Both the position numbers and the translations under genes were made by a program. The notes beneath the pieces were generated by a model, which was not told the DNA's origin, did no database searches, and saw nothing but the letters and a program-made list of their open reading frames with translations. 64,000 nt of DNA from Henckelia pumila (Eukaryota > Streptophyta > Magnoliopsida > Lamiales > Gesneriaceae). Shown one piece after another: positions 1 through 64,000 of this stretch (its first letter is position 1; each line of letters begins with the position of its first letter). The DNA lies in NCBI RefSeq assembly GCF_033568475.1, contig NC_133121.1, positions 3,844,001-3,908,000 on the forward strand, given 5' to 3'.

Positions 1-712
1 TACCCTGCTGCTCTCTCTGGATCTCTCTCCGACCCTCCTCGGAACGCAAGGCCCTACTGACTGCAGACTCATAAGTAAGTACGTCTGCCATGCGAACATC
101 ATGCTTGATATCCGCCTTCAAACCTTCCACAAACTGCCTTAACTTCTCTGGTGGACTATCAGAAATCATAGGCACAAAGCGACAGCCCCTCTCGAACTGT
201 CTCACATACTCGACCACTGTCTTGTCCCCCTGACGGAGACTCATAAACTCCCGGATCATGCGACTGCGCACATCCTCAGTGAAGTACTTGGCGTAGAAGA
301 TACGCCTGAACTCGGTCCACGTCAATGTAGGTAGATGGACTCCTCTAACTGCACCCTCCCACCAAAGGGCTGCATCTCCTCTCATCATGTACGTCGCACA
401 GCTCACCCTGTCAGTGTCTGTGATCCCCATATAATCAAAGATGGACTCAAGAGAGCGAATCCATCCCTCAGCCACCAAAGGATCGGTGGTACCAACAAAC
501 TCCTTGGGCCCCTTCTTCTGGAACCTCTCAGCAACGTCCTCCTCATGGGACAGTCTGGGACGTGCAGCCTGCTGCTCCAACAGAGCAGTAATACCCGCCA
601 TCATATTAGCATTGGCCTGCTCCAATGCTGATAAAGGATTCTGCGGAGGTGGCGGTGGAGGCGGAGGTGGAGGTGGAGGTCCCCCACGTCGGTTCACTGG
701 TCTGGGAGGCAT
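1..712 (-). other. gag part of the left chromovirus fossil
   Basis: Read on the minus strand from an ATG at 712, this resembles plant Ty3/gypsy gag. A proline-rich stretch, encoded by the GGT/GGA-rich repeat near 640-680, comes first. It is followed by a retrotransposon gag domain with the usual DPLVAEGW-like, ALWWEG-like and FYAKYF-like motifs. The reading continues off the left edge, so its full extent is unknown. Plus-strand open frames over this stretch are shadows. Confidence 0.85.
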
Positions 713-889
713 TCTGCACCACCACATGTTACTTTACGTAAATCGCCATGCATAACTAAGTGGTTTAAAAGTAATGCTAACTTAAATTAAATCATGCTAT
801 AAACACTTAAAACTTACAGACCGGTAGCGTGGATTTCTGAGCTAGCATAGCAGTAATGACCCCTCCAAGGACCGTGCTTTGATACCAAC

Positions 890-3612
890 TGAAACATCCT
901 AGACTTATAAATTTCTAAAAATGCGGAAATTTAAAAAAAATTTCTCTTTTTTTTTTCTTTTTCTTTTAATTTTAAAATAAATACTAAGTAAAATATTTAT
1001 ATATATATATATATATATACATATATGCCCATACATATATGTACAACCATAAAAGAGATTTAAAAATTTAATAAATAATCATGCAACATAAAAATAATTA
1101 CTAAAGCGTCTGAATCATGCAATACTTTAAATAATTCAAAACAATTTAATCAACAGTGCATACCCTAAAAAGTTGCATAAAAATAATACTTAAATCTCAA
1201 CACTGGAATAAAATCTTCAAATAAAATAGTGTTTAAAATATTCATGCATAGACCACTAGCACGATGCAGACTACGGTCACAGGGCCACTGCAGCTCCGCT
1301 CATACGTCCTCACCACCAGTAGGGGTAACCTGCTCCTCTACGTACTCACCTGCACCATATCAGTGTAGTGAGCCTAGAGGCCCAACATGCATACTAACAA
1401 GGGTTTAAAATAATTTAATACACTTTCATACATAATACTTAACCTATAAATGCATGAGCATGCCTCCAAAAATAATAACATAATTGTTGCTTAAAGAAAT
1501 CACTGAATTATACGTAACATACATAATATCATACATACTTGAGTTGTTGAGCACTTATTTTCTTAACATCGAATGGTCCTATCCGTAAGTGTGACCCATA
1601 CTTATAGTGCGACTGATCAGTCTAAGAAACCATCGTACGAGGCTGGTGGCGAACCACCCATACATAAATGGCAGAAACTGCCCATACATAAATGGCCACA
1701 CTACTTCAATTTCCACCTAAAATATTTTATTTGCTCAACCATAGAACTTCAATCATAGCATAAAAATTGATTTCATGAATGCATGTACTTTAAATAAATT
1801 GTGTGTCCTTCATATATATTTAATTTAAAGTTCTTACTAACATATAAATATTAAATTACTTCAATGCATAAAAAATAATTAAATATATATTCAGGACACA
1901 TGCAATTTTCTCATGGATGGTCTTGGACTGCTGGCCCTAACACTCAAGCCCATTTACTTAAATCTGGCCCATTAACACTGAAACTGGCCCAATAACATAC
2001 TTAAGCCCAATAAAATTTATTCTAAGCCCAATTAAATAATTAAAGCCCATTAAAACACTCTAGGCCCAATAACAACTTAAATTGGCCCAATGGGCCCAAA
2101 AAGCCCAAAGACTGGCCCAATAACTTTCATGGGTCCTAAAGCCCATAAAGATTAGTGGGCCCACTTAATTAAATTAATTAAGCCCACATAAAATTAAACA
2201 TAACCCAAAATAATATTTAAAAGTGGCCCATACATTAATTAAATCTAGTAGTCCACATAAAAACCCATTAACTTATTAATTCATTTAAAATTAAAATACC
2301 CGAGCCCGGCCCACCGAACCCGGACCCGGACCACCTGACCCGACCCTAGACCTACCAGACCCGACCCTGACCCCAAGCCCCGACCCAGCACCCCAGCCCA
2401 ACCCAAAACCCGAACCCCTCCCTAGCCCTTCTACCCGCTGCGCGAGCAGCAGCCCTTTAAGGGCTGCTGCCGCCTTGCTCCGGCCATGGCCGGTCGGAGC
2501 GCCACCGGCAGGACCTTCCCAGGGTCCTGCCGGTCCTAACCCAGGTCACACCCCGCTGGTCCATGGCCCTGCGTGGACCAGCCGAGCCCTCTTCCCCATA
2601 ACCCTAATCTGCAACCACCTAGGACCAACACATGAACCCCTTCGAACCTAGCCCATTCCAGCCTGAACCGTCTGACCCCAACCGACCCTAAGGCACCCTA
2701 GGACACCTCTGGACCGAGCCATCAGCCTTAGACCAGTCCATATCCAAAAAAAACGTGAACATGAAACAAACATGGAAAAATTCGAACCCTTCAAACCATT
2801 TTCTGAAAAAAATTTGAAAGTTTTAATGCATACACAAATCACACAATTATAAAACTGATAGGCACGAAAAAGTTGAAAGAAATTCATGCCTTTCACCGAA
2901 AATGGAGAGAAAAACGGGCGTGAGACGACTCCGGGACGACGGGACGATGAACGACCAAGTTTGAAGCTTGAAGAACCGCGGCTATGGCTTCCTAAGGGTT
3001 TCTGTCAATGGAGTAGAGGAAGAGAGGTTGAGGTAGACGCTCGGTTGAGAGAAAAGGGGAATGAGGCGTGGAAAGGGGGTTTGGGCGCTTAGTTTGGTAG
3101 ATTAGGATTATAATTTAGGTAGATAATATGTTAATAACTAATTAGGAGATATTAACAACCTAAAAAAGATCTCCTAACTAATTTAAATACTAGCTAACTT
3201 AATAAAATATTTAAATTCCGAAATAAAGAATTAAGGGAATTTTAAAGATAATAAAAAGTCATTAAAATGACTTAATTTGGATAAAAATGGACTCCTAAAA
3301 TTATATAAAATTAAATACTTAAAATTTTGAGATAATAAAACTCAAAATAATATTTTAGGGCTCTAAAAAGGCTCATGAAATAAATTGGATAGAAAGTTGT
3401 CATCTCGTCCGTCCCTGGTCCCGTCTACGCGATCAAATAATTAAAATATTGAAAATCATAAAAATTACTAATTATGGGTTAAATGCTTAAAAATAAATTA
3501 AATCATGCACAAATAATTCACATAATTATTTAACCCATAAATCTAAAATTTAAATAATTAAATATCCTAATTATGCATGCGGATTTACGTATTTAAAATA
3601 CCGAGTGTTACA
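890..3612 (-). repeat. LTR of the left chromovirus fossil
   Basis: About 2.72 kb, TG...CA bounded. Internal landmarks shared with the LTRs at 22639-25301 and 28993-31654 are the TGTAACAC start, a GC-rich stretch with a GCAGCAGCCC...GGGCTGCTGC inverted repeat near 2448-2473, a run of AGCCCA/GGCCCA repeats near 1945-2240, and the segment near 1565-1700. The open frames inside it are not host genes. Confidence 0.9.
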
Positions 3613-3796
3613 ATTTGTGTATTTATTTTTTGACTCATTAAATATTGCATCATTTTAATTGATTTTCATCTGATTTTTAAAGTCATTCTAAGGAATACAC
3701 TAGAAGAAAATTATAGATATAAAATATTTATACACCCATTTTTTTAAAATTAGTGTTGAATTTCCTAAATGAATTATTCTTATTTTAATAATTACT

Positions 3797-4300
3797 AAGT
3801 GATGTGCACACAGAGGTTGTGTGCAAGATATAAATTAATATCATGTAGTAATGTCATTAAATTATAATATAATTAACTAGTTATCACAATGTCAAATTTT
3901 TTATTAGAATATTTATTAGATTTCTAGCTGAAACTAAAAAAATTAAATTAAATTGAGCACAACTTTTTATCTCTACTATAAAAAATGATGGATTTAAGAA
4001 AAGGGTTGTGGTTAAAATAATGGGTTGAAAACTACCTCGACGTGCACACACATGTGTGTGAAATATAATAAATTAATATCATGTAGTAATGTTTTGAAAT
4101 TGCAGTATAATTAGTTAGTTTTCACAATAAAATATTTTTCGTATTTTTATTAGAATATTTTTTATAATCCAAAACTAAAAATAAAATAAAATTGAACACA
4201 AAATTTTACCCTTACCATAAAAAGGGTGGATTGAAGAAGATGGTTGCATTTAAAAAGAATGGGTTGAGTCTGCCTCAATAATTAAGATAAAAGAATGAGT
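3797..4300. repeat. degenerate tandem pair, unit about 245 bp
   Basis: Two adjacent copies share, in order: a GTGCACAC-rich inverted repeat, AATTAATATCATGTAGTAATG, a block ending TTTATTAGAATATTT, a TCT-rich stretch followed by ACTATAAAAA or ACCATAAAAA, and an AATGGGTTGA motif. The second copy is diverged by substitutions and small indels. No coding content is seen. Confidence 0.65.
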
Positions 4301-4930
4301 GAAATTATAGTATAATTTGTTAGTTTTCCTTTCTCTTTCATTATTTTAAAGATATATGTATTTCTGAAATTTCATATAGTAATACCAAAAATATTTTTAT
4401 ACACTTATCTTGTTTTATTAAATAGTTTAGGCGATTATTATCGGTGATATTCTTTATCTAGAAATAACTAGAAGTATGAGGTAAATTAATAGGCAAAAAT
4501 AATTCCTGTGATTATGTTTTTTGTTTTATATACATCATATTACATATATAAAAATTAAACATATATAATATTGTAGCATAAGTGTAATCAATGAATAAAC
4601 TATTTTAATATATTTTATTTATTATTAATGAACTTATTAACATTATTTCGCACTATCACGATAAAAATAACTTATCATTTAATTTTTTTTAACAATATTT
4701 ACACTTTCACAAAAGTTTTATTCAATATAATATATGGATAAAAAAACATATGTTATTAAAAATAAGTTTCATAATTTAATATCTTAATAAAAACATATTT
4801 ATTAGGAAAAAAATAAATATGTTATTTTTTTAACTAATTAAAGATAAAATTTTATTTGGTTTTTAAAACATCATGTTACATCGTAAAGTTAACCCCATAT
4901 ACTATTGTTACATCGTAAAGTTAACCCCTA

Positions 4931-5179
4931 AAAGGCATTATTTGGTTTGATGTATTATTAATCTATGTATAATTTATCCCAATCAATTTCGTCTTATTTT
5001 CGTCATATTATTTATCTATTTATTAATTAATAATTTTACATTAATTAAATCAAATAAATTATAATCTATCCATCAAATCAAATAATGTATTAACTATTTT
5101 TTCTTATTTATTTTTAATTTACATTTTATTACTTATCCATGGATTACTTATCCAATCACTCAAACCAAACGGTGCCTTA
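4931..5179. mobile_element. MITE, Tourist/PIF-Harbinger-like ends
   Basis: The left end AAGGCATTATTTGGTTTGA and the reverse complement of the right end, AAGGCACCGTTTGGTTTGA, form an imperfect terminal inverted repeat around an AT-rich 250-bp core. GGCACCGTTTGGTTTG-type ends are common in plant Tourist-like MITEs. I could not assign a clean 3-bp target duplication. A related start occurs near 45142. Confidence 0.55.
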
Positions 5180-5479
5180 GTGTATTAGACTAATTTACTT
5201 TCATTGAGTTGATGGATTTAGCCTATTTCCTATGAATTTAAGACAACAGAATAAAAACTGTGAAAAGTAAAGTAGTTAGAAAATAACATATGATTACAAT
5301 ATAATTATAAAAAAATTGAAAACAATGATACGTCAAAACTAAATAGATATTTGATAATAAAAAAATATTAAAGCATTTTGTTGAAATATAATTCTTAAAA
5401 ATCTAAAAATAATAAGCAGAAAAATTAATTATATGTTTTATAATAAAAATATATTTTACTAATTAAAATCGTTAAAAGA

Positions 5480-5480
<1 letters not shown>

Positions 5481-5528
<48 letters not shown>
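5481..5528. repeat. (AT)n microsatellite
   Basis: An uninterrupted AT/TA dinucleotide run of about 48 bp. Confidence 0.95.
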
Positions 5529-5529
<1 letters not shown>

Positions 5530-6368
5530 CTTCAAAAAATATATATTTAATTCATTATTTTAAAAAGTGTGAATAAAATGACAAAAATTAAAATTGAATA
5601 AAATAACAAACATTTGCGTTGTGGATTTTGTACTTTGTTCTTAAATTGTATATAATTTTGATTAATTCTATGAACACCGTCTTTATAATTCTTAGAAAAT
5701 TTTTAAAAAAATTATATATAAAAGTGTATAAATGTTTGACAAGCAAAAAAATCTTTTTTTTTTGAAATTATGAAAAAAAAAATGTGTATTCAATTGATTC
5801 TATCTATAAAAATGTGGATATAATTAAAAAAAAATGTATTAGGAAAATAATATTTAAGAGTTAAACATAAGACATTTAACAAGTATTATAAACAATTAAT
5901 ACATTTAATCTAAAAAAATAAGACAAATAGATTATTTGAAATTTTAATTATTGCTAATTTTATTTTTATTATAAATGCGAATAAAATTAAATTTATTTTA
6001 TATTATATTTAAAAAACTAATATGTTGTTCACGTGCGTGGCACGTGCGTTTTTACTAGCATGAATATAAAAGGCAAAGTTTCCATTTCACCCGGCTAGAG
6101 AGTATTAAAAAGGTTTGATAATCAGAGAACCACTCCTAATATAAAAAGAAAGCTTAAAAAGTTTCATCAGGACATTATAGTTGCAGCAAGAAACAAACAC
6201 AAATAGACGATTTAAAATTCCAGCATTTCTATGATTTTCAATTCAACTCGCCAAGCAACTCTTCATATACTCGTACATAGGAAAAAGCTCCATAGATTTT
6301 ACTGCTGGAAGTCTGGCGGCACCACACGCCTCAGGTGATATAGCTCGAGTCACCGACACTCAAACTCT

Positions 6369-9300
6369 TCACAATTTTTTAATTATTTGAACTACGTCTT
6401 CATCTTCCAATTCGTGCTCCTGGTGAAGAAAATGGCCAAGTATCAAGCAGCAGAAATATTACAACGATTACTATGTAGCATGATCCTGAATTGAAAATCC
6501 TGAGAGAATGTCACCTTGCCTACCCTCTGGGGCTTGTGCTTTACACTTGAACCCCAAACCAGTGCACTGCATAATTAAACAAAGAAAGTTCAGGTAGCAA
6601 TCAAAGGTTTGGAAGATGAATAAAGTTTCCAGATAACTAAGTAGAGGATACTTGTAACTCTGCTCTATAAAAATTTAACGTAGATAATTCCATTGCACGA
6701 GGTGCAAAGAGGATCATGTCATTCCATGGTGAAAACCTTACCCATGTCATTCCATGGTGAAAACCTTACCTCAACAAAATACAGGTGTTAGACATTTCTT
6801 GCCATCCTCTTTATCTTCAATCAGAAACTTCACATAAACCCATGGTTGATAGAACTATTGGCCTTAATGAATAATGAATACTTTACGTTTCGATGTTACA
6901 AACACTATTTTGAACCGACTAATTGATGCTTTATCAGTTTTTTTCCTCTTAAAGCTACAGTATGAAGTTTCGAAAACTCAGATATGCTCAGTTTGGGGTA
7001 GAGTATAGGGATATGCAACTATAATTAGCTGGGTTTTACTTTTGATAGAATAATCCTATCCTCGGTATTGACACAAAATTAATCAACAGTAAAGAGCTTA
7101 AAAATCAAGAAACTCAAGGAACTTACTATTTGAATTGTTTAAGCATATCCTTGTGGATTCTGTTACAGAAATCCTCAACAGTCCTTTTCTTCGTTGACAG
7201 TATAACAGGGTCTTCATAGTCCGGATTCATCCCTTTGGGCTTCGTGTATATGCGAGTTAAGCTAAGATACTCCCATACTTTATCTAGGAGACCATCAAGG
7301 TTCCATTCCAAATGAGCACTGGAAACGCAAGTTATAAAATAAAGCAAATAATTTGTATAATATCAGAGGCAAAACAGAAGACGTAAACAAACTAGAATAT
7401 ATAGTATTATGCACATCAGCTAATAATGCCGAAGAGGCAAGCTCATTATAAATAAAAATAGTTCAAGTAGTTGAGCTTTGAGAACATGCAAAAACACTGA
7501 TAACCTTGAGGGAAACAATTTTATCTCAGCAATCTTGGAACAGTTCTACAATTCATATTCTGGATTGCATAGATGAGATAATGTGCTGTATACATTCATG
7601 CTAAACCAGAGAATTGTCCAAGCAGAAAATAAGATCATAAAGTTGCTAATTATTTCCTATAGCAATAATGCAAGGTTACCTCACGGGGCAATAGTGTGGA
7701 AGTTTGTCGAGAATCTCCAGTTCTTCAAGTGTAATCTGATCAATCTTGTTGACAGCATAAATGCAAGGCATATATACCCTACTTCCCTCAATGACATCTA
7801 TAAGATCATCAGCTGTCGCATCATACCTAAGATTGATATCAGCATTGTGTATTCTGTATTCACTGCATATTGCCTTCACAGTTTCAAGGTCCAAATGCGT
7901 GTTAGTAACAGTAGACGTAAGATTGATTCCACCCTTATCTTTCCTGCGGAATGTCAAATTCGGTGGTTCCTTGTTTAACCTAAAAGAGTAATATATTGTT
8001 TCAACTTGATGTAATTAGGATAATCACGAGAAGCAAAACATAAAAAAGCTGTAATTGCTTTTGCATAAAATGAAATAGAAAACACACGAAGAAAGCAAAT
8101 GCAATGTCAAGCTTTTTTCCTATGTTGATTTTCAAGCTCCATATAATTAAGAATTACCAATTAGTTCACATTCAGTTTCTTTAACATCAACTGCGCAGAG
8201 AAATCTGGCAATATTTTCCCTTGCCGCACTATTTAACTAGTAAACATGCACGTGCATTCTCATTAAACAGGAGGCATCAAACTCACACATCATCAGCACA
8301 CAAAATTCCACAAGTCACGCACAATCAGTACAGACAAAATGAGCTATGAATAAGTACAAAAGTTACTGACTTCCTGCAAATAGAAACTGGCAAAATGATG
8401 CAGGTATAAGGGGATCAAACTGTCATGAAAGCTCTAGCTTAATGACAAATAAAAAGATAAACAGAATGTCACGAAATATATCACATGACCATGCAAAATA
8501 CCTTATACCAAATCCCTCAAGCTCTTTCTCTATTAGTCGTTTATGAGTAATTGGCTTTATTGCATCCAGAACAATCAGGATACAGTTACACGTCCTAGCA
8601 GTACTGATGACCTGAATTTATAACACATTCAAAACCACTGTTTGAAAAATGAAAATATAAGCATAAAACATGAAATCGGAGCATATAATCTAAACGATAA
8701 TGAATTCATGGTATTCACATAAAAAATGCATCCAGTAATCAACCACTGTCACAATTTCTGTAAAGGTGGGATAGATTATAGCAAATAACCACGAAGTAAC
8801 GAAAGATCGTCGTCGATTTCTAAACATCACCCTAGCAAACCTCGCCACCGGTCCCCTTATTTTTAGATTCTCTGTCCCAACAGTCAAAGAGGGGTCCACT
8901 CAACCATATTTGATATCATTGTTATTTGAATTTTTTTTTTTTCATAATCATATAGAAGCAATTTAGGCAGAAAAGGCAAATACTACAGGTTGTATTCACG
9001 GATTAGGGGTTGAGGCAGTTGTTGTCTCATCAATTAGAGTATCCTCCTCTTCCCCTTGGTATAGGTGTTCATGGCTTTGTAATTGTCATTTCAATCATGC
9101 TTTTTCCTATATTACACAATCTCTTCCAGGGGAGAAAATTCCTGAACTTCTTTTTCCTTTTCTTTTCAGGAGAGAGGATGTTTACATAGCATGTGTAAAG
9201 ACATGGTAACAGAAAAAGACTCTGGAAAGGATGCTTGCAGGGTTCTGTTCGGTGTTCACCACGTTCTTTAAATCGAGCTCTTGGCTTATTCAGGATGAAA

Positions 9301-12300
9301 ATTAAATAAGTTTTAAAGTAATTACAAAAGTTGGTGAGTTTGAATTATCTTCTGTTTTAAGCTTACACCCAAAGAATTTTTTAGATTGGAGTTGTGGCAT
9401 AACTGCATTAGTTTTATTATTTATTTACCAGTGACCCATTGGTTGCGACTCGCGCAACAATTATTTTGGAGGTTCTGGAATGTCTTGGGAAGGGAAAAGT
9501 CACACACACTCTTGATATAAAGGTGAAATTACTGAGTTAGTAGATTGTATGCAGAAGTTTCTCAACAAGACTTTATCTATTCAAACCAGAAACCCAGGGC
9601 CACAGGAATATAGGAAGTATGTGCCAAGAGAATAATTTCAATCGGCAATAATCATGTGCCAGATGTACAATACACACAAACTTTTAAGCCCATAAGAAAA
9701 CTTCAGTATAGTCAAACAAAAACAGATTGAGGTGAGGGAGAGAATGGTGAGAAGAACCACCAGTTAAAACAAAATGATATGGCAAAGAAACATTAAATAT
9801 TACCTGCCTACCTCTCCCCTTGCCATCTTTAGCACCCTCGATGATACCAGGAAGATCCAATAACTAAAAAATGCAGGAAAAAACAAAAAGATAAGTATTT
9901 CAAACAAGAAAAGTACAGATAACGCAGGGAACCAATTTCGAAATGAGATTTTTGAGGCCATTATTTCTGGCTGATTATCGTCCAAGATTCACACAATTTT
10001 GATATTGCCAAACTTCTTGCACGAAGCAAAGATACATTTTAGAAAAATAAAACGTGAATATGCATAAATAATTAAAGTCCTGATGGGTTGCTCCCACAAG
10101 AATGCATTGTTTTTAAAAGAGGAAAAGAAAGTCGAAGACACACCACGACTGTGAGATTTTTAGGCCCTGTTAGTAAAACAACGAAATGCAATTATGAATT
10201 TCTCACCCACTCGCTCATTCCTATATTATTGGAGAGCGATGACAGAAAGGTAATGCACTAATTATGTTGCTATTCACACCCATGAACCAATAGATTTGTT
10301 GATGCATACTTTTAATGGCCCTTATCATAAAATAGATTGCAACCTCCCCGCAGCCTTCCAATGTCCGTATAATATTCCACTCTCATTTCTGACAATATTT
10401 AAAGTTAAAAATTTAAATGGGAATCTGTACCATATTTATTTGAAAACTCAGATAGGAAATATCTATATCTTGAGCTCGCAACAACACAAATAAAGTAAGT
10501 ACGTCAAAGTAGTTTGTCACTAGAGATACTGGAAGGTTACAAAAGCAAAGTTAAAGGGGAAAAAACTGGAAAAGGGAACACTGTGCGAAGACATGCATGG
10601 TCACATAGAATGCAAGTAATTTTAAGATTTTGAAAAATATCCAATTGTGAAAAGAACCAACTGAATATTACTATGTAGTAGATTATGCAGGATAGCATTT
10701 GAAATCAGTACTCGCTTCAACAGAGCAAAAGCAGCATTCGGGCAGGATTACAACTTTATTTGGGGAAATAATTCTATGGAAATGCAAGTGTTCTAACAAT
10801 TGAAACAAACAGGTTGCCAATGGAAAAGATAGTACCTGAATTTTGGCTCCACGATACACGATGACACCAGGAATGCAGGTTAAAGTGGTAAACTCATATG
10901 AAGCAACCTGAAATTGATTTAAAGAAAGGGAACACTCTTTTGAGGCTTCAGAAACTTGTGCAGAAATATGTAACGTATCAATAAGAAGAGAATCAGGATA
11001 TCCAACAGCAGTTCTATCAGTAGCATGAAGCGCAACGATTTCACCTTAGATTGGACTATTGGAGGCTTTCTTTTACCCATAATTTACATTTATTTCAGAC
11101 AAAAGGATTGATATGAATCTCGGAAAAAAACAGAGAAATCATTGCCCAAAATCCACAACAAACTTAGTTAGACCTTTGATCAAGAACTAACTAATCGTCT
11201 ACAGATGCACAGTAGATGAACCATAAACTGAGAGTAGATGTTTATTTTACAGTTTAGATATCTTATGCATTTTAGGGTGACGATTCTATACACTGGTCAT
11301 TATTTCGTTAAAATTTCAGGATATGTCCTGATAACCCGCATCTCTTAGCCCTTATACTCCCAAATACATAAATTGTTTATCCCATTTTAAAAACAGCCTT
11401 CTTACAAAGTCCGTCAGGATGTTATTAACTCAGCACAGCACTAAAGATTCAGGAAAACAAGCAAGCATCCAAAACAAATGCATAAAACATATGTTTTCGA
11501 GAGAGTTGGTACACTTAAAAAGCTAAAATAAAGTAAGCATGCACTAATCACATATAGATTGGATGCTATGGCGCATTATCCATACAAGGCCCGTGCAACA
11601 TATCAAAAATTACAAACCTCTGAAAAAGTGCCCGTTAGTTTGTTTAAAAGTGTGGACTTCCCAACTGAAGGGAAACCCACAAGTCCAACTCTAGCATCAC
11701 CACTTTTTGTAACATCAAAACCTTCTCCAGCACCACCACCTCCTTTTGATGAAGGCGTAATTAGTTCCCTCCGAAGTTTTGCAAGTTTTGCCTAGGAGAT
11801 TAAAAAGCCAGAGCATAGTAAAAAGGTAGCTAGTGAGCTTCTGGTATCTTGGGAGAAAGAAAAAGGTCGCTAAGAATGGCTGGTGAAACAGAAAGTTTCA
11901 CAAAAATAATAGCCAATTAAACCGGTATTACAAGCTTATACACGGACATGTATACAAGCATTAATATGCATGTACATGGGGCTACGGCTACATCTTCTAC
12001 AACATATATTTGAAATTACTTCAATCCAAAACATGTTAAATATGTCATATCATAGATGTTAAAAGCGCGCACATTGCACAGGGGTATGACACAAGGCCTG
12101 GTGATAGTGCCCTCATACCTCTAAGAACCATGTGAATTGACCAAATATAAAAGAGCAATACTTCAAATTCACGGACACATTGTACCGTACACAGCACAAG
12201 AAGTGGACAAGAGCTGACAATATACTATTCTAATTCACAGAAAATCAGTGAGTTGATAAAAAATTTCAAGGGAGTTCTACAGCACAAGGTTTTTTTTTTT

Positions 12301-13169
12301 TTGAAAGGTCTACAGCACAAGTTAATGAGGAGGGAGACAAATTTGATGACGAACTTCTTGCAACTCAAAAGACAAACATGCATCCCCCCGATTGGTATCC
12401 TTAACTATGTCCAACATAAATATTAAAAGATGATGTTGACAAGCATGATATGATGTACCTTCAGTAAGCCCAGGTGATGGGCGGTTGCTTTGTTCTTCTG
12501 AGTCCTTGCCATCTGAAACGGGGAGAGGAAATACATTTTTCCAGTTCTTAAAACGCCATGAATATTATAATAAAATTGGCCCAAATCAAAACATACGAAA
12601 ACAACAAGTCAAATATTTAACTTTCCAACCCTGAGTAGTCCAATACACATAAAAATAGCTATCTAATGAAGAAAAATTTCTGAGTGAACACCACTCAGTA
12701 ACAGTTGGATAAGAGTACATAATTGTGAGTCTATCGCAGAATATAGCATTATCAGCAGCAACACAGAGAAATTCAGTTAAACTGGTGTTCATCTTTCATC
12801 AAGAGGATTGATAAACATTATGTGAATGCTAAATAATACCAGAATATCTCGCGGCCATGGCTGGGAAAAAGCGAAACTAAAATATCTGAGAAAAATCAGC
12901 CTTACATTGAACAATTACAAAGTCGCACCGATTTTTCAGCCTCACTTCGCTAATCACACAAAAATCTACGAATTTCCTTCTCACATATTGCAAATAAAAT
13001 CAGCTAAAAGACCAAGAAAAAAACGAAACCACTTTCTTAAGTAAAAAGACGCAAACATCGACTGAAAAATGATTTAAAAAAAAAAAAAAAACTCGATCAT
13101 TTGCTTCTTAATAAACATTTCAATTACCTCATCTTCGACGTCTTTGATCTTCTGCATGATAGTGGCCAT
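6369..13169 (-). CDS. DRG1: developmentally regulated GTP-binding protein 1 (DRG1-type GTPase), 10 exons
   Basis: DRG proteins are conserved OBG/HflX-class GTPases linked to ribosomes and translation in the cytosol. Coding exons by splice consensus and protein continuity, in transcript order: 13128-13169, 12459-12512, 11618-11791, 10836-10907, 9804-9863, 8502-8611, 7680-7979, 7127-7318, 6515-6566, 6369-6419. They give 368 residues, the usual plant DRG1 length, with every junction in frame. G1 GFPSVGKS lies at about 71-78, G3 DLPG at 117-120 and NKID at 248-251. The glycine-rich spacer precedes G1, and a TGS-like C-terminus ends near [11 protein letters not shown]. The start MATIMQKIK matches the family N-terminus. 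It resembles the Arabidopsis DRG1 type rather than DRG2. No break was seen. Introns total most of the 6.8 kb and hold short repeats. Confidence 0.95.
6716..6771. repeat. 28-bp perfect tandem duplication in a DRG1 intron
   Basis: Two identical adjacent 28-bp copies start at 6716 and 6744 (ATGTCATTCCATGG...). They lie in the intron between the DRG1 exons at 7127-7318 and 6515-6566. Perfect identity suggests a recent slippage or repair duplication. Confidence 0.9.
12276..12321. repeat. 13-bp direct repeat flanking a 20-bp T-rich insert
   Basis: TCTACAGCACAAG occurs at 12276-12288 and 12309-12321. Between them lies a 20-bp insert, a T tract followed by GAAAGG. This is what remains when a poly(A)-tailed retroposon inserts on the minus strand with almost no body. 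It lies in the DRG1 intron between exons 2 and 3. Confidence 0.6.
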
Positions 13170-13314
13170 TGTTTCCGCGACGATAGGAAACGAGGAGCTG
13201 CAAACGACGACGTACAGGCTCTGGGCGGTGCGAATAAGCCTTCAGGTCGGAGCTGATACCTTGTGCTTTGCCGGAGTTGGGGAAAGCAAAAAAAAACCCA
13301 AATTCTTCTCATCT

Positions 13315-13374
13315 TGGGCTGGGCTGGGAGACTCGATTGGGGCCTGTTATTTATTGGGCTCTACTTTATGGGCC
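13315..13374. promoter_or_regulatory. cluster of TGGGCY (site II-type) motifs upstream of DRG1
   Basis: TGGGCT or TGGGCC occurs at about 13315, 13320, 13355 and 13369, roughly 145-205 bp upstream of the DRG1 start codon at 13169. Site II elements (TGGGCY) bind TCP-type factors and are enriched in plant promoters of translation and growth genes, which fits a DRG GTPase. The position is seen; the function is inferred. Confidence 0.55.
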
Positions 13375-14939
13375 TATGCCTACCTTTTGGGACGAACGAT
13401 TTCCATTTAAAAAACACGCAGATCTGTGTTATATTGACTTAACAGTGACACATATGATTGAACGGTTGGATCCTTATAATAAATGAAAGAAAATCATTTC
13501 TTTCCAAAAAAAATAAAATAAAACTAAAAAAATATGGAATATTAGTGGGATAGTTGAAAATATATTTATAAATAATTGAAAAAATTTATCAAAAGTTTAT
13601 TGTTAGGAGTTTAACTTTTAATCAATAAAATATTTATAATAAATTATGCTGTAAAATGGGACAATTTGTCGGTGGCCACCTAACGCTTGGAATTGGATGA
13701 TATTGTGTAAGATTTGAGATTGGATTTGAGACAGATTGGAGAACACAACTATGTATTATAAAATTAAAAAATGATTCCAATTGATAAGGTTGGTGAAATT
13801 CAACATAGAGATTTAAATTTCATGATTAAATCAGATGGATTAAAAATAAATAAATTATTAACATAGTTTTTGTGCTTAATATGTATTTTCTTGAAGTACG
13901 GTTATGTTGAGTTGATTAAATTGACTCAACCTCAACCCCATTTTAAGAGGAATTTCTCTAAAACAACAATAATAATTTAAAAAAACTTTTGTGGATATCA
14001 AAATTAAATAATCAATAAGGGTATAGTTGTCATTTAGTTAAAAATTAAGTTTGAAAATAATTATTCTCAAAACATTAAACTTTAACTTTTATTAGCTTTC
14101 AACTTTTATTTTCAAACACCGCCTACTTTAGGTTCTCACCAACTTCAAAATAATTTCTACTAAAATCGCTTTTAAATAAGAAAAAATCTCCAAAACACCC
14201 CTAAATGTGGTTTAAATGACAAAAATTTATCTCAACTTCTGCTTGACTAATCAATTCGGTTTAGATAGAGAGTTACTTTTAATAAAAATAATCTTAAAAA
14301 ATGTGAAACAACAAATTGAATTTTTTTAAAAAGTTTCCAATTTTCGTTAATACATACGCATCTTGTTGTATTTTCAACAGAGTAAAAATTATTTTGGTAC
14401 ATGAACTATTGATAAAATGTCAAATTGATATATGAACTATTGAAAATATTTAATTGGTATATGGCTAAACTCAAAAGTCAATTTTGTCCTTTACTTAAAT
14501 TATTTTTAAGTTGAATATTATTATTAAATTAATTAATTGAACTATATGCATATTTTTATATTTTAAATTTAAATTATTGTATTAATTATAATTGTAAATA
14601 TAAATTTATATTTACTTATTAATATGCTATAAAAAGAAAATTATATATCATGTATACAAACGATTGCTTGATTTCTTCTGTGTTAATGTCGTGATTTTTT
14701 TTCCTTTCAATTATTGTCGTCGTTGATGGAAGAAATCGATGGACTCAATGAGTAGGATAATGATATGATAATATTCAATCAATATAAAAATACAAGGGAT
14801 TTATGGATTTATGTTTTGTATTAGGGATTTATGAACAATTTACCGTTTAATGAATCACACATTATTTTCATTAATCTTCAATCACAAATTTCAAGATTCC
14901 ATCTTTCTCATCCCTCACACACACAATAATCCACCCTCC
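13375..14939. other. AT-rich intergenic stretch
   Basis: This spacer lies between the divergent DRG1 and F-box/kelch genes. It is AT-rich and I see no gene in it. About 14390-14520 holds a repeated GGTACATGAACTATTGA / GGTATATGG pattern that looks like an old dispersed repeat, but I could not bound it. Confidence 0.6.
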
Positions 14940-16037
14940 ATGACAGGTCAATCCCCCGGCGGAGCAGGCACCTCGGCAGCCGCATCACCTCCGTGTCCTT
15001 CATCACAACTCATCCCGAATCTCCCAGACGATATCTCCGTCCAAATACTGGCCAGAGTTCCCCGTTCCCATCATCCTCACCTCTCTCTAGTCTCAAAATC
15101 ATGGCTTTTCACCATAAATTCCGCTGAGCTATTCCGCACGCGATCCCTCCTCCGCGCCTCCGAATGCTCCCTATACCTCAATCTCCGCTTCGATTCTTCC
15201 TTCCACTGGTACTGTGAACAAACCCTTCAATCCAAACGTTCGCTGGTACCCCTCCCACCAATTCCCCAGAGCCGAATCGGGCCCTCGACTTCAGTGCTCG
15301 GCCCCAAAATTTACATGATTGGCGGTTCTATCAATGACATCCCAACGAATGATATTTGGGTATTTGATTGTAGGTTTAATAAGTGGGAAACCGGGCCGAA
15401 AATGCGGGTGCACCGGGAGTTTTCCGCCGCGGAAAATTGGGGCGGAAAAATCTATGTTATAGGTGGGTGCGTGGTGGATAACTGGGCTCGTTCCATCAAC
15501 TGGGCCGAGGTTTTTGACCCGGAAACCGGTTCTTGGGCAGCGGTTCCGAGTGCCATTGAGGTGAGGGACAAGTGGATGCACGCTAGTGCCATGATAGGGA
15601 GTAAGCTTTATGCAATGGCCGATAGAGGAGGCGTGGTTTTCGACGCGGGCTGTGGGGAATGGGGCAATGTGCCTAAAAGGTTGGATTTGGGGTGGAGGGG
15701 TCGGGCTGCGGTGGTTGGTAATGTGTTGTATTGTTATGATTACTTGGGGAAGATTCGGGGATATGATGTGGAGATGGATGTTTGGAAGGATTTGAGAGGT
15801 GTAGAGAAAGGATTGCCGAATTTCTTGTGTAACTCGACGATGGTGAATTTGGATGGTAAGTTGTGTGTGGTGTGGGAAGGGAAGGGAAGTGGGAAGGAGA
15901 TGGATATTATGTGTGCTGAGATCGAAGTCAAGAAAGACGTTGATGGAGGTTTGAGTGGGAAGATTTTGAGGTTGGAGGTGATTCTTGTGGTTCCGAAAGG
16001 GGCTTCGATTGCTCATTGCTTGGAGGTTGAATTTTGA
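14940..16037 (+). CDS. F-box/kelch-repeat protein, SKIP6-like
   Basis: A single-exon gene of 365 residues. F-box/kelch proteins are substrate receptors of SCF ubiquitin ligases: the F-box binds SKP1/ASK and the kelch propeller binds the target. An F-box (LIPNLPDDISVQILARVPRS..., about 24-66) is followed by kelch repeats with the diagnostic GG pairs, as in KIYMIGGS and KIYVIGGC, and W-containing strands such as VFDPETGSWAAVP. The N-terminal extension is low-complexity. I chose the ATG at 14940 because the 30 residues from the upstream in-frame ATG at 14850 look like untranslated leader and the F-box then sits at the usual distance. The F-box reading PDD..LARVPRSHHP resembles plant SKIP6; the exact orthologue is not certain. 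A long antisense open frame over it is a shadow. Confidence 0.88.
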   Translation: MTGQSPGGAGTSAAASPPCPSSQLIPNLPDDISVQILARVPRSHHPHLSLVSKSWLFTINSAELFRTRSLLRASECSLYLNLRFDSSFHWYCEQTLQSKRSLVPLPPIPQSRIGPSTSVLGPKIYMIGGSINDIPTNDIWVFDCRFNKWETGPKMRVHREFSAAENWGGKIYVIGGCVVDNWARSINWAEVFDPETGSWAAVPSAIEVRDKWMHASAMIGSKLYAMADRGGVVFDAGCGEWGNVPKRLDLGWRGRAAVVGNVLYCYDYLGKIRGYDVEMDVWKDLRGVEKGLPNFLCNSTMVNLDGKLCVVWEGKGSGKEMDIMCAEIEVKKDVDGGLSGKILRLEVILVVPKGASIAHCLEVEF

Positions 16038-17434
16038 TGAAGTTCTTGGCGGGTGTTGAGCCATGGCAGGATGAAGGGGTACGTATTTGCTATTTGTTGA
16101 GCTTTATTTTGCAGTTTACCGTGGCATTTAAGTTCATCCAGTTTAAAGATTGTGATAGACTTGAGTTCATGTTTGTCTGACGATGAGTTAAAATGCATCA
16201 TTTATGTTGTACATTCTCAGACCTGAAATCTGGGATAAGTGAGTGCAGGATGAGTGTGTGGGTTGCTTTAGTGAACATGTTTAGTCCAGGCACGGGTTGT
16301 AAGTTTATCTGAGGTATTGAAGTCATGCATTTGTGTAACATGATCATATGATCTGCGTTTCGGAGTGTAGTTGAATAGCCCGCACATTTCCAGTCGTGCA
16401 ATGCAAATGTTGTAGCATGAAAACTGTTGGTTTAGAAGACACTCTTCTTACCTATCTTTAGCAGCAACATTTCCTTGGCGAATATCATTTTGGAATAGTC
16501 GTTGGTTCTAGTCGAATACCATGTAGAAGCTAATCTTTTATCTTCTTTTTTTTTGCTGTGTATAAATATTTCTTCTCCAAAATTTTTCAAGATGCAGTTT
16601 TGGCCCTAAGCCGATTTGCAATATCGAGTTGCAGTGTGCTGAACGTAATCCGATTACCACAGTGAGTTAAAATTAAGGTTCGCGACGTTGCAACTGCAGA
16701 ATCGGATTAAAGATCACTGGTCTTGCCGAGATACAACATATATCCACCATTATATATGAGTTCAGTCACTCGTAGAAAGCTGGCCCGGAACTAACATACG
16801 GGATGTGCTGCATAAATGTGTTTGATCGCTCTTAAAGGGGTGCGTGTGTGTGTTTGTATTAAGGATTGGATTGTATTTATTTTCAATGATGGATTTCTTT
16901 AAAATTTTGATTGGAGTCGGTTTTGCAACCTTTTGAGTTGCATTTTGTGATCCATATTTCCAAGTATACGATGCTTTTTGTACGGTATCCTCTCCTGAAG
17001 TTTTACCATGTGCCACATTCTAATTATTCATTTATTTACTCTTAATAAGTATAAAAGAAATAAATTAAATGTATGTGATTGATATCGCTAGGTTTAATAT
17101 TTTATTAATACTAAAAAAATATATGTGAGTTGCATGTATTTATAATTTTATTTGATTAATACTTAAGTTATCAAAATTTAAAATGTTTATTTTTATTAAA
17201 ATCATGTGTTATATTTTTTTTGGCAGGTTTAAACTTCAGTTACTATGATTCAATATTTAATTAACATGTGAAGCATGAATATTACGTCTTTAACTTTTTT
17301 TATATATATATTTTCGGTTTTTGATCAACATTTTTTTGTAGTGATGTTATATGTTTATATCTTGAGTTTAATTTATTTTTTAAACTGACAACTTTAAATC
17401 ATTAACATATGTTGTATATTTATTGAAAAACGTA

Positions 17435-17462
<28 letters not shown>
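16038..17462. other. 3' flank of the F-box/kelch gene and intergenic DNA
   Basis: The first few hundred bases are moderately GC-balanced and probably include the 3' UTR. After about 17030 the sequence becomes AT-rich and ends in an (AT)n run (17434-17462). No gene is seen. Confidence 0.6.
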
Positions 17463-17467
<5 letters not shown>

Positions 17468-18462
17468 TGTTATTTACACTCCAAAAAATGTTAATAACAC
17501 TCCACTTTATTTATATAATTCTCTAATAGACAAGATTACCCCTAATTAATTATTTTCTCATATAATAAAATCTCTATTTACCTAAAAAAAACTCAAATTC
17601 AATCATTCTATTAACTAACTAGTAAGATTTTGATATCTACAAAATATGTCATTGTTTTCCTCGTATGCAAATAAAGTGCAAAATAACAAAAAAATATCTT
17701 TCTTAGTCTTAAATCTCAATTTATTCATATAATAAGTCAATATTTTGTAGGATATATATACAATGTTATTCAATTTTTTTATAAAATGCATAAAACTGGT
17801 GGGTTACAGAATTTTTATTTACCAATATTATGTTAAAGTGTTTGGGATAAAATGTAAATTTACATATATTAAAAATTAAGATTAAAAATAGGAATATATT
17901 TTATTATTTTAGAATAATTTTTGAAAACACATAATACTTTAGTGATTAAGAGCATAGTACTGTAAAGATATTGTGAGCTCTAGTAATTTTATATAAATTA
18001 ACACTAAATTTAAAATAAACTTACTATTAAATATTTTATTTTATTTTTGTTTAGGATAATGTTTCTTATAAAAATATATTAAAAATTCAAAATTTCATAA
18101 GATATTGTGATTAAATTAAAGTTTGAATTTTAAAATTACAATAAAAATTATTATGAAATAAATTATGAAAAACATAAGAATAAAATATAATTTTTTTCGA
18201 AAATTATAAATATAACATAACAATAACTGTTGTTTTAATCAATAAGTTTTTGAAAATTTGTTTGCATTCCGTATTTAAAAATATTGACATATATATAACT
18301 ATAATATATTGAGTTTTTAAAGTTTACAAAACTCACTTTAGGAATTAATGAGACTATTAAAGAATTTACTAAAATTGATTAAAGGGTAATATAGTCAACA
18401 TGTACTAAAAAGTAATAAATGGAGTGTGGTTAACAAAAAAATAGAGTGTAAACAACACTTCC
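17463..18462. mobile_element. 1000-bp non-autonomous inverted-repeat DNA element (Mutator-like MITE candidate)
   Basis: The left end GAGAGTGTTATTTACACTCC and the reverse complement of the right end, GGAAGTGTTGTTTACACTCT, form an inverted repeat that continues for about 80 bp with mismatches. The flanks are TATATATAT on both sides, consistent with a 9-bp target duplication but not provable, because the insertion lies in an AT microsatellite. There is no transposase; the core is AT-rich. Confidence 0.75.
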
Positions 18463-18899
18463 TATATATATATATGTAATAAACTGTAGAATCAAGTGAT
18501 TTGTGTATTATTAAAAGTTGTAGTTAATGATAACTGTGCAACTCAAATATTTTAAATTGTACAACAGTACAAACAAATACATGTTTCAATTGTTCAATTC
18601 AGGAGGACAATTATTACACTCAAACAATCATCTTATTCATTATTGTGTTTTCAATCAATGTGAATATAAACCATGACATTGACTTCGATATTAATTGTAT
18701 GACCGAACGCTTCTCGTTTTAACAAAATTTATAGTTAATGGTAACAATACTATTCAATTAATATTTTAAACAATACGTACAAAATCTCTAGCGTCATGAA
18801 TAATTTATGTTAAATTATATTTTTATTAATATTGATTTTAAGTAAAAAAATATTAATTTATTTCAGATAAATGATTTTCTTGATTCATTAACTTGTCCA

Positions 18900-19160
18900 A
18901 ATTTGAGTTTTAGTCCATTGAGTTGTCAAATTTGATTTTGGTGCACTAACATTTAATTTTTTACTATTGTTAGTCCAATTGTTGACGCGATATTTAATAA
19001 TTCAACAATTTTCGATCTCAACATTTTTTCGTCATGTCAGTAGTTTTTTTATATTACAAATCAGTATTTTCCAGTGTCACGTTACCAATTAGACCAATAA
19101 TTTATGAGAATTAAAATTTAGCGTACCAAAAACAAATTTTAAAAACTTAGTGGAACATAT
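18900..19160. mobile_element. foldback MITE-like repeat
   Basis: The left half reads CCATTGAGTTGTCAAATTTG... with GGTGCACTAACATTTAATT. The right half, reverse-complemented, reads CCACTAAGTTTTTAAAATTTG... with GGTACGCTAAATTTTAATT, so the two halves are long imperfect inverted repeats. The layout resembles the element at 43546-43847. No target duplication could be assigned. Confidence 0.45.
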
Positions 19161-21114
19161 CCTAAAAGTAAATAAGTTAGAACTTAGTGGATTTCTATGG
19201 TAAACCCCGATAATCATAAGATAATTGTTATAGCTTGACTTGCTTTGATTTTCAATTATCTTGGTCATACATAATAATATATATTCAAAATTTTCTTACG
19301 TATATTTTTCTATTTTATTGAAAAAATATATTTTTTTGCCTTCGATAATCTGTTTTAAATATACATTAGACAATAATTTAGTATAAAAAATAATCAATAT
19401 TCTAACAAAAAATATAGAAATAAAAATAATATTTTTATAATAAAAACTATGTGTTATAGTATATAGAAATATATACTAAGAGTATTTAATTCATTTATAC
19501 AAATAATTATTTCATTAATGATATATATATACATATTTTTTTATAAGTTTATCAAACTCTTGTTTTAAAAAATCTAACATATTAATATGTGGTAAATATT
19601 TTTTTCAAAAATCAAATTCATATAATGTGCAACGGTCAATCCAAACTTTTCTTTATAATTTTATTTGTTCAAATGTTGTAATATTTTGTTTTAAAACTCT
19701 TATAGAGTATTAATTTTAGTGGTACTGATAACATTATTTTAAATTATCTTTTTTTTTAATTCCTATTCGAGATTATAAGTATAGAAATAAATTATTTTTA
19801 ATTTTTCTATTGTTATCGCTAATAACATATTACTAATATTTTTTGAACCTCTAATCAAGTATATGAATATAATAATTTTATGTCATCTAATCTCATTCCC
19901 TCTAGTTTTTCAACAATTGTTTTATACGACAATGTCTTGATAAAATATTAATAAGTTTTCTGTTTAATTTCTTAAATAGTAATCCAATCGAGTTGTTTTA
20001 AATTTGATATACATATAAAGTACATGTTATTTTATATGGCATAAACAATATTTATATATGGAGTGTAATAATTAATTTATAATTTCTAAGAGTAGTATGT
20101 TAAATATATTATTTGAAAAAAAAAAACATGAGCAGATAAAAAAATGTGAAGAAAATATTTTTTTAGAAGATGAACAATTATATTTTAAACAAGTTAAATT
20201 TTTTATACTCAATATTTCAAGGATTTTTTTAGTAACTTTGATATAAGAATAAACTGTCTGACATAAAAATTGATTTGAGTGTAGTGTTTTTTTTAAAACT
20301 TTTTATCACGTAAATTTTTACGATTTCGTAATTATTAACATTAATTTATTATATTAGCCAAATATTTTATATTGTTGTACAAATATCAACATGGCTTAGT
20401 TATAATCATACTTTCTATATTTCGCTTATTTAAATTGCATTTATTTTTTTTTATCTTTCTCAATTATATAGTATAGTTTTCATATTACGCACTACTCTTT
20501 TACCAATTTATTTCTACTAAATTTATAAAATGTATAATTTTATTTTATTAAAATTTCGCTAAATTAGGGCAAAATGAGAAATTTATTTTTGCAAATACTT
20601 TTTTAATATAGATGTGAAAAAACACACAAGCCTAAATTAGTGTGACGAAATGAGCATTTTTTTTTTACCTTGGACAAGAAAATATCGATGTTGATTACAT
20701 TTGTAGTCCCTAAAATTTCAAAAATATTACACAATTAGTCGTCACCATTTGTTTTATAAATCTCTTCCTAAAACTGAAATATCAAAAAGTCTAGTTAGAT
20801 TATCAAATATCAAAAAAATAAGTGAATGATGGAATAAAGGATATGAGTACATTTTCTATATAAATGAAATCGTAACATGATTTCACTTGTCTTGAACATA
20901 ATGGTGAAATTTAATGGTTTGATTTAATTTTTGTACTTTTCTTAATTAAAATTTTAATAATCAAAATATTACGTTAAAAAATATAGTAAATTAAAAACGT
21001 AACTATGACGATAAAGTTGAAATAAGTCCAAAAATTTAATTTTTTTTTAAATTTATAGAGAAAAAATTAAGGTAGCTCTCAATAATTACTTTTTGTTTCC
21101 ATGTGTGTCACAAT

Positions 21115-21530
21115 ATAAATTTAGGACTTGAATTAAATATTAATAATTAATTTACCTTCAATAAATAAATGAACACACAAAATGATATGAATTAAATATT
21201 AACAGTTAATCTAACTCGAATAAATAAATTGACTATTAATCTATAAAATGACATGAAAAACCTTAAAAATTCTTGAAAATGACGAAAATATTAATTACTA
21301 AATGAAATAATGAGGAAAAAATTGTAAATTCATTACCAAAAATGTCAAAATATAGATTTAGGACATGAATTAAATATTAACAATTAATTTACCTTAGATA
21401 AATAAATGGAGACAAAAAATGATATGAATTAAATATTAAAAATTAATTGAATAAATAAATTGGCTAATGTATAAAATTAATGCAAGACCTTAAAAAACCT
21501 TGAAAATGACAAAAATATTAAAGATTAAAA
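21115..21530. repeat. degenerate tandem pair, unit about 230 bp
   Basis: Two successive blocks share TTTAGGAC(T/A)TGAATTAAAT, AATTAATTTACCTT, AATGATATGAATTAAATATT and a CCTTAAAAA...CTTGAAAATGAC ending. The second copy is shorter and diverged. Confidence 0.6.
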
Positions 21531-21735
21531 AATTATAAATTTACAATTAAAACCAAATAATTAATAAAATAATTATGATATTGAAGAAAATTCACAATTA
21601 AAACTTGTATATTTATATAGGTAATAGATATACTTTCTTCGTACATAGTCTTACTTTGTTTTTAACACAGATTAACGAAAAATTATCAAAAAAGTAAATT
21701 TTATATTAAAAAAAACGAGTATATTAGTAAAAGAG

Positions 21736-22365
21736 CAGGCCCGGCTCCACGGGGAGGCACCCTAGGCGTGTGACTAGGGCCTCCCTTTTGGTGGGGCCTC
21801 TAAATATTTTTTTTTATTTTTTATTGGTTTTTTATTTTAAAATCTTAGAAAAAGCCTCTTAATTATGTTGTTGAAAATTTGCACCGATTTTTTATTTTGT
21901 ATTTTTGCTTCTCCTTTCTTTGCTAAAAAAAAAACCATTTCTTCCTAAAAAAACTCTCCTTTCGATAAGTTGCTCTAATCATGTGAATTAGATTGCTCAA
22001 ATTGGTGCAACTATGATTTCGTTTTTTTTTATTGAATTTGTAATTTTTTTTGTTTGTTTGTTAGTTGTGGTTGATATTTTTATTTTTAATTGATCTGGTT
22101 TTTGGACTTTGGTCTCCGAAATTTTAAAATATTTTTGTAACTCGCTTATTCATCGGTTCTTATACTCATTTAGTTTATATATGTCATTTCTTATAATTTA
22201 TTAAATTTACTTATTATATTAGTTTATTAAATTAGATATAGATAATAATTATGTGAATTTATTTATAAGCTCGTATGTAATATTTTTATATTTAATAGAA
22301 AAATTTATATAAGACTTTTCCTTAAAAATTAGTCTAGGGTCTCCAAATTTCTGGAGACGGCACTG
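21736..22365. mobile_element. non-autonomous hAT element (630 bp)
   Basis: A perfect 8-bp target duplication TAAAAGAG flanks the element (21728-21735 and 22366-22373). The ends are imperfect inverted repeats: CAGGCCCGGCTCCA on the left and CAGTGCCGTCTCCA reading in from the right. An 8-bp duplication and CAG(G/T)-type ends are hAT hallmarks. The AT-rich interior has no transposase. It ends about 100 bp outside the large Mutator-like element. Confidence 0.88.
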
Positions 22366-22470
22366 TAAAAGAGTGTAAAAAAATTACTAAATATGATATA
22401 TAACTATATATTTGGAACAAAAAAAAAAAGAAACGTGAATTATATAATTGGAACTGAGTGAATAACATAA

Positions 22471-22638
22471 CGGCAAATGATAAATAAATCTCTATCATCA
22501 AACTTATATTTGTCCTCAGTCTCCATGTCAGCAAATATTTGTTCTCACTCCCTGACAAAGTTCTGACATTTGTTTCAACTTTCTATTTGAGCACAAAATA
22601 CAAAAATGCCCTCACTTTCTTTTGAAACCCAATAATAC
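22471..22638. repeat. MULE left terminal inverted repeat, outer piece
   Basis: The outer 168 bp of the left arm match the reverse complement of about 40235-40402, including GTCAGCAAATATTTGTTCTC, GCATTTGTTTCAACT-like and TTGAGCACAAAATAC segments. It ends at the insertion point of the LTR element; the last five bases AATAC are that element's target duplication. Confidence 0.88.
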
Positions 22639-25301
22639 TGTAACACCCGATATTTTTAAATACGTAAATCCGCCTGCATAATTAGGATATTTAATTATTT
22701 AAATTTATGATTTATGGGTTAAATAATTATGTGAAATATTTATGCATGATTTAATTTATTTTTAAGCATTTAACCCATAATTAGTAATTTTTATGATTTT
22801 TAGTATTTTTATTATTTGATCGCGTAGACGGGGCCGTGGACGGACGAGATGACGACTTTCCACCCAAATTATTTTATGAGCCTTTTTGGAGCCTTAAAAT
22901 ATTATTTTGAGCTTTATTATCTCAAAATTTTAAGTATTTAATTTTATTTAATTTTAGGGGTCATTTTTATCCAAAATTAGTCAAAATATTGACTTTTTAA
23001 TATTTTTAAAATTCCCCTAAACTAATATTTCGAGATTTATTTTATGTTTCAGATTTTTAAAGATTTCTTTTAGAGTTTTAGTTAAGTTATATTTTATATA
23101 TATATATTATATCCTTAATTATATATTTAATTACCCTATTTTCTAATAAACTAAAACCTAAACCTATCCCTACCTCCCACGTTTTCTTCCACTCAGCCGA
23201 CACCCACCTCCATCTTCTTCTTCTCCATCTAGCCGTGACCCAGGGAAGCCATAGCCAAGAGTTTCGAAGCTCCAAAAGCCCGTATTTTCGTCCCGTCGTC
23301 CCGGAACCGTCCCACGCTCGTGTTTCCTCGTCATCTACGGTGAAAGGCATGATTTCTTCTCGATTTTTCTTTATCATATCAGTATATATTACGTCGGCTA
23401 CGTAGACATCGAAATCCTTTCAATATTTTTCAGAAAATCGATTGAATGTTGTTGGTTGTGCTTTGTTCTTCGAATTCATAGCATGCTCACGTTTTCTTTC
23501 TCTCTATGCATGTTTCGGCTGATGGCTAGGTCTCCAGGGGTGTGGGTACGTGGTCTGGGCTCGAGTGGCTCGAGGGGTTCGAGCCAAACGAGCCCAGGTG
23601 GTCACCTTTTCAACCAAGTGCACGGCCGAGACAGTCTAGGGTTTGGAGATGTAGGGCTTCGGCTCGACGGTTGGACGTGCATGGGGTCGGACCTCCGAGC
23701 AGGTTAGGTCCGGCAGGACCTTGGGAGGGTCCTGCAGGCGGTGGTCCGGCCAGTGGTGGCCGGACTGGCGCGGCAGCAGCCCTCGAAGGGCTGCTGCACG
23801 CAGCCGAGGGAAATTGGGAGAGGGGGGCCATCGGGTTGGGCTGGGTTTAGGGGCCTGGGTCGGGTCTGGGTGTCCGGGTTGGGTCGGATAGGTCTAGGAT
23901 CGGGTCAGGTGGTTCGGGTCCGGGTTTGGTGGGCCGGGCTCGAGTCTTTTTATTTTTAAAATATTTTAAGAATTATTGGGTTTTTGAGTCAATTTAATTG
24001 AAATAAAATTATTTGGACTCCCAAATAATTTTATTTGAACTTTTAAAATTTTAATTAAGTTAGCCCATTAATTTTATGGGCTTTTGGGCCCATAAAAGTT
24101 AATGGGCCAGTCTTTGGGTTTTTGGGCCCATTGGGCCAGTTTAAGTGTTATTGGGCTTAGTGTAATTTTAATGGGCTTAATTGATTTAATTGGGCTTAGA
24201 TTAATTAATTGGGCTTAAAGTTTAAGATATTGGGCTTAAGTATGTTAATGGGCCAGATTTAAGTTAATGGGCTTGCATGTCTAGGGCCAGCAGTCGAATC
24301 AAACCATGAGAAATTGCATGTGTCCTGAGTTTATATTTAATTATTTTATGGATGAAAAGTTATTTGAATATTTATATGATATTAGAAAATAAATTAAATA
24401 TAAATGAAGGACACACAATTTATTTAAGTACATGCATTCACGAAATCAATTTTTATGCTATGATTGAAATTTTATGGTTGAGCAAATAAAATATTTTAGG
24501 TGGAAATTGAAGTAGTGTGGCCATTTATGGGCAGTTTTCTGCCATTTATGTATGGGCAGTTTCTGCCATTTATGTATGGGTGGTTCGCCACCAGCCTCGT
24601 ACGATGGTTTCTTAGACTGATCAGTCGCACTATAAGTATGGGTCACACTTACGGATAGGACCATTCGATGTTAAGAAAATAAGTGCTCAACAACTCAGGT
24701 ATGTATGATACTATGTATGTTATGTATTATGTTTATTTAAGTAAGTTATGTTATGTAATTTTAAGCATGCTCATTCATGTATATGTATGTATTAGTATTA
24801 AATGGATTTAAATTATTTTAAACCCTTGTTAGTATGCATGTTGGGCCTCTAGGCTCACTACACTGATATGGTGCAGGTGAGTACGTAGAGGAGCAGGTTA
24901 CTCCTACCGGTGGTGAGGATGTATGAGCAGCGCTGCAGTAGCCCCGTGACCGTGACAGCTTCTGAGTCACCATGCTTGAGTCTTTTGATACATTTTATTA
25001 TTTTTAAGGGTTGAGGTGTTTGGAATATTTTATTAAATATTTTAGTGCATGCACACTTTTTATTTATTTTATTTATGCAGTATATTTTTAATTCTTAGGG
25101 TTGACTCAGATGTTTAATTATTTTTAAATCATGCATTTTCTTAAGTATTTAATTGTTTATTTATTTAGTCATGTATTTATTTTAAATATTTTATTCTGTG
25201 CATATATGTATGGGCATATATGTACATATATTTATTTAGTAGTATATTAAAAAAAAAAAAATTTCCGCATATTTATTTATTATAGAGTTAGGGTCGTTTC
25301 A
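22639..25301 (+). repeat. left LTR of the nested chromovirus
   Basis: 2663 bp, TG...CA. Features include a GC-rich central block with a GCAGCAGCCC...GGGCTGCTGC inverted repeat (about 23772-23796), a run of TTGGGCTTA/TGGGCC repeats (about 24060-24280), and a CTGATATGGTGCAG segment near 24863. It is almost identical to 28993-31654. Small open frames inside it are not genes. Confidence 0.95.
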
Positions 25302-25599
25302 GTTGGTATCAGAGCACGGTCCTCGGAGGGGTCCTCACTGCTATGCGAGCTCAGAAATCCACGCTACCGGTCTGTAAGTTTTAAATGTTTATAGTATGAT
25401 TTAATTTCTAGAATTTAAGTTAGCCTTAATTTCAAACACTTAGTTATGCATGGCGATTTACGTAAAGAAATATGGGGTGATGCAATATGCCTCGGAGACG
25501 AGTAGTCCTTAGGTGTGAAATTGGGTAAATTAAGATTTTGGTGCAGCTACTTGGAAATATTTTCTGCATGCAGGGAGAATTCTAGTTGGAGGCAACTCC

Positions 25600-28500
25600 A
25601 CGTTTGCGTTGCTAGATTCAGGAGCCACGCATTCGTTTATCTCCCGAGATTTTATCAGACGGATAGGCATTTCACCGGAGGTTGTAGACAGTGGTTACGA
25701 TGTTACCATGCCATCCGGACAGATTATCACTACCACTAGTGTCATCAGGGATCTGGCATTGGAGTTGCAGGGACACTCCATTCGAGCAGATCTAGTGGTT
25801 CTTCCATTGACTGGGTTTGACTTGATTTTGGGTATGGACTGGCTATCAGTTAATGGAGCTTCGATTGATTTCCGATGTAGGACAGTGTCAGTGAAGCCAG
25901 CAGGGGGTGAGATGTTTACTTTCTTTGCATCTCAGTCTAGCAGTATTCCTCAGATGATATCACATGTTCGTGCGAGGAAACTGTTGCGCAATGGATGTCA
26001 GGGTTTTCTTGCTAGTATGGTCACTACCTCAGATGTTTCTAGCAGATCTTTATCAGATATAGAGGTGGTACGTGACTATCCAGATGTTTTTCCTGACGAT
26101 GTTGCAGGAGTTCCACCAGTGAGAGAGGTGGAGTTCGGTATTGAGTTGTTGCCGGATACTGTGCCTATCTCTAAGGCACCGTATCGACTTGCTCCTACAG
26201 AGATGAGAGAGTTGAAGGAGCAGATTCAGGAGCTGTTGGAGAAGGGCTTTGTTCGTCCTAGTTTTTCTCCATGGGGAGCTCCAGTGTTGTTTGTGAAGAA
26301 GAAGGACGGCAGCATGAGATTGTGCATCGACTACCGAGAGCTCAACAGAGGCACAGTGAAGAATAAGTATCCACTACCGAGGATAGAGGATTTATTCGAT
26401 CAGTTGCAGGGAGCTTCGGTATTCTCCAAGATCGATCTGCGATCTGGTTACCATCAGCTGAGAGTCAGAGAGTCAGACGTGTCTAAGACTGCCTTTAGGA
26501 CACAGTATGGGCACTATGAGTTCTTGGTGATGCCCTTTGGGTTAACCAATGCTCCAGCAGTTTTTATGGATCTCATGCATCGTGTTTTCCAGCCGTATCT
26601 AGATCAGTTTGTCATTGTATTCATTGATGACATATTGATCTACTCGAGGAGTATTGAAGAGCATACACAGCATTTGCATACAGCCTTGCAGACTTTAAGG
26701 GAGCATCGACTGTTTGCAAAGTTCAGTAAGTGTGAGTTTTGGTTGGAGCAGGTGGCGTTTCTAGGCCACATTATTTCTAGAGATGGGATTGCAGTGGATC
26801 AGTCCAAGGTGCAGGCAGTGAGAGATTGGGGGATTCCAAAGAATGCTTCGGAGATTCGTAGCTTCTTGGGTTTAGCAGGATACTATAGGAAGTTCATCAA
26901 GGGTTTTTCCTCTATTGCAGTACCCTTGACTTCCTTGACCAAGAAGAACGCGAAGTATAGTTGGAGTCCAGATTGTCAGAGGAGCTTTGATCAGCTGAAG
27001 GATGCACTTACTTCAGCACCTGTGTTAGCTATGACAGTGCCACATGAGGAGTTAGTGGTGTACACCGACGCGTCCAAGCTTGGTTTGGGCGCAGTACTTA
27101 TGCAGAGTGGCAGAGTTATAGCATATGCGTCGCGACAGTTGAAGATTCATGAGCAGAACTATCCGACGCATGATTTGGAGCTTGCAGCAGTGGTATTTGC
27201 GTTGAAAATCTGGAGGCACTATCTTTACGGCGAGAAGTGCAAGATTTTCACCGACCACAAGAGCCTCAAGTACTTCTTCACCCAGAAGGAGTTGAACATG
27301 AGGCAGCGCAGATGGCTTGAGCTTGTTAAGGACTATGACTGTGACATTAGCTACCATCCGGGTAAGGCTAATGTAGTGGCAGATGCTTTGAGTCGAAAGT
27401 CGTCAGTGGTATCATGTTTGACTGCACAGTTACCACTACAGACCGAGATTCAGAGGTTTGGGTTGGAGTGCTATCCGAGCGGCCATGCACCGAGCTTGTC
27501 AGTGTTGACGGTGCAGCCGGTTTTGAGAGATCGGATTAGAGAGGGACAGTCCACTGATGAGGAGCTACAGTGATGGAGACAGAGAGATGAGGCCAGAGGT
27601 AGTCTCTTGTATACAGTGGAGGATGGCATCGTTCAGTACCGTGGGAGGATGTGGGTACCGAACGTTGATCAGTTGAGAGCCGAGATTCTAGCAGAGGCTC
27701 ATGCATCTCCGTATTCCATTCACCCCGGAAGTACGAAGATGTACCGAGACTTACAGTTATTGTATTGGTGGCTTGGGATGAAGAGTGACATCGGGAGAGT
27801 GGTGTCAGAGTGCTTGACTTGTCAACAAGTCAAAGCAGAGCATCAGCGTCCAGCAGGACTTCTTAGACCTCTCCCTATTCCGGAATGGAAGTGGGAGAAT
27901 ATTACGATGGACTTTGTAGTTGGCTTACCGAGGAGTATCCGAGGGTGTACAGCGATTTGGGTGATTGTGGATAGACTCACCAAGTCAGCTCATTTCTTGC
28001 CGGTAAGGACTACTTACACTTTGACACAGTATGCAGAGCTTTACATCAGAGAGATTGTTAGACTGCATGGCATACCAGTGTCTATCGTATCAGACAGAGA
28101 TCCGAGGTTCACTTCAGCGTTTTGGAAGAGTCTGCACACAGCTTTGGGGACTAGACTCTTGTTCAGTACAGCTTTTCACCCCCAGACAGATGGTCAGTCC
28201 GAGAGAGTGATCCAGGTTCTCGAGGATCTTCTGAGAGCTTGTGTCATCGATTTTCGAGGATCTTGGGAGACTAGACTGCCATTAGTGGAGTTTACCTATA
28301 ACAACAGCTTTCAGTCGTCTATAGGTATGGCTCCATATGCAGCACTTTATGGGAGGAGATGCAGATCTCCGGTGCATTGGGATGAGGTTGGTGAGCGGAT
28401 TTTGTTGGGTCCAGAGATTGTGCAGCAGACAGCTGACATCGTGACGCAGATTCGAGATAGGATGAGGACTGCGCAGAGTCGGTAGAAGAGTTATGCAGAT

Positions 28501-28950
28501 GCCAGACGACGCGATTTGGAGTTCGCAGTAGGTGATCACGTATTCTTGAAGGTGTCACCTATGAAGGGAGTAGCGCGTTTCGGACGGAGAGGCAAGCTTA
28601 ATCCGAGATATATAGGGTCATTCGAGATCTTGGAGCGAGTTGGCACGTTGGCCTATCGTTTAGCTCTACCTCCAGGGCTAGCGGCAGTGCACAACGTTTT
28701 CCATGTGTCCATGCTTCGGAGATATGTCTCCAATCCGTCGCATGTGTTGGATTTCGAGCCCTTACAGTTGCCACCAGATCTTGTGTACGAGGAGAGACCA
28801 GTGCGGATCTTGGCTAGAGAGGAGCGGAGGCTTAGGACGCGGGTCATACCGATGGTCAGAGTCCAGTGGCTGAATCACTCGGAGGAGGAAGCTACTTGGG
28901 AGACCGAGGAGGATATGAGAACTCGCTACCCGGAGTTGTTCGGGTAAGTA
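25600..28950 (+). other. pol region of the nested chromovirus fossil
   Basis: Approximate domain positions: aspartic protease 25600-25880 ([10 protein letters not shown] motif), reverse transcriptase 26210-26720 (YRELN, FSKIDL and FIDDIL motifs), RNase H 27050-27400 ([10 protein letters not shown]), integrase 27640-28360 (zinc-binding H...H...C..C start, then a DDE core with IVSDRDPRF) and a chromodomain-like end 28700-28945. These place it with Ty3/gypsy chromoviruses. It is listed as one fossil region; no intact protein is claimed. Confidence 0.93.
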
Positions 28951-28992
28951 CTTTAATTTCGAGGACGAAATTCAATTTAAGGGGGGGAGAAT

Positions 28993-31654
28993 TGTAACAC
29001 CCGGTATTTTTAAATACGTAAATCCGCCTGCATAATTAGGATATTTAATTATTTAAATTTATGATTTATGGGTTAAATAATTATGTGAAATATTTATGCA
29101 TGATTTAATTTATTTTTAAGCATTTAACCCATAATTAGTAATTTTTATGATTTTTAGTATTTTTATTATTTGATCGCGTAGACGGGGCCGTGGACGGACG
29201 AGATGACGACTTTCCACCCAAATTATTTTATGAGCCTTTTTGGAGCCTTAAAATATTATTTTGAGCTTTATTATCTCAAAATTTTAAGTATTTAATTTTA
29301 TTTAATTTTAGGGGTCATTTTTATCCAAAATTAGTCAAAATATTGACTTTTTAATATTTTTAAAATTCCCCTAAACTAATATTTCGAGATTTATTTTATG
29401 TTTCAGATTTTTAAAGATTTCTTTTAGAGTTTTAGTTAAGTTATATTTTATATATATATTATATCCTTAATTATATATTTAATTACCCTATTTTCTAATA
29501 AACTAAAACCTAAACCTATCCCTACCTCCCACGTTTTCTTCCACTCAGCCGACACCCACCTCCATCTTCTTCTTCTCCATCTAGCCGTGACCCAGGGAAG
29601 CCATAGCCAAGAGTTTCGAAGCTCCAAAAGCCCGTATTTTCGTCCCGTCGTCCCGGAACCGTCCCACGCTCGTGTTTCCTCGTCATCTACGGTGAAAGGC
29701 ATGATTTCTTCTCGATTTTTCTTTATCATATCAGTATATATTACGTCGGCTACGTAGACATCGAAATCCTTTCAATATTTTTCAGAAAATCGATTGAATG
29801 TTGTTGGTTGTGCTTTGTTCTTCGAATTCATAGCATGCTCACGTTTTCTTTCTCTCTATGCATGTTTCGGCTGATGGCTAGGTCTCCAGGGGTGTGGGTA
29901 CGTGGTCTGGGCTCGAGTGGCTCGAGGGGTTCGAGCCAAACGAGCCCAGGTGATCACCTTTTCAACCAAGTGCACGGCCGAGACAGTCTAGGGTTTGGAG
30001 ATGTAGGGCTTCGGCTCGACGGTTGGACGTGCATGGGGTCGGACCTCCGAGCAGGTTAGGTCCGGCAGGACCTTGGGAGGGTCCTGCCGGCGGTGGTCCG
30101 GCCAGTGGTGGCCGGACTGGCGCGGCAGCAGCCCTCGAAGGGCTGCTGCACGCAGCCGAGGGAAATTGGGAGAGGGGGGCCATCGGGTTGGGCTGGGTTT
30201 AGGGGCCTGGGTCGGGTCTGGGTGTCCGGGTTGGGTCGGATAGGTCTAGGGTCGGGTCAGGTGGTTCGGGTCCGGGTTTGGTGGGCCGGGCTCGAGTCTT
30301 TTTATTTTTAAAATATTTTAAGAATTATTGGGTTTTTGAGTCAATTTAATTGAAATAAAATTATTTGGACTCCCAAATAATTTTATTTGAACTTTTAAAA
30401 TTTTAATTAAGTTAGCCCATTAATTTTATGGGCTTTTGGGCCCATAAAAGTTAATGGGCCAGTCTTTGGGTTTTTGGGCCCATTGGGCCAGTTTAAGTGT
30501 TATTGGGCTTAGTGTAATTTTAATGGGCTTAATTGATTTAATTGGGCTTAGATTAATTAATTGGGCTTAAAGTTTAAGATATTGGGCTTAAGTATGTTAA
30601 TGGGCCAGATTTAAGTTAATGGGCTTGCATGTCTAGGGCCAGCAGTCGAATCAAACCATGAGAAATTGCATGTGTCCTGAGTTTATATTTAATTATTTTA
30701 TGCATGAAAAGTTATTTGAATATTTATATGATATTAGAAAATAAATTAAATATAAATGAAGGACACATAATTTATTTAAGTACATGCATTCACGAAATCA
30801 ATTTTTATGCTATGATTGAAATTTTATGGTTGAGCAAATAAAATATTTTAGGTGGAAATTGAAGTAGTGTGGCCATTTATGGGCAGTTTTCTGCCATTTA
30901 TGTATGGGCAGTTTCTGCCATTTATGTATGGGTGGTTCGCCACCAGCCTCATACGATGGTTTCTTAGACTGATCAGTCGCACTATAAGTATGGGTCACAC
31001 TTACGGATAGGACCATTCGATGTTAAGAAAATAAGTGCTCAACAACTCAGGTATGTATGATACTATGTATGTTATGTATTATGTTTATTTAAGTAAGTTA
31101 TGTTATGTAATTTTAAGCATGCTCATTCATGTATATGTATGTATTAGTATTAAATGGATTTAAATTATTTTAAACCCTTGTTAGTATGCATGTTGGGCCT
31201 CTAGGCTCACTACACTGATATGGTGCAGGTGAGTACGTAGAGGAGCAGGTTACTCCTACCGGTGGTGAGGATGTATGAGCAGCGCTGCAGTAGCCCCGTG
31301 ACCGTGACAGCTTCTGAGTCACCATGCTTGAGTCTTTTGATACATTTTATTATTTTTAAGGGTTGAGGTGTTTGGAATATTTTATTAAATATTTTAGTGC
31401 ATGCACACTTTTTATTTATTTTATTTATGCAGTATATTTTTAATTCTTAGGGTTGACTCAGATGTTTAATTATTTTTAAATCATGCATTTTCTTAAGTAT
31501 TTAATTGTTTATTTATTTAGTCATGTATTTATTTTAAATATTTTATTCTGTGCATATATGTATGGGCATATATGTACATATATTTATTTAGTAGTATATT
31601 AAAAAAAAAAAAAAATTCCGCATATTTATTTATTATAGAGTTAGGGTCGTTTCA
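28993..31654 (+). repeat. right LTR of the nested chromovirus
   Basis: 2662 bp, TG...CA, preceded by a G-rich polypurine tract at about 28978-28990 and followed by the 5-bp duplication AATAC. It differs from the left LTR by only a handful of bases. Confidence 0.95.
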
Positions 31655-32499
31655 AATACCCCTCACTCTTTAAAAAAAAATAAAAATTACTTATAAGGAA
31701 GACAACGTACAATTTCTTTCCCTAATTCTTGTTGAAATTCTCCACAAATTTATCCATCAATCGTAAACGACTAATCCACCGATCGCAATATTGCAGATCT
31801 GCTTCGAATCGGATTGAAGAAAGTTGCTAATCGTTGTAAATTGTTTCTGGACCATGAAAATCTTTTTGAAGAACATTATTTCAAAGATTTTAAGGTAATA
31901 TTTTAGGTTTTTAAAAATTTGCAGCCAAGAAATTGCATTATAGTGTTTGATGTAGTGTAATTATTTTTATATATCCTTTTTAATTGAACGATTTTTGAGA
32001 TTTGTTATGATTTTAGTGATTCTATTAAATTTTTGTGTCATCGTGTGAATTGTAGATATTTTTTTTTATCAATCTCTGGTTTTTCCGTATATGGGTGGGA
32101 ATGAATCTCATTTATTGGAATTTCGAGATAGAGTAACTGAAATTCCTTGTTGTTCTCGAATATAACGATTTAATTCCGAATCATAATGATTTTAGTGCTT
32201 CATTATGACCTAGATATTGATAATTTTTTATCATTAAAATAAAAATGGGTTGCTTGATTTTTTTATTGTGCACTGTTTTTTTGTATGTCATGTGTTATAC
32301 GAATGAATATATGATTTTCAATTTAGATATTATTGTATTGAATGTAGTTTTTTTTAATAGTTTGATAATGAAATCTAGAAGTGATTCTTGTGATTTTTTT
32401 TTTTTGGTTATTACAAGTAAAATAAACAGATTTTTGTGATTTAAATCTTCATTGGATGTAGCTTGATGGATATTTTTGTGAGTCTAAGAACAATGTGAC
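31655..32499. repeat. MULE left terminal inverted repeat, inner piece
   Basis: This resumes the left arm after the LTR insertion. It matches the reverse complement of about 39403-40235, including GATCGCAATATTGCAGATCT, CTGGACCATGAAAATCTTTT and GATAATGAAATCTAGAAG. Arm similarity fades near 32499. Both arms are visibly diverged, so the MULE is clearly older than the LTR insertion. Confidence 0.88.
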
Positions 32500-32539
32500 G
32501 AATTTGTTTGAACTCCCCAATTGAGGTGAAATTATGAAA

Positions 32540-33310
32540 TTACCCTGACATAATATGAAGACTCACTAATACAGTAATATCCATTGACCAATAAATATTT
32601 ATTTAATAGCTCTTCTACTCTCTTTTGAATCCAACGTTTTCCCAATTTGTCTTCTACTTGAATCCTTCATTGACGGCTAAATCAACGACGATCAATATAT
32701 TTGTGTCGATATTTCGTGTGACAACTGAGGCGAAAAGAGTTTAAAGCTAAGAATCGTTAGATTTTGAAAATCTTTTCGAAGAACCAACATCGAAACAACA
32801 AGTTGAAGGGAGATTTTTTTTTTGAAAATTTAAGAAATTTTTAGATGCAATTCCATCTGGATGATTGAGTTTTTTTTTTCTTTTCTAATTGAGTGATTCT
32901 TTGAGTGTTTTGTATGTTGTGTTGTGGTTATGTTGAAGTTTCGTACATAGCGTGAATTATACAAATTTGATGGACAACTTTTAAATTTTACATATATAAG
33001 TGGGTTTGTGATTCATCTCAACCAACTGTGTATTGATTATCTAAAATTTGTCATTATTCTCGATTATATTGATTTCATTGTCAATTTTCATCGTTTAGTA
33101 CTGGATTATAAATATTATGTGGATATTCCTTGTAATATCCAAATCAGCTGCCTAAAAGTTTAATCTTGTTATTATTTTTGTTGTTGTGGAATGTGTTATG
33201 AATAAAGCCCCGATCTTTATTTTTTAGTTTTATTGTATTGAATGTTATGCTTGTTATTGATTGGGTTGAGAATGAAATCTATAAATGGTCGTAGGTGAAG
33301 ACGGATGTGA
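32540..33310. repeat. diverged second copy of the MULE arm interior (tentative)
   Basis: Segments run in the same order as in the adjacent arm: CTTCTACTTGAATCCTTCAT, GAATCGTTAGATTTTGAAAA, TCTTTTCGAAGAACC, TTCTCGATTATATTGATTTC, ATGTGTTATGAATAAAG-like and GAGAATGAAATCTATAAATG. This looks like an old tandem duplication of the arm inside the element. Confidence 0.4.
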
Positions 33311-34680
33311 AACCGATAAAAAGTTTGGAGGTTTTTTAAAAAAAATATGTTTTCATCTTGGAAATCGATTAAATATCATTTTTCCACAAATATTTGAAGG
33401 TTTCTGCGTTTTGGTGTTGATTTTTGGTGTATTTTTTTTTTTTTTTTTGTAATTCTCGATTGTGTCATTTTGTCCCAAATTTGTAGTGTTCTAGTATTGA
33501 TTGTGGTCACTCTCTTGTTTAAATTATTTATTTGTTTCCTTTGATTAATTGTTCAAAATTGTTGAATGATTATGCAGAAGTTCGTAAATTTTGTTTTAAA
33601 TGCTTGACTTTGATTTTGTTATCAAAAATTGCGAGTGTTTATTATTTAGTTTGATAAAAACATACTCATTTATTTATTTTGTTGTCACAGTGAATTTTTT
33701 ACTCTAAATCCTTCAATTGTATTTTAAGGTTCATAAATTATTTTTTAGTTATTTATTTTCATGTGTTTATCTCTATTTTTATGTTTTTGTTCTTGAATTT
33801 GTTATATGATTTCTGTTTATATTTTTGGTTGCTTCATTGGAATAATTATTAATTTGAAATGATTAAGTGATTATGGTAAATCCAATTTAATTTTCTTAAA
33901 CTTTATTTTGGTTCTTCAATTTTTTTGAATCTGTTTGTTAATGTATTTTGTGATTTCATTAGAGTAGCCCGCAAAAGAAATGAGGACAAATAAAAAGACG
34001 GTGAAGATGCACACTAATCGAACTTGTGTTGCTGCGAGTATGTTATATGAAGAAATGACTATATTATCTGTTGAACATGGATCGCTGAAAAATAATTTTG
34101 AGTTATTTTTATTATATGGTTATGTTTTTGAGGTTGATGTAATTATGACAATAATTAATTAGTAGAAAGACATGTTATAAACTCAAGGTGATTCAATATG
34201 TTATATAAGCTTCAGTGAAATCAATTTTTAAGTGTGTTCTGTATTTCTGGTACAAAAATTAAAGATAACAGTACATAATTTATATAATTTGGCATAGTTA
34301 TTCGTCTTTCTAGGTTGATAAATTGTTTTACTAAGATTGAATATGTCAACCAAATAAAAATTTTTTATGATCGAATATATATATATATATATATATTATG
34401 ATGAAATATATAAATATATATTCGAGTAATCTTACTAAGAAGAACATGTCAACCAACAAAAATAAATTAGGTTCGAATAATTCTTCTGAATTTGGAATAA
34501 ATCAAAATTAATTTGGAACAATCTCGGAATCACCATCCAATTACTTGAGTGTTGGTCATCTTATGTCATGTGTAATATTTTAGAAAATATATAAGAGAAT
34601 ACATCCTTTTCATTATTCGATGAGATCATGTGTAACAATATTATTCATTGCTCAATATTTACAATTACGTGATTAGAAGT
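33311..34680. other. MULE interior, no recognised content
   Basis: AT-rich internal sequence with one 60-codon open frame (33980-34162) starting MRTNKKTVKMHTNRTC. It matches no family I recognise and may be a captured or degraded fragment. An (AT)n run lies at about 34376-34396. Confidence 0.4.
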
Positions 34681-35432
34681 AAGTGGACCATTAGAATCAC
34701 ACTCTCTAGTTAAAGTGACTTTGGATCAAAATTTCATGTATTAGCTAGGAACAATCTCAGAATTATGCAGAATATTATTTTTGATTTGCGGAACAAGAAG
34801 ACATGTTCATGTTAACATGCACCAATATCCTATAATACACTGCATGACACAAGTGAGGATGAGTTTTCAATCCCTAGAGATTGATAGAACCATCACTCAA
34901 GTATTTGTCTAGTAATGTGTCTTGCCCTACTCTTGTCTAAGTTGTAGGATAAAGACATTGATCATGACCCAATGAGAGCACCATTTGTGGATGTCCATTG
35001 CCATCCAATGTAAACAATAGGAGTATATTTTCAAAAATTCAAACTCTTAACTTGTTTAATATGATGTTTTCTCATTTATAGGGACTATCATTTACTCTAA
35101 TTCCACTCATATTTGAGAACACGTGAGTGCGAGATCGAGCACAACTAGTACGCATAGATGAGATAAATATTATTGAATCGCGAACAATGTGTTCCGATTT
35201 TAGGACAAACATTGTGGGTCATGAGGATCATACTCTCCTAGTTAAAAAGGCTTTGGATCAAAATGTCATGTATTAGGAACAATCTCAGACTTATGCAGAA
35301 TAATATTTTTGATTTGCGGAACAAGAAGACATGTCCATGTTAACATGCATCAATATCCTATAATACACTGCATGACACAAGTGGATAGGAGTTTTCAATC
35401 CCTAGAGATTGGTAGAACCATCACCCAAATGT

Positions 35433-36520
35433 AATGGTGTTCATATTTTGGATAAAACAAAAAAAACCGGAAATCCAAACCGAAAAAGTCAAAGAACGAA
35501 TCGAAAACCGAATTTTGTAATTCGGATATAAATATCAAAACCAAAGTTTATTTGGTTCGGTTTTGGATTATATATGTAACGACCAACTGTATCAAGACGG
35601 GTCTTTCCAGCATGCTTATGTTCTCACTCACACGCACCCTGAGAAACTTCCCAGGGGGTCACCCATCCTATAATTGCCCCAATTCAAGCACGCTTAACTT
35701 TGGAGTTCTTATGTGATGAGCTCCCGAAAAGAAGATACACCTTCTTGATATGAATAGTACATATGAAATCTTTTAAGCTCTCCTCAACCATGTAGTCTCA
35801 TACCTACATAGTCTCAGAATCCCTCTCATTCCGGCACGGGATCGGTTCATTCATGTCTTCCTCCGCCTAGAAGCCTACCAGAAGCTGCTCAGACCAAAAA
35901 AATCGAAATTAAATTAAATTAATAATTTTATTTATATTTTTTATTTATATTATATATGTTATGAGATGATATTTAGTGAATGAATAATCATTTTGAATAA
36001 TTTTTAGTTGATTGTTATTTATTTAATTCATTCTTGTTGTTTATGTAATTTTGAGTTGATTCTTGTTTATGTAAGTTATTTAAACTTTATTTTTAAAGTT
36101 TTTACTAAGAAATCATGTAAAAAAACATATTATATTTTACAATAAAGTTATATTATTAATTTAAACGTATCAAAATTTTTTTTGCTTTTTTGAAAATATT
36201 ATAACATTATGGTTGGATATTTATCTTTGTATTGTTTGATGTTTTTTTATTTCTTCACTGTATGACTATAATTTTAAGTTGTGTATTGGGGTATTTAAAT
36301 TACATGTTGGATGAAATTTATTTTTCTTTTATTGTGTTATGTATTATTAATGATAAAACCGATAAAACCGAACCGTATAAACCGGTCCGTTATAGTATAA
36401 AAACCAAACCGAACCGAAGTAAAACGGTTTGACTTCGGATTGTATTTTTCATAAACCAAAAATCGGAAAATCGAACCGAAATTAGACAAATTCAAACCGA
36501 ATCGACCGATGAACACCCCT
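35433..36520. mobile_element. inverted-repeat DNA transposon inserted in the tandem array
   Basis: It lies within one array unit and is flanked by a perfect 10-bp direct repeat ACCCAAATGT (35423-35432, 36521-36530). The ends are short inverted repeats: AATGGTGTTCAT on the left and AGGGGTGTTCAT reading in from the right. The interior is rich in AACCGAACCGAA-type runs common in plant non-autonomous elements. A 9-10 bp duplication suggests a Mutator-type superfamily, but this is uncertain. A Cassandra-like LTR is nested inside. No transposase was seen. Confidence 0.75.
35575..35891 (-). mobile_element. Cassandra-like TRIM LTR with embedded 5S rRNA-derived sequence
   Basis: On the minus strand this 317-bp piece runs TGAGCAGC...CGTTACA. 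About 35630-35720 carries a 5S rRNA-like segment with the internal promoter blocks: AAGTTAAGCGTGCTTG (A box), GGATGGGTGACC and CCTGGGAAGT (C box). A 5S segment inside an LTR is the defining feature of Cassandra terminal-repeat retrotransposons in miniature. Only one LTR-like unit is seen. I found no flanking duplication, so the exact ends are uncertain. Confidence 0.75.
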
Positions 36521-38039
36521 ACCCAAATGTTTGTCTAGTAATGTGTCTTGCCCCACTCTTGTCTAAGGTGTATGAGGAAGACATTGATCATGACCCAATA
36601 AGAGCACCATTTGTGGATGTCCATTGCCATCCAATGTATACAATAGAGGTATATTTTCCAAAATCCAAACTCTTAACTTGTTTAATATGATGTTTTCTCA
36701 TCTTTGAGGACTATCATTTACTCTAATTCCACTCATCTTTCAGAATATGTGAGTGCGAGATCGAGAACAACTAGTACGCATAGATGGAATAAATATTATT
36801 GAATCAAAAACAATGTGTTTCGATTGTAGGACAAACATTGTGGGTCATGACTCATGAGGATCAAACTATCCAAGTTAAAGTGGCTTTGGATCAAAATGTC
36901 ATGTATTAGGAACAATCTCAGACTTATGCAGAATAATATTTTTGATTTGCGGAACAAGAAGACATGACCATGTTAATATGCACCAATATCCTATAATACA
37001 CTGCATGACACAAGTGGAGAGAAGTTTTCAATCTCTAGAGATTGGTAGAACCATCACCCAAGTGTTTGTCTAGTAATGTGTCTTGTCCCACTCTTGTCTA
37101 AGGTGTATGAGGAAGACATTGATCATGACCCAATGAGAGCAACATTTGTGGATGTCCATTGCCACCCAATGTATACAATAGGGGTATATTTTCCAAAATC
37201 CAAACTCTTATTTTGTTTAATATAATTTTTTCTGATCATCTTTGAGGACTATCATTTACTCTAATTCCACTCATATTTTCAGAACATGTGAGTGCGAGAT
37301 CGAGCACAACTAGTACGCATAGATGAAATAAATATTATTGAATCGAGAACAATGTGTTACGATTGTAGGACAAACATTATGGGTCATGAGAATCATACTC
37401 TCCTAATTAAAGTGGATTTGGATCAAAATATCATGTATTAGGAACAATCTCAGATTTATGCAGAATAATATTTTTGATTTGAGGAACAAGAAGACATGTC
37501 CATGTTAACATGCACCAATATCCTATAATACACTGCATGACACAAGTGGAGCAGAGTTTCCAGTCCCTAAAGATTGGTAGAACCATCACCCAAGTGTTTG
37601 TCTAGTAATGTGTCTTGCCCCACTCTTGTCTAAGGTGTAGGAGGAAGACATTGATCATGACCCAATAAGAGCACCATTTTTGGATGTCCATTGTCACCCA
37701 ATGTATATAATAGGGGTATATTTTTCAAAATACAAACTCTTAACTTGTTTAATATGATGTTTTCTCATCTTTGAGGACTATCATTTACTCTAATTTTACT
37801 CATCTTTCAGAACATGTGAGTGCGAGATCGAGCACAACTAGTACGCAGAGATGAGATAAATATTATTGAATCGAGAAAAATGTTTTCCGCTTGTAGGACA
37901 AACATTGTAGGTTATGAGGATCACACTCTCCTAGTAGACATTGACCAATCAAAGAGTACAAATATGTCTCAATTGAGCACACAACGTTTACCTCTTTGGA
38001 TAAATTTTGGGCCACTATGATCGACGTTCCCAAGATATT

Positions 38040-38310
38040 AAATTAGTTTCAATTGCCTTGATTCGGGATAATTTCAAATATATTTGAAACAGTCTCGGAT
38101 ATTTGCGGGATAAGCAGACAAAAAATTTGGAATGTGAGATATTCATTCTTTGCAAATGCACAAACTTTGTCAAATATATGAGACGCATGCATTGTCTTTG
38201 ATTTGGGATAATTTCAAATATATTTGAAATAATTTCAGACTTTTTTGGAATAAACAAATAGACAATTGAGAATGAAATATTCAATTTTTAGGCAATATGA
38301 TGCACTTTTA
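38040..38310. repeat. short diverged tandem pair in the MULE interior
   Basis: Two copies about 130 bp apart share TTGATT(C/T)GGGATAATTTCAA, ATATATTTGAAA and a GAATG(T/A)(G/A)A(G/A)ATATTCA block. No coding content is seen. Confidence 0.55.
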
Positions 38311-38879
38311 TGACTCGTTCATTTGAGGCATTATGAAACTCACTTTTTTGGTAATGTATGATTCAAATTCCCGAATTTAATTGAGTTAATTGAATATGTT
38401 GATTTTTTTATGTTGTAACGTGTAAAGTTCTAGGATATAAAGACAGAGATCAGTCGCACAAATGTTAATATGTAGTACTCATGGTACGTACATAAAATAC
38501 AAAATGACTATCTGATTTATGATCATAAAATTATATTTTACCCTCACAATAAAACAAAAAGTAATATCATTATGACCTGCCCTGCTCACTACATAAAAAA
38601 TATGTCTTAATCATAAATCAAACATTGATTGCGCCTCAAATCATAAATCAAACATTGAAATTTAAATAAAAACTAAATTAAACAAAGAACATATTTAATA
38701 AATTAACACTGAAAGTACTCATCATTCAAATGTCTATCATCATCTTTAAACACAAAAATAAGTTCCGACCAAACAACTTTTAAATAAACTATGACTTACA
38801 AACCAACTTCACACGATACGACAACACAAGAGAACCCAATACATAAGAGTACACTACAATCAGAAGTCAAATTAATATA

Positions 38880-39361
38880 AAACAATAGTGTGTTCCAGAG
38901 AATCATCAAATCAAGCGTAAACCAACAATGCTTCCACTGGAACAAGCATATCTCCTCGAAGGTCCGTGCTCGAGCCAACTTTCATAACCGCTTTCTCCTA
39001 TGTAAGTGTAAAGATGGAGCATACGTTGCTTTCTTGATTATGGAAGCCCAATATTTTTTGTTATGTAGACGGTAACTTCTCAACACCTAAATAAAAACAA
39101 AATAATTTACATTTAGCTTAAAAAGATAAAATCGTGTATGAAAATTTTAATAAAAGTAGAGAATAATAAATAATTTAGTATTATTAGCTTCACAAAATTA
39201 TCTACTAAATGTTGCAAACAATAAGCATGATGAGTCCCCATAAATATTCGTTTAGCTGCCTTGATAATCTCAAGATGTCTATCCGAGAAAAAAATGAACT
39301 CGTCGAATAGAGTGCATTGATATGAAAGTAGAATACTTCTCAAACTGTAGTGGAGATACAT
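38880..39361 (-). pseudogene. MULE transposase remnant
   Basis: On the minus strand, 39361-39113 encodes FFSDRHLEIIKAAKRIF and then HHAYCLQHLVDNFVK. This matches the plant MULE transposase core around the second catalytic aspartate (SDRH) and its C..H motif (YCLQH). Further along the minus strand, about 39040-38880, KKATYAPSLH- and LARARTFEE-like pieces look like a degraded continuation in other frames. The N-terminal part, including the first catalytic aspartate, would fall where the right terminal repeat begins and is absent. This is a remnant that supports the Mutator assignment, not a working gene. Confidence 0.75.
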
Positions 39362-39402
39362 ATAAAAAAATCATGGTTTCTAATGAAATTTCAGCACATT
39401 GT

Positions 39403-40402
39403 TCTCAGGATCACAAAAATATTCATCAAGCTACATCCAATGAAGATTGAAATCACAAAAATCTGTATTTTTACTTGTAGCAACCAAAAAAGAAGATATT
39501 ACAAGAATCGCTTCTAGATTTCATTATCAAACTGTTAAAAAAACTACATTCAATATAATAAGATCTAAATTGAAAATCATATATTCATTCGTATAACACA
39601 TGCCATACAAAAAAACAGTACACAATAACAAATTCAAGTAGCCCATTTTTATTTTAATGATAAAAAAATCATCAATATCTAAGTCATAATGCAGCACTAA
39701 AACATTATGGTTCGGAATTATATCGTTATAATCGAGAACAACAATAAATTTCAGTTACTCTATCTCAAAATTCCAATAAATGAGATTCATTCTCACCCAC
39801 AGACGGGAAAACTAGATATTGATAAAAAAAACTCTGTACAATTCACACGATAACACAAAAATTTAATACAATCACTAAAACCATAACAAATCTCAAAGAA
39901 TCGTTCAATTAAAAAGGATATATAAAAATAATTACACTACATCAAACACAGTAATGCAATTTTTTGGCTGCAAATTTTTAAAAACCTAAAATATTACCTT
40001 AAAATCTTTGAAATAATGGTTCTTCAAAAAGATTTTCATGGTCCAGAAACAATTCACAACGATTAGCAATTTTCTTTAATCTGATTCGAAGCAGATCTGC
40101 AATATTGCGATCGATGGATTAGTCGTTTACGATTGATGGATAAATTTGTGGAGAATTTCAACAAGAATGAGGGAAATAAACTGTACGTTGTCTTCCTTAT
40201 AAGTAATTTTTATTTTATTTTTAAAGAGTGAGAGGTATTATTGGATTTCAAAAGAAAGTAAGGGAATTTTCGTATTTTGTGCTCAAATAGGGAGTTGAAA
40301 CAAATGCCAGAACTTTTTCAGGGAGTGAGAACAAATATTTGCTGACATGGGGACTGGGGGCAAAAATAAGTTTGCTCATGGGGATTTATTGATCATTTTC
40401 CC
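39403..40402. repeat. MULE right terminal inverted repeat
   Basis: About 1000 bp, inverted relative to 22471-22638 plus 31660-32499. It carries the intact counterpart of the LTR insertion site: the reverse complement of about 40225-40245 reads across CCCAATAATAC-like sequence with no interruption. Confidence 0.88.
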
Positions 40403-40954
40403 ATAACATAATTATATATTAAATAAATATACTTACGAAATTTGCACACATTTATTTTGGGTAAGTTAGTAAGGATGTTCAAATTTTTCGGATGAAGTCG
40501 AACTCAAAGGAAGTTGAGCCAAAAGTGCTAGAATTTTTTTTTTATCTTCGAATTCGAATGGAAATCAGGCTCGAATAAGAATCCGGACCTTGAAATTTTT
40601 ATGACATTCAGCTTGATTTTCGTGTGTATACATACATATTAAATTAAAAATGCTTCTACGGTGTTGGATTATGTCAATATTTTTAAAAAAATAATTTCTC
40701 CTTTAGAAACATTTTGTTCGTTTCTTGTCAATGGTTTTCCGGTTTTTTTTTTTAAAGCACATGTACACTCTTGATTTAGATTACAAAGATATAAAGTAAT
40801 TATTCGCACTACAGACGGAACTTGAGCATGAACTCGAGAAATACTTATCTCGTGCGTGCAAAAAAATTACAAATAAAATTTTTAAACATACTTAAATAAA
40901 TTTTAAAAATTATCCACAACAAGCAGAAATCGATCCTAAATCCGGTTAAGTCGA

Positions 40955-41090
40955 TGCCACCCACAAGGTAGTGCCATGTGGGTGGCGTGACGAATTTTGA
41001 TTGGTTAAAATCAATGGGTTCCATGTGAGACCCACTGATTTTAACCAATTATGGAGTTACACGCCGCCCGCAGGGTACCCTGCGGGCGGC
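40955..41090. repeat. cluster of three inverted repeats including a perfect 28-bp GC-rich palindrome
   Basis: A first hairpin GCCACCCAC...GTGGGTGGC lies at about 40956-40986. A second, ATTGGTTAAAATCA...TGATTTTAACCAAT, spans about 40999-41050. A perfect 28-bp palindrome (41063-41090, centre GGGTACCC) follows. The block is GC-rich in AT-rich surroundings. No gene or known terminator context explains it. Confidence 0.75.
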
Positions 41091-41748
41091 ATGAACAAAA
41101 CCTCTAAATCCAATTGGTTTCATGACCTTAACATGAACTATTAGACTAAGTCCTTGTCGGCGATGATGTCAATATTTTTTGGACCTGTTAGGACATTAAT
41201 ATATCAAGAACATGCAACTTGAGTTGAGGCCATCGAAGGAGGACAATTCAGGTAATCGGGGCTTAGATCTCATGCAGTGTCTGTGACTATTGATGTATTA
41301 TTATTTCATGTTCGTTGACCTATATTATCCACTACGTCCCAAATATAAAAACTACGTTTTTTAAATATTATTATATATATATATATATTTCAATTTCTAT
41401 GTTTAGTATTATTTTTCAATTATTTAGCAATATAACATCATTATTTAATTCTAAAAAAAAATTGTATTCATGCACAGTCACCATCTTTATTAAATAAAAA
41501 AAACACAAAACAAAAAACAGAGAGATAAAATTACAGTAGCAGCAGTACTGTTATGCCAATTTGACTCGTATTTTTGGTGGATTTAACAACACAACACGAG
41601 TGTTTTAATGATGCTCCAAACCAACCAACTGATGTAAATGTCATAAATGCATTAATGCCGGTACATTATTACACCCCTTATTTAGTCCACACATAACAGA
41701 TGCTGCCACAAACATAATTTGATTGCCGAAGCCCTATCCATCCACCAA

Positions 41749-42049
41749 CATGGTTCGCAAGCGTTAAGCGTTGCGGAGGCTGCCGTTCCAGTTCCATTGA
41801 TATTTCACGGAACGGTTGTGGTTATCGTTGCGGAGTATTTTAATAATAAAAATATAAATAATTATATAATTTGGAATATTTTTAATTCAAAAAAATTGAA
41901 AAAATTACATAAAAAAATCGCCGTTTCGTTCCGCGACGTCCGCGAAATCGCTGATATTTAAAAAAAAAACAACGTTATATTAATCAATCGTTTTCACCCG
42001 AAACTTTGTCGTGGCAGCTGCCGTTCCGCAACCGTTTTTGCGAACCATG
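41749..42049. mobile_element. hAT-type MITE (301 bp)
   Basis: A perfect 8-bp target duplication TCCACCAA flanks it (41741-41748, 42050-42057). The inverted ends are CATGGTTCGCAA, continuing as imperfect repeats through GTTGCGGA and GCTGCCGTTCC. There is no coding capacity. The duplication length indicates hAT. Confidence 0.88.
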
Positions 42050-42484
42050 TCCACCAATAAATTAACAACTTATTCGAAAACAATTTGTTCTCGTCATTTT
42101 CGGCACTTCTTCCCTTTCTATCAAATTTTTTTCATAAAAGCGACCTTTCGAGAGAGTAAACTTGTAAGGTTCTGTTGAGGTCGACAATGGTTCTAACTTC
42201 TAAGACGTTAGATTTCAAGTTCATCGATTTGTTTGCATGAACAAAATTAAAGTGGATTTCAAATTTATTTCATATTGAAGTATACAATTTTAATAATAAT
42301 AATTGTGATGAATTTCAAATCAGGTTGAAATCAAATTCTATCAATTAAAGTTGCTACCTAAATATTTTTAGTTGGTAAACCAAATATTAATACGACACTA
42401 GGCATAATTAAATGCATGCATGCACCAAAAAAAGTGGACGATCGATGGCTATTGACTATTTTATCTGCAGAGATAATCTAATTT

Positions 42485-42775
42485 CGTTTGGGTATATATT
42501 TTAAAAACATTTTTAGTGTTTTATAAGTGAAAAAAAATTAAAGTATGTGTTTAGATAAAAGTTTTGTAAAATGTTTTTAAAACTATTTTTTAAAAAGTGT
42601 TATCCAAGTATAATTTTTAAAAACACTTGAGAAAGTAGTTTTTAACATGGAACTGTGAAAGACAAAGATGAACAACATGACTTTTGAAATGTTAAAATGT
42701 TTTTATAAAATAGTTGTCCAAACACATATTTATTCTTAAAACAACTTTAAAAATATATTATAAGAATTTTTTTTT
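42485..42775. mobile_element. foldback MITE-like repeat
   Basis: AAGTATGTGTTTAGATAAAA and TTTTGTAAAATGTTTTT on the left pair with AAATATGTGTTTGGACAACT and TTTTATAAAAACATTTT in the reverse complement of the right side, giving long imperfect inverted repeats. No target duplication was assigned. Confidence 0.45.
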
Positions 42776-43545
42776 CTGACTCTCAAAGAGTCAGAAAAAA
42801 AGTCACAATGCAGTTTTGTCAGGTACGGCTACAGCGGTGTATTGGGTCGTGAGGATTAATGGTGCACAATTGTAACTATAAATTCTCTACTCGACCAGTG
42901 GTAACCACTTAAAAAATTTTGGGCAAGGGTAGTTCGGTGTACTTATCCAATAAACACCTATTCGAGCATGTGGATGTTCCCCACATACATGCTAATGAAA
43001 CGTAGCATCGACATAAATAAATAAAAACCCATAGTTACAAGTTGGTTTGTTGGACATCTACTCTAATATAAATGATATATTTCGCTTGAATCGGGAACCA
43101 AAAACAAAAGCATATATCTCCCTTAAATCAAAACCAAAACCAAAACCAAAATCAAACAAAACTGGGGTTAATTAGACTTGATTAGCATATATACGTATTA
43201 ATTAATAATATTTATAGTACAATCTTTAATTTTTTTTTTCCCAAACAAAATTGCCCCCGTACGTCAAGTGCAGAGCCTAATTATCAATTGGTATATAGTA
43301 TATACTATCCAGCTGCATTTTTTTTTAAAAAAAAAATCGCCGTCCACTGTACTTTGATTTACCCGACATAAACTTTCGAACCACCGTACACAAAAAAATT
43401 ACAAATCAGGTAAACTACTTAAATCACGACCACGTGTACATATGTGTCACACGAGATGTGTTCTCAAGTAGTCTTATCAGCGGGCAGGTGATTAAAGTTA
43501 AAAAAAAATATTTTCATCAACATGCAGTTCAATAAATCAAAGTAA

Positions 43546-43847
43546 AATTACGTTTTTGGTCTTGTATATTTTTCATTTTGCGATTTTAGTTTTTTATATT
43601 TTTAGATTTCAGTTTTAATCCACTATATTTATTTTTTTGGCAATTTTTGTCCAATTTCCGACGTGGCGCTGACGTTGCACCAATTCAGTGTTGATGTGGA
43701 GCTAACGTGTACAGTGCCACGTAAGCATTTTTGAATAAAAAAGATCGAAATTGCCAAAAATAAGAACATGCAGGGCTAAAACTGAAATGTGAAAACATAA
43801 AGGACCAAAATCGCAAAATGACAAACATACATGACCAAATTTGTAAT
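43546..43847. mobile_element. foldback MITE upstream of the MPC gene
   Basis: The left end ATTACGTTTTTGGTCTTGTA and the reverse complement of the right end, ATTACAAATTTGGTCATGTA, begin inverted repeats of about 130 bp. Both halves include CATTTTGCGATTTT and TTTTTGGCAATTT. The centre holds ACGTGGC/GCCACGT motifs. It ends about 130 bp before the MPC gene start. Confidence 0.65.
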
Positions 43848-43897
43848 TTTTTTCATAAATTAAAGCTAGCGACTCACCCTCCAACCATCTATCTACC

Positions 43898-43908
43898 TAT
43901 ATATTTAA
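43898..43908 (+). promoter_or_regulatory. TATA box of the MPC-type gene
   Basis: TATATATTTAA lies 68-78 bp upstream of the ATG at 43976, a plausible core promoter spacing with a short leader. Confidence 0.5.
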
Positions 43909-43975
43909 CACAATATATGATCCCCAATTAAGCATACGAATTTCGACATTCCTCCTATTAAAAAGAAAAAAGACG

Positions 43976-44278
43976 ATGAATGCGAAGAAGTTAGTGGAAA
44001 GCATATGGAAGCATCCAGCGGGGCCAAGAACCATCCACTTCTGGGCACCAACGTTCAAGTGGGCCATCAGCGCCACCAACATTTTCAACTTCTCCATGCC
44101 GCCGGACTCCATCTCGTACCCGCAGCAGTCGGCGTTCGTCGTCGCGGGCTTCATCGGCGCCCGTTACTGTACGGTCATCACCCCAAGGAATTGGAATCTT
44201 TTCAGCAATAATTTCGCCTTGGGTTGCACCGGTATTTATCAGCTGGCCAGAAAAGCCAGCCATGACCACTCCTCATGA
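43976..44278 (+). CDS. mitochondrial pyruvate carrier subunit, MPC2-type, intronless
   Basis: A 100-residue small inner-membrane protein. MPC2-type subunits pair with MPC1 to import pyruvate into the mitochondrial matrix. Family motifs are clear: HPAGPRTIHFWAPTFKWAIS at about 13-32, SYPQQSAFVV near 47-56, a VITPRNWNLFSNN segment, and TGIYQLARK near the C-terminus. Three short hydrophobic helices fit the family. The whole gene is one exon, whereas plant MPC genes as I know them contain introns, so this may be a retrocopy. Its substitutions (for example SATNIFNFSMPP, GARYCTV) suggest divergence with the frame kept. A TATA box sits upstream. Which paralogue it matches (MPC3/NRGA1 or MPC4) is not certain. 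Confidence 0.88.
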   Translation: MNAKKLVESIWKHPAGPRTIHFWAPTFKWAISATNIFNFSMPPDSISYPQQSAFVVAGFIGARYCTVITPRNWNLFSNNFALGCTGIYQLARKASHDHSS

Positions 44279-46295
44279 TCCATCCTGGGTATTGTTTGTA
44301 ACCTATAAAATTAACAAAAGGATTGCAAACGCTAGATCGATAATTAATATAGTAAAACCAGGTTTTTGGTTTTGTTAATTGATTCTCCCAACATGGGATG
44401 GATTTGGAATGGAGTGTAATTCCACCTAGTTAATTAATTTCTTGAATAATTAATCGATCTGAATGAATGCGTATGTGAAGGATTTATATATTTAGCGATT
44501 TAATGTCGTCTTTGGCAACCTGTATTAGCTAGAGGCGATATCTACAAGAAAAGAGATGGAGAAAATACAAGATATAATTTGCGTTTAACTTCGCTTACAT
44601 TTTGTGTATGGTTTGTGAGAATCACCTCCGATAAAGTATGGAGGAAACTAGTGATCATACAACCAACCCGCGAAATATATGTTAAATATTGATTAAAATA
44701 CGCGTTTAGCTAGCAGGGGGCGATTGAATGAGGTCGACTGTGCGGCTTGCATGTCGGGGATTAATATATATAATTAGTTAATTACGAGGAGTAGTAGAAA
44801 ATTTGAAAAAGAACATAAAAAAATTGTAACTTTGTCAAAAAAATTTGCCCACATAAAAGATCCACCCTTGCATATGTCAATAAGTTTTAAACTTGTATCA
44901 TAATTATTAATTCTGTGGATTTGGAGTAATTAGGAACCACCAAAAAATAAATGCAATAATTAACAAATCAAGCAGCTTTTACTATTGATTTGGTTTGTGA
45001 CGTTAGACTAAAACTATATAACGAAAACGTCAAACTCAATATACTAGTTCAAATTTTAGCGGAAAATCCCTCACTCATTATGAAAAATATATGTTCAAAT
45101 ATAATTAATTATATATATTATTCTTGTAGTTGTATCAGTTTAGGCACCGTTCTGTTCATCATATTATTAATATATATATAACTCATTTCATCTCATCTCA
45201 CGTTATTCTCATCATATTATTAATATATATATAACTCATTTCATCTCATCTCATCATCTCACGTTATTTTCATCATATTATTTATCAATATATTAACTAT
45301 TTATTTTATATCAATCAAATCATTAATTATTTATCTAACATCAATCAAATCATTGAATTTAAATTATTATATTAATCCTTATAAATAATATAATTTTTAT
45401 TTTATTTATTTTTAAAAGACAAAATAGTCATTTAACATTTTTATATAAAATTTAATCAATCAAATCAAATAAACTATAATCTAGTAATCAAATTCAATAC
45501 CATTTTAAATATTTATATCTGTTATAATATTTTATGACAAGAATCAATTAATGAATGATGGCTCCTTAAGTACGTAGCTGGATTAAATGCATCCATGTGG
45601 TACTGTCAATGACTCAATGTATATGAAATGCTTTGCAGAAATTTAGCTTTATTGCTTTAATATTGGCCCTTTATGGTTGAAGTGCTCAGAATTCTTGGAG
45701 GAATTAAATAGGTGTCTCCTATTTTACGAGGGACCTAACATATATTGGAGATCGAATCAGATCTACCTCTATTAATGTCACAAAGGCCATGTATCGTACA
45801 CAAAGGCCTTCGATGTTTTTCCTTTCCAAGATGATTTAACAAAGCTTTATCAGGCATGTTGTACAAGATTTATCTGACACAATTTTATCTTATTAACGTG
45901 GTTTGTTGGCTGCTACGTTTAGCTAATCAAGAGTTTATCCGATGCATGCGTAGTGATGTTCTAAAAGCTCGCTTAAGCGATGCTTAATGTTGTTTAAATT
46001 TTAATACGTTTAAAGCAACTGCTTTTTAAAACGGAAGATTTTATTTATTTTTTAAATGAAAACATTTTTATAAATATGCATATTTATAGTTTAGAACTTG
46101 AATTATCTATTAAATTATATATTTATAGTTAATCTAACATTTATTTAATGTTTGTCTTAAAATAATAAAAATTAAAAATATTTTTTCACGTTTCCTCCAT
46201 GTTCGACGAGCTTCACACTTTATAACCTTGATACGTAGTATAGTGGTTGCATCGCCATCTATAGATAAAAAAAATAACTTTGCCTCCAAAAAACT
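44279..46295. other. intergenic stretch
   Basis: No gene is seen. The first 250 bp are probably the 3' UTR of the MPC gene. A MITE-like repeat starts near 45142. The rest is AT-rich single-copy-looking DNA. Confidence 0.6.
45142..45540. repeat. MITE-like repeat with internal 61-bp duplication
   Basis: It starts GGCACCGTTCTGTTCATC, akin to the end motif of the 4931-5179 MITE, and shares AATCAAATCAAATAAA-type internal sequence with it. A block CATCATATTATTAATATATA...CATTTCATCTCATCTCA is repeated twice near 45157-45265. The right boundary is unclear. Confidence 0.45.
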
Positions 46296-46372
46296 GTCCA
46301 AGTTGGTGGAGTAGGTGAACTCTTGGCCAGAGGTCAAGAGTTCGATTTTTCCTGTCAACAATTTTTTGGACT
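46296..46372 (+). mobile_element. tRNA-derived SINE head
   Basis: A box A-like TGGTGGAGTAGG (46304-46315) and a box B-like GAGTTCGATTT (46338-46348) at tRNA-like spacing form a Pol III promoter head. The sequence does not fold as a complete tRNA, so it is read as a SINE. The body continues into the minisatellite that follows. Confidence 0.6.
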
Positions 46373-46700
46373 AGCCTGTCACATAGGATTTGCCCAGTGT
46401 CCAAAACGCGGTTTGCCAAGTGTCCCTGTCACATAGGGTTTGACCAGTGTCCAGAACGCTAGTCTGTCACATAGGGTTTGCCCAGTCTTCAAAACGCGGT
46501 TTGCCCAGTGTCCAAAACGCTAGCCTGTCACATAGGGTTTGCCCAGTGTCCATCCAGAACGCGGTTTACCCATTGTTCCTGTCACATAGGGTTTGCCCAG
46601 TTTACAGAACGCTAGGGTTTGCCCAATGTCCAAAACGCTAGGGTTTGCCCAGTGTCCAGAACGCTAGCCTGTCATATAAAGTTTGCCCTGTGTCCAAAAC
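46371..46700. repeat. minisatellite of GTTTGCCCAGTGTCC modules
   Basis: Tandem modules built from CTGTCACATAGG, GTTTGCCCAGTGTCC, (A/G)AAACGC and GGTTT or TAG recur about ten times in varied order. The first module is contiguous with the SINE head, so the array seems to have expanded from SINE body sequence. It ends about 180 bp before the M41-like gene's start codon. Confidence 0.88.
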
Positions 46701-46883
46701 ATTATACTAAAAAATAACAGCTGCGGGTTGCCACATGAAAGAAACGGACTTCGAGCTTTTATTTATTTTAGCCTTGTAACTTTGAGCTAAATCCCAAGTG
46801 AGAAGTGGTGGACATTAAGCCAACGGTATTGGGCTTATCAAATAAATGTGTTGGCAAAGGAAAACACCATCAACAGAACAGAT

Positions 46884-49800
46884 ATGTCAGTTTCCATATC
46901 ATCTCTCTTCATCCACCTCCATAAATCCTCTGCATCAAATTCAATTTTCCTGACAAGACCTACCAAATGGTGGATCCAAGCTTCGTCATCAGCTGCCCCG
47001 GGAATTGATATCTCCAATCTCGATTCCGCCATAGCCAAGGTTGGTGGGTGGCCAGTTCTGTCATTTTGCTTCCTTTTGATTTAGTTGCGTAAAAACAAAC
47101 CCAATGGCCACACACGCTGCAGTGGATTTATTGCGTCTTATGCATGAAATGTTGACTACCTTTATCGAAGTACGAGAAAATTTTGTTGGGGAATTGATGT
47201 GTTTTATATCGTGAATAATGCTGAATGACGTTGGGGATGAACTTGTATCTATCTAGTGGACTGTTAAAGAAAGATTCGAGGGTTGGGGTTTTGACTAGAA
47301 GAATGCTATTTAATTACTCTCAATTGGGTTGTAGAAATAGTCATGCTTTGGACTCCAGGTTCTTGAATCCTTCTAATTGTAATTGTGTCCTATTGTTCGC
47401 TTCAGAAAGATAGTGATGAAGTTAAAAAGGCACTCGATCAGTTGACTGAAATTGGTTGGGCCAAAAAGTGGAGCTCTCAACCTTATGTATCACGCCGTAC
47501 GGTCAGTCTCTGGTACCAACTTGAGTTTCTGACCTCTAGTTGAACATTCCTTTCATGTAAATTATTAGCTGTAGGATTTAACTTGGTTTTTATATCTGAA
47601 TTTCTATGTCATAGACGTCTCTTCGGGAATTGACATCTCTAGGAATAAAGAATGCAGAGAACCTTGCCATTCCCAGCGTCCGAAATGATGTAAGTTCTCC
47701 GAAGCTTAATCTCATTCCATTCCTTGAAGTTATTCAAATCATTGGAAGCTCTTTAACAATGTTGGTTCGGTTGCGCACTATGTGAATATCCATAGAACAG
47801 TAGTCCAGAGGTTTTAGGCCATTGTTCGGCACATGGAGTCATAAATTTTTTATGCAGAAGCAATCCTCTGGGTGAATAACATTTAGCTGTGTGTCGTACA
47901 TGCATGGAATGATGGAACATAGAAATAGATTGCAATTGTCATTTGTATAGTGATCAACACGATCGATAATTCCTAGAATAGAGTTGGATGGCAACTGCAA
48001 TTATATTTTAGATTTTGGAAGGAACTTTTGTACACTTTCTGAGTTGATTTTCTTCAGTGATGCAGGCAGCTTTTCTCTTTACCGTGGTCGGAACAACAGG
48101 GTTTTTGGGTATCCTTGCTGGTCAGATTCTTCCTGGGGTATCATTCAAGGCCTTCCTATTTGAAATTATTTACATACATTTACAGTTTTGTGATAGCAAT
48201 CAATCTCTAATTTCATCTGAAGAAGTAGCTTTGTATAGCATTTGAAGGACGACAACCAATAATATGACTTAGTTTCCTTATTCCTATGAACTTGCTTGGT
48301 TTTTATGATTATTTTTATGGACTAGATTTCACTATGCCAATCTCAAGGATTTTAAGATCAACCATTGAGTAGCTTATCTGGAAAAAAACTGAACTGTTGA
48401 CAAAGTACCACTCTTACTAACAACTCTACAAAGTTGAGTTTTTTTTTTGTTTTCCCATGAAACTTAGATTTTTATTTCATCAGATGTGGAAATTGCCCAA
48501 CACATGTTCTGCTGATACACTGAACAATCAGCTAAACTGGAATCGGGGTTTCACTACTAAATACTAATATTTAAATTCTAAGGTCCCTTTCTTTAATCTG
48601 TCTTACTTTGTCATTACTCTTATTGGGAACCTCACACATTTACTGTAGATTCAAATAACCATATAAGATAAATCTATATTAACAAATTGCCATTATGGTG
48701 TGAAAGCAGTGCCAAAGAAAGAATCTCAAAGATCCTTCCATGAGTCTAGTTTTCTGTTCTATGTACGTGCCAAAAGAATCACTCGAAATAAAATTAAATG
48801 TGTTTGCTTGTGTTCTCATAGAGAAGAAGGCAGGTCCTGATAAGCATTTATGCAAAAACCTTATGACAATGAGTATAGAGGTCTCATGGCCAAATACTTA
48901 TTTCATCAGACTCTAAACTGTCTGCTTTGACTGTTTTTCTGGCTTTCCAGTTCTGGCTAGTGTACCATACTAAACTTTCTAAATTTATTATAGATTTTTT
49001 TATGCAATTTCTCAGTCGTTTAATACCATCATACTAAAAAGGACCTGGATCCTCTGCTGTCCAAAAAAAACAGTACCCCGTGCTGTGCATTGAAACGACG
49101 TCGTTTTGTTGCAATCTTTATTTTATTTTTATTTTTTTCAATTGAAATGTTCGCGTGGACACATCTCAATTCAAAACAAAAAAAACAAGACAGCACGAGG
49201 TGCTGTTTTCCTTTGACAGCAGAAGATCCAAGTCCCATACTAAATCAGATTGGTTGTATGCTGTTGTTGGTAACTTCTCTTCTGCATGCCAAACATTCAT
49301 TCAGAATTGGGCTCTTGTTTTGGTAGCGATGCTGCTGCATGCATGTCAAGTGACTAGTTTGACCAAAACATATGAAGCCATTTGCATTATTGGTTCACGA
49401 ATTTCTGATTTTATAGGATTGGGGCTTCTTTGTGCCATACTTGATTGGAAGCATCTCGTTGGTTGTCCTTGCTATAGGGAGTATCTCCCCGGGGTATGGT
49501 TTGAACTATTTGTTTCACCTCCTAAATTAGTGACTGAAGCTGAACTTATGATAAACTAATTTTATCCATTTGGGACTTTGAAACATGAGTAGTGGAAAGG
49601 TCACAAAATTGTTGGGCAACATGTTTCGGTGGATTCCCACACACACTGTGAAGGGACGAATGTCATACAAAACCTCGTAAATATGAAACATAGGTGGAAT
49701 TGTTTAAATTATCTGTGTTGCAGGTTACTTCAGGCTGCTATCGGTAGCTTTTCTTCATTTTTTCCAGATTACCAAGAGAGGATTGCTAGACACGAAGCAG

Positions 49801-51331
49801 CTCACTTCTTAGGTATTATGTTAATGTGATTCTTTAAGCCAAACAAACTGATGGTGATTTAGCAGATCAATCGAGAAATTCCTTAAACTTTATACTAGGT
49901 AGTAGGGATTTAATCTCACTCTAAACTTGTTTTGATGAGAATTATATGATCGATTAAAGCTACTTCAACATTCACCATTTTCACTGAAGACTGATACTTT
50001 TGAGTGTGTATATTTCCTGGTTGAAAGAGACCATTAAATATGGTTCTTGTTAAGTTAAAAATGTGAGGTGTAAATCTCCCTCCACAAGTTTTGGCATGTA
50101 ACGAAATAATTTATCGTTTATTCTTTAGATATTTCTATCTTTAATTGCAAGAATTACTCTTTTTTTTTTTGGTAAAAAAATTACTCCCTATTTGAACCGA
50201 CCTCTTACATGGATTTTTCTCAGTTGTGGGTCGTCTGTTCTAAAAAACTGTCTTATTGCTTGCCTTCTGACTAAATTTCGGCTCGCCTCTTTTTTTGTAG
50301 TTGCCTACTTACTTGGCCTCCCTATCCTTGGATATTCTTTGGACATTGGGAAAGAGCATGTAAATCTCATTGATGAAAGGCTAGAAAAGATTATATATAG
50401 TGGGCAGCTTGATGCTAAGGAATTGGACAGGTATCAAGCTCAAAGCAGTTGTAACTAAAAACTTCCATAGGCTTGCGATCATGATTGTGTGGGTGCATGT
50501 TTAATCTGTTAAATTCATTGAAATGCTCGAGGATAAAATGTTTTCAAACACTTCATGTCTTGACGATACAAATTTTTTTTCATTTCATAATCCGTTGCTC
50601 CGGTCCACATTTTGTGATTTAAAAATCTGGCTAAAAATGCAGAAACAATTGAGAAGGGATAAATATTTACTGTTGAAATTCTCAGGTTGGCAGTCGTAGC
50701 AATGGCTGGACTAGCAGCTGAAGGTCTTCAATACGATAAAGTAATTGGTCAGTCAGCCGATCTTTTCACTCTTCAGGTAATTAGCTCAGTCCACCGAAAA
50801 AAAGAACATATTCATACTGTGCACAGGTTATCTAAATCTAGTTCACTATATTCTGTCCTTTCAGAGATTTATAAACAGGAGCAAGCCTCAGCTCAGCAAA
50901 GATCAGCAGCAAAACCTTACCCGATGGGCTGTAAGCTCTTGATTTTGGCTGGTTTTGTGCATTCAAACAATTCATCACTCCCTGATGCTAAATTTCCTCT
51001 AAACCGATCCAACCCGTGCCATATACAATTACCTCCTACCCTAATTGATGAATTACCTCTCGCTTTTTCTTTGACAATCAATTTCATCTTTATGGTATCA
51101 CTCGAATCCATGATCTAAGTCGTAGGGACTAACTGATGGCTGATTGTTTATTAACTTTATGCTGATGGAAAATTTCATTAAATGACAATGTACAATGGGA
51201 TTATTTTGCAGGTATTATTTGCTGCTTCCCTAATTAAAAATAACAGGGTGCTGCATGACGCTCTAATGTCAGCAATGTCAAAGAAGGCAACAGTCCTTGA
51301 ATGCATTGAAGCAATTGAGAAAGCTGAGTAG
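46884..51331 (+). CDS. M41 (FtsH-like) peptidase-domain membrane protein, predicted plastid, 10 exons
   Basis: Exons by splice consensus: 46884-47039, 47406-47501, 47615-47689, 48066-48137, 49417-49493, 49724-49812, 50301-50430, 50686-50776, 50865-50930, 51212-51331. All junctions are in frame, giving 323 residues. The N-terminus is Ser-rich and transit-peptide-like. Two membrane segments follow (AAFLFTVVGTTGFLGILAGQ, about 110-133; VPYLIGSISLVVLAIGS, about 134-158). The M41-like domain has the zinc motif HEAAH (182-186), a GLAAEG segment (240-245, like GGRAAE in FtsH) and SADLFTL with a possible third ligand, Asp257. No AAA ATPase domain is present, unlike FtsH. Similar plant proteins are annotated as M41/FtsH-related and stress-regulated; proteolysis is plausible but unproven. 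An in-frame ATG at 46848 would add 12 residues; 46884 gives the better transit start. Confidence 0.88.
49039..49235. mobile_element. MITE with 9-bp target duplication, in an intron of the M41-like gene
   Basis: CATACTAAA occurs at 49030-49038 and 49236-49244. The ends are inverted repeats: GGACCTGGATCCTCTGCTGT on the left and GGACTTGGATCTTCTGCTGT reading in from the right, continuing to ACAGTACCCCGTGCTGT / ACAGCACCTCGTGCTGT. A 9-bp duplication points to a Mutator-type MITE. It lies in the intron between exons 4 and 5. Confidence 0.8.
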
Positions 51332-51495
51332 ATTCATTATATTTTGATGGAAAACAAAATTTTTAGAAAAACATAAAATTCATGGTTTGAAGATATATTT
51401 ATTGTTATTTTTATTCTTGTGGTTTTTATTTTATTTTAATAATTATTTAGTTAAGCTGCAAAACCATTAAAATAAAAATGTTTTCGCACCTCTTT

Positions 51496-51750
51496 CTTTT
51501 TTTTTTTTTTGAAACGCAAACAGACTTTCATTTCTCAAGATAATATAGTTACATCGTGAAGCAGTTTATCATGAAGAAATTAGAGTTGCTCATGCCAAAT
51601 AGAGGGATTTGATTGTAAACAAGATGTTCTAGTTAGAATGTGAGCTAACTCATTTTCCTGTCTTCGAACCGCCATAATAGAAAACTGACTCTCCTAACTT
51701 ACGAGCTCTTTGCATCTTCGCACTATATCTCCAAATTTTGAATAGTCATC
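51496..51750 (-). mobile_element. 5'-truncated LINE tail
   Basis: A perfect 13-bp target duplication TTCGCACCTCTTT (51483-51495, 51751-51763) brackets a T tract and then, on the minus strand, a sequence encoding RRQENELAHILTR and PSIWHEQ. This resembles the C-terminal RNase H tail of plant L1-type LINEs (an R.AN.vAH-like motif). Only the last 255 bp inserted. It lies 165 bp beyond the M41-like stop codon and does not disturb the gene. Confidence 0.8.
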
Positions 51751-51763
51751 TTCGCACCTCTTT

Positions 51764-52560
51764 GTATGAATAATTTGGTTAAGATTTTTTTTAACTTGTA
51801 CTGAATTTGGAATTATAGTGACTGATGGCATTTCATGACTGTATATGCAGAAACATTTTTGAAAAGCTATTGAATTGTAAGTCAGCCACAAAAAACATAG
51901 AAACATTTTTGAAGAAACAATAACAAAATTGACAAGTATATTTATTTACATTAAAAAAAGTACATATCCATTTCAAAAAAAAAAAAAAAAAAAACACATC
52001 AATTAATAAATAACAATACTAATTTATTTACTGAATTATACTTGGTTTTTATTAGATTTTTAATATCTAAATGTTCTAAATTTTCAAAAATATATATTAA
52101 AAAGATCTATACTAATATGCGTGTATAATTTTTCGAAAAATCATTATTGCTTGCAAAAATTAACATTATATTAGCTCGAAGTTATAAGTAGTCAATAAAA
52201 CTTAGGTGTAAGTTGTATTATTCACAAATATTTTATCGTAGCGTTAGCAAAAAATTAGTGATTATAAATATTTTTACAATTTTTTTTAGAGTTTATAAAC
52301 ATTATCTTATAAATTTCTCATCATACTTGACGTTGCCAAGAATAATTTGAGAAATTAATATAGATTTTGAGCTATTGGGTTTATTTAGCATTAAAAAAAA
52401 ATTATAAAACGAGTGACCAAGATATAAACTTTTTTAGTATTCAAAAAAAAAAAAGATATAAACTTTTTTTGTTGGGTTTTATAGGGTTTGTCGAGTATGA
52501 AATATTTTCTAAATAAGTTTTGTAAGGTACTTAATTGAATAAAAAGGAAAAGAAAGTGGA
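51764..52560. other. AT-rich intergenic stretch
   Basis: Long poly(A)-type tracts and AT-rich sequence. I see no gene or bounded repeat. Confidence 0.6.
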
Positions 52561-52599
52561 AATTAAGATTTGGAGTCGTGAAATTAGGCGATTGCTTCT

Positions 52600-52668
52600 C
52601 ATAAAACCAAACCCTCCCCCTCCTCTGTGAGAGCCGCCGACGGCTTGGTTACAAAGTTACAAAGCCAG
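52600..52668 (+). other. probable 5' UTR exon of the OTU gene
   Basis: A pyrimidine-rich leader (ACCCTCCCCCTCCTCTGTGA) and a GC-balanced stretch end at AAGCCAG|GTTATA, a donor-like site. A matching acceptor (TTTCGGGATAG) lies 4 bp before the OTU start codon at 54016. If correct, a 5' UTR intron of about 1.34 kb precedes the coding region. The start of the exon is not defined by sequence alone. Confidence 0.45.
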
Positions 52669-54015
52669 GTTATATACTTTGCCTTCAACTCCCTCACTCT
52701 TTGTAACCCTTGTGTATGTATTTATTTGTGCATGTATGCATATATTGCGAGGATACAGTTCAAAATCCTACCATCTGGGTCTGTTTTTCATCTGTTGCTG
52801 CTTATATGGCCTGACCTTCATATTCGGTTAATATACGGCGTTTCTGTATCGGGTTTTAGTGGAATTTTAATGTTGTAATTGTCCTACTATGTGGGCTAAG
52901 TTCGACTTAACTCGGGGAAAAAAAGATTTAATCTTTTGTTGGTATCTGTTAAATTATCATCTTATTAATGTTGGCGTGGGTGTTATTAGGTAGTTCTTGA
53001 ATGGGCTCTCTCGTGTGATGATTGAAACCTTACGTCTTTTGTTGTTCACTAAGTGGTAGTTTGAAATTCTGATTTGTCACTCGTCCTTCTCTGTTCTTTC
53101 CTAATGTTCATTTCTGTATTCCGAATCTTGACTTTTTATATTGTCATATTGTTTTTGGGGTGCATTGCTATGTTTTGAGTTGTAATAGTTACATTTTACT
53201 AAAATTGTCGTGTAAGTTTTATTCCTGTTACCGAAAAGCTCCTAAAACCTATTCTCCTTCTGTTTCGTTGGCACATAGCTCTCCTTCACTTTTCTCAAGT
53301 GAAGTTGTGCTTGTCTCTGTGATTACCTGTTTCTTTGACACGTAACTCTCCTTCGTTTTCTAAGTGAATTTGTGCTTATCTTTGCAATTTCATTTCTTAT
53401 AATATCTCTATCATGATCTTGTTTGCTAATAGAGGTAGAAAATTGTTAAATATGTCGAGTTGTAAAAGCACATGACGAGTTCTGTGTTTCATTGTGGGTG
53501 GAAGTGGACCATTGTCGATGAGTTACATTTTGGCATGTTTCTTTGATTTTATTTATTTGTATTCCGAGTGTCATCGTCCAATGATGTTAAATATGATGCT
53601 AAATATCCAGTCCCTTTGAAATGGATGGTTGAAAATGGAATATCATTATAAATGTAGGTAGTTTCTGTAAGATTGGATTGCATACACCTGATACCAATCT
53701 GGAAGAATATCTGAAGTTGATCTTGATACATCTGTAACAAGTGATGATCGATTATGTTAGTGATGATTGATTATGTTAATATAATATGTTGGAGATGTTG
53801 CTTAAATTACAAGCACATTTTACAGCATGGATCTAATCATACTTTGCTTTTTGACATCCAAGACCAACTTGTGTTCTTAAACTAGTGGAATTTTTGACAT
53901 TTCATTTTCTTATTCTTTCTTTTTTGTTACTTTCTGTTTTGTGTTACCCTTGAAGTTTTGATTGATATAAATCACTCCCAATATTGATCGAACAACTTGA
54001 TTTCGGGATAGGTAA

Positions 54016-55795
54016 ATGGCAGATACAACTCCAGTGGAAGACACGATGTCCGAGGGGGTTTCAGAAAATGCAGTTCCAGAGAAGCGAGAAACTCTTGAAG
54101 AGATGCTTTCTAGACACAGGTAAATCTACACATGTTCGTGCATGCATATTCCTTTTTAAGTGGTTTTTTCTGACCTTGTTTTTTTATTAAAGAATGAATA
54201 GTGCTGTAGCGATAAATGCAAGAATTCTACTTCCATAATCTCATCCATAAAGATGATAAATCTTTCATCTGTATAATCAACAATGAATTTCCTCTCCATG
54301 ATCTTGAATGAGATCAATATCCTGAATAACAATATATGATTTATTAAATCAACTTTCAGTTGAGACTTGAATAATATGACAAAGGAAGGTTTATTATTCT
54401 TACCAAATCTAAATTTGGATTTCTGAACCAATTAATAAAAAATTTATTGTATTTGTTACCCGTTTCCTGGTCTTTTTTCCTATAACTTACCTTGCTTCTT
54501 TCTTGGATAATACTTTGCTGAAGTATTGCCGGATTACCTTTCCATTTGGATTACTCACAGTCATAGACCTAAACAAACAATAAATGCGAAATGGAAGACA
54601 ATTGATCGTTTTTGATTTGGGAATGAAACTATGTTCCCAAACACCCTTTCTGTAGAAGGGTGAAATGAATTGGTGTAGTATTGGATATGTGATCCATCAG
54701 GAGTGAAGGCTGGTATGTTTCAGATACAGATTTGGTTGCGATCTTTTCTTGCTCGGGTTGTAGTGCTTTGTATTAAATTGCGGAAACTTTGAAATTAGAT
54801 GCTTGTTACAGTTGTTGACCATCAAAGAGCTCTTTGATTACCTTTTTTTTTTTTTTTTTGGTATGGACATTGAAATTGGTTATGAGGTCAAGTGGAATTT
54901 GTTGAATTGCAGAAAAGAGACTACTGATCTACAGAGCAAAGAAGTTGCATTGAAAAAGGCCGCGGCAAAAGGTAGCAAGGCGGAACAGAAAGCCAAGAAG
55001 AAACAAGTTGATGAAGAGATAGCTAGACTTTCAACAAAGCTTAAAGAAGCACAAGCTAAGGAATTGGCTTTGTTAGGCTACAATGACAGTACAGATAAGC
55101 AAAAGGGAGATTTTGACAATCTTGTGAAGGCAATTGCTGGGGTTTCAGTCACGAATCAAGCGGAGAAGTCATCAAAACCAAATAAGCATGCAAAGAGACG
55201 TGAAAAAAGAGCCCAAGATGAAGCAGCCAGGGACCGTAGGATTCAAGAAGAGCAGAGCCAGATTATAAGCGATCGAATCATTGAAGACAAGAAGTTAGAA
55301 CGAAAACTAGAACCCCTTGGATTTACAATCAATGAAATAAAAGCCGATGGCCATTGTCTCTACCGAGCTGTTGAGGACCAATTAGCCCTCCATTCTGGAG
55401 GCTCCTCTCCTTGTACTTACCAAGAACTCCGGGAAATGGTGGCTAATTATATGCGGAAAAATGCATCAAATTTTCTACCGTTTTTTCTTTCCGAGAATGC
55501 TGCAGAAGGAGAATCTGCAGATTCCATTACTGAGAGGTTTGAAAAATATTGCCGGGACATCGAGTCTACTGCAGCATGGGGAGGGCAACTAGAGCTCGGT
55601 GCCCTAACCCATTGTTTAAAGAAACCTATCCTGATATATTCAGGATCTTTTCCTGATGTAGAAATGGGGAAGGAATACAAGCAAAGCAATGGAACCGGCT
55701 CATCATCAAAGTCAAGTATTCTGCTGTCGTTTCACAGACATGCTTTTGGGCTTGGTGAGCACTATAATTCCGTTGTTCCTGCTGTGATCCAATAG
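54016..55795 (+). CDS. OTU-domain deubiquitinase, OTU5/OTUD6-like
   Basis: Two coding exons, 54016-54119 and 54913-55795, joined in frame through a split Arg codon, give 328 residues. OTU cysteine proteases remove ubiquitin from target proteins. A charged coiled-coil N-terminus ([11 protein letters not shown]..., Lys/Glu/Ala-rich to about residue 165) precedes the OTU domain. The catalytic block is [13 protein letters not shown] (Asp180, Cys183), and the catalytic His is His318 in [10 protein letters not shown] at the C-terminus. Long N-terminal coiled coil plus C-terminal OTU is the OTUD6/OTU5 architecture; Arabidopsis OTU5 is the closest match I recognise. The start is supported by [10 protein letters not shown] continuing into the conserved [11 protein letters not shown]. 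All catalytic residues are present. Confidence 0.92.
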
Positions 55796-57990
55796 TTGCT
55801 ATTTAGCCATGCTTGAGTTGATGTTAACCTACTGTTGTCTTGTTTCTTAAACCATTATTTTTTCTTATTATTATTGCAGACTTTGTTACACAACCTACTG
55901 TTTTTTTATGGTTATGTTTACTTGGTAATGTATTTTATGATAGAAAAGTAAAGAAATTTGTTGAACATAGCACAAACGAATTGCTAGGTGAAAATATGGA
56001 GAGTAGACGATTTTTCCTTAGTTACATGGGGCAGGCCTGAATAGTGTATAAACAAGACCATAGGAGTTGCTGATCTCTTGACCCATTTAGTAGTGTTTGT
56101 GATAACTTTTTGAAAATACTTATCAGTTGAAATTTAACAAAATTTTGAAATTTTGTCGAGGAAAATATTGAGAAGTTTTTCCTAGACGACACTACCTCAG
56201 TAGACTTTGGCCATTGTGGTTGCATAGCCATGACGTCGCACCGCGGCGAATTCAATCCCCAGAAAGTTCCTCCTAAGGTGCCATGTTGCGCCACGATCTC
56301 CTGGAGCCCAAATGCTCCTCTGATTCTATCTGGCCGCACAAAGACATGGGCTTCTTAGAGCCACGTTGACACCTCCGCATGGGTCTAGCCCGGGGGGCTC
56401 ATGGAACATCAACTTGGCTCATGCCAGTTTTCTTTTTATTTAAAATTTCACTGGCTAGCCAACTGGTTTACTCATTACTGTGTGTCCAATTGGCACATTC
56501 GGTATGTTTTCAACCAAACAACATATTTACTACCGACAAACAAAATTATTTCTCTTTATATTTAGGCCTTTAATTTTTCTTTTTTTTTTAAAAAAAAAAA
56601 TACCTTCTTTGGTGTATTGAAATATACTTAAAAAGATCTTTTAAAAATTGAAAAGTTGACCCAGATTAGATACCCAAATATTCCGGTGCGATGAACCCGA
56701 TAAGCAAAACATGAACGATATATAATAAAAATATCATTATTCGGATTCACACAATCACACACTTTAGATAACACAATAAGAAATTGGCTCCCATGATTTG
56801 TCACATATTATCATCAACAATCTAGCACATTTTTATGAGAATATACGGAAAGTTCTTTCCTTCAACACTTGTTCATAAGATAAAATTTTGATTATATACA
56901 ATAAAAATATAATTGATATAATGGCATACTTACTTAATTGATATTGATTATCACCTTCCTTAAATAAAAAGTTACTTAGGTTACCTCTTTATTATCTAAA
57001 AGTCTCCGAGTCGCAGCTGACCAAATTTGGAAGTAATGTCAAAAATTTTCGTGAGATAAAACTAAATGCATAAAACCTATTATGATAATTATTTTTTAAA
57101 ATTAATGTTTCCAACTCTTTATGATGATGATGATAATAATAATAATAATAATAATAACCTCATATGGACATCATGTATATATTATATTCGAAAGACGATT
57201 TTCGGTATTTTAGTACATGTCTCTATAGTGAATGAAGAAGAGGAAAATGTTGCATTGTCGCTAAATGTGCCATTTGGCATTCATATAAACAACATCTTAG
57301 ATTCATATATATAGTTATTGACTTTTGAACGATCAAAATTATTCAAAGCCATCGAGGGCATTTCAAACCCAATACGTATGCAAACATTAAAAAGTTCTTG
57401 TTTGTCCGATGGATGAATGACATTGAGCCGCTTTGAAATATTTATATCAAAATTATATTTATTAAGTTCTACTTTATAATATTTCTTCTCCATAGATAAA
57501 TTGACACATCATTGCATGCATCGAAATAAAATTGAATTCCAATCATTTCTTAATTAATTTTTAGAGGTTGTAAGTGTGTTTACAACTTTACAATATATAC
57601 CAAAAACACGTTATGATTGATGATAAATATATAATCCAAATCTTTTAAACAATACGATCGGCTAAAATATCATAGTTCTGTTACCGATCTTCCATGCTAA
57701 TTTTTACAAAAAGCTAAAACTATAATGACGTGAGCAGGCTAATTTGTCAACTCCATTGTGTTAGTCTATTACCTATAAATCTTACTTTATTCGATAAAAA
57801 ACATTCAAATTATAATTTTTAAACACATTCAACCAACCGATTAGCAAATTTTTTGTTTATAACTTCAGGAGTCATCATCTGAACCGCCTTTCCACTCTTT
57901 TGTACTGCTAGCTAGCTTCATATTTGTTTATATTATTATTATTATTATTTTAAATCTTTTGGCTCTTCCTTTCATTTGTATATGTAAATC
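55796..57990. other. intergenic stretch
   Basis: No gene is seen. About 56200-56400 is a GC-rich patch in AT-rich DNA with a weak box B-like GCGAATTCAATCC, possibly a degraded SINE or other insertion. An (AAT)n run lies at 57131-57157. Confidence 0.5.
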
Positions 57991-57996
57991 ATATCT

Positions 57997-58010
57997 TATA
58001 TAAACCCTAA
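57997..58010 (+). promoter_or_regulatory. TATA box overlapping a telo-box, NF-YB promoter
   Basis: TATATAAA (57997-58004) runs directly into AAACCCTAA (58002-58010), a telo-box motif, about 73-86 bp upstream of the ATG at 58083. Telo-boxes are bound by TRB-type proteins and help recruit Polycomb repression in plants. The motifs are seen; their use is inferred. Confidence 0.55.
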
Positions 58011-58082
58011 AACTCATCTCCAATTTTCCAACCTTGATTATTTCTATTATTTTTTGAGGACTTTTCATCTCCATCCTCCTCC

Positions 58083-58824
58083 ATGACAGGTAAAAAAAGA
58101 ACACAAAAGAATACCATAATTAGCAACAATGCAATGACACTTGCAGACACCAAAGAACAAGATGGCTTCCTCCCCATTGCCAATGTAAGCAGAATCATGA
58201 AGAAATCACTCCCGCCAAACGCCAAGATTTCCAAAGAAGCAAAGCAAACCGTGCAAGAATGTGTCTCTGAATTCATCAACTTCATCACGGGTACGTACCC
58301 ACTGATATATCCATCTTTTTTGGATGAAAATTTGATTATCTGTTTGTGTTGTTTGATGGGATATATATATATCGTCGAATTCTTTTACAGGCGAAGCGTC
58401 GGATAAATGCCAAAGGGAGAAGAGAAAGACCATAAACGGCGACGATCTCTTGTGGGCTATGACAACACTTGGATTTGAGAACTATGTTGGATCCTTGAAA
58501 GATTACCTCAACAAGTATAGGGAAAGTAGTGAGGCAGAAAAGAACACTGTGGCTACACAAGAAGACGCAGCGAATGGCGAAAAGATAGAAGATAACACTG
58601 TCTGTAATGATAGTTCGATTGTATCCATGGGGTTTGCAATAGCTGCCAGACCTGATGATCATCATCATGGTTTGTGGGAGTTTAAAACATACAATACTAA
58701 TTATCTTGGCATTGGTTTACCAGATGATCCCAAAAGAAGTCGTCGTCGTCGGGTCGATTATGGTGAACAGATGAATGTGGCAAGTGATATTGGTGATGAT
58801 TTTGAAAAATGGCAAGAGCTATAG
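58083..58824 (+). CDS. nuclear transcription factor Y subunit B (NF-YB/HAP3)
   Basis: Two exons, 58083-58290 and 58391-58824, with a 100-bp intron, encode 213 residues. NF-YB dimerises with NF-YC through its histone fold and, with NF-YA, binds CCAAT boxes. The histone-fold core spans about 27-114: [55 protein letters not shown] and [13 protein letters not shown], all conserved. The intron falls at the FITG glycine codon, inside the fold. The N-terminus is short. The C-terminus is acidic and polar with a late basic cluster (KRSRRRR). PIANVSRIM rather than the LEC1-type sequence places it with non-LEC1 NF-YBs; the exact paralogue is not resolved. Confidence 0.95.
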
Positions 58825-59540
58825 ATTTTATGAGAATTCCAAGAGGGTCATGGAAAGTGTTGGGGAGCATGGGGTTGAGTGGTAGATTGTTTTGAAATAG
58901 GAGATATATATAAATCTATTAATATAATAAACTCTATCAATTTCTATCTTCTATTGTTATGTATTTTTATGAAATGGTGATAATATTCACTTCATACCAA
59001 TTATATAGTACACATTTCTTTTTTTGTTTATCCCAAATATATAGTCATATACCATATTTAATAATATTTTTTTTACAAATTATTTTTGAATAAATTAAAT
59101 ATGAATAAAATAACAAGTTTGTATAAAATTTGTTTTTCCAATAATTTTTCTTAATTTGTGTGAAAAAAATAGAATTATATAATCAAAATGGAGGAAGTAT
59201 AAGTCACTTTTCATTCGTAGTTCTCTTTTTTTTTAATCGTATATACATGCATTATTCATATAACTCGTGGATTTTTTTAATTGTATGTTTTCACTTGTAC
59301 CACTTCATCGCAATTTTATACACTAATTGGTGCAAAGCTATATTGTGACATTAAATTTGCTACAACTATGTAGCCAACGCCATACTAGTGATTTTTTTTT
59401 TGGTTTTCTTTAATTATTATACTTATAGTTAATTTTAATTTTAAGTTTAGTTATTTATTAATTTAATTTAATCAAAATATCGTGTAAACTTGTGGGCTCC
59501 AAGAGTTAATTTTACCTCAATTTTATTTTTCCTCCGCCTA
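58825..59540. other. intergenic stretch
   Basis: 3' flank of the NF-YB gene, then AT-rich DNA. No gene or bounded repeat is seen. Confidence 0.6.
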
Positions 59541-60330
59541 AAAGGAACTGCGTGTATTTCAAGGTGAAACTTTGCTCGGTCGCTGTGGCGAAGGTGTGCC
59601 TCCAGATTTCATTACCAGATGCTTTTATTTTTGTCTGTTTCTTTATTTCTTCGTTATAAATCTTCGGTTGAGTTCTTGAGTTTGGCGAAGTAAGCTCAAG
59701 CTGCTGCATTTTTGCCTATTGATCCATCTATTGAAAATTTTTTGGGCTTATTTGTTTATCCCCTGATTATTCTAATCCGTGTTTCTTCGTGTAAAATTGT
59801 GGATTTTGGCGGTTGATGGTGATTCTAGGCAATGGTTCCGATACTTGTTCTGATTATTTGAATGTTAATAATATATAAATATGGAGTATATCTGTACAAT
59901 TCAGAATTTCCGAGCACTCTTACGTTATAATCTTGGTGTTTTTGCGTTCTGCACTCTCATTTCCCGTTCATTTGAGTTTACCCGTGATCCTGTTTTAAGA
60001 AAATGTGATTAAACCACTCTGTACTGGTAACTCTGTCTTGAAAAATTAATTAGAATTCTGTGCCTACTGGACCGGATTTTTTGGAAAGGGAATATCACTT
60101 GTTTAGGATTGACTCTAGGAAACGCTTTTGCGTTTTTCCGTTAAAAAAGCAATCCCAAACACTACTTTATTGTTCTTGAGGAACCGGAGTCGAGATGTCT
60201 ACCACTCGGACTACACGTCTTTTTCAACACCATCTTTGGGTTTTGTTAAGTTCTTCAACGAATAGGATTGCGCGCTTCGGTTGTAGCGTTAAACTACAGC
60301 TTTGAGGCTGGTTCCTTGCCGTATTCTGGT
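59540..60330 (+). repeat. mTERF upstream region, copy 1 of a segmental duplication
   Basis: This block upstream of the mTERF gene recurs at 63240-64000. Shared landmarks, in order: AAGGAACTGCG, TTATAAATCTTC(G/T)GTTGAG, CTGTACTGGTAACTCTGTCTT and a late segment with TTTTGT(T/C)AAGTTCTTCA. It probably contains the mTERF promoter and leader. The stretch 60330-61160 also lacks a clear gene. Confidence 0.85.
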
Positions 60331-61160
60331 TCTACAATTAGAATGCTGACTACTGACTGAGGATTTTAAAATTGGCCACGCTGCTTGGGTATTGGTTCTA
60401 GAGGAAAGCTCGCTCTAGCACTGAGCTCATTTACCAATTCCTTTCATTAGTTTAATATTTTATTCCAGTCATGATTTGTAATCTTTATAATTTTGTATAA
60501 ACTACATCCAATTGTTTCAATGTTTATATAGTCCTTGTAGACCTAGTGATTTTGGTGATGGGAGAAATTTTGTGTGAGATAGATATAGTCTTCCTACTTT
60601 CAATCTGGACAAACTGGAATGTGGATACTTCTGCTTTTCTATGTAATATTAGTATAATTAGTTGCGGTCAGAGTCAGAGTAGCAAATGTACCGGAAATCA
60701 AGTATCTAATAAAGTTAGGTTGTTGATTATACAAATCCAGGTGTTTGGTTCAAAGGTTTCGTCTTTTGGTGTTATTTCCTACTCTCTACTCATGGTTTGT
60801 TCCATATATGACAATTGAACTTGGATTAGTTGGATTTTGGTGAATTCTTTGATGTTATAACTGATTATAGCTTTTTCTTAATTTTGATTGTTCAGGTGGC
60901 AACAGGTATCAGTGTATCACACATCTGTTGAGAGTTGAGTCCATCTTGAATTTTTATTTCATTTTCTTATCTAATTTAGCGCTGCTTATGTCTTGCTTTC
61001 CATGACCTCGAAATAAGAAATGCTTTGATTCAGCTTTCAATTTGCTGAGCTTAGAAATGTTTATGAATTATGATAGCTGTGCCAGTGTCAATAACCGTTC
61101 ATTACCTGTTTAAATATAAATCCTCTAGCTCCTTGAAAGTTTGAAATAAATCCAGAGATC

Positions 61161-62366
61161 ATGTCCACTCTCCGCCGCCAGTCACTTTTATCTTCCTATT
61201 CTCGCAATTTCCACTCAAACCCCTCTGACCCGCTTTTCTCATTGATTAAAATTTTATTTTCTCGCTCTTTCAATCACACCTACACTTCAATCCCATGCTC
61301 AAAATCATCAGAAAACCATGCTCTGTTTAAATTTTTTGTTGACTCTTTGAAGGGTTGCAAACAGAGAGCTCATACCATTGCTAACCGCTTTTCACATGTC
61401 ATATCCTATAAAAAACCTCAAGTAGCAGTTGATTTTCTCAAAACGCATGGCTTTTCAGACACCCAAATCAGATCATTGCTTTCTATTTATCCTAAGCTTC
61501 ATCAATTTGATGTGGAAAAGAATCTTAAACCAAAGTTCATATACTTTCAAGAACTTGGTGTCACTAGACCTCATCTGGCTATGTTCATTTCCAAGAACCC
61601 GATGCTTCTCAGTTGCAGTTTGGATAAAAAGCTGAAGCCTGGTGTCGAGGTCATCAAAAATGTTCTTGAGCTTAACCAACCTGAGAGCAATAAATTTAAT
61701 ATTAGAGATGACCTAATTCGTATCCTTTCGAGGTACTCTTGGGTGATTGGGAATGAATCAAAGTTGTTATCTAGCATCAAATATCTGGAGAGTTTTGGTA
61801 TTGTTGGATCTCAATTGGTCGTCCTTTTGAAGAATGAGCCACGACTCTTTTTTGTGGGTGAAAGCAAACTCAAATCTCTCATTTCAAGAGTTACCGAACT
61901 TGGATTTGCCAAGGGTTCGAGAATGTTGGTTCACGGTCTTCGTGCTTGTTATGGTAATCGCACTGAGACTCTCCATAAGAAGTACGAATTGCTTCAGAGC
62001 TTCGGTTTTTCTGAATTGGAATGTGCTACAATGATTATCAAGTCACCCATTCTCTTCAAATCTTCAGAAACACGAATAAGGCGTGGAATTGAGTTCTTCT
62101 TGAGCAATCTTATGCTCAACAAATCCGTGATCGTTGCTTCACCATATATTTTGATGTATAGCATGGAGAAAAGAATATTACCTCGCCATAGAGTTTTGCA
62201 AATGGTGAAATCGAGGAGGCTTGAAAGAAGATTACCGAGTATTTCAACCATGTTATGCTTGTCAGATGAGAGTTTTATGGAGAGGTATATTTTGAAGTTT
62301 AAGGATGATGCTAAAGAATTGATGTTAGTGTACAAGGGGCCCCTTTCTGAACCTTCAAAAGTATAG
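61161..62366 (+). CDS. mTERF-domain protein, predicted organellar, intronless
   Basis: A single-exon gene of 401 residues. Plant mTERF proteins bind organellar nucleic acid and act in transcription, splicing or translation. The N-terminus (MSTLRRQSLLSSYSRNF, Arg/Ser-rich, few acidic residues) looks like a mitochondrial targeting peptide. From about residue 90 it is built from repeated mTERF helices, for example FLKTHGFSDTQIRSLLSIYP, FQELGVTRPHLAMFISKNP, YLESFGIVGSQLVVLLKNEP and LLQSFGFSELECATMIIKSP. Each has the typical (L/F)..(G/L)(F/V)...(I/L)...(L/I)...P pattern. It fits the large intronless plant mTERF cluster; which member is not resolved. The upstream block is duplicated downstream, so this is probably one of a tandem pair or array. 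Confidence 0.93.
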   Translation: MSTLRRQSLLSSYSRNFHSNPSDPLFSLIKILFSRSFNHTYTSIPCSKSSENHALFKFFVDSLKGCKQRAHTIANRFSHVISYKKPQVAVDFLKTHGFSDTQIRSLLSIYPKLHQFDVEKNLKPKFIYFQELGVTRPHLAMFISKNPMLLSCSLDKKLKPGVEVIKNVLELNQPESNKFNIRDDLIRILSRYSWVIGNESKLLSSIKYLESFGIVGSQLVVLLKNEPRLFFVGESKLKSLISRVTELGFAKGSRMLVHGLRACYGNRTETLHKKYELLQSFGFSELECATMIIKSPILFKSSETRIRRGIEFFLSNLMLNKSVIVASPYILMYSMEKRILPRHRVLQMVKSRRLERRLPSISTMLCLSDESFMERYILKFKDDAKELMLVYKGPLSEPSKV

Positions 62367-63239
62367 ATACTGTATGCAAGTTTTGCGACCTTCAACTGCG
62401 AATACATTGAGCTGGTTGCTGAACTATACTCATATTATTTTAGCACCTGGGAGTTAGCTTTTTCGGTACCCATACGGATGTTTATTTTCCGGTTGTGATG
62501 TTGGTCACACAATGTGGAAGTCAATTCTTGTGTGCAATGTTGGCAAATTTGGAGCTGATACTAGCGCGTGCCAGCTTTGTTTTTGTTACATATATGTGCT
62601 CCTGTTTCTTTTTCTTGCATTCCCAATTTATTTCCCTTTGTTTGACGGTGTCTTTTGTGTGAGAGATGTGATTAATTTATTGACGACTATTTGACAGAAC
62701 TTGTTATTTTAATAGCTTATCATTGGCCAAAAAAAAAATTTCATTTCAATTTTTGTATGCATTAGTTGGTTGTTCTTTGTATATTATATTATTAATATAA
62801 ACGTGCAACTTGATTTGAATTTCTAATAGTTAATGTCAACTTTGAAATAAACATTTTTCTACCTCAATTCTCAAAATTGATTTTATGGTCATTTATGAAA
62901 TCCATCGTTCTAAATAAGAAAACAAAAATAAATATATAGAAATTTATACCATTTGTAAAAACTTCAAGCCTCAACCATTTTTCCCCCTTTTTTTAATGTT
63001 AAAAAAAAAGTCTCACCCTTTTTCAAAATCTTCTTATAATGTAACATAAATAATTACATGTATTTATCAAGTATTTAAATTCATCTCACTTTTTTGCGGA
63101 TTTTCAAAATCCACTTGCTTGAATCTTCTATTTACAATTCGTAACTTATTTTTCAGATATGATAAATCCTTGTATTGAAATGTTCCAAATTCCAAAATAC
63201 GAATTCTCTGATCCTGTGGGTTCCAGTTGTAATTTTCAG
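62367..63239. other. mTERF 3' flank and spacer
   Basis: The first 350 bp probably include the 3' UTR. The rest is AT-rich spacer before the second upstream-block copy. No gene is seen. Confidence 0.6.
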
Positions 63240-64000
63240 AAGGAACTGCGATGAGACTTTACTCGGTTGCGAAGCCAAGGTTTATTTCTGTTCTGCTTCA
63301 TTATAAATCTTCTGTTGAGTTCTTGAATTTGGCGAAGTCACACTCTTGCATTTTGACTATTAATCCGTCTATTGAAGATTTCTGGGCTTTTTCTTTGTTA
63401 TTCTTTGGGTGAATTAGTTATTTTGGGGATTTTTGTGACTACTCGAATATTCCACCACGATTAATTTTGAAAATGCTTAGCTCCAAGCATAACCTCCGTG
63501 TTTTCTCATTCTGCACTCTCAGTTCTGTTTCAGTTAATTTGAAATGCGATAACTTTTTCAGGTACTGAATTTGTTGAGCTGAACATAGTTATTCGTGATT
63601 AATTGCTATTGATTTTTACCGTGTAGATGAAAATTCATTTGAGTTTCAAAGCACCCGTGGTACTGTTTTAAGAAAACTGTGATTCAATTCACACTGTACT
63701 GGTAACTCTGTCTTGCAAAATTAAATCATAATTTTGTGTCTACTGAACTGGATTTTGGAAACACAAGTTCAAGTCTTCTTCTTGATAAACTGGGCTCAAG
63801 ATATCTAGCACTTGGAGTACACATTATTGTCACTACCACCTCTGGTTTTTGTCAAGTTCTTCATGGAAATAGGAATCGGCACCTCAGCTTTACTCGTAAG
63901 CTTACAGTTTCGGGGCTGATTTCTTTCTGTTTTTCTACGAGCACCAAGTTTATTTACCATTTTGCGTATTCTATTTCAATTATGATTAGTAATCTTAGTA
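63240..64000 (+). repeat. mTERF upstream region, copy 2, running off the right edge
   Basis: It is collinear with 59540-60330 and starts about 3.7 kb after it. It is diverged by substitutions and small indels but keeps every landmark in order. It continues to the window edge, so a second mTERF gene would be expected to begin about 0.8-0.9 kb further right. Confidence 0.85.

Follow-up and report, generated by a model that had tools for sequence, protein, structure and literature searches.

The window, i.e. the whole stretch of 64,000 nucleotides analysed here, carries frames with F-box/Kelch, mitochondrial pyruvate carrier, OTU, NF-Y-type and mTERF domains, and with retrotransposon gag. Because of this domain content, it was taken as plant DNA. 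At positions 22471-40402 lies a segment of 17,932 bp bounded by two long inverted arms, the left one of which is discontinuous. Elsewhere in the window, overlapping direct repeats that are about 76-81% alike cluster at 46371-46700. A perfect 48-bp self-complementary stretch, which may be a simple AT run, occurs at 5481-5528 in a very AT-rich region (18.6% GC at 4001-6000).

Terminal arms and target site duplication

The initial annotation had proposed terminal repeats of about 1 kb, and an arm-to-arm alignment as the way to check them. This alignment was performed. The right arm, 1008 bp long, occupies the minus strand at 39395-40402 and reaches 8 bp further inward than previously noted. The left arm is on the plus strand and consists of an outer piece of 168 bp at 22471-22638 and an inner piece at 31660-32497. 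When aligned with the reverse complement of the right arm, the outer piece was identical at 149 of 167 positions (89%), and the stretch 31660-32499 at 767 of 825 alignment columns (93%). We then joined 22471-22638 to 31660-32497 and aligned the resulting 1006 bp with the reverse complement of 39395-40402. In this whole-arm comparison 930 of the 1003 aligned columns were identical, with 8 single-base gaps, and the local score was 834, whereas none of 200 dinucleotide shuffles scored above 29. The K2P distance between the two outer arms is 0.077. Both arms are long and highly similar, as are the terminal inverted repeats of TIR-MULEs.

Immediately outside both arms we found the same 9-bp word, ATAACATAA, at 22462-22470 on the left and at 40403-40411 on the right. 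The two copies form a perfect direct repeat, as the initial annotation had claimed, and their length falls within the 9-11 bp of the target site duplications of TIR-MULEs. The likeness between the arms ends at this repeat, and the terminal base itself differs between the two arms (C/G). The word occurs four times on the plus strand and twice on the minus strand of the window, so that its position is what counts; from the base composition of the window, we calculated a chance of about 1e-5 for an exact 9-bp identity at both junctions.

When the whole window was compared with itself at E <= 1e-10, no further copy of the arms was detected. With a more sensitive search, the DNA of the window outside the element yielded three weak rows, the best with E = 3.6e-4. 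An exact 24-base arm pattern gave no match in viral_contigs or in genome_contigs, neither of which is meant for plants, so that this result is uninformative there.

A short repeat, 85.6% alike and inverted, is shared by 22377-22464 and 58984-59072; on the left, it ends within the target site of the MULE. This repeat is possibly a MITE that served as the insertion site. Comparison of the joined flanks with the copy at 58984-59072, a candidate empty site, gave 89 matches out of 114, but only about 12 out of 20 to the right of the junction as counted by eye.

Insertions, repeats and a putative transposase remnant inside the element

The two pieces of the left arm are separated by an LTR retrotransposon of 9,016 bp on the plus strand (22639-31654), of Ty3/gypsy type according to its domain order. 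Its LTRs, of 2663 bp at 22639-25301 and 2662 bp at 28993-31654, are identical at 2653 of 2661 aligned columns. The 5-bp motif AATAC, which makes up the last five bases of the outer arm piece (22634-22638), is repeated directly after the insertion at 31655-31659, and the right arm is uninterrupted at the corresponding site. The initial annotation was thus right that a 9-kb LTR element cuts the left arm in two. Subtracting the insertion and its duplication (17,932 - 9,016 - 5) leaves 8,911 bp, in agreement with the length of about 8.9 kb proposed for the element before nesting.

The 5′ LTR is followed by a primer site, TGGTATCAGAGC, which we take to be of initiator-Met type. The pol region lies at 25534-28944 as three open pieces of one frame, split by in-frame stops. 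RVP_2, RVT_1, RT_RNaseH, Integrase_H2C2, SH3_Tf2-1 and Chromo domains scored above their Pfam cut-offs, and the integrase core (rve) scored below its own. Only about 230 bp separate the 5′ LTR from the protease frame, which is too little for gag; gag is therefore missing. The retrotransposon may have been mobilised with the aid of relatives, or may have lost gag since. A relative of this element, 83-90% alike in stretches, runs toward the start of the window on the minus strand at 1-3615; its frame at 2-733 encodes gag (Retrotrans_gag, E=1.7e-17).

Between the arms, self-matches delimited about four tandem units of approximately 533 bp at 34683-37935, one of them interrupted by a hAT-like element. 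Three units could be aligned, with a mean column identity of 91%. No unit contains a long reading frame or matches a family above its cut-off. The idea that the units represent a gene was rejected, the longest stop-to-stop frame in 32500-39394 being of 90 amino acids.

The interrupting element is 1,090 bp long (35432-36521). Its ends, TAATGGTGTTCAT and TAGGGGTGTTCAT, differ at 2 of 13 positions, and it is flanked by an 8-bp duplication, CCCAAATG, at 35424-35431 and 36522-36529. Two other tandem units show the empty site, which reads CCCAAGTG, one base off. We take an 8-bp duplication together with short inverted ends to be the marks of a non-autonomous hAT element. In six frames of 34684-36521, no transposase family was matched with Pfam. 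Judged from these ends, 35432-36521 is hAT-like, that is, it resembles non-autonomous hAT elements, and no more is claimed.

Within the hAT-like element, on the minus strand, a segment at 35631-35740 resembles 5S rRNA (RF00001, 21.7 bits for a gathering score of 38, E=0.43). This segment perhaps derives from a putative Cassandra-type LTR. Cassandra TRIM retrotransposons, as far as they are described in the accounts drawn on here, likewise contain a 5S-rRNA-like segment; here, however, that segment sits inside a nested hAT-like element, and its match is below the Rfam gathering score. At the gathering threshold, Rfam returned no match in the whole window. A snoR4 match at 38107-38185 (30.5 bits as compared to a threshold of 60) was taken as chance.

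The initial annotation also reported an internal transposase remnant. To look for coding remains, six frames of 32498-39394 were scanned as 25 frames, with stops coded as X, against 24,736 Pfam models. A minus-strand frame of 85 codons, located about 100 bp inward of the right arm and reading inward, matched the MULE transposase family PF10551 at 39197-39295, with E=0.0011 and 19.8 bits, below the cut-off of 27.6. The match covers profile positions 67-99 of 99; in the longer X-coded frame, the same family was found with E=0.01. By our own arithmetic, 25 scans would yield about 1e-5 chance matches to PF10551 at E <= 0.01. Taken by itself, this match is weak. In its favour, the family had been named before the scan, and the match lies where a gene driven from the arm should lie and runs the way such a gene should run. 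A probable remnant is present, as claimed, but as a sub-threshold match.

One family taken as chance came close in strength, namely GDH2_N, with E=0.0033 for a stretch of 12 residues. PQ-loop (0.046 and 0.052), Arm_3 (0.063), MmeI_TRD (0.064) and Tcell_CD4_C (0.071) also remained below their cut-offs and were likewise taken as chance. With Pfam, no DNA-binding N-terminus, SWIM finger or other transposase domain was found in the six frames of 32498-39394. No solved structure matched the transposase frame at E <= 1. Control scanning of six frames of 17000-21951 gave no family at E <= 5, a limit at which HMMER drops most matches above 0.1. By eye, and with no support from the tools, a stretch on the minus strand at about 38990-39090 looked MULE-like and may be a second transposase-like segment following a possible intron. 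Gene capture of the Pack-MULE kind was rejected, the six frames of 32498-39394 having given PF10551 and matches below cut-off, a scan by which host fragments devoid of Pfam domains would be missed.

The degenerate third arm

Immediately inward of the left arm and in the same orientation, a degenerate third copy of the arm was found on the plus strand at 32502-33284. It matches arm positions 98-891, with 497 of 757 aligned bases identical (66%) and 63 gap columns; an inner repeat similar to the outer ones over at least 100 bp is what defines an extra TIR. A separate search returned it over 853 columns, of which 514 were identical (E=6e-45). Its alignment score was 114 with the right arm, as compared to a maximum of 28 among shuffled sequences (n=200), and 102 with the left arm, where the maximum of 200 shuffles was 29. 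When the right arm was compared 198 times with parts of the window beyond the element, the score never exceeded 30. No mirror copy was found on the right side, the scores there being 18 and 20 for shuffled means of 18.4 and 19.7.

The outer 97 bp or so are missing from the third copy. It therefore carries no end of its own, and hence none able to carry a duplication. In a three-way alignment with 801 ungapped columns, all three arms agree at 450 columns, and the third copy alone differs at 298. Only the left arm differs at 20 columns, only the right arm at 17, and all three differ from one another at 16. The third copy is thus about equally far from both outer arms, and therefore split off well before these parted.

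Two origins have to be weighed. Most likely, the third copy arose when the element's own arm was duplicated in tandem, and the outer pair was homogenised later. Nearly as likely, at somewhat under even odds, it belongs to a separate, related MULE that was inserted or captured. The equal distance to both outer arms (298 columns as compared to 20 and 17) fits such a capture; however, later homogenisation of the outer arms would produce the same pattern. A capture is also disfavoured by the position of the third copy, which adjoins the left arm with no change of orientation and without the outer 97 bp or so. We further consider it possible, though rather unlikely, that the element is a three-armed MULE whose inner arm is an older relic and whose outer arms subsequently became alike through conversion, gap repair or the gain of new ends.

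Probable identity and proposed history of the element

The arms, their flanking 9-bp repeat and the PF10551 match lead us to identify the element, with a probability of about 0.9, as a defective plant Mutator-like element (TIR-MULE) that measured 8.9 kb before the LTR insertion and is probably a deletion derivative. With plant TIR-MULEs it shares the 9-bp duplication, the long and similar inverted arms, and, putatively, a MULE transposase remnant reading inward from one arm. It differs from them in its arms of about 1 kb, as compared to a typical 100-500 bp in the parts of PMC3310237 on which we draw, and in a transposase that is almost gone. As to a MURA-like transposase, the evidence is the match to positions 67-99 of 99 of PF10551, with E=0.0011 but below the cut-off; a chance family reached 0.0033 in the X-coded frames, and no other MULE domain was found there. 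The interpretation as a MULE given in the initial annotation was supported: the 9-bp duplication, the arms of about 1 kb, the split left arm, the LTR insert and the length of 8.9 kb were all found where it had placed them, and the transposase remnant was found as a sub-threshold match.

Two other readings of the whole locus deserve mention. That the arms do not bound a single element, and instead represent an inverted duplication or the ends of two separate MULEs that share 9 bp by chance, would accord with a transposase that is nearly gone and represented by a single weak match; we hold this to be very unlikely, as the 9-bp repeat lies exactly at both arm ends (chance of about 1e-5), the likeness of the arms stops at this repeat, and the remnant reads inward from one arm. 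Also very unlikely is a DNA transposon of another superfamily with long arms (e.g. hAT, with an 8-bp duplication). In its favour, a duplication of 8 bp can be mistaken for one of 9 bp, and PF10551 matched below its cut-off. Against it, the 9-bp repeat is perfect, the sole transposase family matched in the interior frames scanned is that of MULEs, and the arm ends are unlike those of the nested hAT-like element.

The TIR-MULE would have arrived by transposase-driven insertion of the MURA type, with a staggered cut of 9 bp, as the 9-bp duplication suggests. Its arms of about 1 kb would carry transposase binding sites and a promoter, as do the arms of maize Mutator according to the same parts of PMC3310237. 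An internal deletion would then have removed most of the transposase gene. On the right side, the gene would be recognisable only from the end of the catalytic domain, located some 100 bp inward of the arm, where the match is weak. Having no intact transposase frame, the element is most likely immobile.

On the left side, the older and degenerate arm copy that directly follows the arm gives the element a likeness to MULEs with one additional, solo TIR. Such MULEs are known in tomato, rice and maize, and in tomato another copy exists for only 1 of 12 distinct solo-TIR elements, as reported in the sections of PMC3310237 used here. With the solo-TIR MULEs described there (Ferguson & Jiang 2012), our element shares an extra arm inside one arm only and the outer 9-bp duplication, and with their type 6 the broken remains of a transposase. 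Our element differs from those, which were selected with RepeatMasker-based filters, in an inner arm of only 66% identity over aligned bases and in the absence of the outer 97 bp or so of that arm. In these sections, the origin of the extra TIR is left open between slippage, recombination, a nested insertion losing its duplication, and acquisition.

The order of events can be proposed from sequence divergence and from nesting. The third arm would have split off first (260 of 757 aligned bases differ), and the outer arms would have parted later (K2P distance of 0.077). The tandem units of about 533 bp have diverged about as much as the outer arms, and divergence gives them no order relative to these. 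The interior tandem repeats would have been followed by the hAT-like insertion into one unit; the hAT-like element is younger than the array because it interrupts that unit. The insertion of the LTR retrotransposon of about 9 kb into the left arm would be the most recent step, this element being the youngest by divergence, with 0.003 (8 of 2661 columns) between its LTRs as compared to 0.077 between the arms.

Nested insertions in MULEs and MULEs with an extra TIR are already in print (PMC3903597, PMC3310237; both as far as the portions used here extend). Nested insertions are common in coding MULEs of maize and rice, where more than one third of the candidates carry them, according to the part of PMC3903597 on which we rely. 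The coding MULEs considered there resemble our element in combining a defective transposase with nested insertions, LTR retrotransposons among them; the present LTR element differs in that it sits in an arm.

The locus is one more degenerate plant MULE, of little import beyond annotation, for which the family would help to annotate the source genome. Its value is that of a layered record, in which an old arm copy, outer arms, tandem repeats, a hAT-like insertion and an LTR insertion can be told apart. It also adds one case bearing on how extra MULE arms arise, the point left open in the sections of PMC3310237 used here. If the three-armed reading were true, the element would record the replacement of transposon ends while the body persisted.
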